Of a stretch of DNA of 64,000 bases, positions 1-64,000 are shown piece after piece. The notes beneath the pieces are model-generated. The model had not been told where the DNA came from and made no database searches. It was given only the letters and a program-made list of their open reading frames with translations. Every line of letters begins with the position of its first letter. Position 1 is the first letter of the stretch. A program made the translations under genes and the position numbers. This DNA is from Rhizopus arrhizus (lineage: Eukaryota; Mucoromycota; Mucoromycetes; Mucorales; Rhizopodaceae), in NCBI GenBank assembly GCA_024220505.1, contig JAKZZE010000027.1, positions 739,874 to 803,873 on the forward strand. The letters are read 5' to 3'.

Positions 1-1073
1 TCGAGTGCACTATAGATCGCCTCATTCAGAGTGTCATTGAGAGCGTCTATAGGCGGAGCAGCAGAAGGAGGACTTGACTTCAGAGCTTTGAGCTGATCAA
101 CCAATGGAGAGACCAAGGACTGGAATGTGGCCACGTACAGACTACAGACATCGGGTTCCTTCAACCGAGAGAGGTTCCATAGCCGACGGGCAGAAGAAGA
201 AGAAGAAGAGAGAACGGGCTGCGATGGATAACCATCAGGGACTGCATAGTCAAAGGACAAGGACAACAGTTTGTGGTCAGAGCCAAGAGAGAGATCACTG
301 TAGACTTGCATCCGAGGGGACCGAAGGACAGAGGTCATGTTGGTCAAGAAGTAGTCGATCATACTTTGCTTGACTTGACCACCACGAAAGGACAAGAAAG
401 TAGGAACCCCAGGAGCGAGAGTCGAGTTCAGAACAGAGAGACCATGTTCTTCACACCAGCGAAGCAGCACCGAACCTCGAGCATTGGCAACGGAATCACC
501 CGTTAGTGCACCAAGACGCGCGTTCAGATCACCACAGATGATCGTGTCGTCTGTCAAGGGCAACGAAACCAACACAGAAGAGACCTCGTCGTTGGACAAG
601 GAAGGGGGCAAATACAGGCAGATGAGACGCAAGGAGCGACCCAACCGCAGACCCAGAGCATACTTGGTATGAACCGGGAACTGTACCACAGCCATCGGAC
701 ACCGAGGAGACACCAGAGCAGAGACACCTTGAGAGCCACGATAGCTGTTGATCACAGGAGAGCCATACAGATTGAACTGGGTCCAAGAGGTACGGATCCT
801 GTGAGGCGGAAGCAACCAGGTTTCAGTGATGAAGACCAAGGAAAACGACTGGCAGTGACGAAGAAGATCCTCGGCTGTGGATTCTTGAAGCCCATTGGCA
901 TTCCACAAGCCGATAGTGAGCGGTATAGAAGAAGTTAATGAGGATGATGAAGAAGAGGGTGGACCATGGAAGCCATGAGAACCAGAGGGAACCAAAGGAG
1001 AGGAAGGAGCTGGGACCATACCAGTAGCAGAGACCGAGGATGCATTATAATGACAAGTATTACTACTCATCAT
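1..1073 (-). CDS. LINE A ORF2, N-terminal endonuclease part (incomplete)
   Basis: Start of the endonuclease/reverse-transcriptase polyprotein, running off the left edge without a stop that I could find. The start is the ATG at 1073, which shares its A with the ORF1 stop (TAATG). The AP-endonuclease (EEP) signature is visible: WNANGL, a TETWL block, GDLNARLG and SDHKLL, the metal-binding and catalytic stations of the family. Its job is to nick target DNA for target-primed reverse transcription. Compared with LINE B it carries three extra codons in a serine tract near 190-215, from an in-frame expansion of AGA repeats on the plus strand. The RT domain is outside the window, so integrity cannot be judged. 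Confidence 0.85.
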   Translation of the reverse strand, partial: MMSSNTCHYNASSVSATGMVPAPSSPLVPSGSHGFHGPPSSSSSSLTSSIPLTIGLWNANGLQESTAEDLLRHCQSFSLVFITETWLLPPHRIRTSWTQFNLYGSPVINSYRGSQGVSALVSPRCPMAVVQFPVHTKYALGLRLGRSLRLICLYLPPSLSNDEVSSVLVSLPLTDDTIICGDLNARLGALTGDSVANARGSVLLRWCEEHGLSVLNSTLAPGVPTFLSFRGGQVKQSMIDYFLTNMTSVLRSPRMQVYSDLSLGSDHKLLSLSFDYAVPDGYPSQPVLSSSSSSARRLWNLSRLKEPDVCSLYVATFQSLVSPLVDQLKALKSSPPSAAPPIDALNDTLNEAIYSAL

Positions 1074-2077
1074 TATAATGATCCAAAGCTGGAACGAGAG
1101 GCAGGACGGTGATGCTCATAGTCATCAAGAACCATGTCGTCGTCGGGTTGATCAGGATGACGAGGGAAGGAGGGACGATCTTGCTTGGCAGACAAGACAT
1201 CTGAGACTGCCTCGTCAGACACCATGGCATTAGCCAAAAAGAAGCGCGAGACAGCAACAGCAACAGGATAGCGCAAGCGCTCTAAGGTACGAAGGCAACG
1301 CTCATTAGAAATGTGCGCCATCTTTTCTTGACGTACCTCAAGAGACGCGGAAGAGAAAGCAGGGTCAGCAACGTTGTCGGGGTCCAAAGGATCGAACTGA
1401 TCAAGGATCTTGATCTTTGCTTTTTCAAGCAAAGAGACGAGAGCAGGCTTGTACTGAAGGTGTACAAGAAGGCCAACAACGGAGTGTGCGGGGAACGAAA
1501 CATCTAACACCCGCCAGGTGTCAACACCCAAACGACCAAGACGACGACGAGCTTCGGTGTATGTCATTTTACGGGATCGAGGTATGTAGACATAGTCAAA
1601 TCCTTGCTCACCAGTTACAGGCTGGAAGCCACGAGCAGCAGCGGCGCGACGACGGAGTTTGTTCTTTGTAGAACGAGAAACAACAGTAGCCCAAGACGAG
1701 GCAGCAGTACCCAAGGAGGGCGAAGAAACGGACGCGTTAGCAGCAGCAGGAGCAACAGGAGAAGAAACGGCGGCATTTGAACTTGGGGTGCTTGTAGGGA
1801 CCCCGGCAGTTTGTGCGGCCAGTTGGGCCCGCAAAGAAGCAATCTCATTGGCCTGAGACTGGTTAGTTTCGGCAAGGCGAGCATTCTCACCTCGCAAAGT
1901 TTCAAGCTCTAGCTTAAGCTGTTCTAGAGCAGAGAGACGAGCAGTGACCGCTTCAAGTGCGTGACTGAGATTCTGGACAGTGACTTCCAGGTCCGGCGAA
2001 TTGAGTCCGGCGGCGGCATTCAGGATCTTGGATCCTCTAGTATTTCTTGTTGAAGACATTTGGATGCAAACTTTCAA
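1073..2077 (-). CDS. LINE A ORF1 protein, 334 aa
   Basis: Complete ORF1 of the LINE, the presumed RNA-binding, nucleoprotein-forming protein that escorts LINE RNA. Residues ~28-95 form a leucine-rich heptad region (LEQLKLELETLRGENARL) predicted to be a coiled coil. An Ala/Ser/Thr/Pro-rich linker follows, then a basic stretch (KNKLRRRAAAARG) and a C-terminal domain of ~150 residues I do not recognise with certainty (RRM-like is possible). The product is the same length as ORF1 of LINE B, with differences mainly in the linker and C-terminus. The stop TAA overlaps the ORF2 start ATG by one base. A start nine codons downstream (MSSTRNTRG) is possible. Confidence 0.88.
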   Translation of the reverse strand: MKVCIQMSSTRNTRGSKILNAAAGLNSPDLEVTVQNLSHALEAVTARLSALEQLKLELETLRGENARLAETNQSQANEIASLRAQLAAQTAGVPTSTPSSNAAVSSPVAPAAANASVSSPSLGTAASSWATVVSRSTKNKLRRRAAAARGFQPVTGEQGFDYVYIPRSRKMTYTEARRRLGRLGVDTWRVLDVSFPAHSVVGLLVHLQYKPALVSLLEKAKIKILDQFDPLDPDNVADPAFSSASLEVRQEKMAHISNERCLRTLERLRYPVAVAVSRFFLANAMVSDEAVSDVLSAKQDRPSFPRHPDQPDDDMVLDDYEHHRPASRSSFGSL

Positions 2078-2255
2078 CGACGATTAAGCAACAAGTAATG
2101 AAGATATCAGAATAAGAGTTGAACCAAATAAAAGTATAGATCAAAAGGAGTCGATTGATGTAAAAATTGTTGATGGATGGATAGATTTGACAGAGATATC
2201 GGCTTGCAAAAAAAGAGTCAAGTTTACCTTTTTAACCAAAAGCGAAAGAAAAGTG
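2078..2255 (-). other. LINE A 5' UTR
   Basis: Untranslated leader of LINE A. It matches 9325-9502 (LINE B) almost base for base. In LINE C the matching stretch is split into 31821-31941 and 39277-39333 by the CACTA insertion. The outermost ~55 bases (from TCGGCTT to AAAAGTG) are found only at LINE 5' ends in this window. Any promoter for the LINE should lie here or just inside ORF1, but I recognise no specific promoter motif. Confidence 0.6.
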
Positions 2256-2260
2256 GCTTC

Positions 2261-2275
2261 GGGGAAATGGTGTAG
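2261..2275 (+). repeat. Target-site duplication: first 15 nt of tRNA-Ala
   Basis: GGGGAAATGGTGTAG equals nucleotides 1-15 of the intact tRNA-Ala gene at 9503-9517. It flanks the 3' end of LINE B, while the intact copy flanks its 5' end. It is therefore the left half of a 15-bp target-site duplication created when LINE B entered the tRNA gene. Confidence 0.9.
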
Positions 2276-2538
2276 ACGAAGATTTTTATTAATATATATT
2301 AGGAGTATATTGACAAGCGATAAATATCATGATAGTCATACTCAAGTACAAAAAGAAAAGACAAGAAACAAAAAACACTCGCAGAGCACACAAGAGCGAA
2401 AAAAAAGGAAAGAGAAAAGGCCAATGGAGACGCTAACTACTGAGCAACTCGTCAACACCATGGTCTCCTCCGCATCGTGCACTAAAATGGTTTGGCAGTG
2501 GGAGGTAGAAGCCAGAGGGTGGATCGGAGCGCTTGTCA
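2276..2538 (-). other. LINE B 3' UTR and tail
   Basis: About 263 bases between the ORF2 stop and the tRNA-derived target duplication, purine-rich on the plus strand. In sense orientation it ends in an A/T-rich stretch followed by TCTTCGT, not poly(A). The SINE at 39349-39894 ends in a similar tail (CTTTCGTCTTTCGT), suggesting that the LINE reverse transcriptase recognises this end. Confidence 0.6.
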
Positions 2539-5500
2539 TTAGGGAGTAGTAGCAGCAGAGGACTTGTCAATCCAGACTTGACCTGGAGCAGAAGACGAGT
2601 TGTACTCGATGTCAGGATGACAGATCTTGTCAAAGTGACAGAGGATCTGACAAAGAGCGGACCAGAAAGGCGGACACCGAGCAGAAGCAGAGACAGGAAG
2701 CAAGTTCAAGACATAGTCTATGTGGTGGCCCACATAACCAGTCGGCGGCACAGGTAGACAGCACCAGAGAGCAGAAGGAACCAAGGTACAGACCATGAGA
2801 TGAGAACGAGAAGTATCGCCAAGACCACAGGAACAGGGAGCAGGCTTGCCTGGGATCCAACCCATGCGCCATCTGATAAGTCGAGATCGGTCAGCACGGG
2901 AGGCAGGCAAGTAGAGGATGGGATCCACCCGGAGAACAGGACGACAAGCGCGGATCAGAACCTGAGGGGTGGACTGTAAGAAGCTATGGAACTGGTCTTG
3001 ACGATACCTTCGCAACCAAGAAGCAAGACGAGAAGACGAAAGAGGAGCATCCGAAGGGTAGTCGAGTATGATTTGCCGCTTACGGAGCTGTGCCAGCAAT
3101 GACGACGATATAGACGAGGACAGCAGAGACAAAAGACAATCATCAGGAAGGCCATTGAATCGAAGACAGAACTTCAGAACCAAGGTATCAGCCCTAAAGG
3201 TCATCGACGGCAAATTGGTAATGTGCCGAAGCACCACAGTTGAAGCAGTTCGGTGACCACCGACAAGCATTCGAAGACACCGGTCTTGAGCGCGGTTGAG
3301 CTCTTCACCGTCCTTTCTTGTAAGTCGAGCAATAGCAAGGCCATACTCGAGCTTAGGACGGATGAAGGCAGCAAAGAGACGAGAAGAGAGAAGCAGAGTA
3401 AAGCCTTGACGGTTAAGGCCCATAGAGTGAAGTTGAGCCATAGCCGCCAAGGTACTTGCAGAACGATGTTTTATCATGGCAGAGACAGAGATACCTTTAC
3501 CATCGAAAGGGACACCAAGATAGGTAAACTCTTCAGCAGTAGGAAGGTCTTGACCATATAGAGACATTTGAACATATCGACTTGATGCAGCAGTAGGTGC
3601 ATTGAGGACGGCACACTTTGGTGGACTCCACTTGTAACCAAGAGTCAAGGAGTGGATCTGCGCTAGGTCCAGCATATGCCGAACTTCGCTAGCAGACCCA
3701 ACCAGCGCCACATCATCCGCATACAACAGACTGTTGATGGGTGTGGGCGTAGGAGACGAGGAAGACAAAGCAGCAGCACCAACCAAAGGACCAAAGGGAA
3801 GACCATCGGAGACCAGAGCACCAGGACCAGGAGGACCAGAAGGAGACACCGATAACACCGAGGTGGTTGTTGCAGAAGCAGCAGAACGAAGCAGAGCTGG
3901 TAATGTGTTGACATAGATCGAGTACAGGTGAGGACTCAAGACAGAGCCCTGAAGGACACCTGTACTCGGCACAAACGGATCAGAGACATTGTTCTGCAAC
4001 AACACAGACACCGAGACATCATCAAACATGTTGGCCAACAAGGACACCAAGGACAGAGGAGCAGAAGAGGCGAGCATCGATTGCCATATGATACGACGAT
4101 CGACTGTATCATAGGCTGACTTGATGTCCAGGAAAGCAACCACAGGATAATGATTGTGTCGGCGTCGGTAAGAGTGCATCAGATCATGGAGACAGAGAGC
4201 TTGATCCAATGCACTACGCTGGTGACGGAAACCACCTTGAACTACATCGAGCGGAGGAGAGACATCTTCAACAGAGGGAAAGAGACACATCTCAAAGAGC
4301 TTGCGAACGATGGAGGTCAAGGAGATTGGACGATAGTTCCCTGGCGAGGTAGGATCACCCTTTTTGTGGATGGGGACCACCTGTGCTTGACGCCAGAGAG
4401 AAGGGGTATACGACCACTGGTAGCAGATACTGAAGAGCAAAGAGAGCAGTGGGGCCAGAACAGACTTGATGGGGAGGATCATCTCCGTACGCAAGTGGTC
4501 AGGACCAGGAGCTTTACGCAGAGGGAGACGTCGCATCAGTGAACCCACACTGTCAGCAGAGAACGAGGGCATACCAGGGTCTTGACTATCGAGGTCAAAA
4601 GGCACCATACCAGAGACAGAGGGCAGAGGGTCAGGACGCCTTGACGGAAGACCGTCACCAGAGTAGACCGAGGCAAGGTGTTGACGCATCGCGTTCGCAC
4701 CTGCAGCAGGGCCGTCAGGATGAGTAAACCCAACCTGTTGACGTCGTCGGTTCCGAATCACCTTCACCTTCGACATCGCACGAGCAAGTTCGCCACGGGC
4801 CAGAGAGTCACAGAAAGCACGCCAAGAGAGACGCTTGGCAGACTTGAGAGCAGAGCGGAACCGGGCTTGAGCAGCCTGATGTCGATCCCACCACAAGGCC
4901 TTGTCGATGCCAATGGCTCGACGCCACTTGCGGTAATGGTGTTCACGAACATCGGCGAGTTCTTGCAAGTGCGTATTCCAGAATGGCTTCCATTGGGAAG
5001 GTCGAGAAGAGCGAGAGCCAACCGACTTGTCGAGTGCACTATAGATCGCCTCATTCAGAGTGTCATTGAGAGCGTCTATAGGCGGAGCAGCAGAAGGAGG
5101 ACTTGACTTCAGAGCTTTGAGCTGATCAACCAATGGAGAGACCAAGGACTGGAATGTGGCCACGTACAGACTACAGACATCAGGTTCCTTCAACCGAGAG
5201 AGGTTCCATAGCCGACGGGCAGAAGAAGAGAGAACGGGCTGCGATGGATAACCATCAGGGACTGCATAGTCAAAGGATAAGGACAACAGTTTGTGGTCAG
5301 AGCCAAGAGAGAGATCACTGTAGACTTGCATCCGAGGGGACCGAAGAGCAGAGGTCGTGTTGGTCAAGAAGTAGTCGATCATACTTTGCTTGACTTGACC
5401 ACCACGAAAGGACAAGAAGGTAGGCACCCCAGGAGCGAGAGTCGAGTTCAGAACAGAGAGACCATGTTCTTCACACCAGCGAAGCAGCACCGAACCTCGA

Positions 5501-5792
5501 GCATTAGCAACGGAATCACCCGTTAGTGCACCAAGACGCGCGTTCAGATCACCACAGATGATCGTGTCGTCTGTCAAGGGCAACGAAACCAACACAGAAG
5601 AGACCTCGTCGTTGGACAAGGAAGGGGGCAAATACAGGCAGATGAGACGCAAGGAGCGACCCAACCGCAGACCCAGAGCATACTTGGTATGAACCGGGAA
5701 CTGTACCACAGCCATCGGACACCGAGGAGACACCAGAGCAGAGACACCTTGAGAGCCACGATAGCTGTTGATCACAGGAGAGCCATACAAGT

Positions 5793-5801
5793 TGAACTGG
5801 G
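5793..5801 (+). repeat. 9-bp target duplication of Merlin-1 (left)
   Basis: TGAACTGGG at 5793-5801 is repeated at 8014-8022 and occurs once at the same place in uninterrupted LINE ORF2 (LINE A near 776). An 8-9 bp duplication is characteristic of the Merlin superfamily. Confidence 0.9.
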
Positions 5802-6140
5802 GGATCTGTGAAAGATTTACCGTCCACATACTATATATACATATATAAACTCCGCGTGCGGAGTTTAATATGCTTAATATGGTTATTGGGGTCACAGAAC
5901 ACGATTCTGTTATTTTCAAGCGGAGTTTATTATACCAAAAATGGTCAACTGCGAGATTCTCGAAGTTCCGTTGTTTTTTTCCTCCATCCTATTACTCCAA
6001 GCAAGAGTGCGGGCAAGTACAAGGTCATTAAAAAAATCCGGGTCGAGATATGACTTCTGAAGTTCGAGAAAATCCGCGTCAAAAATCAGAAATTTGATGA
6101 CAGAAGGACTTGCAAAACGAAAATCGGCAAATCAGCATTC

Positions 6141-6206
6141 TTGGTCAAATAGCTATGTCGATAGCTTTCAAATGTGTAGGTCGTTGGTTCGATTCCCTGT
6201 AGATAC
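6141..6206 (+). pseudogene. tRNA-like relic with a good B box
   Basis: Within Merlin-1 upstream of the transposase, a tRNA-like stretch has an A-box-like TAGCTATGTCG and a canonical B box, GGTTCGATTCC. Acceptor pairing is poor and I could not fold a convincing cloverleaf. It is probably a decayed tRNA or SINE head and not a functional tRNA. Confidence 0.35.
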
Positions 6207-6459
6207 TCATATATTGTCATCTACTTTTTGCTTAACTTTTACTCTAAGTTACTTAGCATTTTTTTTTTCAAAATCTCAAGAGTTTCGGGAAAACTTTTGT
6301 CATCTCACTACGGTAAAACGAACTTCCGTTGCGGAGATGCTTCCTATCTATCGGATGATCTCGGAATGATAACAAATCTTGTAAAAAAATATAAAAAGAG
6401 GTACTTTTTCTTTTTTTTTTTTCTTTCTTTCATCTTTTTATCCATTTCATCAAAATCTA

Positions 6460-7786
6460 ATGTCTTCCAACGCTGCTAACAACATGCCAACTCTTGCTTA
6501 TATTGCCGAAAGAACTATGACGGCTGACTGTACTATGAAGTAAGTTTGTTTTTAAATGGGAGGGAACGTAACTAAAGGCAACTGGTATAAGGTATTTAAA
6601 GGAAAATGGTGCTTTTTTTTCTACACGCAAGTGTAAAGAAGGCTCTGAAATGCGCTTGAACCAGTCCAGCCGAGATGGATTCTTTTGGCGATGTGGCTCA
6701 AGGAACTGTGCGTGCGGTCGTAGCCGTATTTCTTACTTGGACGGCTCCTTTTTCCAAGGTCGCAAGTCCATTATTCATCAAACACTCTTAGTAGTGTACC
6801 TTTTTCTGTTACAAGTTCCAAACGGAACAATATCTACTATGACTGGTCTTAGTCTACCGACTGTCCGCAACATTATTACGGACATATACCAAGTAATGGA
6901 GGTAGATCTTCGAATTGAAGATGTTCAAGTCGGTACGTGATGCTTTGTTTACATCAGAGTATGTGATTAACAAGTCATACTTAGGTGGAGTTAACAGTGA
7001 TGGGCAGCCAATTGTCGTTGAAGTAGACGAAAGCAAGTTTGGGAAGCGAAAGTACAATAAGGGGAAGAGGGTCGATGGTGTTTGGGTTGTTGGAGGTGTA
7101 GAGCGTACGCCCGAGCGTAAGGTGTTCTTGTTGACGGTGCCTAACCGCAATCAAAATACCTTGAAGTTGATAATCGATACATTCGTAAAGGATGGTAATG
7201 ATTAGAATATGTATATGCTAGATGATCAGTGCACCTAATCATTGATGACAGGCTCGCATGTTATGGTAGATTGCTGGAAAGGCTATAAAGGGATTGACAG
7301 TGATCCAAGCCGAAACTTAATAGTGGAAACGGTCAATCACTCAAAGACGTTCCGTGATCCGAAGACAGGTGCTTGTACTAATACTATAGAAGGTACGTAC
7401 TTGTGTAGATCATAGAATTCTTAGACGATGCTAACAACCTGCTACTAGGCACCTGGAATGGTATCAAACGAGGAGTGACTAGTCGTCATCGTACAGCATC
7501 GATGATGCCATGGAAGTTAGTAGAGTTTATATGGCGTAGAAAACATGCCGGTGATCACTGGAAGGCAATACTTGCTTGCTTTTCGCAAGTGTCGTTCACT
7601 AGAGCAGGCATTGCCAACCAAGGTCCCCTGGTATCTTTGCTGACTACCGTCTTAGAGGATAGCACTAGTGATCAAGGGGAAACGGAACCAATTATTTTCA
7701 TCTCAGATGAGGATTCCGATAACGAATACAATGAAGATTATACTCCTACTTCTCGTACCACCATGAAAAAGCTCCGCACTGCTTAA
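6460..7786 (+). CDS. Merlin-1 transposase (ISXO2-like), spliced
   Basis: Transposase of Merlin-1. The best-supported exons are 6632-6932, 6985-7194, 7252-7392 and 7449-7786 (GT-AG introns of 52-57 nt, all phase 1), giving 329 residues. Seen: Zn-binding cysteines (CGSRNCACG), a helix-turn-helix-like region (STMTGLSLPTVRNII), first catalytic Asp in VEVDESKFGKRK, second Asp in VDCWKGYKGI, and the C-terminal block NTIEGTWNGIKRG, typical of IS1595 (DD-N/E). An upstream exon from the ATG at 6460 to 6539 is likely, but its phase does not join cleanly to 6632. Either my donor or acceptor is wrong or the gene carries a small lesion. The tail is acidic. Confidence 0.75.
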
Positions 7787-8319
7787 AATAAACAAATAAA
7801 ACTTTCATAGATAACCATACAAATCAGGGCTATATAGCGTCTATTTTCTAGCTTCATTAATGTCCGACTATTGCTTTTTTTGGATATAAATGTTACACCA
7901 ACTGAGAGTAAATTGTCCGGGCTTTCGAATGATGTATAACTTATGTCTATATGCTTGATTTTAGCTCCGCTACAGGCTTGCAAAAATGTGGACGGTAAAT
8001 CTTTCATTTAGCCTGAACTGGGTCCAAGAGGTACGGATCCTGTGGGGCGGAAGCAACCAGGTTTCGGTGATGAAGACCAAGGAAAACGACTGGCAGTGAC
8101 GAAGAAGATCTTCGGCTGTGGATTCTTGAAGCCCATTGGCATTCCACAAGCCGATTGTAAGCGGTATAGAAGAAGATGACGATGACAAATGAGAGGATGG
8201 ACCATGGGAGCCATGAAAACCAAGAGAATCCAAAGGAGAGGAAGGAGTTGACTGATCTGGGACCATACCAGATGAAGAGACCAAGGATGCACTATAATGA
8301 CAAGTATTACTACTCATCA

Positions 8320-9324
8320 TTATAATGATCCAAAGCTAGAGCGAGAGGCAGGACGATGATGCTCATAGTCATCAAGAGCCATGTCTTCAGCCATGTCATC
8401 GTAATGGCGGGCAGTCTTGGGTCGGTCTTCCTTGACAGACAGAACTTCAGATACTGTCTCATCAGAGACAAGGGCTTGCGCCAACAAGTAACGAGAGACA
8501 GAGACAGCAACAGGATAGCGCAAGCGCTCTAAAGCCTTGCGAGAACGATCATCATTAATCAGCGAGATAGCATGGCTACGCTCTTCAGCAGAAACAGAGT
8601 CAAACTTGGGATCAGCCAGGTTAGCAGGATCAAGAGGGTCGAACGTATCCAAGGTGGGGATCTTGGCCTTTTCCAACAAGGACAGAAGAGCAGGCTTGTA
8701 CTGAAGATGTACCAGAAGACCGACAACAGAGTGGGCAGGATAGCAAACATCCAAGATGCGCCAGCTATCCACACCAAGACGAGAGAGACGACGACGAGCT
8801 TCGGTGTAGGTCATCCTACGAGAGCGAGGTATATAGACATACTCGAAGCCTTGTTCACCAGAAACGGGCTGGAAACCACGAGCAGCGGCAGCACGACGAC
8901 GAAGCTTGTTCTTGGTGGAACGAGAAACAACAGTAGCCCAAGAAGAGGCAGCAGTACCCAAGGTGGGCGAAGAAACGGTATCTTTAGCACCGTTAGGAGC
9001 GGCAGCAGAAGAAAGAGCGGCATTTGAATTGGGGGTGCTTGTAGGGGCCCCGGCAGTTTGTGCGGCCAGTTGGGCCCGCAAAGAAGCAATCTCATTGGCT
9101 TGAGATTGGTTAGTTTCGGCAAGGCGAGCATTCTCACCTCGTAAATTTTCAAGCTCTAGCTTAAGCTGTTCTAGAGCAGAGAGACGAGCAGTGACCGCTT
9201 CAAGTGCGTGACTGAGATTCTGGACAGTGACTTCCAGGTCCGGCGAATTGAGTCCGGCGGCGGCATTCAGGATCTTGGATCCTCTAGTATTTCTTGTTGA
9301 AGACATTTGGATGCAAACTTTCAA
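8320..9324 (-). CDS. LINE B ORF1 protein, 334 aa
   Basis: Intact ORF1, same length as in LINE A. The coiled-coil heptads at ~28-95 are essentially identical, while the Ala/Ser/Pro linker and the C-terminal third differ at many residues (for example ESVSVSRYLLAQALVSDE-type changes). A and B are therefore not recent duplicates of each other although their 5' UTRs match closely. Presumed role: RNA-binding chaperone of LINE RNA. The stop TAA overlaps the ORF2 ATG at 8320. Confidence 0.88.
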   Translation of the reverse strand: MKVCIQMSSTRNTRGSKILNAAAGLNSPDLEVTVQNLSHALEAVTARLSALEQLKLELENLRGENARLAETNQSQANEIASLRAQLAAQTAGAPTSTPNSNAALSSAAAPNGAKDTVSSPTLGTAASSWATVVSRSTKNKLRRRAAAARGFQPVSGEQGFEYVYIPRSRRMTYTEARRRLSRLGVDSWRILDVCYPAHSVVGLLVHLQYKPALLSLLEKAKIPTLDTFDPLDPANLADPKFDSVSAEERSHAISLINDDRSRKALERLRYPVAVSVSRYLLAQALVSDETVSEVLSVKEDRPKTARHYDDMAEDMALDDYEHHRPASRSSFGSL

Positions 9325-9502
9325 CGACGATTAAGCAACAAGTAATGAAGATATCAGAATAAGAGTTGGACCAAATAAAAGTATAGATCAAAAGGAGTCG
9401 ATTGATGTAAAAATTGTTGATGGATGGATAGATTTGACAGAGATATCGGCTTGCAAAAAAAGAGTCAAGTTTACCTTTTTAACCAAAAGCGAAAGAAAAG
9501 TG
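9325..9502 (-). other. LINE B 5' UTR
   Basis: LINE leader ending exactly at tRNA-Ala nucleotide 1 (9503). It matches the leader of LINE A. Because it lies between the two copies of the 15-bp target duplication it is part of the element and not tRNA flank. Confidence 0.7.
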
Positions 9503-9575
9503 GGGGAAATGGTGTAGTGGCTATCACATCCGCTTTGCATGCGGAAGGCCCCGGGTTCAAACCCCGGTTTCTCCA
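9503..9575 (+). tRNA. tRNA-Ala (anticodon TGC)
   Basis: A 73-nt cloverleaf can be written by hand. The acceptor GGGGAAA pairs with TTTCTCC, including the G3-U70 wobble that identifies tRNA-Ala. The 5-bp anticodon stem TCCGC/GCGGA closes loop TTTGCAT (anticodon TGC). The T arm is CCGGG-TTCAAAC-CCCGG and the discriminator is A. A ten-T run (9625-9634) downstream can terminate RNA polymerase III. There is no intron and no encoded CCA. Its first 15 nt are the LINE B target duplication, so the insertion left this gene complete. LINE B begins directly upstream on the other strand. Confidence 0.93.
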
Positions 9576-9852
9576 AATTACGATGAGGCTCGACTTTCCT
9601 TCATTGGAAGTTCTGCCTTGTTTCTTTTTTTTTTATTGGTGTCGTGCTTGATCACGAACAGATATTTTATAAGATAACTAATAAAGGTACTGTGACGAAA
9701 ATAGAAATTTTTTCAATCAAACTGTACCACTTGACGAAGAAAGTTCGGACCTGAACTAAGTTCATGTCCTCAATATTTTTGATAAACTCAATGAAATTGA
9801 ATAACTCAACTAAATTCACAATTCAAAGGAAAACACAAAAATCTAAAAACAT

Positions 9853-12004
9853 TGTAGCACAAATGATGAAGTTTTGGATCCGGAGAACAATGATGATCAC
9901 AAGAACAAATTTTGATGTCCAGCGACATTGATGTCGTTCGACATAGATTGTAACCAACAATAAGCCACGCCTTTTTTTATATAAATAAGATGAATATTTT
10001 TAACCAAATAACAGACATTCAATAAACAAAATCTTCTTGCGCTTAAAAGCAATTGTTTCTTATTGGGTCACAAACACCTTTTCTTTTCTTTTTATTTTTA
10101 CAGTAGGTGAAAAAATACGAGCAACCTTTTGGCAAAATCGACTTTTTTCGCTATATCAAAAGGTGCGTGCCAACTACCGGCATGTGACTCCTATGGTATA
10201 TTTTCGGGGTCATGTGTCTTGAAACAGTAAAGGTCTCATGCAGTAATACTGGAATTTGAGAGAGAGATAAGAATGCGAATTTAAAAATTTAACTTCCGAC
10301 CAGCTTAAATTATGTATCGTATTCATATGTTTACATTTAAATCAACAAAGAACATATCGGAAGACTATATAGCGTACTTGTATGGAACTGTGAGCGTTCC
10401 TCATTGTATCCATATAAAAGCAAGTGCAACTTCAAGAGCCCTTGGTTTCTTTTTTTTTGCTCAATTTCTCTCACTACTTCTCACCATCATGCCTAAATCT
10501 ATACCAATGGAAAAGCAATCCAGAGATAGAAGGTATATCACTGAATAGCATGAAGCTAGAGGATATCACAGATAAATATTACGTTCATTCTCACACAGTT
10601 AAAAGGTATACTAGGAAGCTTTTTCCATGAAATTCACATCTGTCGGCTGGAAGACATGCTATTGTCTATTATGCCATGAAGCACTATATCGAACTGTGTA
10701 TTATTACTGGTCATCGAACAATAGCGAAAAAGCTATTCAGGGAGTTAGGTAAGTTTGATTACTTGTTCATGTACCGTTCAGGAGTAAATGCGCTGAGATC
10801 CATAAAGTGCCACCGAGAGCTAAAAAAAAGAAGGCATTTTTAAAAAAGGATCCTTGAAAAAAGCAGATGACCTGAGCAAAAAGGCATCGCAACTGGTCAA
10901 GTCAATAGTAACGACCAGTAGCGTTCTCAGCTGAAGCAAAGATTAGCATCTAGTGATCAGATGGAGTAAAATAGTATAGAGTAGTATAAAATGACATTTT
11001 GCTCCCTCATTACATCGACATTACAGTAAAGCACTGCAGCGGTAGGATGAACATGTGTTGTCACATACCTACTCAGGGACCAGCATAGACATGTCAGCTT
11101 TATGGTAGTAACATAAACTCAACGACTTGTCTGCATATACTTAGCATTATTTACATTAATACGTTAGAGTACCATTATTTGAAGACGTCTGATGTATACC
11201 TTCAGAGTGATAGCGGCGTAAAGTATAAATTAAAATTCATAGCTGTATAGGTATGCGGTATCAGTGTAAGGTATATAAATTATTGGTATGCTCAAAGTCT
11301 GGATTTAAATCATATAAAGCATGTTTAGCATCAGCTCAAACTTAATCTGACACCACATGAAGTCGGAGAAAGAGGTGTCAAAAAGCTTTAGCCATTTGTG
11401 GATGTAGAGCGAAATAAACTCAATGCAAATGCTTGCAAGAGGCACATCAATAGTATGCCAGCCAAAGTAGAAGTACTATTTAAAGCAAAGGGAAGATATA
11501 GAAATATTAAATAAACATAGCGAATTTTGAAAAATCATCATTGGCTTTTTTATGACTGTCTTTCCCTTTTTAAAAAGCTTGTACTTCAAGTACAGTCAAT
11601 CTCTTTAGTGCGTTATATGTATCTTTGTTGCCTTAATTAGTTTGTGAGATATCAAAGCTCTGGCGAATGTACACACGAAAAAAAAAAGATATGAAGGCAA
11701 ATCGAACAGAGGTTGCTCGTATTTTTCACCTACTGTACTTATTCTTTCTGATCTGATACCTGAATTATCACGAATCAAGAAAGATCCCTTTTATTTTTAT
11801 CTTTTATTAAACAATCTTACTCCTAACCTTATTGATCTATAAAGATCTGGTGGTCACTACTTAAAATCAAATTACTTTATCAAAAGAACTGTTAAACGTT
11901 CAATCAAGTTAATCAAACTCAAGTCATTCAAGGCTTCAAACTTCAAACTAAACAAATCTACATCACTTTAACACAATCCAAATCCCAAGTACTAACAAGT
12001 TACA
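9853..12004 (+). mobile_element. Solo LTR H1, nested in I, split by Tc1 element M1
   Basis: TGTAGCAC...AAGTTACA with target duplication ACAT (9849-9852 and 12005-12008). It is split by Tc1 element M1. A second copy of the same LTR lies at 40075-41136 and lacks M1, so the M1 insertion point is directly visible there. About 515 bp without the insert. Confidence 0.82.
10101..11735 (+). mobile_element. Tc1/mariner-type element M1 (1635 bp), decayed
   Basis: Inverted ends CAGTAGGTGAAAAAATACGA (left) and its near-complement (right), flanked by TA duplications (10099-10100, 11736-11737). The related LTR at about 40868 shows the empty TA site. The interior retains scraps of a transposase-like reading frame (around 10490-10800, starting near MPKSIPMEKQSRDRRY) full of stops. 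A 46-bp left-end fragment of the same family lies at 16161. Confidence 0.85.
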
Positions 12005-12378
12005 ACATCACAAAATCAAGAAAACCAAAAAACATATAAATATCAACAATTTATCAAGAATTATTATTATTATTATTATCTTACCTTATCCAAATAAATC
12101 TCCTTTGAAACAAAATACTTCTTTTATTTTATAAATAGGAAGAACTAATAATCCCTTGAATCATATACTTCATTGTAATCTCTTTTTTATTTTATCTTTT
12201 ATCTTTCATCTTTTTATTTTACTTTTATTCAATTCAGACTGATCTACTTAACAAGATCTGGTGGTCACTCTTCTCAAGCGAACTTACAACTCAAATTATC
12301 TACTCTTTTTGGATATTACTTTGTCCGATACCTTATTCAATTATCAAAACTTTGTCTCAAAAACTTATATCAAACCTA

Positions 12379-13977
12379 CAGTGTCCCACAAAACCCTTCA
12401 AGTGTTTTGCTTTTTTTCGTTTTTTTGCTTGTCACGAAGCATTGAGTACTATAGTTGGTAGCATGCTATACCTTATTTGAAAACTACGGTGGCAGGGTAT
12501 TTGGATATTGTTTAAACTCCGAGATCCATGCAATGGCCGCGGAGTAATGACACTTTAAAAACAGACACACACTTGAAGGGTTTTGTGGAATTTTTGTTTA
12601 ACAACAATTAATATTTAGTATGTCCTCCTTTTGCATTGTAAGCTGCTTTAATGCGTTTAGGCATAATTTCTATGAGTTTTTGACACTCATTCTGAGTAAT
12701 TGACTCCCAAACATTCTCTACTCTTGACCATAATTCGAGCATTCCGTCAGGCTGCTTTTCATATTGTAATAAACGACGTTTTACGATTGACCATAGGTTC
12801 TCGATAGGATTTAAGTCAGGAGAGTGAGGAGGCCATCTTAATACAGTAATATTATTGTTTTCCAGCCATTCAGAGACTTTTTTGGCAGTATGGATACGAG
12901 CAATGTCTTGCTAAAATATAATATATTCTTTTTGAAGGTCATACCAATCAATCGTTTTCATTAATTCATCTTCCAAAATACTAATATAAAAGTCAGAATT
13001 AATGCTTCCCTTGATATTCGATAGGTATCCAACGCCATACCATGTTAAACAGCCCCACAGCATCAATGAACCTCCTCCATGCTTGATCATATGCTGAACC
13101 TGAAAGTCTTTTAACTTGTCACCATTTGTCCAAGTCCATTGTAAACCATCTGAACCAATTCTATTCACTTTAGTTTCACCGCTGAAAATGACCTTTTTCC
13201 AGTCCTCGATGGTCCATGATAGATGCGCACGTGCAAATTCATATCTTTTCTTCATACGGTGCTTAGTCAAAGGTAGGACTTTAGGCTTATGAGTTGCTGC
13301 ATAACCTGATTCTTTTAAAAAACGCCTATAGTCTCAGCACTAATATTTTCACCATCTTCTAACATCTTTCTAGCAACGTCTGAAGCATTTTTGTAATTGC
13401 CAGAGTTGAAATTTCGCAAGATTCGACGACCTAGTAATGTCGAGATTACGAATGGCCTGCCTCCATTAGTTTTCAAATCTCCCAAATCATGGTTTTTTTC
13501 GAATTTTTGAAATAGTTCCAGTACTGACACCAGTCTTTGTTGATATTTCTTCTCCAGAAACTCCCTCTTTAAGAAGTTGAACGATTCTGTTCTGCATGTC
13601 ATTGCTAATTGGTCGCATGTCACTTAATTAGGTTATGTTATAAAAAAAGGCAAACAAAAAAATAGAAAGTTGTAAATAAACAAAACGTTTTACACAAAAA
13701 GTTGACAAGTCACATTTTTGTGACGTTTATGATGATTTTTACGACATTAACATGTGATTTTTTAAATTCCACAAAACCCTTCAAGTGTGTGTCTGTTTTT
13801 AAAGTGTCATTACTCCGCGGCCATTGCATGGATCTCGGAGTTTAAACAATATCCAAATACCCTGCCACCGTAGTTTTCAAATAAGGTATAGCATGCTACC
13901 AACTATAGTACTCAATGCTTCGTGACAAGCAAAAAACGAAAAAAAGCAAAACACTTGAAGGGTTTTGTGGGGCACTG
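12379..13977 (-). mobile_element. Tc1/mariner-type element M2 with ~215-bp inverted repeats
   Basis: Ends CAGTG(T/C)CCCACAAAACCC, flanked by TA (12377-12378, 13978-13979) inside LTR I. The inverted repeats run ~215 bp (12379-12593 and ~13765-13977). Each is itself bordered by inverted copies of the end motif (CCACAAAACCCTTCAAGTGT), so each arm looks like a small MITE. A broken transposase lies between them. Confidence 0.85.
12608..13618 (-). pseudogene. M2 Tc1-type transposase, broken
   Basis: Recognisable Tc1/mariner transposase with N-terminal HTH (MRPISNDMQNRIVQLLKEGV) and catalytic half (WKKVIFSGETKVNRIGSDG ... PHSPDLNPIENLWS). Damage: frameshifts near 13500 and 13310, an in-frame TAG where the family has FQQD (near 12912), and the first catalytic Asp of the usual SDE block replaced by Gly. 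It cannot be functional. Confidence 0.88.
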
Positions 13978-14062
13978 TACTTAAACCCGAAAGCCTAACA
14001 ATCTCACAGTACCAGATGATAAATTAAGTAGTAAAAAGCTGCCTTCTTTATTTAATAACTAT

Positions 14063-14699
14063 TGTAGCTATGATTATGAAGATTTGAACTCCGAAACTTC
14101 TTTCAAGCTTTAATTTTTGACGTTTTGTAAATCACTTTACAAATTGTCATTATTTTTCCTATTTGACAAATTTTTAACCATTTGATATATTTTTACTTTT
14201 TGATATTTTTTTAACCGTTTGATATTTTTTTAACCTTTTGATATTTTTTTTATCCTTTTGATATTTTTAACCTTTGCGAATATTTTTACATTTTGTAAAA
14301 ATTGAACTTTATATTTTTGCCTATAAAAAACCTAGCTTTTTATTCTTTTGACAAAACTTCACTTTTCTTGACTTTACTTCTCTTAACAATATAAATATAT
14401 TTTATCAATAAACCAAGTATCCTTATCTCTGAATCTTTTGATATAACACTCTTAAAATACAAGCAAGACAAGTCCCTTGAAGCCAATTATCTTCATTGTA
14501 AAACCTTTTAATACTCTTATCAAGTTACCTGAATATAAAACAAGTCTGATCAACTTAACAAGATCTGGTGGTCACTTACAAGCGAACCTAATATCAATAC
14601 TCTACCCAACTCTTATTTTTCTATCCATTTTCATCAACTTTACTCTATTTCAAAACCATTAACTCTTACAAGCCATTGAATCAACAACATAAAATTACA
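14063..14699 (+). mobile_element. Solo LTR J nested in G1
   Basis: TGTAGCTATG...AAAATTACA, 637 bp, with target duplication CTAT (14059-14062 and 14700-14703). It contains the shared AAGTCCCTTGAAGC and AAGATCTGGTGGTCAC blocks near its 3' end and several TTTGATATTTTTTTAACC-like direct repeats at 14170-14280. Confidence 0.8.
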
Positions 14700-14880
14700 C
14701 TATAAGGTCTATTTATATTATTTATGTTTGCTGCGGTGGAGATGTTTGATAATTGTAGCTATGATGTTATTATTGAAGATACTGCGGTTCTACTGCGGTT
14801 GACATTTTACAATTGAAAGGCCAAAGGAATAATCGTGTTACATACCAAAAGTGGAGCAAAAGGTATGACATTGGACTTTG

Positions 14881-15700
14881 TGTCGTGTTTGATCACGAAT
14901 AGTCTTTTTATAGTAATTAACAAAGGTACCGATAACTTATTAAGTAGTAAAAGATTGATTTATTTTATTTAATAAAGATAATGTCTATTTATACTGTTGT
15001 AACACAATGCAGCAAACTTTTGCAGCATTTGACTTTTCTCTCTCCAACTAATTCAAATCCAGGAAAATACAAACAAATACGTATGAATACGTATGAATAC
15101 AGATAAATCCAGAAAAATACAAAAAAATACAGAATATTCACAAAATCATCAAAAACAGCATATAATCAGAAAAGCCAAAAACATATAAATAACTTCAATA
15201 TTTCTTATACTTTTAACTTACTTTTGAACTTACTTTATTTACTTGTTGATTATTTTAATAAATATCATACAAAGTAAATCTCTTTTGTTTTCCTTTTATT
15301 TTATCTAATATCAAGAACAAGAAGTCCCTTGAAGCAAATACACTTCATTGTAATCCCTTTTTTTATCTTTTTACTTTATTTTATTCACAACAGTTTGATC
15401 TACTTAACAAGATCTGGTGGTCACTTATTACAAGCGAACTTATATTCAAATCATTACTCTTTTGGAATCAAATCCTACCTAAACCTTTGATCTTATATCA
15501 AGACTCTCTTAAATCAAACCTATTTAACACTATAAAAACCTTACAAACTCCAATCTCACACTGTAACAAAGATTACAACATTAACACCAGCAATGGCTGC
15601 GGTTTGTGATTTTTTAATTTTGAACCTTATTCTTTTTTGAACTTTATTTCGAAATCAAACTTTATATCGAAATCAAACCTTATATCGAAGTCAAACCTTA
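14881..15700 (+). mobile_element. LTR G2 fragment
   Basis: Begins TGTCGTGTTTGATCACG, about 70-80% similar to the start of G1 over ~115 bp, then is interrupted by LTR K. Beyond 15564 it resumes (CTGTAACAAAG) with TTATATCGAAATCAAACC-like direct repeats. I could not find its right end or a target duplication. Confidence 0.5.
14998..15560 (+). mobile_element. Solo LTR K nested in G2
   Basis: TGTAACACAATGC...CAATCTCACA, 563 bp, target duplication CTGT (14994-14997 and 15561-15564). It carries AAGTCCCTTGAAGC and AAGATCTGGTGGTCAC, like the other LTRs. Confidence 0.8.
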
Positions 15701-16160
15701 TATCAAAATGAAACTTTATTTTTCTTTGTCTATAAAATAAACAAGTTCTGCTTTTTATTTTACTTCACTTCTCTTGACTTATATATTTTAACTTTACTTA
15801 TCTTAAATACAGTCCTACTGTCAACTGCCTAACAAAACCATAAAATGGCCTGCACAGTGCTATAATTACGTCAGAACTACGAAATAAAAACCATTAGATA
15901 GCCCATACGTCATAGTATAAGAAGAAAAGAATGATGTAATTCTAGCTTGTTACACAAAGATCTAAATCAAGAAAAATTGATTTTGGGTTAAATGGAAAAT
16001 GTTGTAAGTATGATTAAATGTACTTTAAACCCTATTTTGGCGTACATAATGCAATGATAACGTACATAACGTATCATCATGACGTAGAGAAGCTAAAAAT
16101 GTATAAAAAAGCGACACTTTTATCTTCATTTCCCCCATCACATCTCTACTTCTACACTTA
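15700..16160. other. AT-rich interval without recognised feature
   Basis: I see no ORF with support, no tRNA and no clear repeat boundary. The first ~100 bases look like the 3' part of an LTR or its leader (TATAAAATAAACAAG, CACTTCTCTTGACTT). The rest is unassigned. Confidence 0.3.
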
Positions 16161-16211
16161 CAGTAGGTGAAAAAATACGAGCAACCTTTTGGCAAAATCG
16201 ACTTTTTTCGC
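16161..16211 (+). repeat. Solitary left-end fragment of M1-type Tc1 element
   Basis: About 50 bases from CAGTAGGTGAAAAAATACGA to CGACTTTTTTCGC are identical to 10101-10151. The sequence then switches at a TA to the end of a different Tc1 family (16214). Only this end survives here. Confidence 0.75.
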
Positions 16212-16213
16212 TA

Positions 16214-17320
16214 CAGTAGCGGACAAAACTGGTGCACAAAACTTTTTTTTAGCTTTTAACTACCATTACCTGCTCATGGTAATTGCAATAGTCATGAAAC
16301 TGTACTAGAAGGAGGATATACTAGTCATTGTAATCTATGTATGTTCTAAGCATGATATTGTTAAAACTGAGCGATAAGCGTGCTTTAAATTTATAAAATT
16401 TTATATTTTCTAAAAACCGCAAAAGTGGCTAAGACCTTAGACTTTATATAATCATCTCATCTCTTGATATCATCGGATGTCCTTCTTTGCATATGCTAAT
16501 AATATGCGTGTATATAATTTCTAATAAAAGAACCCGGCTCTTTAACTACTCTTTTCCAAAGATCATCGACCCTTTTTGATCTAGTGTCGTATCATCATAC
16601 CTTTGCCATCAATTGCCACCTGGCATGCTTAAGCGGACTTAGGCCGGGATTAGTGGCGGCTAAACTTGTAGCACAGAAGCGCTGTTATCAAATATTGAGT
16701 TTATGACATGCGTTGACTTGTGCCTTGTGTCATTGTCATACTGAAACGAGAGATTACGACGTTTTAGACTACTATACGCTAGGCTTTTGTGGTATGAAGT
16801 AAGCGAAATATATGTGTATATTTATGAGTTCATTATACCATCGTATACCTGACACACATATTCTGGTCCTCAATATCTAATACAGCCTTAAAACATAACA
16901 GAGCAGCCAGCATGCTTCATTGTTTGATCACCGTGAAAAAATCGCTCAGGTTGCTCGACTTGCTTTCAATATTAGTGTATACTATCTGCATCCATAATGT
17001 TCATATTTGTTTCATTGCTAAAGATAGCAGACTTCCAGCCCTCTATAGTATACAATGGCTTGTTGTGATACCACATTCATCGCTTTTTCCGACTTATACA
17101 GCTGATGAAATTCTTCGATTCCTTACTTCCGGACTCAAAATCTAGCTTCCTACTGTGCCTTTAGACTGACAGTCTGCTAACACTGTATCTTAAGGTCCTC
17201 AAAATGTGCTGAGCATCGGAAACTGTGTGTAACGGACCTTGTCCAAGCTTTAGGTTGGTGATTGAGCTAGTAACTTTCAGACTAAAAGCGGGAGACCTTC
17301 ATGATCACAAGACATTAAGT
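16214..17320 (-). pseudogene. Tc1-type element T3, left part with decayed transposase
   Basis: Starts with CAGTAGCGGACAAAACTGG after a TA. The minus strand retains degenerate transposase (QYDNDTRHKSTHV-like, and an N-terminal HTH-like DAQHILRTLRYSVSRLS) with many stops. The right end is missing because Merlin-2 copy 1 begins at 17321. The same terminal sequence in opposite orientation lies at 41854, next to the other Merlin-2 copy. Confidence 0.6.
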
Positions 17321-17950
17321 GGCTGAAGGAAAAGATACGATGCAAGGAGATTCCGGGCCGGGTATTTGTCCTACATAGATACCAATTACAGCAATCGACG
17401 CAAATAATTTTTCCGCATCGAATGGTGTCACTTTCGAGGCAGTCACGTTTAAACTCAGGTAGATATGGCGCTTGCAACACGAAAAAACCTCTTTTGAGCT
17501 AATCCCACAAAAACGATGCGGAGGGATTACTCTACCAATATTTGTACAACATCAGCATCCGGCACCGCAATGAACGCGAATAATTTCTTCCAATCCAATG
17601 GTGGTATTTATAGACCTCTCACTGTAACACACAGGGAGATACAGGCCTTTAAAGACGAAAAAACCCCCTGGTCGGACGGACATTATGCTACTAGGAAGGA
17701 TTACAAGCCGAATTCTTGTTCTACCTATATGACAAGCTTACCCATAGGTAGAAACAGTGCTTCCGCATTTAATCATGATATTTACAAAGTGATCACATCG
17801 AAACTCAGCTTGATATCCGTCTTAAGGCGTGAAAAAAGTGCTTTTGCTGATGGACAAGAAATTGTGCAGGTAGACTGCAATCTGAATATTGCTTCTAGTT
17901 ATACTTAAGATATTCTTACAACCTCAGATGATATTTCTGCATTGACTGCT
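17321..17950 (+). repeat. Merlin-2 copy 1 terminal inverted repeat, left
   Basis: 630-bp TIR, near-identical to 24234-24863 in inverse orientation and to both TIRs of copy 2. Internally it is made of about three degenerate ~200-bp direct units (starting near 17343, 17515 and 17670), each with an AGGAGATT/AGGGATT/AGGAAGGATT block, a CTAC..ATA block and a GC(G/A)AATAATTT-like block. These could be multiple transposase binding sites. Confidence 0.85.
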
Positions 17951-19116
17951 AATTCTATTAAAGGTTACCCTTCATAATATCTTACATAACAATGGTAACA
18001 TATATCCAATTGTCATATAATGAAAAAATTATTAAACAATAATAAGGAAAGAGTGTAAGTCCTGCATGAGACTGGTTTATATTTCAGTTTAACTTAAACT
18101 ATAAATTATTCTAATTGAAGTCAGGTATTTATATCTTATTGAGTGAGTGGCTTGATATGTTGTATTGTGATCGTTCTTCTAATCTTCAGGTACTTTAGCA
18201 AGTGTCATCTCTAATTATGATTATGAAAACTTTTCATTTGTTCTTTTGTATGTCTGTCATAGATTATCTTTTATTCTGGGAATTCCTCACTGATTTGAAT
18301 AATGTTATTTTACGCGTTGTTTCAATTATGTGAAAGATTAGCAATATTCCTGACATGGGATTGGACTTGGTTATTTTAGTTGATACTTCTTCTTATCAAA
18401 GAACTCTCATGGATACAATACATATTCTTTTAGAATATGTTTAATTGGAATTGATTGCATGGTCTTATTTAAATATGTTTATATTTTATTTTATTTTAAT
18501 TATGATCTTGTATCAAGACTTATATTTACCAATGTTGACTACAACCAGTTACTGTTCTACTGTTATTGTTTTTGTTGTTGTTGTTTTTTTTTCTTTTGCT
18601 TTTGTTCTGTTTTTGTTTTTTTTATATTTTTTTTAACCTTACGACAGCAGCACAAAGAACCATCATTAATACAAAGCATATTCTAAAAGGATACATTAAC
18701 CTGAAATTAATCATTGTTGTGATGTTTGGGATGGTGTATTCTGGATTACAGTTCAAAATAAAGTAAAAATTGAAATTTGTTAATCGATGAGTTATTTGAG
18801 CTTTTTTATTGAGTGAAGACAGAGAAGAGAGCCCATTAAATACAGATGACGTCTTTATAAAATTAGTAATGAAGGAACCACAGCTACAAAATATGAGCTA
18901 CTAAAGTTGACTATATATACTGAATGCTATATATCAGTAGTGTTGGATAAAGATAGCTTTAAATTATATAACATGGAGATCTTGATCAATCTCACTCGAT
19001 ATTTAAGTGTAATAACGAAAATACGACATACATCGCCTTATTTAACTTAACTTTTATCTTGTTTTATTTTAATTACAATCTTGCATTAAACCTTATATCT
19101 ATCAATGTCGACTTTA
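17951..19116. other. Merlin-2 copy 1 non-coding interior, left arm
   Basis: AT-rich and without credible coding sequence; the hydrophobic ORFs here are poly-T artefacts. Diverged relatives of pieces of this arm occur at 50531-50790 and near 53200-53290, showing older members of the family nearby. Confidence 0.5.
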
Positions 19117-20755
19117 CAGTAGGTCACAAAACTGCTGCAAGGAATCCATTTTTCTTGGTTTTTGTAGCGCACATCCTGTTACAATGGCACAAACTGCCTC
19201 TGTTCCCACATAGTAAATCTTCTACATGTCTTGAAAAATCCGAAAGAGTTTATGCCCTATTGGATAAGTATTGAAGGAAGTATGAGGTGCGCAATTTGAA
19301 AATTTGAAAAAATGAAAATTTGAACGGAATGAACTTATTTATTAATATTTAGTTGGTCCTACTTTTCTATTAATAATCTCTTGAGTTCTTTCCGGAATGT
19401 TATCTATATGTCCTTGGCAAAGATCTTTATGGAAGTCATTTCATATTTCATCAACTCGTTCCCAAAACACATCCGTGTTCTTTGCTCTATGTTCGTAATA
19501 GTTGAGTTTCAACTTCAATTGATGTCCTACGTGCTCGATTGAATTTAAGTCGGGGATCTAAGCTGACCAATAGTTAACATAGCTCTCTTGGTGACTACAT
19601 AACTAGGCTATTGTAGATTATGCCTTGTGCTTTGTGTTATTATCATGCTAAAACTAAATGTTGGGCCAGTCGAAATTGTAGTACTTCATAGTATCACGAA
19701 GCGTAGTGTTCAAAATATGCTGGTAAACACCCAAGTTCAAGTTTCCATCGTAAATTTAGCATGTATATCCTGCTCCTTCAGAGATTATACAACCCCAGGG
19801 CATCATTTTGCTAGCTCCGTGATTGATTGCAAAATCCAGGTCATGATGTTGAAGAAGGTCACTTGGCCGTTTCCAATAGTGATCAGCATCATCAAACCCC
19901 TATACGCTGAGCTTGGTCTCATTAAAGTGCACTGTTTGTTGTCGGTCACTCATTGCCTAACCTTGATGCTCCTTGACCCATTCTAACTGATGCTACGTAT
20001 GCACTTTTGTCTGAAATGGCTTCTTTTTTTCTATCAGAAAATGGAACTCCATTGATTTCAGTACGTTAATTTCTGACTGGTATGAGATATCATAGCCAAA
20101 TCCAATCAGCTCCCGGTACACCTCTTTAGAAGCCTTTAGAACCCATTCCATGACTTTTCTTTTGATTAACCGCTTCGTCGCTTTGGAGACTACTGTAGGT
20201 CTACCACCTGTGTTTACTGTCCTACTTGAAAACAGCCGTCTAGAGTATCTAGTAACAGTTGATTAATGTAATCCAGTCTCCTTGGCAATATCATACATTG
20301 ATGTGGATCCGGTTAATGCCTGTTTGAGATCGTTTACTTTCTCCTCTGACAGCCGTTTAGGCATGCGATTGACGATAGGGTAAAAAAGAGAAATAATTTA
20401 AATAAGGGAATATAAAATTTAAAATAAAGGAATTGTAAGCGCTTTTATATACTGGCATCATTCTAATCATGTCAAGAATGTGAAAAATTATGATAGCAAC
20501 CGGTTGGGTCGTATTAAAATTCGTCATTTAAAACATATGTGAACAAGTAAAAAATGTCGGATGTTCATAATACTACCTTTAGCGATCTCAAATTCCACCA
20601 ATAACCATTGCCCATATCCGACAATCGACGAATAAATGCACTTTCCATTGAGGTACAAACAGTCAAAGTTTGAGATAGTTTGGTGCAGTACCCATGGACA
20701 ACCAGCTGTAAAACCTGAGTTTTGCAATTCCTTGCAGCAGTTTTGTGACCTACTG
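19117..20755 (-). mobile_element. Tc1-type element T4 inside Merlin-2 copy 1
   Basis: Ends CAGTAGGTCACAAAACTGCT, with TA at 19115-19116 and 20756-20757; 1639 bp. The same element at the same place occurs in Merlin-2 copy 2 (46429-48067), so it predates their duplication. It holds a broken transposase. Confidence 0.88.
19342..20364 (-). pseudogene. T4 Tc1-type transposase, broken
   Basis: Starts MPKRLSEEKVNDLKQALTG (HTH region) and ends VGPTKY. It contains the family blocks HFNETKLSV, MPWGCIISEG, YDGNLN and IPDLNSIEHVGHQLK, but at least eight in-frame stops and shifts break it, including at the positions of the usual catalytic stretch. Not functional. Confidence 0.85.
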
Positions 20756-21019
20756 TAATTGGTTACTGCTCAACAGCACCCTTTACTCAGACAAAGGGAC
20801 TAAGATTTTGCATAATTTTAATAAACATCACTACTACAACAAATCTATCATCACTATGTATCAACTTCACTTGGAAGGAGTGTAAGTTTACAGCAAATCA
20901 TTTTTTTAGCGTTTTGATAGTGGTATTTTATTTTTATTATTAAGCATGAAAGGGATACAATTAAGACATAGAACCTGAAGGTACATATTTAATTAAAGCT
21001 ATATTTAAACATAGCTAGT

Positions 21020-22758
21020 TTATGAGTTACTGGCTCTATTGCCTAAATTTCTACGGGTAGTACGGGCAGCACGGTTAGCACCTCTAGGTCTACCAACAGG
21101 ACGGCTTCCAGTTCGAGGCCTTCCACCAAGACGATTACTATGTGTAGGTAAGGCTTCGTTTTGACCATTGCTGGATACCAAAGGACTGCCCTGCTCTGAT
21201 TGAAGTAAAAAGCTGGATGTTTCTGCCGTGTCATTTAGCTCCTCCCCGCCATCGTTTGCTTGTATAGCTTCTTCTTCTAACAATTCCCTAGCATCGCGGG
21301 CACGACGACGTTCTATCCATGCTTCAAAACGACGAGCATCTCTAGCTGCAATTCGTGCTGACACAGAAGGGGAATTGCCATCAACACCGCGGGTAAACCA
21401 GCTTTCAGTTTCAGCAGACTGTTGAGCTGTATTCGAATCCATTGCCACCTCACGAATCATACGTTCGAAGCACTGTTTTACACTACCTCCATTTTCGCTT
21501 CGCCAAAGATACTCCAAGATGCGTTTGTAACAGTTCTTTTTGGTTCGGTTACGAGGCTTGATAAATGCTTTCAAAGGAGCCCACATACTTTCGATCATGT
21601 TGGTATGAATCTTACCAAATATTGGCAAGCCAGAATACTCGCCTTGGTTACCTTGAACTTGATCTACTGTGGCAAAGTCTAAGGAATGATTAACAACCTG
21701 ATGTCTTGCAAAAAAGAAGTTGCCATCATTGTAAGCTCTTGTGTTGTCAAGTATCTCGCCAGTATTTTCGTCATGCTCTTCCCTAGGGTGCAGACCGGAA
21801 TATGCTCTCCATCCATCAGATCTAATGGTTGACCCACGCTGGCAGTTATCATAAATGATGGGCAAGAGTGTTGCCGCTGTTCGATTAGGGACGGTGCAAA
21901 AGAATTTGCGTCCTGCTTCGTACCTAGGTCTTAGCTCTTGTTCGCCAGTTCGATGATCAGTGTAGGTGTAAAATCGATCTGCTTCGTTGATGGGGACCAA
22001 GCACTCAACCATACCAAAGACCCAGATACCTTCTACACGATGACCACGATGGTTTTTGCGCTTGCCAAACTTAGATTCATCTATTTGTATGTGATGACAC
22101 CTTATGTTAGAACCTAGCTTATGCTCCTCTTGTCGATTATGGGCATTGTAATCACTGAGCATCATTAAACGAAGATCATTTGCCAATGAAGTCACAGCAG
22201 GACGACTCATACCATGGGAGTTGCAAATGTTGCTGATATTTGAACCCTTCAAATAGTCATACATCACCGAAAGAGTGTAGTTGGTCAAGCATTTACGATT
22301 GTAAAACACCGAATTATAAGTACAAACGCGTGATTTTCTTCCAGCATGACCAATAGTAGCACCATTTTCATCAATCTCAAGACCACCAGCACAATAGTAC
22401 GTAAGTCTTCCGCTGTCGACACGATTTCTTAGGGTGCAAACTTTTCGACAGCCATCAATGCCACATACATTAGTTCTATGAAAAGCGTTGTTTACGGATA
22501 AAAGATGACTGCAAACAAAGGTAAAGAGTTAGTAAGAAAAAAAAATCCCACTATCGCAATGTAACATTTTTTATTATAATTAACTTACTCCCATGCTCTT
22601 TCAGGACTAACAATTATTTGCGCTTCAAGGACACGGTCACCAGCAGGAGGAACATAAGACCTGTAACGTGAGACTACTTGACCAGATACTCGACCGCCCC
22701 TACGAGGAGTGACATCGTTGTTTGAAGGGACAGAAGCAGATGAGTTGAAACGAGGCAT
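21020..22758 (-). CDS. Merlin-2 transposase, copy 1 (552 aa, two exons)
   Basis: Exon 1 22589-22758 (start MPRFNSSASVPSN), an 80-nt GT-AG intron, and exon 2 21020-22508; the joined 1659 nt are fully open. N-terminus with a basic AT-hook-like patch (TPRRGGRVSG), Cys-rich motif (CGIDGCRKVC ... YYCAGG), helix-turn-helix (ISNICNSHGMSRPAV), then the ISXO2/IS1595 DDE core: IQIDESKFGKRK (first Asp), RSDGWRAYSGL (second), and HTNMIESMWAPLKAF (third, N/E). The C-terminus is basic with GGRPRTGSRPVGRPRG, another AT-hook-like tail. At 552 aa it is longer than the ~300-aa Merlin-1 core. It differs from copy 2 by few residues (for example GSNISN versus DSSITN). Confidence 0.88.
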
Positions 22759-22867
22759 ATTAATTATATAAAATGAAGACGAAAAAAAAAAAGAAAAAAG
22801 GTATGTCTCTTTATATAGATATTTGAACAGCAATTAAACACGTTGTTTCACATATGAGATACTCAAA

Positions 22868-23012
22868 TATGCACATGGTTACAACTCGGAAATTAGTACT
22901 CGTGGTTACAATTCGGAAATTGGTACTCGTGGTTGCAATTCGGAAATTGGTACTCGTGGTTACAATTCGGAAATTGGTACTCGTGGTTACAACTCGGAAA
23001 TTAGTATTCGAA
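22868..23012 (+). repeat. 27-bp minisatellite in Merlin-2 copy 1
   Basis: About five copies of a 27-bp unit containing TGGTTACAATTCGGAAATTG. The equivalent array in copy 2 is at 44177-44318 in inverse orientation. It lies upstream of the transposase and could hold promoter or binding sites. Confidence 0.8.
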
Positions 23013-24233
23013 GTTACGGTTCATTATATGCCTGCGCCTTGTGGTTACATATGCATGCTACTATGGATGGTTTGACTATTCTAATTGACCCTATGTTCTT
23101 CTTGTAATAAACGAAAATAAAAAGAAATAAAAATGCACCAAAACGATAATTTGAGATACTTTTTATTCTTGATTATATCCCAGTTAAAGTTATCCTTTTT
23201 CAATGAGGATTTAGGTGGGATATTTATATTCTTTTGAATAATAATTCATGGAGACGATTGAGTTAAATCAATTGGTCCTTTCTTGATGTTTCATTCTGGA
23301 TTGGGGCATTGTCATCATATATTGTTCCATGGAATCTTATCTTGTATAATTATATTATAAATCGTCATTCTAAGCTACTGATGTTGCATTTATAAATAGG
23401 CACCCATGCAATTGTTGTTTAAGACGACTCTCGTATTTTGTTCCTGAAACTCGGTTACTAAATAAGTACAGAAAAACTGAAACCTAATAATGCAGACAAC
23501 AGGAGCTATTAAGACACCAATCGGATTATTGATAGGATTATTTCTCAATCATTCGTTTAGATCAATAAAGTTACTATGCAAGAAAAACAATATTCTATTT
23601 TGACATGCATAGTCTCAATGCAACTTAATACATTGGATCATAAAAGAAATTATGCAAAGACTCATTACTATATCAAGTTGGTATTATATATGCAAGACAT
23701 TCATTACCCTTTATGATATAATTCATCGTCAGATCTTTATGATTCAACTATGCTAATGTTGGAGATGCTTGGTTTATAGCATAATTTATTATTTTATTAT
23801 GTCTACCTATAGCACTTCTATTTGCAGATTATAGCACATAGTACCAGTTTTGATATTTCACCCGTCTCATGTCTACATATTTGCAAATGAAGTTTTTTAG
23901 CTTAATTTGTCACTGTCATAACTTTATTTACCTAAAAAAAGTTTTTGCCCATTTTCACATTGTAGAACCAATAGTTCGGTGAATTCTTAAACATTACAGT
24001 ATAATAAGCTTTCTACTGGCAACCACCGTCAGCTTTTCATTGTATACCTATTATGAACCTCGCCTTAGAAAAGATGGTACGGCTGATATTGTTGTAAAAT
24101 ACACAGAAAGGAGTGATAGTGCTTAGGCCAAAAAGAGAGGCTTTGTACAATTTCCCTGAAGATCTATTCATGCTCCTTTTTGCTTGCTTCGTAATTGTTT
24201 TTTGTAAAAGAAATTTAGTGCTTTAAAGTTATC
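23013..24233. other. Merlin-2 copy 1 non-coding interior, right arm
   Basis: AT-rich sequence between the minisatellite and the right TIR, matched in inverse orientation in copy 2 (42955-44176). No credible ORF. Confidence 0.5.
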
Positions 24234-24863
24234 AGCAGTCAATTCAGAAATATCATCTGAGGTTGTAAGAATATTTTAAGTATAACTAGAAGCAATATTC
24301 AGATTGCAGTCTACCTGCACAATTTCTTGTCCATCAGCAAAAGCACTTTTTTCACGCCTTAAGACGGATATCAAGCTGAGTTTCGATGTGATCACTTTGT
24401 AAATATCATGATTAAATGCGGAAGCACTGTTTCTACCTATGGGTAAGCTTGTCATATAGGTAGAACAAGAATTCGGCTTGTAATCCTTCCTAGTAGCATA
24501 ATGTCCGTCCGACCAGGGGGTTTTTTCGTCTTTAAAGGCCTGTATCTCCCTGTGTGTTACAGTGAGAGGTCTATAAATACCACCATTGGATTGGAAAAAA
24601 TTATTCGCGTTCATTGCGGTGCCGGATGCTGATGTTGTACAAATATTGGTAGAGTAATCCCTCCGCATCGTTTTTGTGGGATTAGCTCAAAAGAGGTTTT
24701 TTCGTGTTGCAAGCGCCATATCGACCTGAGTTTAAAAGTGACTGCCTCGAAAGTGACACCATTCGATGCGGAAAAATTATTTGCGTCGATTGCTGTAATT
24801 GGTATCTATGTAGGACAAATACCCGGCCCGGAATCTCCTTGCATCGTATCTTTTACATTGTCC
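24234..24863 (-). repeat. Merlin-2 copy 1 terminal inverted repeat, right
   Basis: Inverse of 17321-17950 with a few substitutions (for example near 24276 and 24721). It ends ACATTGTCC, followed by TACCCTCG. Confidence 0.85.
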
Positions 24864-25090
24864 TACCCTCGAAGCTGCAACCTATTATATTCGACGCATT
24901 CTATAAACATTTTTGCCACTCTGATAATGCTATTGACTGCAAAAATCAATCAAAGATTTCAAGCAGACAGAGGACTGCACAAATACAAAAACCGACTTGA
25001 TAGAAACATATTCATACATATTTTCAAAAATATACTCATTTATCATATAAAAATAACAGATTCGGCGGAGAGCCACAAAGACAGCAAATA

Positions 25091-27868
25091 AATCCACAAC
25101 CACAATTTTGGGGTTTAACCATAGCGATAGAAATAATCAGAGATCCAAGCTTAACTTTAGTCATAGGCCAAATTTTAGCTATAAGCATAGCCATAGGCAC
25201 AAAAATAGTGAGCTATGTGTAAAAATCTCTTTGTATGATTTGCATACCAAATGGGGTGTGTCTAGTGCTGGTTATCACTCCGCTTAACTTTAGCCATAAG
25301 CCAAATTTTAACTATAAGCCTATCCATAAGCGTAAACATAGTGAGCTATGTGTAAAAATCGCCCTATCTCGTTTATATGCCCAATGGGGTGCGGCTAGTG
25401 TTTCTACCACAATTCTGAAATTAAGCGGGCAACCACAGGATTTTGGGGTTTAACCATAGCGATAGAAATAATCAGAGATCCAAGCTTAACTTTAGTCATA
25501 GGCCAAATTTTAGCTATAAGCATAGCCATAGGCACAAAAATAGTGAGCTATGTGTAAAAATCTCTTTGTATGATTTGCATACCAAATGGGGTGTGTCTAG
25601 TGCTGGTTATCACTCCGCTTAACTTTAGCCATAAGCCAAATTTTAACTATAAGCCTATCCATAAGCGTAAACATAGTGAGCTATGTGTAAAAATCGCCCT
25701 ATCTCGTTTATATGCCCAATGGGGTGCGGCTAGTGTTTCTACCACAATTCTGAAATTAAGCGGGCAACCACAGGATTTTGGGGTTTAACCATAGCGATAG
25801 AAATAATCAGAGATCCAAGCTTAACTTTAGTCATAGGCCAAATTTTAGCTATAAGCATAGCCATAGGCACAAAAATAGTGAGCTATGTGTAAAAATAGCT
25901 TTGTGTGATTTATAGAGCAAATGGGGTGCACTTAGTGTTGGTTATCACTCCGCTTAACTTTAGTCATAAGCCAAATTTTAGCTATAAGCCTAGCGATAGG
26001 CACAAAAATAGTGGGCTATGTGTAAAAATCTCTTTGTATGATTTGCATACCAAATGGGGTGTGTCTAGTGCTGGTTATCACTCCGCTTAACTTTAGCCAT
26101 AAGCCAAATTTTAACTATAAGCCTATCCATAAGCGTAAACATAGTGAGCTATGTGTAAAAATCGCCCTATCTCGTTTATATGCCCAATGGGGTGCGGCTA
26201 GTGTTTCTACCACAATTCTGAAATTAAGCGGGCAACCACAGGATTTTGGGGTTTAACCATAGCGATAGAAATAATCAGAGATCCAAGCTTAACTTTAGTC
26301 ATAGGCCAAATTTTAGCTATAAGCATAGCCATAGGCACAAAAATAGTGAGCTATGTGTAAAAATCTCTTTGTATGATTTGCATACCAAATGGGGTGTGTC
26401 TAGTGCTGGTTATCACTCCGCTTAACTTTAGCCATAAGCCAAATTTTAACTATAAGCCTATCCATAAGCGTAAACATAGTGAGCTATGTGTAAAAATCGC
26501 CCTATCTCGTTTATATGCCCAATGGGGTGCGGCTAGTGTTTCTACCACAATTCTGAAATTAAGCGGGCAACCACAGGATTTTGGGGTTTAACCATAGCGA
26601 TAGAAATAATCAGAGATCCAAGCTTAACTTTAGTCATAGGCCAAATTTTAGCTATAAGCATAGCCATAGGCACAAAAATAGTGAGCTATGTGTAAAAATA
26701 GCTTTGTGTGATTTATAGAGCAAATGGGGTGCACTTAGTGTTGGTTATCACTCCGCTTAACTTTAGTCATAAGCCAAATTTTAGCTATAAGCCTAGCGAT
26801 AGGCACAAAAATAGTGGGCTATGTGTAAAAATCTCTTTGTATGATTTGCATACCAAATGGGGTGTGTCTAGTGCTGGTTATCACTCCGCTTAACTTTAGC
26901 CATAAGCCAAATTTTAACTATAAGCCTATCCATAAGCGTAAACATAGTGAGCTATGTGTAAAAATCGCCCTATCTCGTTTATATGCCCAATGGGGTGCGG
27001 CTAGTGTTTCTACCACAATTCTGAAATTAAGCGGGCAACCACAGGATTTTGGGGTTTAACCATAGCGATAGAAATAATCAGAGATCCAAGCTTAACTTTA
27101 GTCATAGGCCAAATTTTAGCTATAAGCATAGCCATAGGCACAAAAATAGTGAGCTATGTGTAAAAATCTCTTTGTATGATTTGCATACCAAATGGGGTGT
27201 GTCTAGTGCTGGTTATCACTCCGCTTAACTTTAGCCATAAGCCAAATTTTAACTATAAGCCTATCCATAAGCGTAAACATAGTGAGCTATGTGTAAAAAT
27301 CGCCCTATCTCGTTTATATGCCCAATGGGGTGCGGCTAGTGTTTCTACCACAATTCTGAAATTAAGCGGGCAACCACAGGATTTTGGGGTTTAACCATAG
27401 CGATAGAAATAATCAGAGATCCAAGCTTAACTTTAGTCATAGGCCAAATTTTAGCTATAAGCATAGCCATAGGCACAAAAATAGTGAGCTATGTGTAAAA
27501 ATAGCTTTGTGTGATTTATAGAGCAAATGGGGTGCACTTAGTGTTGGTTATCACTCCGCTTAACTTTAGTCATAAGCCAAATTTTAGCTATAAGCCTAGC
27601 GATAGGCACAAAAATAGTGGGCTATGTGTAAAAATCTCTTTGTATGATTTGCATACCAAATGGGGTGTGTCTAGTGCTGGTTATCACTCCGCTTAACTTT
27701 AGCCATAAGCCAAATTTTAACTATAAGCCTATCCATAAGCGTAAACATAGTGAGCTATGTGTAAAAATCGCCCTATCTCGTTTATATGCCCAATGGGGTG
27801 CGGCTAGTGTTTCTACCACAATTCTGAAATTAAGCGGGCAACCACAGGATTTTGGGGTTTAACCATAA
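25091..27868 (+). repeat. Subtelomeric satellite with 803-bp higher-order repeat
   Basis: Tandem array built from a ~133-bp unit (CTTAACTTTAGYCATARGCC ... GGTTATCACTCCG) and a ~202-bp variant that carries an extra block with GGGCAACCACAGGATTTTGG. They join as 335 + 335 + 133 = 803 bp, repeated three times from 25235 (25235, 26038, 26841, 27644) with near identity. Single diverged units of the same family lie near the telomere in opposite orientation (58840-58940, 59385-59480, 63660-63780). Short ORFs inside are repeat artefacts. The right edge at 27868 joins abruptly to the middle of LINE C ORF2. Confidence 0.92.
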
Positions 27869-30147
27869 CCACCTTGAACTACATCGAGCGGAGGAGAGAC
27901 ATCTTCAACAAAGGGAAAGAGACATCTCTCAAAGAGCTTGCGGACGATGGAGGTCAAGGAGATTGGACGATAGTTCCCTGGCGAGGTAGGATCACCCTTT
28001 TTGTGGATGGGGACCACCTGTGCTTGACGCCAGAGAGAAGGGGTATACGACCACTGGTAGCAGATACTGAAGAGCAAAGAGAGCAGTGGGGCCAGAACAG
28101 ACTTGATGGGGAGGAGCATCTCCGTACGCAAGTGGTCAGGACCAGGAGCCTTACGCAGAGGGAGACGTCGCATCAGTGAACCCACACTGTCAGCAGAGAA
28201 CGAGGGCATACCAGGGTCTTGACTATCGAGGTCAAAAGGCACCATACCAGAGACAGAGGGCAGAGGGTCAGGACGCCTTGACGGAAGACCGTCACCAGAG
28301 TAGACCGAGGCAAGGTGTTGACGCATCGCGTTCGCACCTGCAGCAGGGCCGTCAGGATGAGTAAACCCAACCTGTTGACGTCGTCGGTTCCGAATCACCT
28401 TCACCTTCGACATCGCACGAGCAAGTTCGCCACGGGCCAGAGAGTCACAGAAAGCACGCCAAGAGAGACGCTTAGCAGACTTGAGAGCAGAGCGGAACCG
28501 GGCTTGAGCAGCCTGATGTCGATCCCACCACAATGCCTTGTCGATGCCAATAGCACGACGCCACTTGCGGTAGTGGTGTTCACGAACATCGGCGAGTTCT
28601 TGCAAGTGCGCATTCCAGAATGGCTTCCATTGGGAAGGTCGAGAAGAGCGAGAGCCAACCGACTTGTCGAGTGCACTATAGATCGCCTCGTTCAGAGTGT
28701 CATTGAGAGCGTCTATAGGCGGAGCAGCAGAAGGAGGACTTGACTTCAGAGCTTTGAGCTGATCAACCAATGGAGAGACCAAGGACTGGAATGTGGCCAC
28801 GTACAGACTACAGACATCGGGTTTGTGTTATCTCGTAAGAATAAAAAAGACTATAAAATTCAACGAGACTTAAAAAAGTTATATTTTTATTTAATATTAT
28901 TGTATCTGGTATTTATATCCTTTTCATGAAGATTCAATTAAATCCTTTTCAAGATACTTTAATTAATTATAGCTGTAGATCTAGCATGAATAAATTTTAG
29001 TATGAAGACCTGTTCCTGGTTATGCAAGTGGACTGTTTATAATTATTTAAGTAGATCTATTTTTCATTTATGTCTCATTGCATCAGGAGCTATATTAAAA
29101 CAACTTGTATTGAGTTAAAGGAGTGGAATTAGTTATGACCGAATAATAGAGAAAAGACTGTAATAAATCTTTGTAAAGCATTCACTACTCTGATTTCTTA
29201 TAAATTGAATATGAATCATGTTTAAAGTATGTTGGGATACGACAGGGTTCCTTCAACCGAGAGAGGTTCCATAGCCGACGGGCAGAAGAAGAGAGAACGG
29301 GCTGCGATGGATAACCATCAGGGACTGCATAGTCAAAGGACAAGGACAACAGTTTGTGGTCAGAGCCAAGAGAGAGATCACTATAGACTTGCATCCGAGG
29401 GGACCGAAGGACAGAGGTCATGTTGGTCAAGAAGTAGTCGATCATACTTTGCTTGACTTGACCACCACGAAAGGACAAGAAGGTAGGCACCCCAGGAGCG
29501 AGGGTCGAGTTCAGAACAGAGAGACCATGTTCTTCACACCAGCGAAGCAGCACCGAACCTCGAGTATTGGCAACGGAATCACCCGTTAGTGCACCAAGAC
29601 GCGCGTTCAGATCACCACAGATGATCGTGTCGTCTGTCAAGGGCAACGAAACCAACACAGAAGAGACCTCGTCGTTGGACAAGGAAGGGGGCAAATACAG
29701 GCAGATGAGACGCAAGGAGCGACCCAACCGCAGACCCAGAGCATACTTGGTATGAACCGGGAACTGTACCACAGCCATCGGACACCGAGGAGACACCAGA
29801 GCAGAGACACCTTGAGAGCCACGATAGCTGTTGATCACAGGAGAGCCATACAGATTGAACTGGGTCCAAGAGGTACGGATCCTGTGAGGCGGAAGCAACC
29901 AGGTTTCAGTGATAAACACCAGAGAGAACGACTGGCAGTGACGAAGAAGATCTTCGGCTGTGGATTCTTGAAGCCCATTGGCATTCCACAAGCCGATTGT
30001 GAGCGGAATAGAAGAAGTTGATGACGATGACGAAGGAGAGGAAGAACCATGGGAGTCATGAGAAACCAAAGGAGAGGAAGGAGCTGGGACCATACCAGTA
30101 GCAGAGACCGAGGATACATTATAATGACAAGTATTACTACTCATCAT
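27869..30147 (-). pseudogene. LINE C ORF2, broken by solo LTR and truncated
   Basis: Starts at the ATG at 30147 (TAATG overlap with ORF1). The N-terminal endonuclease part (WNANGL, TETWL, GDLNARLG, SDHKLL) is open to the LTR at 29244. The frame resumes left of the LTR (28823-27869) with the linker region and the first RT blocks (KAPGPDHLRTEM, NYRPISLTSIVRKLFE), then stops at the satellite junction inside the RT domain, before the YADD motif. Close to LINE B in sequence. Confidence 0.88.
28824..29244 (+). mobile_element. Solo LTR (421 bp) in LINE C ORF2
   Basis: TGTGTTATCTCG...GGGATACGACA with the 5-bp duplication GGGTT (28819-28823 and 29245-29249), inserted into sequence that is continuous in LINEs A and B. 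No coding content. It differs from the 4-bp-duplication LTRs elsewhere in this window. Confidence 0.88.
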
Positions 30148-31820
30148 TATAATGATCCAAAGCTAGAGCGAGAGGCAGGACGGTGATGTTCATAGTCATC
30201 AAGAACCATGTCGTCGTCGGGTTGATCGCGGTGACGAGGGAACGAGGGACGATCTTGCTTGGAGGCCAAGACGTCAGAAACAGCCTCGTCTGACACCATG
30301 GCGTTGGCCAAAAAGAAGCGCGAGACAGCAACAGCAACAGGATAGCGCAAGCGCTCAAGGGTACGAAGACAGCGTTCATTAGAGATATAGGCCATCTTTT
30401 CTTGACGTACCTCAAGAGACGCAGAAGCGAAAGCAGGGTCAGCAACATTGTCAGGGTCCAAAGGATCGAACTGATCAAGAACCTTAATCTTTGCTTTCTC
30501 CAGCAAAGAGACGAGAGCAGGCTTGTACTGAAGATGTACAAGTAGACCAACAACGGAGTGGGCGGGGAATGAAACGTCTAACACCCGCCAGGTATCAACA
30601 CCCAAGCGACCAAGACGACGACGAGCTTCGGTATATGTCATTTTACGGGATCGAGGTATGTAGACATAGTCAAATCCTTGCTGTTTAGGATAGGGGAGTT
30701 TTAGGTAAATATAATATAGCAATCAAAGATAAAGAAATACTGTTAGAACTTGGTATCTCTTTATTAAGTTAAGATAACTATTATTTTTATCAAAATAAAT
30801 TCTACATGTAAAAAGTGAGAGTATTTATAGACATGATACGGATAAAGAATTAGGACAGATTTATAATCAACTTGACAGAATAGATGATTACGATTTCTAA
30901 TTATTAGTTTAGCCTGTTCCTAGCTTGTATTGTCAATTATGCTATTGGGATGGTTTCAGATAACTCTGGATAAAGACTATTTAAGGAGACGGTACGGATG
31001 AATATAATGACCTTTAGTTCCGTGATTGGATATCATTGCTAACAATAATATCTCAGTCAGGATAAATGTTTTCATGACTAATGATGATCCGGTAAGTAAT
31101 CGTCATTCCTTATTCAACATGCTCATACTATCACTAAACTATATTACAACCATGTCATCTTATTTGACTATGTGAAGTAAATATGAATAAAGCTTAATAT
31201 AAAAATCTAATCAAAGTATTTTATTGATCTGTGTTGGGAATAATGTTATAAATGATTCCAAGTTATGTCAACATATTATTCAGGATCATATCTGATTCCT
31301 TTTACTAAAATAAAGTGACTATAATCTTATGTATCCTTAACACTTGCTCACCAGTTACAGGCTGGAAGCCACGAGCAGCAGCAGCACGACGACGGAGTTT
31401 GTTCTTTGTAGAACGAGAAACAACAGTAGCCCAAGACGAGGCAGCAGTACCCAAAGAGGGCGAAGGAACGGACTCTTTAGCACTAGTAGAAGCGGCAGCA
31501 GAAGAAAGAGCGGCATTTGAACTTGGGGTGCTGGTAGGGACCCCGGAAGATTGTGCGGCCAGTTGGGCCCGCAAGGAAGCAATCTCATTGGCTTGAGACT
31601 GGTTAGCTTCGGCAAGGCGAGCGTTCTCACCTCGTAGGGTTTCAAGCTCCAGCTTGAGCTGCTCTAAGGCAGAGAGACGAGCAGTGACAGCTTCTAGTGC
31701 GTGACTGAGACTTTGAACTGTGACTTCGTGGTCGGACGAATTGGGTCCGGCGGCGGCATTCAGGATTTTAGATCCTCTAGTATTTCTTGTTGTTGACATT
31801 TGGATGCAAACTTTCAGCAA
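30147..31820 (-). pseudogene. LINE C ORF1, split by solo LTR
   Basis: ORF1 of the LINE family. The N-terminal half with the coiled coil lies at 31820-31343 and the C-terminal half at 30681-30147, separated by an LTR inserted at GEQ^GFDY. Sequence is close to LINE A ORF1 in the C-terminal half. An extra codon-like start (ML) precedes the usual MKVCIQM. Both halves are open, so the LTR insertion is the only evident lesion. Confidence 0.87.
30682..31342 (+). mobile_element. Solo LTR (661 bp) in LINE C ORF1
   Basis: TGTTTAGGAT...ATCCTTAACA, nearly perfect 10-bp inverted ends, and the 5-bp duplication CTTGC (30677-30681 and 31343-31347). No internal genes. Confidence 0.9.
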
Positions 31821-32199
31821 TGATTAAACAACAAGTAGCAAAGATATCAGAATAAGAGTTGAACCAAATAAAAGTATAGATCAAAAGGAGTCGATTGATG
31901 TAAAAATTGTTGATGGATGGATAGATTTGACAGAGATATCGCACTGCAAATAATTGGAGATATTAAACGTAGTTTTTTAGCATAAATGAGCGCAACAACG
32001 CGAAGTTTAACGCAACTCCACGGAATTTTATTGCTCTTTTAAACGATTTTCGAGGCAGAGCAGTAATCGTTAAATAACTTTTACGCAAGCAAGAGGAGGT
32101 CGTTTAGTGTTCTTTTACCAAACCATTTTTTACGTTTCAATTAATACTAGTCAACGTTTGGGCAACGAATGATACGTTTTAAAACATTACTTTATATGT

Positions 32200-32430
32200 C
32201 TTTTTGTTCTTTTATCGACCGCTCATATTGCCTTATATACTTCTTCATCGAACACTCCTATTGCCTTATATACTTCTTTATTGACCACTCCTATTGCCTT
32301 ATATACTTCTTTATTGACCACTCATATTGCCTTATATACTTCTTTATGAACCACTCATATTGCTTTATATACTTCTTTATGAACCACTTATATTGCTTTA
32401 TATACTTCTTTATTGACCATTCATATTGCA
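32200..32430 (+). repeat. 33-bp minisatellite in the CACTA left arm
   Basis: About seven copies of a 33-bp unit with core ATTGCCTTATATACTTCTTT, drifting in the later copies. The 97-aa ORF across it is a repeat artefact. Confidence 0.85.
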
Positions 32431-32640
32431 ATAAATATTGCTTTATATATACAAAAAAATAGGGATTTTGTTTATAAAAAATAGCTTTTTTTTTTTATTT
32501 AAATAAAATAATAATAACAATACATAGTATTTCTTTGCTTGTAGCGTTTTAAAAGTGTACTTGACTTACCTAATGTCACCAGAATAGCAGCATCTAATCT
32601 AAAAATACATCAACTAGTCTCGTGGAACTCAAAAAGTTCT

Positions 32641-32669
32641 CAAAAAAAAAAAAAAAAAAAAAAAAAAAA
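32641..32669 (+). repeat. Poly(A) run
   Basis: About 29 consecutive A residues in the subterminal region of the CACTA element. Length is likely to vary and be error-prone. Confidence 0.9.
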
Positions 32670-32799
32670 GCCAAGCTCAAGGATTCAGAGACACAAGGAT
32701 TCAAGAATTCAAGGACTTGGGCACTCAAAGCAAAAGAAAAGACATCAGTACTTAAGAACCAAAGCGAAAATTAGGAAAGAAACAGAAAGAGGCCAAAGC

Positions 32800-33190
32800 A
32801 GAGCAGCATTCATCTATAACAATTATTAGCTATCGTGTATATGTAGTAAAAGTAATAGTACCTTTCTTTAGATAGACCATGGGAAGAAAACTAGCTAAGC
32901 GTATACTCACAAGTAAAAAAAGCAGCAGACATCTATAATAATTATTAGCTATTGAGTATATATAATAAAAGTGATAGTACCTTTCTTTAGATGGGCTAAG
33001 AGAAAAACCTTGCTAAGCTTTACCAACAAGTAAAAAAAAAAAAAAAAAAAGGAAGCAGTACTCCTCTATAATAATTATTAGTTATCAAGTATATAGTAAA
33101 AGTAATAGAACCTTGCTTTAGGTGGACCATGAGAAAAAAAAAGAAAAAGAAAAAAAGACAGCAGCCAAGCTTATACTAACAAGCAAAAGA
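32800..33190 (+). repeat. ~125-bp tandem repeat, three copies, CACTA left arm
   Basis: Three diverged units beginning near 32811, 32930 and 33062, each with CTATAAYAATTATTAG, a TATC/TTGAGTATAT stretch and AGTACCTTTCTTTAGATRG. Subterminal repeats of this kind bind the element's own proteins in plant CACTA elements; here that is inference. Confidence 0.7.
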
Positions 33191-33693
33191 AGAAGCAACT
33201 ATAATCCTGGGAAAAAGACTTTATAAAGACCATTTGAAACATCAAGAAAGCAACTAATACGATTTTACTAAAGTTCAAGTACCATCAGAACAATAATAGA
33301 GTACATATAATATTAAGAACTTACCTTTTAGAAAGAATGTTTTGTTTAAAAAAAAAAGAAAAAAAAAAAAAAGGAAAAAAAAAGTACTTTTTTTATAGCC
33401 TCATTTTACCAGTGTTACAGTTACCCACTATCGATTAAAAATAAGTCTTCTTTAATACTGTTTAACTATTGAAACATTCAGAGAGGCTATTCATAAACAG
33501 TTTAAACTTTCTCTTCTTCTTCTTTTTTTTTTTTTTTTATTTAAATGTAATATCTTTAACTCCAAAGGCTTTTTTTTCTTCGCTTTTTTTGTAGAACAAA
33601 CAAAAGTATCAGGTTGTTTTGTGCTCATCTTTAGTTTATTTTGTACTCTTGTTTTTTTTTTTTCTTCCTTTTTATATAATTTATCTTGAAAAA

Positions 33694-34944
33694 ATGTCTC
33701 GTCGTCTCGCTACCCCAATCAATGTTCCCAGTAATGCCCCTAAAAGGGCAAGAATATCTTCAAGCATTACTGGATCATCATCCACCGTTCTCCCGTCCTC
33801 TTCTCCTGCCCCCACTGCTGTTGCGTCTTTTGACAGCTTTGAGCCTTCTCGCCTTCAAGGCCCAGTTGGCTCTTCTGCAAATGGCCCAACCCTTGAGGCC
33901 ATCTTTGCTCAGATGCAGCAGCAGGAGCAGATTCAACGCCGACAGGAGGAGAATCAACGTCGGCAGGAGCTGAAGATTGAGCAGCTAACTCAATTGCTGC
34001 AACAACAACAACAAGGGCAGCAACAGCAGCAGCAGCAGCCTCCACAGCAGCCTCCACAGCAGCAACCTTCTGAGGTCAAAGAGAATAGGGCCTTGACCAG
34101 TGTAATTTGAATTTAAAAGCTAAATTAGCATGTGCAAAATAATAACTAAATTTTTGTTTTACCCTTTTTGAAATATAGGCTTTCATATTGAAGTACTACA
34201 GAGAGCATCTGGTCCCTCGGGGTATCACCTTTGACCTGAAGGAGGTCTTGCGCTACAAGCAAAACGCAAAGGTCAGAGATTTGCTTGTAGCAGCTGCCAA
34301 GAAGGAGCCATTTTCTGCTGGCATTACTGTTTCTGACATGCGCAGCATGGTCAGAAACAAATTCAACTACATGGTGAGAGAAAGTAAGGGGCTGACGGCT
34401 ACGTCAGAAGAATCAACGCGTCGTAGTCGTGTGCATGCAGTAAGTAATTAATATTGGAAAATTGAAATATATAGTGTTTGAAGTACTTACATTACTTCTT
34501 TACATTAGAAGCTCGCCATGAGGCGAAATGCTTACAATGCAGCCCCAGAGGAATTTGAAGCTCGTTTTCCTTTTGGAAAAAAGCTTCTGATAGCCGATTG
34601 GACCTCAGAGGAAGAAGATGGCCCTGAGGATGAACATGGTCCTGTGTTTGTGGTAAAAAGACCACTCTTTCGAAGTAAAGCAGTAAGTAGTATTTTTGTT
34701 ATAGTATTTATTTTCTAATATACCTTTAATTAATCTACAGGTGGACGAATTCCATGCTTCTCTTCAAAAAGCATGGAGAGACTCCTTGTCGAAAAAAGGC
34801 ACCATCAATAGAACAAGAAGGGTGGTGGACTACTTCGACAAGGAGTTCCCCACAAACCTTGACCATGAGGATTATCCCTCTTGGGCCTTTTCTTCTCCTG
34901 GCCTTGGCTTTTCCTCTTCTGCTGCTGCTAATCCTATGCAGTAA
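33694..34944 (+). CDS. CACTA second protein, Q-rich, 348 aa, four exons
   Basis: Exons 33694-34101, 34179-34439, 34509-34682 and 34741-34944; all introns are phase 0 with GT-AG ends (58-77 nt). The 1047-nt frame is open. N-terminus Ser/Pro-rich with a basic patch (NAPKRARISS). Residues ~68-130 are a Gln/Glu/Arg-rich predicted coiled coil running into poly-Q. The second half is a basic domain (FILKYYREHLVPRG ... RRSRVHAKLAMRRNAYN) followed by EEEDGPEDEHG and a C-terminal helix-rich stretch. I do not recognise the family. By position it may be the analogue of TNPA, the accessory DNA-binding protein of plant CACTA elements. Convergent with the transposase gene, 204 bp away. Confidence 0.78.
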
Positions 34945-34974
34945 GCGTTTACTTTCTCTTTTCTCTCTCTCCCT

Positions 34975-34978
<4 letters not shown>

Positions 34979-35006
<28 letters not shown>
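34979..35006 (+). repeat. Poly(T) run between convergent CACTA genes
   Basis: About 28 T residues just downstream of the Q-rich gene, followed by AATAAAAATTTC and ATAATAATAATA microsatellite. Probably part of the 3' UTR and polyadenylation zone for both convergent genes. The minus-strand ORF reading it as poly-K is spurious. Confidence 0.7.
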
Positions 35007-35010
<4 letters not shown>

Positions 35011-35148
35011 CCTTTTTGTTGTCTCTGCAAATTGAATAAAAATTTCAAAAAAAAAAATAACAATAATAGTCTATTGAATGATTCTTTAGTAAAATAAATA
35101 ATAATAATAATAATAATAAAAGAATGTTTGAATAATTTAGCATAGTTG

Positions 35149-37980
35149 TTACATATAAATTCTTCTTGGCAGAGCGAGAGTAAGAAGATGGTTATCAACA
35201 TATGGACATATAGCAACAGGGTTGAAAATCCTGTAAATTGGAAGTATATTGCTGCTTGTAACTGGATCAAATTGATTCTTCCACACTTGGATGCCAGTAC
35301 CATCAAAGGTGGGAAAATGTTGGGTCGCATGGCTGTACCAATTGACGAATGCAAAATAATGAGTGGTATTGTTGAAGGAATGTGAAAAAAAATATAATAT
35401 TTGACCAATTCGTAGTTGGTTATTTACAACGGCTTGAATGTATGATGATGATGAATGACTGTCTGATTGTTGGTAACGTTGTCCAAGCAAGTTAATTTTC
35501 TTAAATGATTGTATCATTGTACTAATTGTATTCATAATAGGTGTTTCATAGGTATCCATATAATAATTTTGTAAGACTTCATAGTGTTCAGGGCATAAGA
35601 TTTGTTGTTTGTTGTTGGTTTTTGAAGGAAGGGATTTTGGTGGCAGAGGCTCACTACCAGTAATTGTCAGGTTAAATAGACTTGGTCCGTCTATGAACTG
35701 AGCGTAATCAAATGGCGTTAGACCACTCTCGTCATTCGTAACTTCGCCTATTTCCCTTATAAAGTTGAGTAGTAGGAGCATGTCTTCGTTGTTGGTATTA
35801 ATAAGTGTTGATAATGAATGTATAAGATCTTGTGTATGTATTGTTTGTGTAAGCATAGTGACATAAGTAGTTTCGAAGCCTGTCTTGTAATTGATATTTA
35901 TCTTTTTGACATCACCATTCAAGCGTTCAAAACCATAGAGCCAAAAGGCATAAGAGGGACCAAAGTCCAAAAAGCATTCTTTCAAATGCATGTGCATATG
36001 CATATTTGGTGTTATACTTGTTTTTCCATAAAGTTGAGCACAAGTCTTGCCAAAGGTCTTAAATAATGAATGTGCTGTGTGTATTTCTTCAATTGTGATC
36101 AAAGGACCAGTCACCAATCTTACTGCTTCTACATATCGTATCCAATTGATGAAATGTTCACCGATTAGTCTTTGTTTTAACAGAAAAGGCGAAAGCACAA
36201 CACACCACGTTCTCCATTCATCGGATTTCATATTGCTAAAAGTACTTTCAATCTTGCCTTTTTTTCGTTTTTGTTTTTTTTTTTTTTATACAAAAAATTA
36301 GTGTTCAGACTTATCACAGAATTAATTCTTTTATATTTGTTGCATACCTTTGGAGATTCTGCAGTACTGTGATGGAATAGCAATTGAAGCTGATTCATCA
36401 GCCATGGCTTTGAAATCAGCCGTAGAAAGAAGCCCGTGATCTACCCAAACTTCAACCATTCGTTTTGGCGTACCTAGAAATAAATTGTGCATAGGATCAA
36501 CTGTTGTTAACCTTACAACATCAAAGTATTCTAGTCGGTGAAGTTCACTCCATTTACTTCCTGTGTCCGTCTGCAGGGTTCTTTGTTGTGTAATGTGAGT
36601 GGCATTGAGCCAAGCATATGCTTCTTGGCGCTGCTGGGTATTGTTTCGCAGAATCCAATGCTCATCGTCAAAGTCTGAAAAATCTGGCTTCGTTGAATTT
36701 GCACCAGTACTGATTCGCGAAAACACAGTGGAACACTTGTTGCAGGCTTTGTGCGCGGATTGACCCATGAATCCAGCTACCTTACGAGCTGCTGGTATAT
36801 CACAGTTAACGGACATCAAAGCAACACGTACCATCTCACCGTTTCTGTTCTGGTACGTTGGCATCATCATACCTCCGTACAAGGTATTCAGCTCTGCAAT
36901 CATTGGTCGCAAGAAATTTTGGAGCTGGTCATCCGTGGGCTCGCCAGGCCCAGGAATCATACCAACCAGGATGATGTTGGAAACCTTCATCCTGGAACCC
37001 CTTGGAAGGTTGTTGATAGTGAGATATACACCACCGCAAGAGTAATGCATACCATCACTAGGTTGAAACCAATCAACGTTCAATGACACCATTAATGATC
37101 GTCTTTTATTCACAAATGGCTCCCCAGCTGAGTCGACCATCTCATTCCAGACTCTACCATCATAAATGTCATACAACACACCTTCCTCCACATATCGACC
37201 TCTCCACTGTTCAATTTCTGTTTCAAAGTTCGGACGGACAAAGAACTTCTTCAACGTTTCGACAATTGAGTTGTACGGGAACTCAAGGACGGGCTTCAGG
37301 CTGCTGCCAACAAAAAGTGAATTACCACATGGGCGCTCTTGTCTGTGGGGGTTGTTTGCAAACCTGACAAAAGGGCATAGTCGGGTATGCAAACTTCCCG
37401 TGTCATAAACACTTCTACAAAGAGAACAGACAAGGAAACGGGAGACACCACTACTGGCAGAGGAATAATTGACCATGGCACGAGCAGTGGAGATCTTTGT
37501 AGGAATCTCCATGCCATGGCCAAGGGCACGAACAAAGAAAGAAAGAAAGGCCAACAGTTCTTCACCGGCTTCAACAGAAAGGTGCTTTGCTTGAAAAAGC
37601 ACAAGGTAAAGGACCAGGAGATACTCCAATTGTTGGTCGTTGGTCATTTCTTCTTCCATGTCGACATCCATGTCAGCATCAAGGTCGAATTCTAAATTTG
37701 TTTAATAAAAAAAAAGGGTGTGTTTATGAATATACCTTCAAACGTGCTTCTTTCGGTAGAACTGGAGGGTTGCTCGAAGATATTTTCTAATCTTCTTTGT
37801 CTCAAAACTATTTTAATTGCACTTTAGTCTTTCTGCATTTCTTTAAAAAAAAGTACCTTCTCCAACTTTGTCAATACGCTTATGAGTATTAGCGGTTTTC
37901 TTGGCAATCATTCTGAATCCTTCAGGACATTTGCTGCATTTGGTGCATTGGCATTTAACTTTGTTGTTAGTGGCGTTCAT
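35149..37980 (-). CDS. Tnp2-family (Transposase_21) transposase of the CACTA element, 882 aa
   Basis: Minus-strand gene reconstructed from four exons: 37857-37980, 37736-37807, 36348-37691 and 35149-36257. Phases join exactly, giving 2649 nt. It starts MNATNNKVKC with a zinc-knuckle CQCTKCSKC. The core blocks of the Tnp2/Transposase_21 family follow: LNVDWFQPSDG, YLTINNLPRGSR, ILVGMIPGPGEP, CDIPAARKVAGFMG, CNKCSTVF, LTTVDPMHNLFLGT, KIESTFSNMKSDEWRTW, and HMHLKECFLDFGPSYAFWLYGFERLNG. It performs cut-and-paste at CACTA ends in the nucleus. The acceptor at 36258 was chosen because it restores the family block around the last junction. No internal stop seen. Confidence 0.88.
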
Positions 37981-37999
37981 TTCAAAAAAAAAAAATAAT

Positions 38000-38756
38000 A
38001 TTCAGGATTTAGTAGAGGAATAAGATAGAAAAAAATGCGTGATCAAAAAAAACTAAAGCAAATATACTAAATTTGGATGTCGTTTCCTAAACAGTAACAG
38101 TTTTACGTGTACTAAAGAAATGTTTTTTTTTCCTTGTTTTGTTTCAGAGAACATATTTAACATTGAGGATACAAAAGATATAAAAGAAAACTCAACAATG
38201 GTTAAAATGTAAGTTTGTAACAACAAAAATAATACCAGGTCTAACGTCGTTTTTCTTTTTTTTTTTCTTTTTATATTAAGGATTTCTAATGGGACACAAA
38301 TGGATGACGAACATGAACCTCATGAGTAAAGTTATTCTTTCCAACAGATAAAACTATAAGAATATCAAACTTATATTACTGCTTGTTGCTGCAAAGTGTT
38401 TTTTGATAAAGAAAGTTGGCAATGTTAACATCTCTAATGGCTAATGGCAAATTACACCCATGTGTAAACATAAAGTAAGTAATGAACTAATATAAGCTTA
38501 AAAACATATATTCTTTTTATTGTATGTCATGAAAAATAATAAAGCAATCTATTTACTTGAAAAACAAAAAAATTGTGCTTGTATCTATTGATTATAATTG
38601 CCTTGTAACAAGATGTTAACAAAGCTTCTTTTTTTTTTTATTCTTTTTAGAATATACACGTATTCTTGTTATAATGTACAAGCATTTGTATTTTTATAAA
38701 ACATGTTTACTGTTAGGTTATTGTTTTCATTTGAATAAGTAACATTTTATTGCTAT

Positions 38757-38794
<38 letters not shown>

Positions 38795-39276
38795 ATTCTT
38801 CAGCTTCTTTTTTTTTTTTCCCAAACGCAACTATTTTGTTACGTTCTGTTACACGCTTCAAATGAACTAAGCTAAAGATCACAGACTGCCTTCCTAATAT
38901 GTATTCTTTTGATCAAAATAATCACAATGTGTTTTTGTTTTCCGCATTTTGCCCTCAAAAATAAAAAAAAGAAAATATCGGTCTTTCAACGATAGAGGAG
39001 AACAGGCTTTCCAAAAAGAGACTATTTGAAAAAAAAAAGACACTTTTTTAAAACATGAATAACTCTATGAATACTTACACCACAAAAAAAATAATAAAAT
39101 TATTAAATTTCTTTATTTTTTTCGCACCTAAATCTTTTTTCAAAATTCAAAAAGGTGCAATACAGAGCATTTTAATTTTTTTCGTTTAATCAAAGTTATT
39201 TAAATCGTTGAAATTTTGATGTTAGAAATGACTGCCAATGACTGATAACGCTGAAAATCACCAACTATTTGCAGTG
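38000..39276. other. CACTA right subterminal region
   Basis: AT-rich region with long T and A runs (for example 38761-38787). It contains a potential 19-codon two-exon ORF (38198-38208 joined to 38281-38329: ATG GTT ... CCT CAT GAG TAA) next to consensus-like splice sites. The region around 38280-38650 has a diverged inverse relative at 51190-51600. No other coding signal. Confidence 0.5.
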
Positions 39277-39333
39277 TCGGCTTTCCAAAAAAGAGTCAAG
39301 TTTACCTTTTTAACCAAAAGCGAAAGAAAAGTG

Positions 39334-39348
39334 GGCTTCTTGGTTTAG
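39334..39348 (+). repeat. Target-site duplication: first 15 nt of tRNA-Pro
   Basis: GGCTTCTTGGTTTAG equals tRNA-Pro nucleotides 1-15 at 39895-39909. It lies between the LINE C 5' end and the SINE 3' end, and is the left half of the SINE's 15-bp duplication. Confidence 0.92.
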
Positions 39349-39894
39349 ACGAAAGACGAAAGTTTTTATTTTTTATTGGTCAAATATGCAGGCGACATAT
39401 GTGTCATTTATTGCTTGACCACAGAACGAACTGGGAAAGCATACAAACTGTAATGGGGGAAGGGAAGGGAGGGTAAGCAGGGCAATTATTTGGCTGAAGC
39501 GACAGACGAAGACTTGGGACAGAGAGAGAGAGACATGCTTCATTAAGCCCGAGGTGGGCATCCTTGCAACGCTGATAATGCTGCTCACCAAACAGCACAC
39601 AACGCAGACCGACCAGAACAGCAGCGGCGTCAAAACCCAGGGAGGAACGAGAGAACAGAAAGGAATGCCAACGGGAACACCGAAAGGGAGGGAAGGTGGA
39701 CCAGATACCCAGCTGGCACGCAACGCAACACACAGGCGGGACACACCGAAAGCCAGAGACAACGCACGTTAAGGAAGTCATGTGACCGTGCGTGGAAGAG
39801 ACGGTGTGAGGAAGGCAGGATTCGAACCTGCATGTCCAGAGGACACTCAACCCATACGGTAGCGCCTTAACCACTACGACAAACACCCACACCT
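39349..39894 (-). mobile_element. tRNA-derived SINE (546 bp) inserted in tRNA-Pro
   Basis: Non-coding minus-strand retroposon flanked by the perfect 15-bp duplication GGCTTCTTGGTTTAG. Its 5' head (right end, ~39808-39890) resembles a class II tRNA (Leu/Ser type with long variable arm). It has an A-box-like TGTCGTAGTGG (~39869-39882, minus) followed by TTAAGGCG, and a perfect B box GGTTCGAATCC (39818-39828, minus). The anticodon arm has decayed. The body is GC-richer than its surroundings. The 3' end is A/T-rich and ends CTTTCGTCTTTCGT, resembling the LINE B tail TCTTCGT. The 162- and 129-aa ORFs across it are not credible genes. Likely transcribed by Pol III and mobilised by the LINE. Confidence 0.85.
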
Positions 39895-39966
39895 GGCTTC
39901 TTGGTTTAGTGGTATAATTCTCGCTTAGGGTGCGAGAGGTCCCGGGTTCGATTCCCGGAGAAGCCC
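39895..39966 (+). tRNA. tRNA-Pro (anticodon AGG)
   Basis: 72-nt tRNA with acceptor GGCTTCT/AGAAGCC and discriminator C as usual for eukaryotic tRNA-Pro. The anticodon stem CTCGC/GCGAG closes loop TTAGGGT (anticodon AGG), and the T arm is CCCGG-GTTCGATT-CCCGG-like. There is no intron. A nine-T run at 40014-40022 is a possible Pol III terminator. The gene is intact although a SINE and, before it, LINE C inserted at its 5' portion; the 15-bp duplication regenerated it. Confidence 0.95.
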
Positions 39967-40074
39967 ATCGTATGGTCGTATTTCATTGAGGGACGTATCA
40001 TGCATAATGTTTCTTTTTTTTTCGTTCGTTGTAACTGTCGTATAGTTTATTCTCATTTTGGTGAAAGAAGACAA

Positions 40075-41136
40075 TGTAGCACAAATGATGAAGTTTTGGA
40101 TCCGGAGAACAATGATGATGTAACAAACAAGAATGAAACATCGGAATTTAAATCGTTGCAGTTTATAACGAACGCCTTGCAGTTTACAACAACCGCCTCT
40201 TATGTTATAACAACCATTGAAAATACCAAAAACAGAACAAAATCATAAAACCCAAAAACATATAAATAACCTCACATAATAATCTCAAAAAATACTTCAC
40301 TTCTTAACTTCCTAACTTCTCTCTTATTTTATTTTTACTTTTTCTTTTTATCAAATAAATATTCTTTTAAAGAGGCAAACTATCTCTTATTTTATTTAAC
40401 ATCAAGAACAAGAAGTCCCTTGAAGCTATTATACTTCATTGTAAATCCCCTTTTTTATTTTACTTTATCTTTTTATTTTTATTCTACCTTAACTAAAACA
40501 GTTTGATCTACTCTATAAGATCTGGTGGTCACTATAACAAGCGAATCAAGCCAATCCAACTCATATAAAAGCAATTATTATACCAATTACAACTTAAATC
40601 TGTTTATTTAAACCTCAACTCAACACACTCAAGCGAACTAGTAAAAGAAAAATTTATTACAATGATCACAAGAACAAATTTTGATGTCCAGCGACATTGA
40701 TGTCGTTCGACATAGATTGTAACCAACAATAAGCCACGCCTTTTTTTATATAAATAAGATGAATATTTTTAACCAAATAACAGACATTCAATAAACAAAA
40801 TCTTCTTGCGCTTAAAAGCAATTGTTTCTTATTGGGTCACAAACACCTTTTCTTTTCTTTTTATTTTTACTTATTCTTTCTGATCTGATACCTGAATTAT
40901 CACGAATCAAGAAAGATCCCTTTTATTTTTATCTTTTATTAAACAATCTTACTCCTAACCTTATTGATCTATAAAGATCTGGTGGTCACTACTTAAAATC
41001 AAATTACTTTATCAAAAGAACTGTTAAACGTTCAATCAAGTTAATCAAACTCAAGTCATTCAAGGCTTCAAACTTCAAACTAAACAAATCTACATCTCTT
41101 TAACACAATCCAAATCCCACGTACTAACAAGTTACA
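40075..41136 (+). mobile_element. Solo LTR H2, split by another solo LTR
   Basis: TGTAGCAC...AAGTTACA, same family as H1 (9853-12004), with duplication ACAA (40071-40074 and 41137-41140). It lacks the Tc1 insertion of H1 but contains the 543-bp LTR at 40119-40661. Together H1 and H2 provide each other's empty sites. Confidence 0.85.
40119..40661 (+). mobile_element. Solo LTR (543 bp) nested in H2
   Basis: TGTAACAAAC...TTTATTACA with duplication ATGA (40115-40118 and 40662-40665). The empty site is readable in H1 at ~9885-9900. It contains the shared AAGTCCCTTGAAGC and AAGATCTGGTGGTCAC blocks. Confidence 0.88.
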
Positions 41137-41184
41137 ACAAACAGTAAATATTTTTTGTACCACGCCAGTTAGAAAATGAACTTC

Positions 41185-41850
41185 TGTAACACCCGATCAA
41201 GCCGAAAATTTTCATTTTTTGTGAAAAAGGTCAAAAGCACAAACAAAGAAACAATATAAATACCTTCTCTTGTTGAAGTCAATCCAATTCAGTTTTTAGT
41301 TGAATAAATAACTCAAGTTCAATTCTTTTTATCTTTTCATTTAAACAAACAGGCAATCTTTTGTTATAAAAGTCCCTGTTCCCTTTATTTTTATCTTTAT
41401 CTTTTATCTTATATTTGATCTTACTTAGAAGATCTGGTGGTCACATCAAGCACCTAAACTTGTAAAAACTCAAGAAAACTCTCTTTATTAATAACAACCT
41501 TTACTACTCCAGGAAAAATAACAATATAAATACCCTCATATCTTATCCCTATTTTTACTTCACTTCACTTCACTTCACTTTACTTTTCTCTACTACTACA
41601 GAATATTATATTCTTTTTATCTTTTCTTTACTTTATAAACCAATAAAACCATCAAGCGTTCAAAAGAAACCCTTTGGTCTGTGTTCTATTCAAAATACTG
41701 AAGTCCCTTGAAGCTAAATCAACTTCATTGTAAACCTATTCCTAAACCTCAAGAGTTTAGCCTATTTTAACAAGTTTGATCTAATTAACAAGATCTGGTG
41801 GTCACTACCGACAATACTTATTTACTTACAAAAGTAAACCCGCAAACAAG
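41185..41850 (+). mobile_element. LTR remnants (two overlapping pieces)
   Basis: Two further copies of the AGATCTGGTGGTCAC block (near 41429 and 41790), each preceded by a TTCATTGTAA or AGTCCCTG-like block, show at least two LTR remnants. One probably starts TGTAACACCCG at 41185. I could not find matching right ends or duplications. An ACTTC pentamer array lies at ~41560-41580. Confidence 0.5.
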
Positions 41851-41853
41851 CTA

Positions 41854-42324
41854 CAGTAGCGGACAAAACTGGTGCACAGAAATTAAAATCAACATTGTAT
41901 CTCCGCCATATGTCTGCGACTTTTGTGGCATATACCATCTGAAAGACAGTCCAAAATATACATTATGTTATGTAAACCAGAACTGTACCGGACATCCCCC
42001 AGGCATAAGGTCATTTTTAGTGATTTTTTGCATATTTCAATTTTCGCCAAAAATGTAGTGCTTGTCTAGCCTTCTTTCAATTTTCCCCATATCTCTCCCG
42101 TTTGCTTTCAGATTTCACAGCAGATTAGTAAATTCTAGTAGCTCATAAAAAATATATAAAACTGTACTTATTTTGTATTTCCCATTGAGTCCCCCCTTTT
42201 GTTTTTACCCTATTCACTATAACAAAGTACTAGCCTTATATGTTTAAGAAAATAAGCAACTGTAAAAACGAAACTCTGAGATCTCGAACACGCCTAGTTC
42301 GTACGACAGCAGATATTTCTAGAG
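41854..42324 (-). mobile_element. Tc1-type element T3, other end
   Basis: Starts after TA (41852-41853) with CAGTAGCGGACAAAACTGG, the same terminal sequence as 16214 but, relative to the Merlin-2 copies, in mirror arrangement. The remaining ~440 bases are AT-rich with no credible frame and stop at the Merlin-2 copy 2 border (42325). Confidence 0.6.
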
Positions 42325-42954
42325 GGACAATGTAAAAGATACGATGCAAGGAGATTCCGGGCCGGGTATTTGTCCTACATAGATACCAATTACAGCAATC
42401 GACGCAAATAATTTTTCCGCATCGAATGGTGTCACTTTCGAGGCAGTCACGTTTAAACTCAGGTAGATATGGCGCTTGCAACACGAAAAAACCTCTTTTG
42501 AGCTAATCCCACAAAAACGATGCGGAGGGATTACTCTACCAATATTTGTACAACATCAGCATCCGGCACCGCAATGAACGCGAATAATTTCTTCCAATCC
42601 AATGGTGGTATTTATAGACCTCTCACTGTAACACACAGGGAGATACAGGCCTTTAAAGACGAAAAAACCCCCTGGTCGGACGGACATTATGCTACTAGGA
42701 AGGATTACAAGCCGAATTCTTGTTCTACCTATATGACAAGCTTACCCATAGGTAGAAACAGTGCTTCCGCATTTAATCATGATATTTACAAAGTGATCAC
42801 ATCGAAACTCAGCTTGATATCCGTCTTAAGGCGTGAAAAAAGTGCTTTTGCTGATGGACAAGAAATTGTGCAGGTAGACTGCAATCTGAATATTGCTTCT
42901 AGTTATACTTAAGATATTCTTACAACCTCAGATGATATTTCTGCATTGACTGCT
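42325..42954 (+). repeat. Merlin-2 copy 2 TIR, left
   Basis: Corresponds to the right TIR of copy 1. Outer bases GGACAATGTAAAAG, same degenerate ~200-bp units as described for 17321-17950. Confidence 0.85.
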
Positions 42955-44176
42955 GATAACTTTAAAGCACTAAATTTCTTTTACAAAAAACAATTACGAA
43001 GCAAGCAAAAAGGAGCATGAATAGATCTTCAGGGAAATTGTACAAAGCCTCTCTTTTTGGCCTGAGCACTATCACTCCTTTCTGTGTATTTTACAACAAT
43101 ATCAGCCGTACCATCTTTTCTAAGGCGAGGTTCATAATAGGTATACAATGAAAAGCTGACGGTGGTTGCCAGTAGAAAGCTTATTATACTGTAATGTTTA
43201 AGAATTCACCGAACTATTGGTTCTACAATGTGAAAATGGGCAAAAACGTTTTTTAGGTAAATAAAATTATGACAGTGACAAATTAAGCTAAAAAACTTCA
43301 TTTGCAAATATGTAGACATGAGACGGGTGAAATATCAAAACTGGTACTATGTGCTATAATCTGCAAATAGAAGTGCTATAGGTAGACATAATAAAATAAT
43401 AAATTATGCTATAAACCAAGCATCTCCAACATTAGCATAGTTGAATCATAAAGATCTGACGATGAATTATATCATAAAGGGTAATGAATGTCTTGCATAT
43501 ATAATACCAACTTGATATAGTAATGAGTCTTTGCATAATTTCTTTTATGATCCAATGTATTAAGTTGCATTGAGACTATGCATGTCAAAATAGAATATTG
43601 TTTTTCTTGCATAGTAACTTTATTGATCTAAACGAATGATTGAGAAATAATCCTATCAATAATCCGATTGGTGTCTTAATAGCTCCTGTTGTCTGCATTA
43701 TTAGGTTTCAGTTTTTCTGTACTTATTTAGTAACCGAGTTTCAGGAACAAAATACGAGAGTCGTCTTAAACAACAATTGCATGGGTGCCTATTTATAAAT
43801 GCAACATCAGTAGCTTAGAATGACGATTTATAATATAATTATACAAGATAAGATTCCATGGAACAATATATGATGACAATGCCCCAATCCAGAATGAAAC
43901 ATCAAGAAAGAACCAATTGATTTAACTCAATCGTCCCCATGAATTATTATTCAAAAGAATATAAATATCCCACCTAAATCCTCATTGAAAAAGGATAACT
44001 TTAACTGGGATATAATCAAGAATAAAAAGTATCTCAAATTATCGTTTTGGTGCATTTTTATTTCTTTTTATTTTCGTTTATTACAAGAACATAGGGTCAA
44101 TTAGAATAGTCAAACCATCCATAATAGCATGCATATGTAACCACAAGGCGCAGGCATATAATGAACCGTAACTTCG

Positions 44177-44318
44177 AATACTAATTTCCGAGTTGTAACC
44201 ACGAGTACCAATTTCCGAATTGTAACTACGAGTACCAATTTCCGAATTGTAACCACGAGTACCAATTTCCGAATTGTAACCACGAGTACTAATTTCCGAG
44301 TTGTAACCATGTGCATAT
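44177..44318 (-). repeat. 27-bp minisatellite in Merlin-2 copy 2
   Basis: About five units, inverse of 22868-23012, with private substitutions (for example TTGTAACTACG). Confidence 0.8.
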
Positions 44319-44426
44319 TTGAGTATCTCATATGTGAAACAACGTGTTTAATTGCTGTTCAAATATCTATATAAAGAGACATACCTTTTTTCTTTTTTTT
44401 TTTCGTCTTCATTTTATATAATTAAT

Positions 44427-46164
44427 ATGCCTCGTTTCAACTCATCTGCTTCTGTCCCTTCAAACAACGATGTCACTCCTCGTAGGGGCGGTCGAGTATC
44501 TGGTCAAGTAGTCTCACGTTACAGGTCTTATGTTCCTCCTGCTGGTGACCGTGTCCTTGAAGCGCAAATAATTGTTAGTCCTGAAAGAGCATGGGAGTAA
44601 GTTAATTATAATAAAAAATGTTACATTGCGATAGTGGGATTTTTTTTCTTACTAACTCTTTACCTTTGTTTGCAGTCATCTTTTATCCGTAAACAACGCT
44701 TTTCATAGAACTAATGTATGTGGCATTGATGGCTGTCGAAAAGTTTGCACCCTAAGAAATCGTGTCGACAGCGGAAGACTTACGTACTATTGTGCTGGTG
44801 GTCTTGAGATTGATGAAAATGGTGCTACTATTGGTCATGCTGGAAGAAAATCACGCGTTTGTACGTATAATTCGGTGTTCTACAATCGTAAATGCTTGAC
44901 CAACTACACTCTTTCTGTGATGTATGACTATTTAAAAGACTCAAGCATTACCAACATTTGCAACTCCCACGACATGAGCCGTCCTGCTGTGACTTCATTG
45001 GCAAATGATCTTCGTTTAATGATGCTCAGTGATTACAATGCCCATAATCGACAAGAGGAGCATAAGCTAGGTTCTAACATAAGGTGTCATCACATACAAA
45101 TAGATGAATCTAAGTTTGGCAAGCGCAAAAACCATCGTGGTCATCGTGTAGAAGGTATCTGGGTCTTTGGTATGGTTGAGTGCTTGGTCCCCATCAACGA
45201 AGCAGATCGATTTTACACCTACACTGATCATCGAACTGGCGAACAAGAGCTAAGACCTAGGTACGAAGCAGGACGCAAATTCTTTTGCACCGTCCCTAAT
45301 CGAACAGCGGCAACACTCTTGCCCATCATTTATGATAACTGCCAGCGTGGGTCAACCATTAGATCTGATGGATGGAGAGCATATTCCGGTCTGCACCCTA
45401 GGGAAGAGCATGACGAAAATACTGGCGAGATACTTGACAACACAAGAGCTTACAATGATGGCAACTTCTTTTTTGCAAGACATCAGGTTGTTAATCATTC
45501 CTTAGACTTTGCCACAGTAGATCAAGTTCAAGGTAACCAAGGCGAGTATTCTGGCTTGCCAATATCTGGTAAGATTCATACCAACATGATCGAAAGTATG
45601 TGGGCTCCTTTGAAAGCATTTATCAAGCCTCGTAACCGAACCAAAAAGAACTGTTACAAACGCATCTTGGAGTATCTTTGGCGAAGCGAAAATGGAGGTA
45701 GTGTAAAACAGTGCTTTGAACGTATGATTCGTGAGGTGGCAATGGATTCGAATACAGCTCAACAGTCTGCTGAAACTGAAAGCTGGTTTACCCGCGGTGT
45801 TGATGGCAATTCCCCTTCTGTGTCAGCACGAATTGCAGCTAGAGATGCTCGTCGTTTTGAAGCATGGATAGAACGTCGTCGTGCCCGCGATGCTAGGGAA
45901 TTGTTAGAAGAAGAAGCTATACAAGCAAACGATGGCGGGGAGGAGCTAAATGACACGGCAGAAACATCCAGCTTTTTACTTCAATCAGAGCAGGGCAGTC
46001 CTTTGGTATCTAGCAATGGTCAAAACGAAGCCTTACCTACACATAGTAATCGTCTTGGTGGAAGGCCTCGAACTGGAAGCCGTCCTGTTGGTAGACCTAG
46101 AGGTGCTAACCGTGCTGCCCGTACTACCCGTAGAAATTTAGGCAATAGAGCCAGTAACTCATAA
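44427..46164 (+). CDS. Merlin-2 transposase, copy 2 (552 aa, two exons)
   Basis: Exons 44427-44596 and 44676-46164, GT-AG intron of 79 nt, 1659 nt open. The domains are those of copy 1: AT-hook-like patches at both ends, Cys-rich motif, HTH, and DDE blocks IQIDESKFGKRK, RSDGWRAYSGL and HTNMIESMWAPLKAF. Substitutions relative to copy 1 include LKDSSITNICNSHDMS and PISGKIH. Transcript start probably lies just downstream of the minisatellite. With two intact copies the family may still be active. Confidence 0.88.
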
Positions 46165-46428
46165 ACTAGCTATGTTTAAATATAGCTTTAATTAAATATG
46201 TACCTTCAGGTTCTATGTCTTAATTGTATCCCTTTCATGCTTAATAATAAAAATAAAATACCACTATCAAAACGCTAAAAAAATGATTTGCTGTAAACTT
46301 ACACTCCTTCCAAGTGAAGTTGATACATAGTGATGATAGATTTGTTGTAGTAGTGATGTTTATTAAAATTATGCAAAATCTTAGTCCCTTTGTCTGAGTA
46401 AAGGGTGCTGTTGAGCAGTAACCAATTA

Positions 46429-48067
46429 CAGTAGGTCACAAAACTGCTGCAAGGAATTGCAAAACTCAGGTTTTACAGCTGGTTGTCCATGGGTACTGCA
46501 CCAAACTATCTCAAACTTTGTCTGTTTGTACCTCAATGGAAAGTGCATTTATTCGTCGATTGTCGGATATGGGCAATGGTTATTGGTGGAATTTGAGATC
46601 GCTAAAGGTAGTATTATGAACATCCGACATTTTTTACTTGTTCACATATGTTTTAAATGACGAATTTTAATACGACCCAACCGGTTGCTATCATAATTTT
46701 TCACATTCTTGACATGATTAGAATGATGCCAGTATATAAAAGCGCTTACAATTCCTTTATTTTAAATTTTATATTCCCTTATTTAAATTATTTCTCTTTT
46801 TTACCCTATCGTCAATCGCATGCCTAAACGGCTGTCAGAGGAGAAAGTAAACGATCTCAAACAGGCATTAACCGGATCCACATCAATGTATGATATTGCC
46901 AAGGAGACTGGATTACATTAATCAACTGTTACTAGATACTCTAGACGGCTGTTTTCAAGTAGGACAGTAAACACAGGTGGTAGACCTACAGTAGTCTCCA
47001 AAGCGACGAAGCGGTTAATCAAAAGAAAAGTCATGGAATGGGTTCTAAAGGCTTCTAAAGAGGTGTACCGGGAGCTGATTGGATTTGGCTATGATATCTC
47101 ATACCAGTCAGAAATTAACGTACTGAAATCAATGGAGTTCCATTTTCTGATAGAAAAAAAGAAGCCATTTCAGACAAAAGTGCATACGTAGCATCAGTTA
47201 GAATGGGTCAAGGAGCATCAAGGTTAGGCAATGAGTGACCGACAACAAACAGTGCACTTTAATGAGACCAAGCTCAGCGTATAGGGGTTTGATGATGCTG
47301 ATCACTATTGGAAACGGCCAAGTGACCTTCTTCAACATCATGACCTGGATTTTGCAATCAATCACGGAGCTAGCAAAATGATGCCCTGGGGTTGTATAAT
47401 CTCTGAAGGAGCAGGATATACATGCTAAATTTACGATGGAAACTTGAACTTGGGTGTTTACCAGCATATTTTGAACACTACGCTTCGTGATACTATGAAG
47501 TACTACAATTTCGACTGGCCCAACATTTAGTTTTAGCATGATAATAACACAAAGCACAAGGCATAATCTACAATAGCCTAGTTATGTAGTCACCAAGAGA
47601 GCTATGTTAACTATTGGTCAGCTTAGATCCCCGACTTAAATTCAATCGAGCACGTAGGACATCAATTGAAGTTGAAACTCAACTATTACGAACATAGAGC
47701 AAAGAACACGGATGTGTTTTGGGAACGAGTTGATGAAATATGAAATGACTTCCATAAAGATCTTTGCCAAGGACATATAGATAACATTCCGGAAAGAACT
47801 CAAGAGATTATTAATAGAAAAGTAGGACCAACTAAATATTAATAAATAAGTTCATTCCGTTCAAATTTTCATTTTTTCAAATTTTCAAATTGCGCACCTC
47901 ATACTTCCTTCAATACTTATCCAATAGGGCATAAACTCTTTCGGATTTTTCAAGACATGTAGAAGATTTACTATGTGGGAACAGAGGCAGTTTGTGCCAT
48001 TGTAACAGGATGTGCGCTACAAAAACCAAGAAAAATGGATTCCTTGCAGCAGTTTTGTGACCTACTG
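46429..48067 (+). mobile_element. Tc1-type element T4 inside Merlin-2 copy 2
   Basis: Same length (1639 bp), same TA position and same lesions as 19117-20755, hence inherited with the host element. Confidence 0.88.
46820..47842 (+). pseudogene. T4 Tc1-type transposase in copy 2, broken
   Basis: Counterpart of 19342-20364, with the same start (MPKRLSEEKV) and end (VGPTKY) and the same internal stops. The mutations therefore predate the duplication. Confidence 0.85.
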
Positions 48068-49233
48068 TAAAGTCGACATTGATAGATATAAGGTTTAATG
48101 CAAGATTGTAATTAAAATAAAACAAGATAAAAGTTAAGTTAAATAAGGCGATGTATGTCGTATTTTCGTTATTACACTTAAATATCGAGTGAGATTGATC
48201 AAGATCTCCATGTTATATAATTTAAAGCTATCTTTATCCAACACTACTGATATATAGCATTCAGTATATATAGTCAACTTTAGTAGCTCATATTTTGTAG
48301 CTGTGGTTCCTTCATTACTAATTTTATAAAGACGTCATCTGTATTTAATGGGCTCTCTTCTCTGTCTTCACTCAATAAAAAAGCTCAAATAACTCATCGA
48401 TTAACAAATTTCAATTTTTACTTTATTTTGAACTGTAATCCAGAATACACCATCCCAAACATCACAACAATGATTAATTTCAGGTTAATGTATCCTTTTA
48501 GAATATGCTTTGTATTAATGATGGTTCTTTGTGCTGCTGTCGTAAGGTTAAAAAAAATATAAAAAAAACAAAAACAGAACAAAAGCAAAAGAAAAAAAAA
48601 AACAACAACAAAAAACAATAACAGTAGAACAGTAACTGGTTGTAGTCAACATTGGTAAATATAAGTCTTGATACAAGGTCATAATTAAAATAAAATAAAA
48701 TATAAACATATTTAAATAAGACCATGCAATCAATTCCAATTAAACATATTCTAAAAGAATATGTATTGTATCCATGAGAGTTCTTTGATAAGAAGAAGTA
48801 TCAACTAAAATAACCAAGTCCAATCCCATGTCAGGAATATTGCTAATCTTTCACATAATTGAAACAACGCGTAAAATAACATTATTCAAATCAGTGAGGA
48901 ATTCCCAGAATAAAAGATAATCTATGACAGACATACAAAAGAACAAATGAAAAGTTTTCATAATCATAATTAGAGATGACACTTGCTAAAGTACCTGAAG
49001 ATTAGAAGAACGATCACAATACAACATATCAAGCCACTCACTCAATAAGATATAAATACCTGACTTCAATTAGAATAATTTATAGTTTAAGTTAAACTGA
49101 AATATAAACCAGTCTCATGCAGGACTTACACTCTTTCCTTATTATTGTTTAATAATTTTTTCATTATATGACAATTGGATATATGTTACCATTGTTATGT
49201 AAGATATTATGAAGGGTAACCTTTAATAGAATT

Positions 49234-49864
49234 AGCAGTCAATGCAGAAATATCATCTGAGGTTGTAAGAATATCTTAAGTATAACTAGAAGCAATATTC
49301 AGATTGCAGTCTACCTGCACAATTTCTTGTCCATCAGCAAAAGCACTTTTTTCACGCCTTAAGACGGATATCAAGCTGAGTTTCGATGTGATCACTTTGT
49401 AAATATCATGATTAAATGCGGAAGCACTGTTTCTACCTATGGGTAAGCTTGTCATATAGGTAGAACAAGAATTCGGCTTGTAATCCTTCCTAGTAGCATA
49501 ATGTCCGTCCGACCAGGGGGTTTTTTTCGTCTTTAAAGGCCTGTATCTCCCTGTGTGTTACAGTGAGAGGTCTATAAATACCACCATTGGATTGGAAGAA
49601 ATTATTCGCGTTCATTGCGGTGCCGGATGCTGATGTTGTACAAATATTGGTAGAGTAATCCCTCCGCATCGTTTTTGTGGGATTAGCTCAAAAGAGGTTT
49701 TTTCGTGTTGCAAGCGCCATATCTACCTGAGTTTAAACGTGACTGCCTCGAAAGTGACACCATTCGATGCGGAAAAATTATTTGCGTCGATTGCTGTAAT
49801 TGGTATCTATGTAGGACAAATACCCGGCCCGGAATCTCCTTGCATCGTATCTTTTCCTTCAGCC
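49234..49864 (-). repeat. Merlin-2 copy 2 TIR, right
   Basis: Inverse of 42325-42954. Ends CCTTCAGCC, followed by CGAGGGTA (49865-49872). Confidence 0.85.
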
Positions 49865-50009
49865 CGAGGGTATTGCTAAGTATTGGTATTGACCACTGAG
49901 ATGATGACGTCATTCGTCAGCTCGTAACGCCTTACTAATAGAAACTGTTTTTGTATCAAATGAAAATGGTATTTTTATAGAGTAAAAGCATTTTATTGGA
50001 AATGTTAAA

Positions 50010-50243
50010 ATGAATAAAAATGGATTTTCATATAGTAATAAAATAACTATTAAGAAATATGGTCAGAAAGACATCATGATACCTATTGAATATGTAGAGA
50101 AGTTTTTAGGTTTTGTATGTAATTATGAGTTTAAAAAAGGTGAAAATAATGGTTGTAAATGTTATGGTAAGTTGTACAAAGATAATTTATGTAAACCTCA
50201 TTACAAAATTGATATTAGAAATATAGATAATAAAAGTATCTGA
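50010..50243 (+). CDS. AT-rich ORF of unknown origin, 77 aa
   Basis: Starts MNKNGFSYSNK and is Lys/Asn/Ile-rich with strong AT codon bias unlike the transposon genes around it. It contains CNYEFKKG ... GCKCYGKLYKDNLCKPHYK, a C-x-C-x(n)-C-x2-H pattern reminiscent of short zinc-binding repeats common in large AT-rich DNA viruses. I do not recognise a specific family. It may be a fragment of an endogenised virus-like sequence or a chance ORF. Confidence 0.4.
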   Translation: MNKNGFSYSNKITIKKYGQKDIMIPIEYVEKFLGFVCNYEFKKGENNGCKCYGKLYKDNLCKPHYKIDIRNIDNKSI

Positions 50244-50278
50244 ATAAACAGTCACGATAAAATAATTGAAGGTTGAAA

Positions 50279-50548
50279 AAAGACAATGAATCAATATATA
50301 AAAATGAAGATGAGAAAGAAGTAATAAATAATAACAATATAGAAAAAATAGAAAGAAAAATCAATATATTTAAGAGTTTAGATATTACAGAAATTAAAGA
50401 ATTTATACCAAAAGACTATAATAAGAAAAATGAAATACAAAAATGTAAGATTTATTATAAGACTAAGAGATGTACATCTAATTTAAAAGGAAAATTAGGA
50501 GAAAATATTTGTAAATTTTATTTAATTGGAGTAATGCGTAAAATAACT
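50279..50548 (+). pseudogene. AT-rich ORF fragment with similar Cys motif
   Basis: Downstream of 50010-50243 in a different frame: DNESIYKNEDEKEV ... EIKEFIPKDYNKKNEIQKCK ... RCTSNLKGKLGENICKF. The CxxxT/SxxxG...CKF pattern parallels the Cys/His motif of the preceding ORF, so both may belong to one gene or family broken by a frameshift. The frame then runs into a Merlin-2-related fragment at about 50531, so the end is artificial. Confidence 0.35.
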
Positions 50549-50790
50549 CTATTCAAATTAGTGAGGAAGTTCCAAAATAAGAAGATAATCTATAGTAAAC
50601 ATACATAAGAACAAATGAAAAGTTGTCGCAGTCGTAAATGATGAGGAAAATTATAAATACCTCTTGCTAAAATACCTGAGTATTAGAAGTACACTTACAA
50701 TAGAAGATATTAAACCACTTACACAATACAATATACGTACTTGATCTCCAGCGGAATAATTTCCTACTTTAAATTAAGTTGAAAGAAGGG
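50531..50790 (+). repeat. Diverged fragment related to the Merlin-2 interior
   Basis: Aligns by eye with 48868-49090 of Merlin-2 copy 2 (GCGTAAAATAAC...TTCAAAT(C/T)AGTGAGGAA(T/G)TTCC and following) with many substitutions and small indels. An older relative of the element. Confidence 0.65.
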
Positions 50791-51180
50791 TAAACCTTAA
50801 AAGTACTGAAGCTGTTTCTTCATCTTTATTTTTATCTTTGTAATGAGCTGCTTTTTCTAGCCAGAGAGGAGAGAGAGAAAGAACAGGACAGGAACCAAGA
50901 AGCTTGGATAGACAACTAAAAGAGGACAAGAGAGTGTGGCATTAAGGGCTTGTAGCTTTGAACTGCAAGGTGGAACTTACGATAGTTGATAAGTAAAAGT
51001 GAGGCAAGAATAACTAGAGATCGGAATAGAGGGTAAGTTTAATAGGGGGAATAACACTTGATGATTGACTACTGTTTTTTCTTTAAATAAATCATTATGG
51101 ATATATATACCATTATGAGGAATGTAATTTAACAAAAAGTTTAACTTGAACTATTAAGCTCTCAACTAAAGAATGTCAAG
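50791..51180. other. Interval without recognised feature
   Basis: Mixed sequence including a purine-rich stretch (AGAGAGGAGAGAGAGAAAGAAC). I see no supported gene. Confidence 0.3.
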
Positions 51181-51189
51181 GGATTCTAA

Positions 51190-51610
51190 TGTTATGTACG
51201 GGTTTATAATTAGTTCTGGTAAACTTACTCCGGAATATTTCTGTCATTATACAACAAATTGTTCTGTTCAAATTTTGTTACAAAGCAGTTATCATTAACA
51301 AATATTAACAAAGTCTTTCTTTGTTTTTCAAGTAAATATGTTGCTTTATTGATTTTTATGTTCGGTTAGATGGAAGAACGGTATACTTTTAAGCTCATAC
51401 TAGCTCATTACTTCTCTCATGTTTGTACATGGATGTAACTTACCATCAACCATTAAAGATGTTAACAATGTCAACGTTGTTTACCAACAAGAACTTTTCA
51501 GCAATAAGTAGCAATTTAATTTTGATATTTTTATAATTTCATCATGTTAAAAAGAACAGCTTTGCTTATGAGGTTCATGTTCATCATCCTAATGTAAAAA
51601 AGAGAAAACC
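51190..51610 (-). repeat. Diverged relative of the CACTA right subterminal region
   Basis: The reverse complement aligns by eye with 38295-38650: ATGAACATGAACCTCAT, then AACATCTTTAATGG versus AACATCTCTAATGG, CATATTTACTTGAAAAACAAAG versus CTATTTACTTGAAAAACAAAA, and more. Diverged but colinear over ~350 bp, indicating an older CACTA relative. Confidence 0.6.
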
Positions 51611-52043
51611 AAAAGAAACGAACACTAGACTTGGCTTTTTTTTATTTACTTATAATTGACCGGTGCTTGAGCTTTTCTTTTTGTTTTTTTGTGTCCTTGG
51701 CATTTCGTTTATTTCATAAGACAAAACGAGGAAGAAAAAAAAAAGAATTCTTTTTTCTGCTATAATTTATTAAGATGCCAGCTTTTTTTTAAATTGAAGT
51801 AAAAGAATGAAAAAGATGTTCATCATATCATATTATTCAAATGAGGTTTTATAAACTCTTACGTGAATATATTAAAACTAGCGTATATCATGAACTGTGA
51901 GCTTAATATCTTGACAGCAGCTTTTCAGCTAAAAACAAGTAGAGATATTCTGTATATAAATATTTTTAATCTCCGAAAGTAAAAAACGGGACAAGAATTT
52001 AAATATCTTCATGATAATACGTCTGTTTTTTGCAAACAGCATA

Positions 52044-52368
52044 TCAATGAAAAGCTAATTTTTTTCTCCATCGTTTGATATAAACGTCATACATATTGAG
52101 TGTATAGTCGTGGAGATAAGTGCAATATTGCTGATTTATGTATGGACTGGCGATTTTACTACAAAATGAATAATCAATATCCGGCGATGTCTTGTTAGTC
52201 CATATAAGAGGCAAAGACACATTTAAAGCATTCCAATGCTTAAAGTTATGAGCTTGACAGAGACACTGTTGAAAAAATGTTTCCTTTGCTTTAAATTTAA
52301 GGACCAATTACAGTTTCACCTTTTTTCGCACAAAAAGGAAGACAAGCAGGACGCTGTCTAGGCGGCAT
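52044..52368 (-). pseudogene. Unrecognised small ORF pair
   Basis: Minus strand begins MPPRQRPACLPFCAKKGETV with a Cys-containing N-terminus, meets a stop after ~23 codons, and continues in an open frame (AKETFFQQCLCQAHNFKHW ... WRKKLAF, to 52044). It may be a spliced or once-continuous short protein. I cannot place it in a family. Confidence 0.3.
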
Positions 52369-55340
52369 TTTTTATCGGGAGTGGGGTATGAAAATACCTG
52401 ATATTCTATACTATTATCTACCCAAATACACCACTATGCTTTAGCCTAGACAGCTTTAATAGTATCAATTAGCTACATAGCCAGAGTTGATGTTAGCTTA
52501 GTAGGTAGTGAGCTGCATTCCTTACTATAAAAAGATTGAAGGTGCAATGACCAGCACCTAAAGCTCTCAAGCAGAACACAATGAAATGTCCTCCGGTAAA
52601 CCTATTTTACTTGGAGAATTGCTTAATAGATGGTAGAAAACGCCAGTTCTTTTTATGGAGGGGCTTGGCTGGCCTTCTTGATTTGGGAAAGATGCGTACT
52701 TGTCTAAATATATGCAGCTTTGCGCATTATAAACTGCATAACGCTATGCGAACCTAAAAACTAAAAAAAAAAATTGCTGGAAAGCTAAATACTGTATGTG
52801 TAAACTTATTAATTAAACCAATCGAGGTTGTTTGCATATATCGAATTGTTCGAACCTTACTGGTAGTTCAATTAAATGCTTAAAACAATGATATCCAAAG
52901 ATTGGGAAATCGAGAGAATATAATGTAGACATGGTAGTTATTATCTTCATGACATACCAAGGAACAATGATGTGTATATACCTCTACCATAAAAAAACGT
53001 CGTACGTAAAGGATCTTGAGCAGAAAATTGATAGTAAGAGATGCCATGTTTACCTTAATGATTTTTTTAATATCGTGTGAGATCAACCAAAGGATTCTTA
53101 AATTAGTAATCTGACTGTATATCATATATAACACTTCGTGCTATGTACGATAAACAGCCTACGTAATTTATACCGTATTACCTAGGACACTAAATCACAT
53201 CGTTATACTCTAAGTCGTAGCTTGTATTGAATGGGTATTCTCTCTCGTCCTTACTCAATAAAGAGGCTCAAGAGACTCATCGATTATTTGACTTATTTCG
53301 TTAATTTTATTTGTCGAGGGAAACGACACATCTATTCCACAAGAGACGGATACTTTTATCAAAGATTGATTTTAAGGTTACGTAGTAATCTGGACTGATG
53401 ATAAAGTTAGGCGATAAGAGATAGCCAAGATTGAAGAAATTTAACATGCATAAAAGATAGTATAGTCTGATTTTAAGAGTAAGCTGCTGTTGCTAGTGCC
53501 AAACTTGATTGCCAAAATTAGTTATAGACTATGAAAACATATCATCATGTAAACTTATTTGTAAAACTTCAATCCAAAGCAATAGCACTGCGCCTTAATG
53601 ACATGCCAAAAGGCAGTAGAAGTTAGCAAGATAAATTGGTATAGAAATAAGGGAGGCTCAGTACTAAATTGTACTTACTCGAATTCAAAGCGCAGGAGTA
53701 GCTACAGCTTTTTTATCTACTGGGTGAAATGAGTACTCGCAATTGACTACCTTTACTTTCACTGTCTACAAGAAGGTATGCTTTCTGTAAAGTACAAATT
53801 ATTGCACGTTTTTAATGTAAAAGTAGCTGCTCATGTTTTAATCAGAATATAAAACAAAAGAAATGAGCAAAAAAACAATAACTGTAATACAAAATTAAAG
53901 CCCATCTTTATTGCACATTTCTATATATCGCAAATGGGCCACTTTTTATGGATAAAATGTTGGCATCTATTTATATTCTTTGTGAGCGCAGGTATGAAAG
54001 ATATAGAATCGGTAACGAAAGGGTGCTGAAGAACCAATAATTAAGCTAAAGCTTGTCAAGGATGTAATATATGCATCTGAAGTTGAATAATAGAAATAAT
54101 AACCAGTCAATTAACTTCGATCTAATTACCTCTGGGTTGACAATTGATTAGACTATTTAGAATGATAAATGCTAATCGTATCACTGAAAATTTGGGAATG
54201 CATAGCTTTGTTAGTCTTAGTTTAATCTTTCGAGCTCAGTTGTTCATTTAATTATAAAGTAAAGTTTCCAGTATTGACTTGTAGCTTAGTATGCTCTTTT
54301 GCAGCAACAGAGTCAAAAGCATGTTTACTGGTCTACAGATATGACGTTTTTGAAAAAAAGCTTTGTAGTACGTCTTTTAAATTTATTCAAATGCGCACGA
54401 TGCGCATCTACAATATCATTTAACTTCGGTTGTCTAGTAGTGCGGCTTCTATGCTGAATTGGTTATCCATCAATATAGGTTTTGATATATCGATAAAGAA
54501 TAGCATGAAAGATTAAACAAACAAAAAGGGCAAGGGCTTCTGAAGTTGCACTTGCTTAGATATGTAACGAAGAACGCTCACAGTCTTAGCCAAGTATATT
54601 ATATGGTCATTTATGATATTCCTTGACGGTTTAAGTGTAAGCACATAGTCTCCAGTCATAATTTATAAAGATCAAAATCCAAAATTTTAAATTCGCATCC
54701 TCATCTCTCCCTCAATTCTCGGAGGTAATACATGAAATCTTTACCACAACGGGATGTACAAACTCGAAGACATGATGTGGGAGTCTCAAGCAGACAGATG
54801 GCATGAACCTTTTGGTAGCATAAAAATATATTTTTTGCAAAAAAGCTGCTCATGTTTTTCATCTACTGTTGCTAGCGTTATATAGAAACAATAATGGTAA
54901 CAACAGCTTTTCCGTAGCCAGAAACGTACTACAATACCAAAAATTAGATAGTTATAACTTTACATAACGTGAGATAACAAAGCTCACTATATTCCTGATA
55001 CAATTGGTCACTTTATAACAGCTCATACTAGCATCTTCCACTTCATGAGGACACGTTATAGTCAATGCGGCGTAGTACAAGATACTTATGTCCAACGGAT
55101 CTGCAGGCGAATAACGGCTACAATTACAAATGATAAAAAACAACTTTCTCTGCTAAATGTGTGATGTCGGCTACACAGTGACTAGCAGGCTGCTTCGTTG
55201 GATTAAAAAATGATTATAAATCAAAGAGACAATGAAAGATTTAAAACAAAGTATAATACATATTGATGGATGTTTATTTTTATTTTTTGCACATATCATA
55301 AAAAAAAAAGAAAAATAGAGAAAGGCATAATAAAAATAAA
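52369..55340. other. Three kilobases with little recognisable content
   Basis: AT-rich, with only scattered short ORFs. Around 53170-53290 a stretch (GGGTATTCTCTCTCGTCCTTACTCAATAAA...) is related to part of the Merlin-2 interior (18780-18840). I see no tRNA, no credible gene and no clear element ends. Confidence 0.4.
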
Positions 55341-55344
55341 AGAA

Positions 55345-58102
55345 TTAAATTTCATAAAAGAGTAGCCCCTTTTTCACGGTCCATATTCTATCCTTTGCAA
55401 TTCTTGGGATAAACATAAACTTGTCATATATATATTTGAGAATAGCTAGGCGAAAGCTGATGAGATCTGATTTTAGATGTGGATTATTTATGCAAAGTAT
55501 AATATAGCATGCCCGAGCCTGTAGCAATTTCCATGAACTTGATGCATGTTGAAAAGCAACAGACTCAGGATTTTCTACTACTTGACAATAGTCAGGAAGA
55601 AGTAAGTCTTCTATTTGTCTTCGTACGTGAGGGGACTTTGCCAAGCTATAATGATCATTCTATCAAAGATTTAGTTGGAAAACTAATCAAAGGCTTAAGA
55701 TAATACCTTTAAAATATCCTTGAGATACTCCTTGTCAGAAAAAAAGTTCGAGCCATACGCCATCAGCTTTTGATGAGATCGTTTATCTTTACAATACTTG
55801 TCCCATTTCGAAAATTTGAATAGAACTTCATGCATAATTAAATTCACAAAAGGCTCCACGCAATCATTAGTAAAGCCATAGCAAGTCATATAAGACACAG
55901 CATGGTCCCAATAATAGTTTTCTTTGTTTGTCAAATCTATATATTTAGCATACATTCCAAGATCAAAGTTCAAATTGGTGTTCATATTGCTTCTTTCTAA
56001 AAGTGTCGGTATTCTATAATGCCGTTCAGGCAATTCAATGTTGCAATCATAGTCAGGCTCTATCTTGTTTATTATTTCGTCCTGAAATACACCGTGAAGA
56101 TGCTGTTTTAGAGAAAGAGCACATGACCAACGAGAGCCATCCTCAGATAACACAAACAGATTGGGCGTAAACAAAGCCATGGACTTGCGGCACCGATGTG
56201 CTTTTATTTGTTCCATAAATGGTTGCCACCAGCTACGATCCGATGGTCGGTGAACCAACGAAGAGAGCATGTAAGCTATAAAAGCCACACCGGTAAGCTG
56301 CCGTGCTGTATATCGAGAATCTCTTTGGCTGTGAAAGTTTTTTGCTAAAGCAACTAGAGAATCTAGTCGCTTTTCGACAAAGCACCAAAGAGATTCAGAC
56401 TTGTACCAATTGATATGTGTTTGCAGAGAATTCCTAAACAAATAGTATTAGAGTATTTACATATACAATGTCAAATACATACTTGGCTAGCTCTATAGTA
56501 CGATTATAAAGCGTATCCCAGCTATTTGCTTTGAAACGCACTTCAAGCCGTACCCCATAAGATTGAGATGCCATCAAAGATAAACAATGCTTCATCTTGT
56601 TCTATATATTATGATAAGCTAAAGCCTGATGTACGTTGTAGAATTTTTGCTTACTATGTGTTTGATAAAGCTTTCCGACATTTTAAACACTTCGCCTGGC
56701 TGGAAGTCTTGCCCATGCCTCTCACCAACTGCTGATCTGCGGTAAAATGGCTCCTTTGAATGGGAGTACGCAGTGACCCTTATAAAATCTGATTTAGGGT
56801 TTGCATACTTAAAGCCACCAATACCGAGATGGTCGCAAAGAGGATCATGACGATACTTGCTTGGAAAAAAAGTTTCATTTGCGGCAAGGAATTTCTCTAC
56901 TATAGCGTGAAAGGTTCTACTATCACCTGTGGACCAAATGCCAGAAACACCGTGCTGAGGACATCCAAAGTTGACTCCTAAGTCCAAATAAAAGTGCTGT
57001 AGGTCAACACGATCCCATACAAAACCTTGGGAAGCCAAAGCATCAATAAATGTCTCATCCCCAGAAAATCGAGATTTTATGCCCATTCCCCACGTTACAA
57101 AAAAGAAATCACCAAAGACAGAATTCAAGCCTGAATTATGTGATAGAATACCCTTCATTGCTTTGTCTAGCCTAGCAAACTCTTTCATGCTAACGTACAT
57201 ACTTTTTCCCATACCGGAATGAGCAGCAGACTCATAATCTAAAGGTACAGGCACCACTGAAGTATCAAAGACTATACCCAAAGCCGGAAGGAGAACAAGG
57301 TCCACAAACTGAACATGATAGTGACTGGGTATATGATACGATGGGCTTACTCCTTCGGTTGCAGCAAGTTCCTGATAAATACGAGGGAAACAAATACAGA
57401 CCTATAAGCATTTGTTAAATAGTTGCATTTTAAAAGTAGGTGATATACCTGAAGTTTTTCTGTCTTTAAAAGTTGCACATTAGGGATTCTGTGAACGCCA
57501 ACACTGACATTCTTGGTATAAACATCGTGAGACCAAGTTACACCGGTATCCGACATGTAACTACTTGAATATAATGGCCTGACAATAAGGCCACAAGAGT
57601 TTCTAAGTGGTACATCATCACTAACATATGCAAAGGAGTCAATGTCTGTGGAAACACTGACTTCACCAGGAACTGCTTTACATATGTTATCTACAAATGC
57701 AGGAGATAGTTGATCACTAGTACCGTCATAAACACATCCAAGGATATGCTGAAATATATCGTTGAATGTTTGTCGATTAACATCAGATGAGCAGTTCACA
57801 AACTCTTCAACTCCCATAGAAGCTATAAATTATTCATTTAATGTTTATATACAAAGTATTTCGCAAATGTACCTTGGGAGTTAAAATACCGTTGACGATC
57901 CAATATGGACAAAGCATTGACGGGGCGTACGATATGTTCAGCTTCATCTAAAAGAAATGTCAGATATTTATGGATGCCAAATAATTAAGTTACCTTCACG
58001 CGAACGTGTACGACTACTGATTTCAACAAACGGCTCTACAAACTCACTAGAGTTATCGTGGGAGACAATTTCAACATAAGGTTCGAGATATAAATCAGAC
58101 AT
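55345..58102 (-). CDS. Unrecognised seven-exon gene, ~803 aa
   Basis: Minus-strand exons inferred from frame and GT-AG sites: 57994-58102, 57873-57947, 57449-57822, 56655-57371, 56483-56601, 55707-56433 and probably 55345-55635. Phases agree through exon 6; the last acceptor is my weakest call. The product starts MSDLYLEPYVEIVSHDNSSE and has no signal peptide. Notable blocks: VSTDIDSFAYVSDD, FDTSVVPVPLDYESAAHSG, WDRVDLQHFYLDLGVNFGCP, SGIWSTGDSRTFHAIV, VRLEVRFKANSWDTLYNRTI, WYKSESLWCFVEKRLDSLVA, YIDLTNKENYYWDHA and EPFVNLIMHEVLFKFSKW. I do not recognise the family. It vaguely recalls large dispersed fungal proteins of unknown function linked to repeats. A broken paralogue lies at 60527-61230. 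Confidence 0.72.
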
Positions 58103-58835
58103 AGTGTGAGTAGCAGAAAAAAAGAATAAATGAGAAAGATAATAAAGCAAAAAAAAAAGAATGAAAAATTAGTCCACGGTATTTATAACGATATGAAGTG
58201 GACGGCGAAAACGTAACGATAACACAATAACTGACAGAAATCACGCAATTCCATAATCGGTAGTTATTATTGGTGGAGTATGATACCATTTTTGCGCTAT
58301 TTTTGCTCCTAATCGGTTATTGGCTGTTGTATATAAATTATCAGATGTTAACAAAACAAAAAACCTTAAACCATAGCAACAAAAATAAGTCAGAACACGC
58401 TAGACAGTGCGTTTCACTTTGACAGACGAAGCCTCATTAGATGAATTATCCCTGCTGCTTATTTACTTGGCCAAGTGCTTGAAAAGAAAAATTAGGATTG
58501 TCTGTGACCGTCTGATTTGAATAAAAATTTTGTGACAGGGAAAAGGCATAAATTTCTACAATATTTGTAATCCCGCACTATTAAAGGGAAGGAGATTTTC
58601 AATTTCTTTCTCTTTCTTTCGCCTTTCCATTTTTTTTGTAAAGTGATAGTTTCATAACCTGGTTTGAATTAGTCGACGCCTGGTTGACGAGCTGATATAG
58701 TATCCACTTGGGCCACAGAGGTTTGACATCGTCATAAAATTGCTCTTTTTTTTTTCTTTCTCTAATATGGTTATATCCTGAAACCCTGTGGTTACACGCT
58801 TACTTTCGGAATGATCAGAGTGATCGGAGTGATGA
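58103..58835. other. Upstream region of the 803-aa gene
   Basis: AT-rich, with TATTTATAACG-like sequence near 58178 that could serve the gene's promoter. No other ORF has support. It contains CTTTCTTTC and T-rich microsatellites. Confidence 0.3.
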
Positions 58836-58839
58836 TAGA

Positions 58840-58940
58840 CACACTAGGTGCACCCTATTTGATATCTATATGGGACAAAAAGACATTTTTACACATAGTG
58901 ATCTATGCTTATGCTTATACTTGTGACTAAGGTTAAGCTT
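58840..58940 (-). repeat. Diverged subtelomeric satellite unit
   Basis: Reverse complement resembles the 133-bp unit of 25091-27868: AGGTGCACCC(T/C)ATT, TTTTTACACATAG, GCTTATGCTTATACTTGTGACTAAGGTTAAG. Orientation is opposite to the internal array. Confidence 0.7.
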
Positions 58941-59384
58941 ACTGCTAGGATATTTTAAAAGTTGAGCTAATTTCAATCTTTCTGTAGTAAAATTTGTAAT
59001 GAAATTTTAACAAAATGTTGTATTGTTAAGAGAGCAATATTTTTTAAATATTACATGCGATGGTTCTTTAATTATCAATAAATGCTTCACAGAACATGAT
59101 ATAAATCTAGCTTTCAATAATTATGGGTGTGGAGAGTATAATATCTGATGTGGTTATAAATAATGCACATTGATCCTAAAGTGCTATGACAATAAGACAC
59201 ATAATAGAAACAGGTAAAAGGCTTTGAAAGTATCAGAAACAACAAATATAAGGTTATAGCAGATAATTCATGTTATGATGTAAAAGGTATAATAGATATT
59301 ACCAAAATAAGCCAGAAGAAGTCCAACAAAAATAAGACAGGACACGCTAGACACGGTGTAATAACCTTTGTGTTTATAAAAATT

Positions 59385-59490
59385 AAGGTTAAACCCCCAA
59401 GATCCTGCGGTTGGTTGCCCGCTTAATTTCAGAATTGTGGCAGAAACACTAGCCGCACCCCATCCATCGCTAAATGGGGTAAAATTGGCC
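59385..59490 (-). repeat. Diverged satellite unit with the longer variant block
   Basis: Contains GGTTAAACCCCCAAGATCC, TTGCCCGCTTAATTTCAGAA and ACACTAGCCGCACCCCAT, inverse of the ~202-bp variant in the internal array. Minus relative to that array. Confidence 0.75.
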
Positions 59491-59511
59491 AACTTTTTGG
59501 AAGGTAGGTTT

Positions 59512-59585
59512 ATATCGGCTACTGGATTCGAACTCTCGCCTAACAGCAAGCATGACGATAATGTCGCCACTAGGCCAAACAATAG
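59512..59585 (-). pseudogene. tRNA-derived relic with good A and B boxes
   Basis: On the minus strand TGGCCTAGTGG (perfect A box) is followed ~40 nt later by AGTTCGAATCC (near-perfect B box). Stems do not form a full cloverleaf. It is probably the head of a SINE or a tRNA pseudogene. The 99-aa plus-strand ORF here is not credible. Confidence 0.5.
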
Positions 59586-60122
59586 TCTAACCTTAGAGGG
59601 AACTGGAGAACATTCAGTAGAACATTGGAAAAACTTTTGGCCAACAAAATTTATTTTTTTGCATATTATGATTAGAAGGATTCCGGTGATTGTAACGGAA
59701 AGCAATATGCACTCTTGCGCTCTGATCTCTGTGTGAGAAAAGGTAAGATGTAACCTGCTTAAAGCTCATTATGTAATTGCTTATAAGGTATGAGGTTTTT
59801 CTTCCTTCGATCGATGTCAGATTTTATATCAAATTTATATGTTTTTTAGGAGAAAGCAAAAATAAATTTTTTTTGTCATACATGATGGAACAGCTACCTT
59901 GTTGATGATGGTTTTGTTTTATAATAATCATCTTTTATTTGTAATGAAAGTTAACAAAGCATCAAAATTGTGGATGTAGAAAGGGAATGTGGACTTTTAT
60001 TAAAAATAAAAGTGGTATAATAATCATATACATCCATCTATTAATCTTTACTGTATAACGATAAACAATTATCACTCTTATTTTTATCTTAATACACAAG
60101 GTTGAATTTTACTGAATAAAAA

Positions 60123-60396
60123 AATGGAAACTATTAATGTCAAGGATAACTTAGTAAGAGAATATCAAATTTTAACAACTGAATACTAGAAATTCTTAAA
60201 TTATGGTTGGTCAATAATTAGTCAAAAAAATACTTGAAGGAGAAAGACCTACTCCTATTAGTAAAATTGACGAAATTAAAAATATTCTATATGAAAAACC
60301 AATAACAATATCAGTTTATTTCTTTTTAGTTATATTATTTGATGTTCAGGGTTATAAGGAGCCATATAATACTTTAGAAAAAGAATTATTGATATG
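60123..60396 (+). pseudogene. AT-rich coding remnant
   Basis: Short open segments (METINVKDNLVREYQIL..., then after a shift ERPTPISKIDEIKNILYEKP and FDVQGYKEPYNTLEKELLI) with Lys/Asn/Ile-rich composition like 50010-50548. They read as pieces of one protein broken by a TAG and a frameshift. Family unknown; virus-like origin is only a guess. Confidence 0.35.
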
Positions 60397-60526
60397 ATAC
60401 TTTATTATGGTAAACAAATCAATAGATAATGTCCGTTTTGTAGTAAGGAACGGTACATGCTAAAAGATGTTTATTTTTTTGCATATTGTACATAAAAAGA
60501 CATAATATAAATAAATAAAAAATTAA

Positions 60527-61230
60527 ATTTCATAAAAGAGTAACCCTTTGCTTACAGTCCATATTCTGTCCTTTGCAATTCTTGGTATGAGCATAAACTT
60601 GTTAAATATATATTGAAGCAAGATTTGACGAAATTTGTCGAGGTCTTTTTACAAATGTGGATTATTTATGCATAGAATCATATAACACGCCCGAGACTAG
60701 AATAACTTTCATGAGCTTAATGGGTGTTGGAAAGCAACTGACTCGGTGTTTCGCCTTGTATGAGCAGACGTGATTATGTTGGAATGGCAGTCCTATAATA
60801 AGTTTAGTTAGAAAACTAGTCAAAGATTTACTATGGTATTTTATAATGTCTTTTATATAATTTTTATCACGAAAGAAGTTTGAGCCATACGCTTGCAGCT
60901 TTTGATATGCCTTTTTGCCCTTGCAGTGTTTGTTCCATTTCGAAAACTTGCTAATTACTTCATGCATCATCAAATTGACAAAAGGCCCTACAGAAGCATC
61001 ACTTACGCCATAGTGGCTTGTAAAGAGCAGAGCATGGTTCCAGTTGTAGTTTTCTTTGTTGGACAGATCTATATGCACACCTGTGAGTTGGCTTGCTGTA
61101 AACCTTGTCTCTGCTTGACTGTGGAAATTCCTTGCTATTGCAAAAAGCGCATCTAAACGGTTCTCCACAAACGAGCAAATAGCATTGGAGGGATGAATGT
61201 ACCTTTGCTGTCATCGGAATCTAAACTGTA
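60527..61230 (-). pseudogene. Truncated paralogue of the 803-aa gene
   Basis: The C-terminal part is clearly related to 55345-56430: FVENRLDALFAIARNFHSQ, ARQLTGV/ASQLTGV, DLSNKENYNWNHA, PFVNLMMHEV, KAYQKLQAYGSNFFRDKNYIKDI, RACYMILCINNPH, AKDRIWTV-KGLLFYEI. About 110 residues between QLTGV and the DLSNKENY block are missing, the N-terminal ~500 residues are absent, and the end is frameshifted. The 3' flank is also related, so this is a segmental copy that decayed. Confidence 0.85.
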
Positions 61231-61309
61231 CAATTTCCTTACTAAGGAACTGTTATTTTTAGATGTCTGGCTGTGGAAATCAGTAAAATGTAACTGAATT
61301 ATGCGTGCT

Positions 61310-61376
61310 ATTGCCTAGAATGGCTAGGGCGTCAACTTTTCAAAGTAAGAGATCACTGGTTTAAACCTTATCGACC
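61310..61376 (+). pseudogene. Possible tRNA-like relic
   Basis: TGGCTAGGGCG (A-box-like) and CTGGTTTAAACC (degenerate B box) are ~40 nt apart with an anticodon-arm-like middle. Weak; acceptor stem not convincing. Confidence 0.3.
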
Positions 61377-61499
61377 ATGCTTTTTTAGGAAGTTGCAATT
61401 GCAATTTTATTGCTGTTGTTCTTTTTTTTTAAAATTAATGCTTTTATGTATCGTTTCATTTCGTGATCATATTGTGTCGATGCCAATGGTAATCAAAAA

Positions 61500-61990
61500 A
61501 TGATGAGGATGCAAGCACAGTTTAATTTCTAGTTGCCAATTAGATTGTAGAAAACCTTTTTAATTTGTACCAACCAACTCAATTAAACTTAACAAAGTGA
61601 ACTAAAGATCTTAAGTCAAAAACAATCAAAATCAACTCCGAAGACAAAAGCCCCACAAAACAAATTATATATAAATAGCAATGTTTTCTTTTTTTTTTCT
61701 GGTATGAAAACATACTATTTTCTTCACTTTTTTCTGTAAAATAATTTTTTTGAATCGAATGCTTGTTTTTTTTATCAAGGACAAGTCCCTTGAAGCACAT
61801 ACTTGATTGTATTCCCTTTTTTGTTTTGATTTTTTTTTACTCTTCTGTAATAAGCTTGATTTATGCTGCAAAATCTGGTCATAACAGTTTAAAACCGAAA
61901 TTGTGCTCAATGCTGTACTATTTTTTGGAATCCAACTTGTTAAGACTATTGGTTCAGCATCTAATATCTTTAAAATGAATGTATTTAGTA
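61500..61990 (+). mobile_element. Decayed LTR
   Basis: Contains GGACAAGTCCCTTGAAGC, a TTGATTGTATTCCC block and AAAATCTGGTCAT, the degraded counterparts of the blocks shared by the LTRs at 9.6-15.6 and 40-41.8 kb. Ends not defined. Confidence 0.55.
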
Positions 61991-62181
61991 TTGTAGACAC
62001 ACAAAAACGAATATTGCCTCGATATCTTTTGTTTAATTGATTATCTTGACACTTTGGCTATTTTTTTACATAAAGTATTTATAATACTTCCTGCAGATAA
62101 TATTAACAACAACATTTCAACAAACTTTTTTATTTTTATTTCGTGTTATTAATATTATTATTCTGCAGCACGTTCTGCTAA

Positions 62182-63390
62182 CTAGGCTGGATTACGTTGA
62201 ACTCGATCGAAGCTAACGTTCTTAAGGCAACTTATTATACCGTTAAAGATATTGTTATGGTGCTTTCTTTGCCAAATAAATTCAATAAGCAACCAAGGTA
62301 TCATTTTCTTTGTTCTGAGGGCAGGAGTTACATTCATTTTTATTCCATTCCAAGTTCCTAAAGAAATATTAGAATAATTTTGAACTATAAACCTTTGTAT
62401 ATAATAATCTTATTCTTACCCTCAATTGTATTGGTATGCCGATTGCCATCACGAAATGTTACTCTATGGTTGACAGTTCGATGTATTAAATTCATTCCAA
62501 GGTTTACCATACTTTCATATGCTCGCCAACAGTCTGTATGTACTATGGATCCATCTGCAACATAATTTTGGATAATTGTATCCATCGTTTCCGTGTTTCT
62601 GTTATTCACCACAACAAGGAAATACTTTCGTTCAGGTGTCTTTTACACACCACCAACCACCTAAACGGCCTCCACACGGTGCCCACGATGATTCTTTCTT
62701 TTTCCAAACTTTGATTCATCAATTTCTACCACGATTGGATTTCCATCCGCATCATAGCCTCCAATTTTGCAGTCATTTTGCTGCAAATCTTGTAAAACTT
62801 GGTACCAATTTGTTAATGTTTTACGTACTGTATTAGGAGAGCATCCAACCATGGTAGAAATTGTCATGCGACGTATTTTCAAACTCCAAAAGTAAAGAAT
62901 GGATAAAGTGTCATAGCTTGGTAAGTTTCGATGAGCAAATAAGGAAGCATTTCGTACAGCTATTTGACGTCCATTACAGCACTTTTCACCGGTTTCTTGG
63001 TTTATTATTATGCCATTACATCTCCAACGTGGAATACTTCCCGTTTGTTCCAAGTACATAATACTTCCTTCAGCACCATTGCAACGGTAAACAGTGTTGC
63101 TTCCATGATAAATTCCATTATTAATATAAACCTAATTTATAAAAAGAAAATAGAGTTACTAATATTGCATACAAGAGTATATTGTTATACTTTTATACTT
63201 ACTGCATACACGCTTCTTCTGTTCCAAAAGTTAAAAAAAAAACGTTCTGGTGGACATCATGGGACCATTTTGCTCTCTGCTCCAATTATCCGGCAAAATG
63301 GTACTGTCATGTAACTCTTCATCAACTTCAAAATCTTCTTCTTCCAGTCATTCTTCAATATCGTCGTTATTGATAGAAATAAATGCTTCA
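62182..63390 (-). pseudogene. Merlin-3 transposase (ISXO2-like), dead
   Basis: Related to the Merlin-1 transposase: IPRWRCNGI, TISTMVGCSPNTVRKTL, GGYDADGNPIVVEIDESKFGKRK, a second-Asp block HTDCWRAYESM, NTIEG (intron) GTWNGIKMN, and FIWQRKHHNNIF, to a stop at 62182. Two nonsense codons close together (near 62670 and 62655) sit where Merlin-1 has W and E in VWVVGGVE. The acidic N-terminal region (~63250-63390) also has a stop. Splice junctions are still recognisable. Element ends were not found. Confidence 0.82.
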
Positions 63391-63639
63391 TCCAAATTTG
63401 AAGTTTGTTCAGTTTATAAAGGAATTTTTTTCTACTTGATCATGATGATCAACAGTAATAACAGGGTTACTTGATGAAGCAACAGATAACGACACTGACA
63501 GTGGTTAAAGCCCAAAGGTGTTATGGATGCCAGCGCAAAAACGCTTATAAAATTGTGGTTGTGGTTTTCAAGACAGAAACAGAAGCTGTGGACCGCAAAA
63601 ACACAAACAACGAAAATTGTGGTTTGGGCACTGTATATG

Positions 63640-63785
63640 ACGGTGACTAAAGTTAGAGTCATGGCTATAGCTAAAATGTAAAATTCAGTGTTGGCCAGTT
63701 ACTTTTCGGAGTGATAACCAACACTAGGCGCACCCCATTGGGCATAGAAACGATATAAAGTGATTTTTACAGACAACCTTATTTG
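63640..63785 (-). repeat. Telomere-proximal satellite unit
   Basis: Inverse of the 133-bp unit: TTCGGAGTGATAACCAACAC, TAGGCGCACCCCATTGGGCA and TAAAGTGATTTTTACA. It lies ~70 bp from the telomeric tract. Just upstream, short TTGTGGTTGTGG tracts at ~63553 look like old telomeric sequence. Confidence 0.8.
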
Positions 63786-63821
63786 GTGGTTTTGGTTGGA
63801 AAAGACGAAGAAGAAGAAGAA

Positions 63822-63846
63822 AAAAAAAAAAAAAAAAAAAAAAAAG
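63822..63846 (+). repeat. Poly(A)-rich spacer
   Basis: GAAGAAGAAG run followed by ~25 A, directly before the telomere tract. Length uncertain. Confidence 0.8.
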
Positions 63847-63854
63847 AAACACAA

Positions 63855-64000
63855 TTGTGGTTGTGGTTGTGGTTGTGGTTGTGGTTGTGGTTGTGGTTGT
63901 GGTTGTGGTTGTGGTTGTGGTTGTGGTTGTGGTTGTGGTTGTGGTTGTGGTTGTGGTTGTGGTTGTGGTTGTGGTTGTGGTTGTGGTTGTGGTTTGGTTA
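63855..64000 (+). repeat. Telomere, (TTGTGG)n
   Basis: About 23 uninterrupted TTGTGG hexamers (63855-63992), ending with an imperfect TTTGGTTA at the window edge. G-rich strand reads toward the right, as at a right chromosome end. TTGTGG/CCACAA is, as I recall, the telomere repeat reported for Rhizopus. Subtelomeric satellite and transposons on the left fit this. Confidence 0.92.

Follow-up and report, generated by a model that had tools for sequence, protein, structure and literature searches.

The tRNA-Ala and tRNA-Pro loci

The window, a 64,000-nucleotide stretch of a Rhizopus arrhizus contig, carries on its plus strand an intact tRNA-Ala(TGC) gene (9503..9575), called by ARAGORN and one of 3 genes matching its 30-nt start, together with an array of LINE copies on the minus strand. 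The copy next to the gene, LINE B (2275..9502), is antisense to tRNA-Ala and contains ORF1 (8320-9330) and ORF2 (mostly 2539-5801), the N-terminal part of the latter lying beyond a 2.2-kb DNA transposon (about 5802-8013). Its 3' end, with a tail reading G-ACGAAG from position 2275, adjoins an upstream copy of tRNA-Ala nucleotides 1-14 (left target duplication, 2261..2274, plus strand), and its 5' end adjoins nucleotide 1 of the intact gene, whose own nucleotides 1-14 are the right duplication (9503-9516, plus strand). This is the arrangement given in the preliminary description, and ARAGORN and the coordinates agree with it. The terminal box AAGTTTACCTTTTTAACCAAAAGCGAAAGAAAAGT (9467..9501, plus strand) is preserved between diverged LINE 5' leaders and forms the new 5' flank of the tRNA gene.

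LINE A (1..2254, minus strand), the distal copy of the array, continues to the left of the window, where its 3' end corresponds to contig position C20:737120, and has its ORF1 at 1073-2083. Between LINE A and LINE B, ORF1 identity goes from 100% to 52% along the reading frame, which implies recombination or template switching. The 5' end of LINE A, within the tRNA-Ala array, bears GGCTTC (2255..2260, plus strand), equal to nucleotides 1-6 of tRNA-Pro(AGG) and, judged by its sequence, likely a tag from a source gene.

At the second locus, an intact tRNA-Pro(AGG) gene (39895..39966, plus strand; called by ARAGORN and among 7 genes matching its 30-nt start) follows a SINE on the minus strand (39348..39894) whose tail begins like that of a LINE (GACGAAAG...) and whose head resembles a tRNA, tRNA-Leu-like according to ARAGORN in a sister copy. 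To the left of the SINE, its target duplication (tRNA-Pro nucleotides 1-14) lies at 39334..39347 (plus strand), and GGCTTCTTGGTTTAG occurs in two exact copies on the plus strand, at 39334-39348 and 39895-39909; the SINE had been said to sit in tRNA-Pro at the same offset as LINE B, and it does. The same locus holds LINE C (27859..39332, minus strand, left border approximate), a broken copy with its 5' end at 39332 and its 5' leader split by a tnp2 transposon (31942-39276).

In the tRNA-Ala array, GGGGAAATGGTGTAG is likewise present in two exact copies (2261-2275 and 9503-9517), and the perfect duplication attributed to LINE B stands, except for its proposed length of 15 bp. The duplication is best taken as 14 nt, with the 15th base (G) derived from the element, because 5/5 genes matching tRNA-Gly(TCC) have A15 whereas 9/9 read tRNA-Gly(TCC) duplicates continue with G. 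Further 14-mer matches in the window were dropped: a single repeat, which begins like tRNA-Cys (one mismatch) and lacks an element tail, accounts for those at 17508, 24676, 42512 and 49677, and the one at 62991, with one mismatch, is also without a tail.

Element ends across the assembly

We searched the 50.26-Mb assembly containing the window for element ends by pattern, allowing up to 3 mismatches; the search covers families with ends like the patterns, and families with other ends would escape it. It returned 84 LINE 5' ends, 55 LINE 3' ends and 37 SINE 3' ends, with 0 matches for the reversed-pattern control in each case, and flanks were read at 68, 45 and 21 of them, respectively. Conservation of the 26-bp LINE 5' end is partly imposed by the pattern, yet no match had 2 or 3 mismatches. 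We used the acceptor stem, inspected by eye, to fix tRNA nucleotide 1, ARAGORN starting one base upstream in at least one copy for Gly(TCC), Asp, His, Gln and Val(AAC). The ARAGORN calls C4:207052, C8:211415, C39:952437 and C40:168985 were dropped, three for implausible introns and one as a SINE head.

Collecting the copies with their flanks had been set in advance as the test of tRNA-gene insertion, and its outcome was positive. tRNA nucleotides 1-14 adjoin 64/68 read LINE 5' ends, as part of a complete gene at 16 and, at 48, as a 14-nt copy that leads into the next element, and the same nucleotides precede 41/45 read LINE 3' ends and 20/21 read SINE 3' ends. Altogether there are 93 distinct junctions, on 19 contigs and in 11 isoacceptors (for Gln, the gene side alone was read), and all 11 isoacceptors share the single register A14^R15 of the A box, the fixed position expected of a site-specific LINE. 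Where both ends were read, the isoacceptor is identical on the two sides in 30/30 LINEs, as in a target-site duplication, and in 13/14 SINEs, the sole discordant one pairing Asp with Ala. This two-sided agreement (43/44 elements, 7 isoacceptors) compares with 17.2/44 expected from isoacceptor frequencies, the 44 copies not being independent because arrays share a gene. When random 32-nt slots in the window were compared with the 11 tRNA starts at up to 1 mismatch, 51/20000 draws matched, real sites counted in.

Among the 4/68 read LINE 5' ends without a full tRNA start, one is directly followed by an LTR-retrotransposon and another by an incomplete tRNA-Asp start, and the remaining two, with one end-box mismatch each, have no explanation. 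Likewise, 4/45 read LINE 3' ends lack the tRNA start: two show another element's end in the tail, one pairs with the 5' end that has the incomplete tRNA-Asp start and one has no explanation; among read SINE 3' ends, 1/21 lacks it. No matching 5' end lies inside 12 kb of 12/55 LINE 3' ends, and truncated, broken or diverged copies therefore exist.

From these junction sequences we consider it highly probable that the LINE and its SINE partners enter host tRNA genes in antisense orientation at A14^R15, duplicating nucleotides 1-14 and leaving a complete gene at the element 5' end, with the AP-type endonuclease of the LINE as the predicted first cutter. The proposal that insertion rebuilds the tRNA gene thus holds at the sequence level. 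The register is common to three LINE families and the SINEs, which suggests a stable trait.

ORF2 and comparison with known systems

Pfam finds in ORF2 a reverse transcriptase domain (RVT_1, E 1.6e-24, residues 540-827) and, ahead of it, an AP-type endonuclease (Exo_endo_phos_2, E 1.3e-11 and 5.9e-12, residues 114-234). The predicted ORF2 product is therefore an AP-type endonuclease plus reverse transcriptase, the two components that define an AP-endonuclease LINE, as had been proposed. The list of ORF2 copies holds the best 40 of 1228 candidates scored, and the apparent intactness thus favours good copies. In a PDB comparison, R2 protein and L1 ORF2p chains match the ORF2 reverse transcriptase and leave the clade undecided. 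The match to the TRAS1 endonuclease is weak (E 0.019). An ORF2 relative with 49% identity is present in Mucor velutinosus, and others in Phycomyces and R. delemar; the viral contigs and genome contigs searched contained no relative of the element, as expected for a fungus.

R1 elements target 28S genes and the present LINE tRNA genes, a comparison made by target, and the 28S gene interrupted by R1 is not known to be restored. Both have a 14-bp duplication and target-gene tags at the 5' end: in Drosophila 28S rDNA a 14-bp duplication has been proposed for many R1 insertions, and the 5' 28S tags of melanogaster-type R1 have been explained by target-gene-containing transcripts that anneal to the target (PMC2718515). 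The closest published precedents in target are NeSL-related LINEs, with NeSL-1_TV in tRNA-Pro and LIN15_SM and LIN25_SM in tRNA-Arg and tRNA-Glu (PMC4640811), so that the distinct niche claimed in the preliminary description has to be softened. Strict tRNA-gene specificity is shared by both; compared on target and endonuclease type, the present LINE is set apart by the AP-type domain before its reverse transcriptase, where NeSL-related elements have a restriction-like enzyme, and by fam1 tails at eight isoacceptors against one kind of tRNA for each NeSL-related family (PMC4640811). The same source assigns restriction-like endonucleases to elements that have a specific target and belong to neither the Tx1 nor the R1 clade (PMC4640811). 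Dictyostelium TRE5 and TRE3 are also non-LTR elements tied to tRNA genes, but they are described as inserting outside the gene, 40-54 bp upstream or 40-150 bp downstream (PMC5911963), whereas the present LINE lies inside, after nucleotide 14. Already in print, then, are tRNA-specific NeSL-related LINEs and TREs near tRNA genes.

Dada, which had been cited among the LINEs, is in fact a DNA transposon (PMC3706591). Like the present LINE it enters tRNA genes, and its Perkinsus insertions lie in the A box (TAGCTC), but it has a DDE transposase and 6-7 bp duplications (PMC3706591) instead of the reverse transcriptase, AP endonuclease and 14-nt duplication seen here. Grem-LINE1 of Mucor, also from Mucorales, has two ORFs and an AP endonuclease like the present LINE and is set apart by description alone, being presented as pericentric (PMC7377519) in a paper whose main text does not contain the term 'tRNA'. 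In Rhizopus oryzae, Ty3-like elements often co-localise with tRNA genes and, unlike the present LINE, are LTR elements (PMC2699053). The available parts of PMC6875170 and PMC10886601 hold nothing on LINEs inside tRNA genes, and the literature searched yielded no AP-type, multi-isoacceptor, gene-restoring, array-forming tRNA LINE with SINE partners.

Target choice, arrays and the proposed insertion cycle

The three LINE families share the register and differ in isoacceptors: fam1 tails follow eight, the fam3 tail occurs at Thr only (5/5) and the fam4 tail at Cys only (3/3), both small numbers, and fam1/SINE1 elements are at Thr or Cys in 0/36 cases. This split suggests sequence reading and speaks against the alternative that the Pol III machinery does most of the targeting, a mechanism put forward for Dictyostelium TRE5, with the LINE protein docking on TFIIIB/TFIIIC and an endonuclease of little specificity. 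Every target is indeed a Pol III gene entered at the A box, the binding site of TFIIIC, and the one LTR-retrotransposon at a LINE end stands at the position expected for the Pol III start of a rebuilt gene. An interaction of TRE5 ORF1 with TFIIIB is also listed, but the TRE5 window of 40-54 bp upstream of the tRNA (PMC5911963) contrasts with a single-base register inside the gene. We regard docking as the main determinant as unlikely, with perhaps the best chance among the alternatives; docking and sequence reading can act together.

Elements are nested in arrays in which the identical duplication is repeated element after element, and unequal recombination of one inserted copy could have built these arrays from few real insertions. 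The head-to-tail order with about 5-kb spacing, the single isoacceptor common to most elements of an array, the ORF1 drift between LINE A and LINE B and the discordant SINE would all fit. Against this, the junctions are spread over contigs and isoacceptors as counted above, LINEs and SINEs alternate within arrays, tail length varies from copy to copy, and the duplicates of some first insertions (C18:282839, C34:1184402 and C38:1512061) are preceded by DNA that is neither LINE end nor SINE head (possibly repeated DNA), and this origin is accordingly improbable. That the tRNA piece is a fixed part of the element instead of a target duplication is scarcely credible: the tRNA-like SINE heads do imply that tRNA sequence travels with the elements, but the piece follows the adjacent tRNA gene, with the two-sided agreement given above, and different pieces stand on elements with one and the same tail.

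Insertion into the tRNA gene could then proceed as follows. A nick by ORF2, 3' of A14 in the tRNA-sense strand, would free a 3' end to prime reverse transcription from the element tail, and the opposite strand would be cut at tRNA nucleotide 1. A tRNA prefix is present at five 5' junctions, in four of them from an isoacceptor other than the target, which makes it likely that transcripts start inside the source tRNA gene; the LINE transcript would begin a few nucleotides inside this neighbouring gene, and its cDNA end could therefore pair with the opening nucleotides of a similar target, sealing the 5' side with no scar, whereas with another isoacceptor as target the foreign prefix would remain as a scar. 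The rebuilt gene would again be a target, so that copies would pile up in head-to-tail order upstream of a single tRNA gene.

More tentatively, and with the odds somewhat against it, the tRNA gene may be the LINE's own promoter, with antisense starts in the gene (about nucleotides 5-9), restoration rebuilding the promoter, the tRNA-derived 5' tag guiding the next closure and the conserved 35-bp LINE end serving as the tRNA Pol III start region. If so, element and tRNA gene would drive each other, each landing would renew both host gene and landing site, and the elements could take over an entire isoacceptor set (Ala-TGC, nearly all Pro-AGG). Entering an essential gene class at a universal motif and returning the gene would give an AP-endonuclease LINE a natural solution to safe insertion, and a retrotransposon aimed at such a motif with the gene kept is of interest for tool building. 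Whether the endonuclease itself reads the A box, whether one enzyme serves many isoacceptors, whether the tRNA gene doubles as LINE promoter and how nearly all genes of an isoacceptor came to be occupied are testable questions.

Elements occupy 3/3 tRNA-Ala(TGC), 6/7 tRNA-Pro(AGG), 3/5 tRNA-Gly(TCC) and 5/12 tRNA-Asp genes, with 1 Ala, 1 Gly and 2 Asp genes assigned from coordinates alone; by coordinates, 7/12 tRNA-Asp and 2/5 tRNA-Gly(TCC) genes have no element at nucleotide 1. From the Ala and Pro occupancy we infer that the rebuilt gene is likely still functional, with the element end as its new 5' flank, so that elements could accumulate at little cost to the host; the essentiality of the occupied tRNAs is presumptive, because wobble or other isoacceptors may cover their codons. 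The occupied genes are identical over their whole length in Pro (6/6 read), Ala (2/2), Asp (3/3), Cys (2/2) and Val(AAC) (2/2).

Junctions of the elements with tRNA genes

Two sequences flank the elements of the window as direct duplicates, GGGGAAATGGTGTAG at 2261 and 9503 and GGCTTCTTGGTTTAG at 39334 and 39895, and an intact tRNA gene starts at the second copy of both. LINE B, one of the array copies at tRNA-Ala, lies antisense between the GGGGAAATGGTGTAG copies. The first of these is followed by the 3' tail of the LINE (ACGAAGATTTTTATTAATATATA, plus strand), and the second is preceded by the LINE 5' end (GCGAAAGAAAAGTG). The closest relatives of both LINE proteins are from Rhizopus: ORF1 is 95% identical to an R. 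arrhizus protein, and ORF2 is 87% identical to R. delemar RO3G_05927.

Whole-genome pattern searches (up to 3 mismatches) of the surrounding assembly, 41 contigs and 50,257,186 bases, identified 84 LINE 5' ends, 55 LINE 3' ends and 37 SINE 3' ends; reversed patterns, used as a control in the same searches, gave 0 matches. We read the flanks of 68, 45 and 21 of these, respectively, against the starts (nt 1-14) of 11 tRNA isoacceptors, for each of which ARAGORN called one or more intact genes adjoining an element; nt 1 was placed by eye from the acceptor stem wherever the ARAGORN start was one base earlier. With 1 mismatch allowed, a tRNA start lay within 32 nt of 64/68 LINE 5' ends; one preceded 41/45 LINE 3' ends and 20/21 SINE 3' ends, against 51 matches in 20000 random 32-nt window slots, real sites included. 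After merging of shared array junctions, 93 distinct junctions remained on 19 contigs: Pro 40, Asp 12, Gly(TCC) 11, Ala 8, Thr 6, Cys 5, His 3, Val(AAC) 3, Gly(GCC) 2, Val(TAC) 2 and Gln 1 (gene side only). Insertion of LINEs and SINEs within tRNA genes, described preliminarily from one LINE and a SINE at the same tRNA offset, is thus real and broader than first noted. Judged by sequence, the site is the same in all 11 kinds of tRNA gene, and it is shared by three families of LINE and two types of SINE.

The exceptions were inspected individually. Among LINE 5' ends, the one at C8:1103014 has an integrase-encoding LTR-retrotransposon (rve, E 3.5e-14) immediately behind the end box, the conserved terminal box of the LINE; that at C23:2431316 is followed by GGCTTC, a tRNA-Pro prefix, and by a tRNA-Asp start that is incomplete, and those at C8:1220966 and C14:1028873 lack a full tRNA start and carry a box mismatch each. 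Of the LINE 3' ends without a tRNA start, C4:194320 and C34:1196204 have the same foreign element end (GTCCGCTACTGTA) within the tail, the opposite side of the first break being visible at C4:192608; C23:2431230 is the partner of the C23:2431316 case, and the fourth is C38:1048428. On the left of the SINE at C39:952910 there is no tRNA start; on the right this SINE adjoins tRNA-Asp. As a side observation, the LTR-retrotransposon at C8 (locus L077, 1103040 onward) begins just after GCGAAAG of the LINE 5' end, the position at which a rebuilt tRNA gene would have its Pol III start.

Cut point and fate of the tRNA gene

Where both ends were readable, the isoacceptor was identical on the two sides of 30/30 LINEs and 13/14 SINEs; isoacceptor frequencies alone would give 17.2/44, the matches being non-independent events in that array members share one gene. 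The discordant SINE (C34:18632, locus L018) has a tRNA-Asp duplicate on the left and a tRNA-Ala one on the right, which suggests a likely recombination between arrays. The end patterns were 4959-4978 bases apart in 27 of the 30 LINEs with both sides read. When a matching 5' end was sought for all 55 LINE 3' ends, 31 had one at 4.9-5.0 kb and 1 at 4894 bases; 11 had one at 5-12 kb and 12 had none within 12 kb, so broken or diverged copies exist, but most often the elements are of full length.

The duplicate plus one base ends in TAG, CAG or AAG. A genome-wide match to the tRNA-Gly(TCC) start, tolerating up to 2 mismatches, gave 5 genes, all without a mismatch; they read TTTAATGG, with A at position 15, and GACGAA follows 9/9 tRNA-Gly(TCC) duplicates read. 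Since the genes have A15 and the duplicates G, this G must be an element base, which places the first cut after A14: the perfect duplication reported for LINE B stands, but its length is best taken as 14 nt rather than 15. With the LINE antisense to the tRNA, reverse transcription would be primed by the 3' end of the tRNA-sense strand. Compared by eye, the 11 targets share T8 R9 G10 Y11 N N A14 R15, the beginning of the A-box consensus. For many R1 insertions, 14-bp duplications are proposed in PMC2718515.

A complete gene was present at 16/64 tRNA-abutting LINE 5' ends (14 ARAGORN calls, plus a tRNA-Val and a tRNA-Cys with the same sequence as called genes), and the other 48 showed the copy and then the tail of the next element. 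Genes were counted genome-wide by their 30-nt starts (up to 2 mismatches), a count that covers genes of these kinds sharing that start. All 3 tRNA-Ala(TGC) genes are occupied (C34:30307 by coordinates alone), as are 6 of 7 tRNA-Pro(AGG) genes, the seventh (C4:214941) being uncalled either way, and 3 of 5 tRNA-Gly(TCC) genes (C34:1160750 by SINE coordinates alone); an element stands at nt 1 of 5 of the 12 tRNA-Asp genes (two by coordinates alone), giving 17/27. Whole-gene identity held among the occupied genes read (Pro 6/6, Ala 2/2, Asp 3/3). The proposed rebuilding of the gene holds at sequence level, where the gene is given back by all three LINE families and both SINE types. An insertion that killed the gene would leave 0 such tRNA-Ala(TGC) and at most 1 tRNA-Pro(AGG), so the rebuilt genes are likely functional; other isoacceptors could cover the codons.

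Target-specific LINEs in tRNA genes are a known kind, as PMC4640811 lists NeSL-1_TV (tRNA-Pro), LIN15_SM (tRNA-Arg) and LIN25_SM (tRNA-Glu); the TREs, in contrast, lie in the vicinity of tRNA genes (PMC5911963). For R. oryzae, PMC2699053 gives LINEs as 3.78% of the assembly and LTR elements as often co-localised with tRNA genes. Among the listed titles and abstract openings of the open-licence literature, none described a LINE of the AP type within tRNA genes of a fungus. Of the distinct niche initially suggested, only the present variant looks new.

Enzyme, LINE families and choice of tRNA

The endonuclease domain of ORF2 is AP-type (Exo_endo_phos_2, E 1.3e-11, and 5.9e-12 in a second, sister element) and precedes a reverse transcriptase (RVT_1, E 1.6e-24), bearing out the assignment to APE-type LINEs; ORF1 gave no Pfam domain above cut-off. 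Against solved structures, the reverse transcriptase matches R2 proteins and human L1 ORF2p, and the endonuclease weakly matches TRAS1 (E 0.019). At 95% identity or more, 37 of the 41 listed ORF2 rows have no stop (best 40 of 1228 candidates, that is, the better copies), and the family looks little decayed.

Tails fall into groups: GACGA or GGCGA in fam1 and SINE1, GGTTA in SINE2, GATAA in fam3 and GTCGA in fam4. At 48 junctions with a tail, fam3 tails are at tRNA-Thr (5/5), fam4 at tRNA-Cys (3/3) and SINE2 at tRNA-Pro (4/4), and fam1/SINE1 tails are at Pro, Ala, Gly, Asp, His or Val (36/36; Thr or Cys 0). Among all LINE 3' ends read, fam1 tails come immediately after A14 in 41/41, over eight isoacceptors. 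Compared with fam1, the C-terminus of ORF2 shows 65% identity in fam4 and 37% in fam3. Distinct LINE families thus use the same site, with a common register and differing isoacceptor sets, which favours reading of the A-box sequence by a protein of the element itself; guidance by a factor may also act.

The ORF1 of LINE A (1073-2083) and that of LINE B (8320-9330) are identical at the N-terminus and 52-80% identical in the last third, a gradient by which the two are, on sequence, mosaic elements. A LINE at tRNA-Asp (loci L078 and L105, C8:1119684-1124650) has a fam1 tail and ORF2, yet both its leader and its ORF1 are of type b; LINE families seem able to exchange 5' and 3' modules.

tRNA prefixes, the end box and nested elements

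The end box AAAAGT directly abuts tRNA nt 1 in 34/64 junctions, and five 5' junctions hold a longer tRNA-like insert. Three of these are tRNA-Pro starts: GGCTT (then GC) before a tRNA-Gly target, GGCTTC before tRNA-Ala (window 2255-2260) and GGCTTC before the incomplete tRNA-Asp. The others are GCGTTCTT, a tRNA-Gly(TCC) start before tRNA-Pro, and GGGGAAAATG, a near copy of the tRNA-Ala start before tRNA-Ala. Other junctions show smaller changes (A runs, one or two added bases, missing bases). The LINE transcript probably starts about 5-9 nt within the tRNA gene adjoining the source copy; at a like target the cDNA end could pair with the cut strand, leaving a clean junction, and at a target of another isoacceptor the prefix would be retained. 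R1 in the melanogaster group serves as precedent: 28S tags on insertions outside 28S genes, and pairing with the target, are both proposed for it (PMC2718515).

LINE 5' leader types a and b are 59% identical (87/147 columns) before the last 31 columns, where 30/31 agree; this end-box conservation is due in part to the search pattern, yet every match had at most 1 mismatch although 3 were allowed. As the tRNA gene acquires the LINE end as its 5' flank, the box may have a role in Pol III initiation or LINE transcription.

Within LINE B lies a DNA transposon (5802-8013) with 21-bp inverted repeats, starting at 5809 and ending at 8006, and the 9-bp TGAACTGGG on its flanks. By eye, its frame resembles the 502-aa ORFs at 21020-22528, which matches an IS1595-like (ISXO2) transposase, and 44656-46164. 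GTGGGATTAGCTCA, which differs from the tRNA-Cys start at 1 position, lies in a repeat with four window copies (17508, 24676, 42512 and 49677), none of which has an element tail. The 5' leader of LINE C, a broken copy at the tRNA-Pro locus, is interrupted by an element (31942-39276) with CACTGCAAATA ends, a tnp2 transposase ORF (PF02992) and TCG on both sides; a similar CACTGCAAATAAT start was found near one place in several SINE copies.
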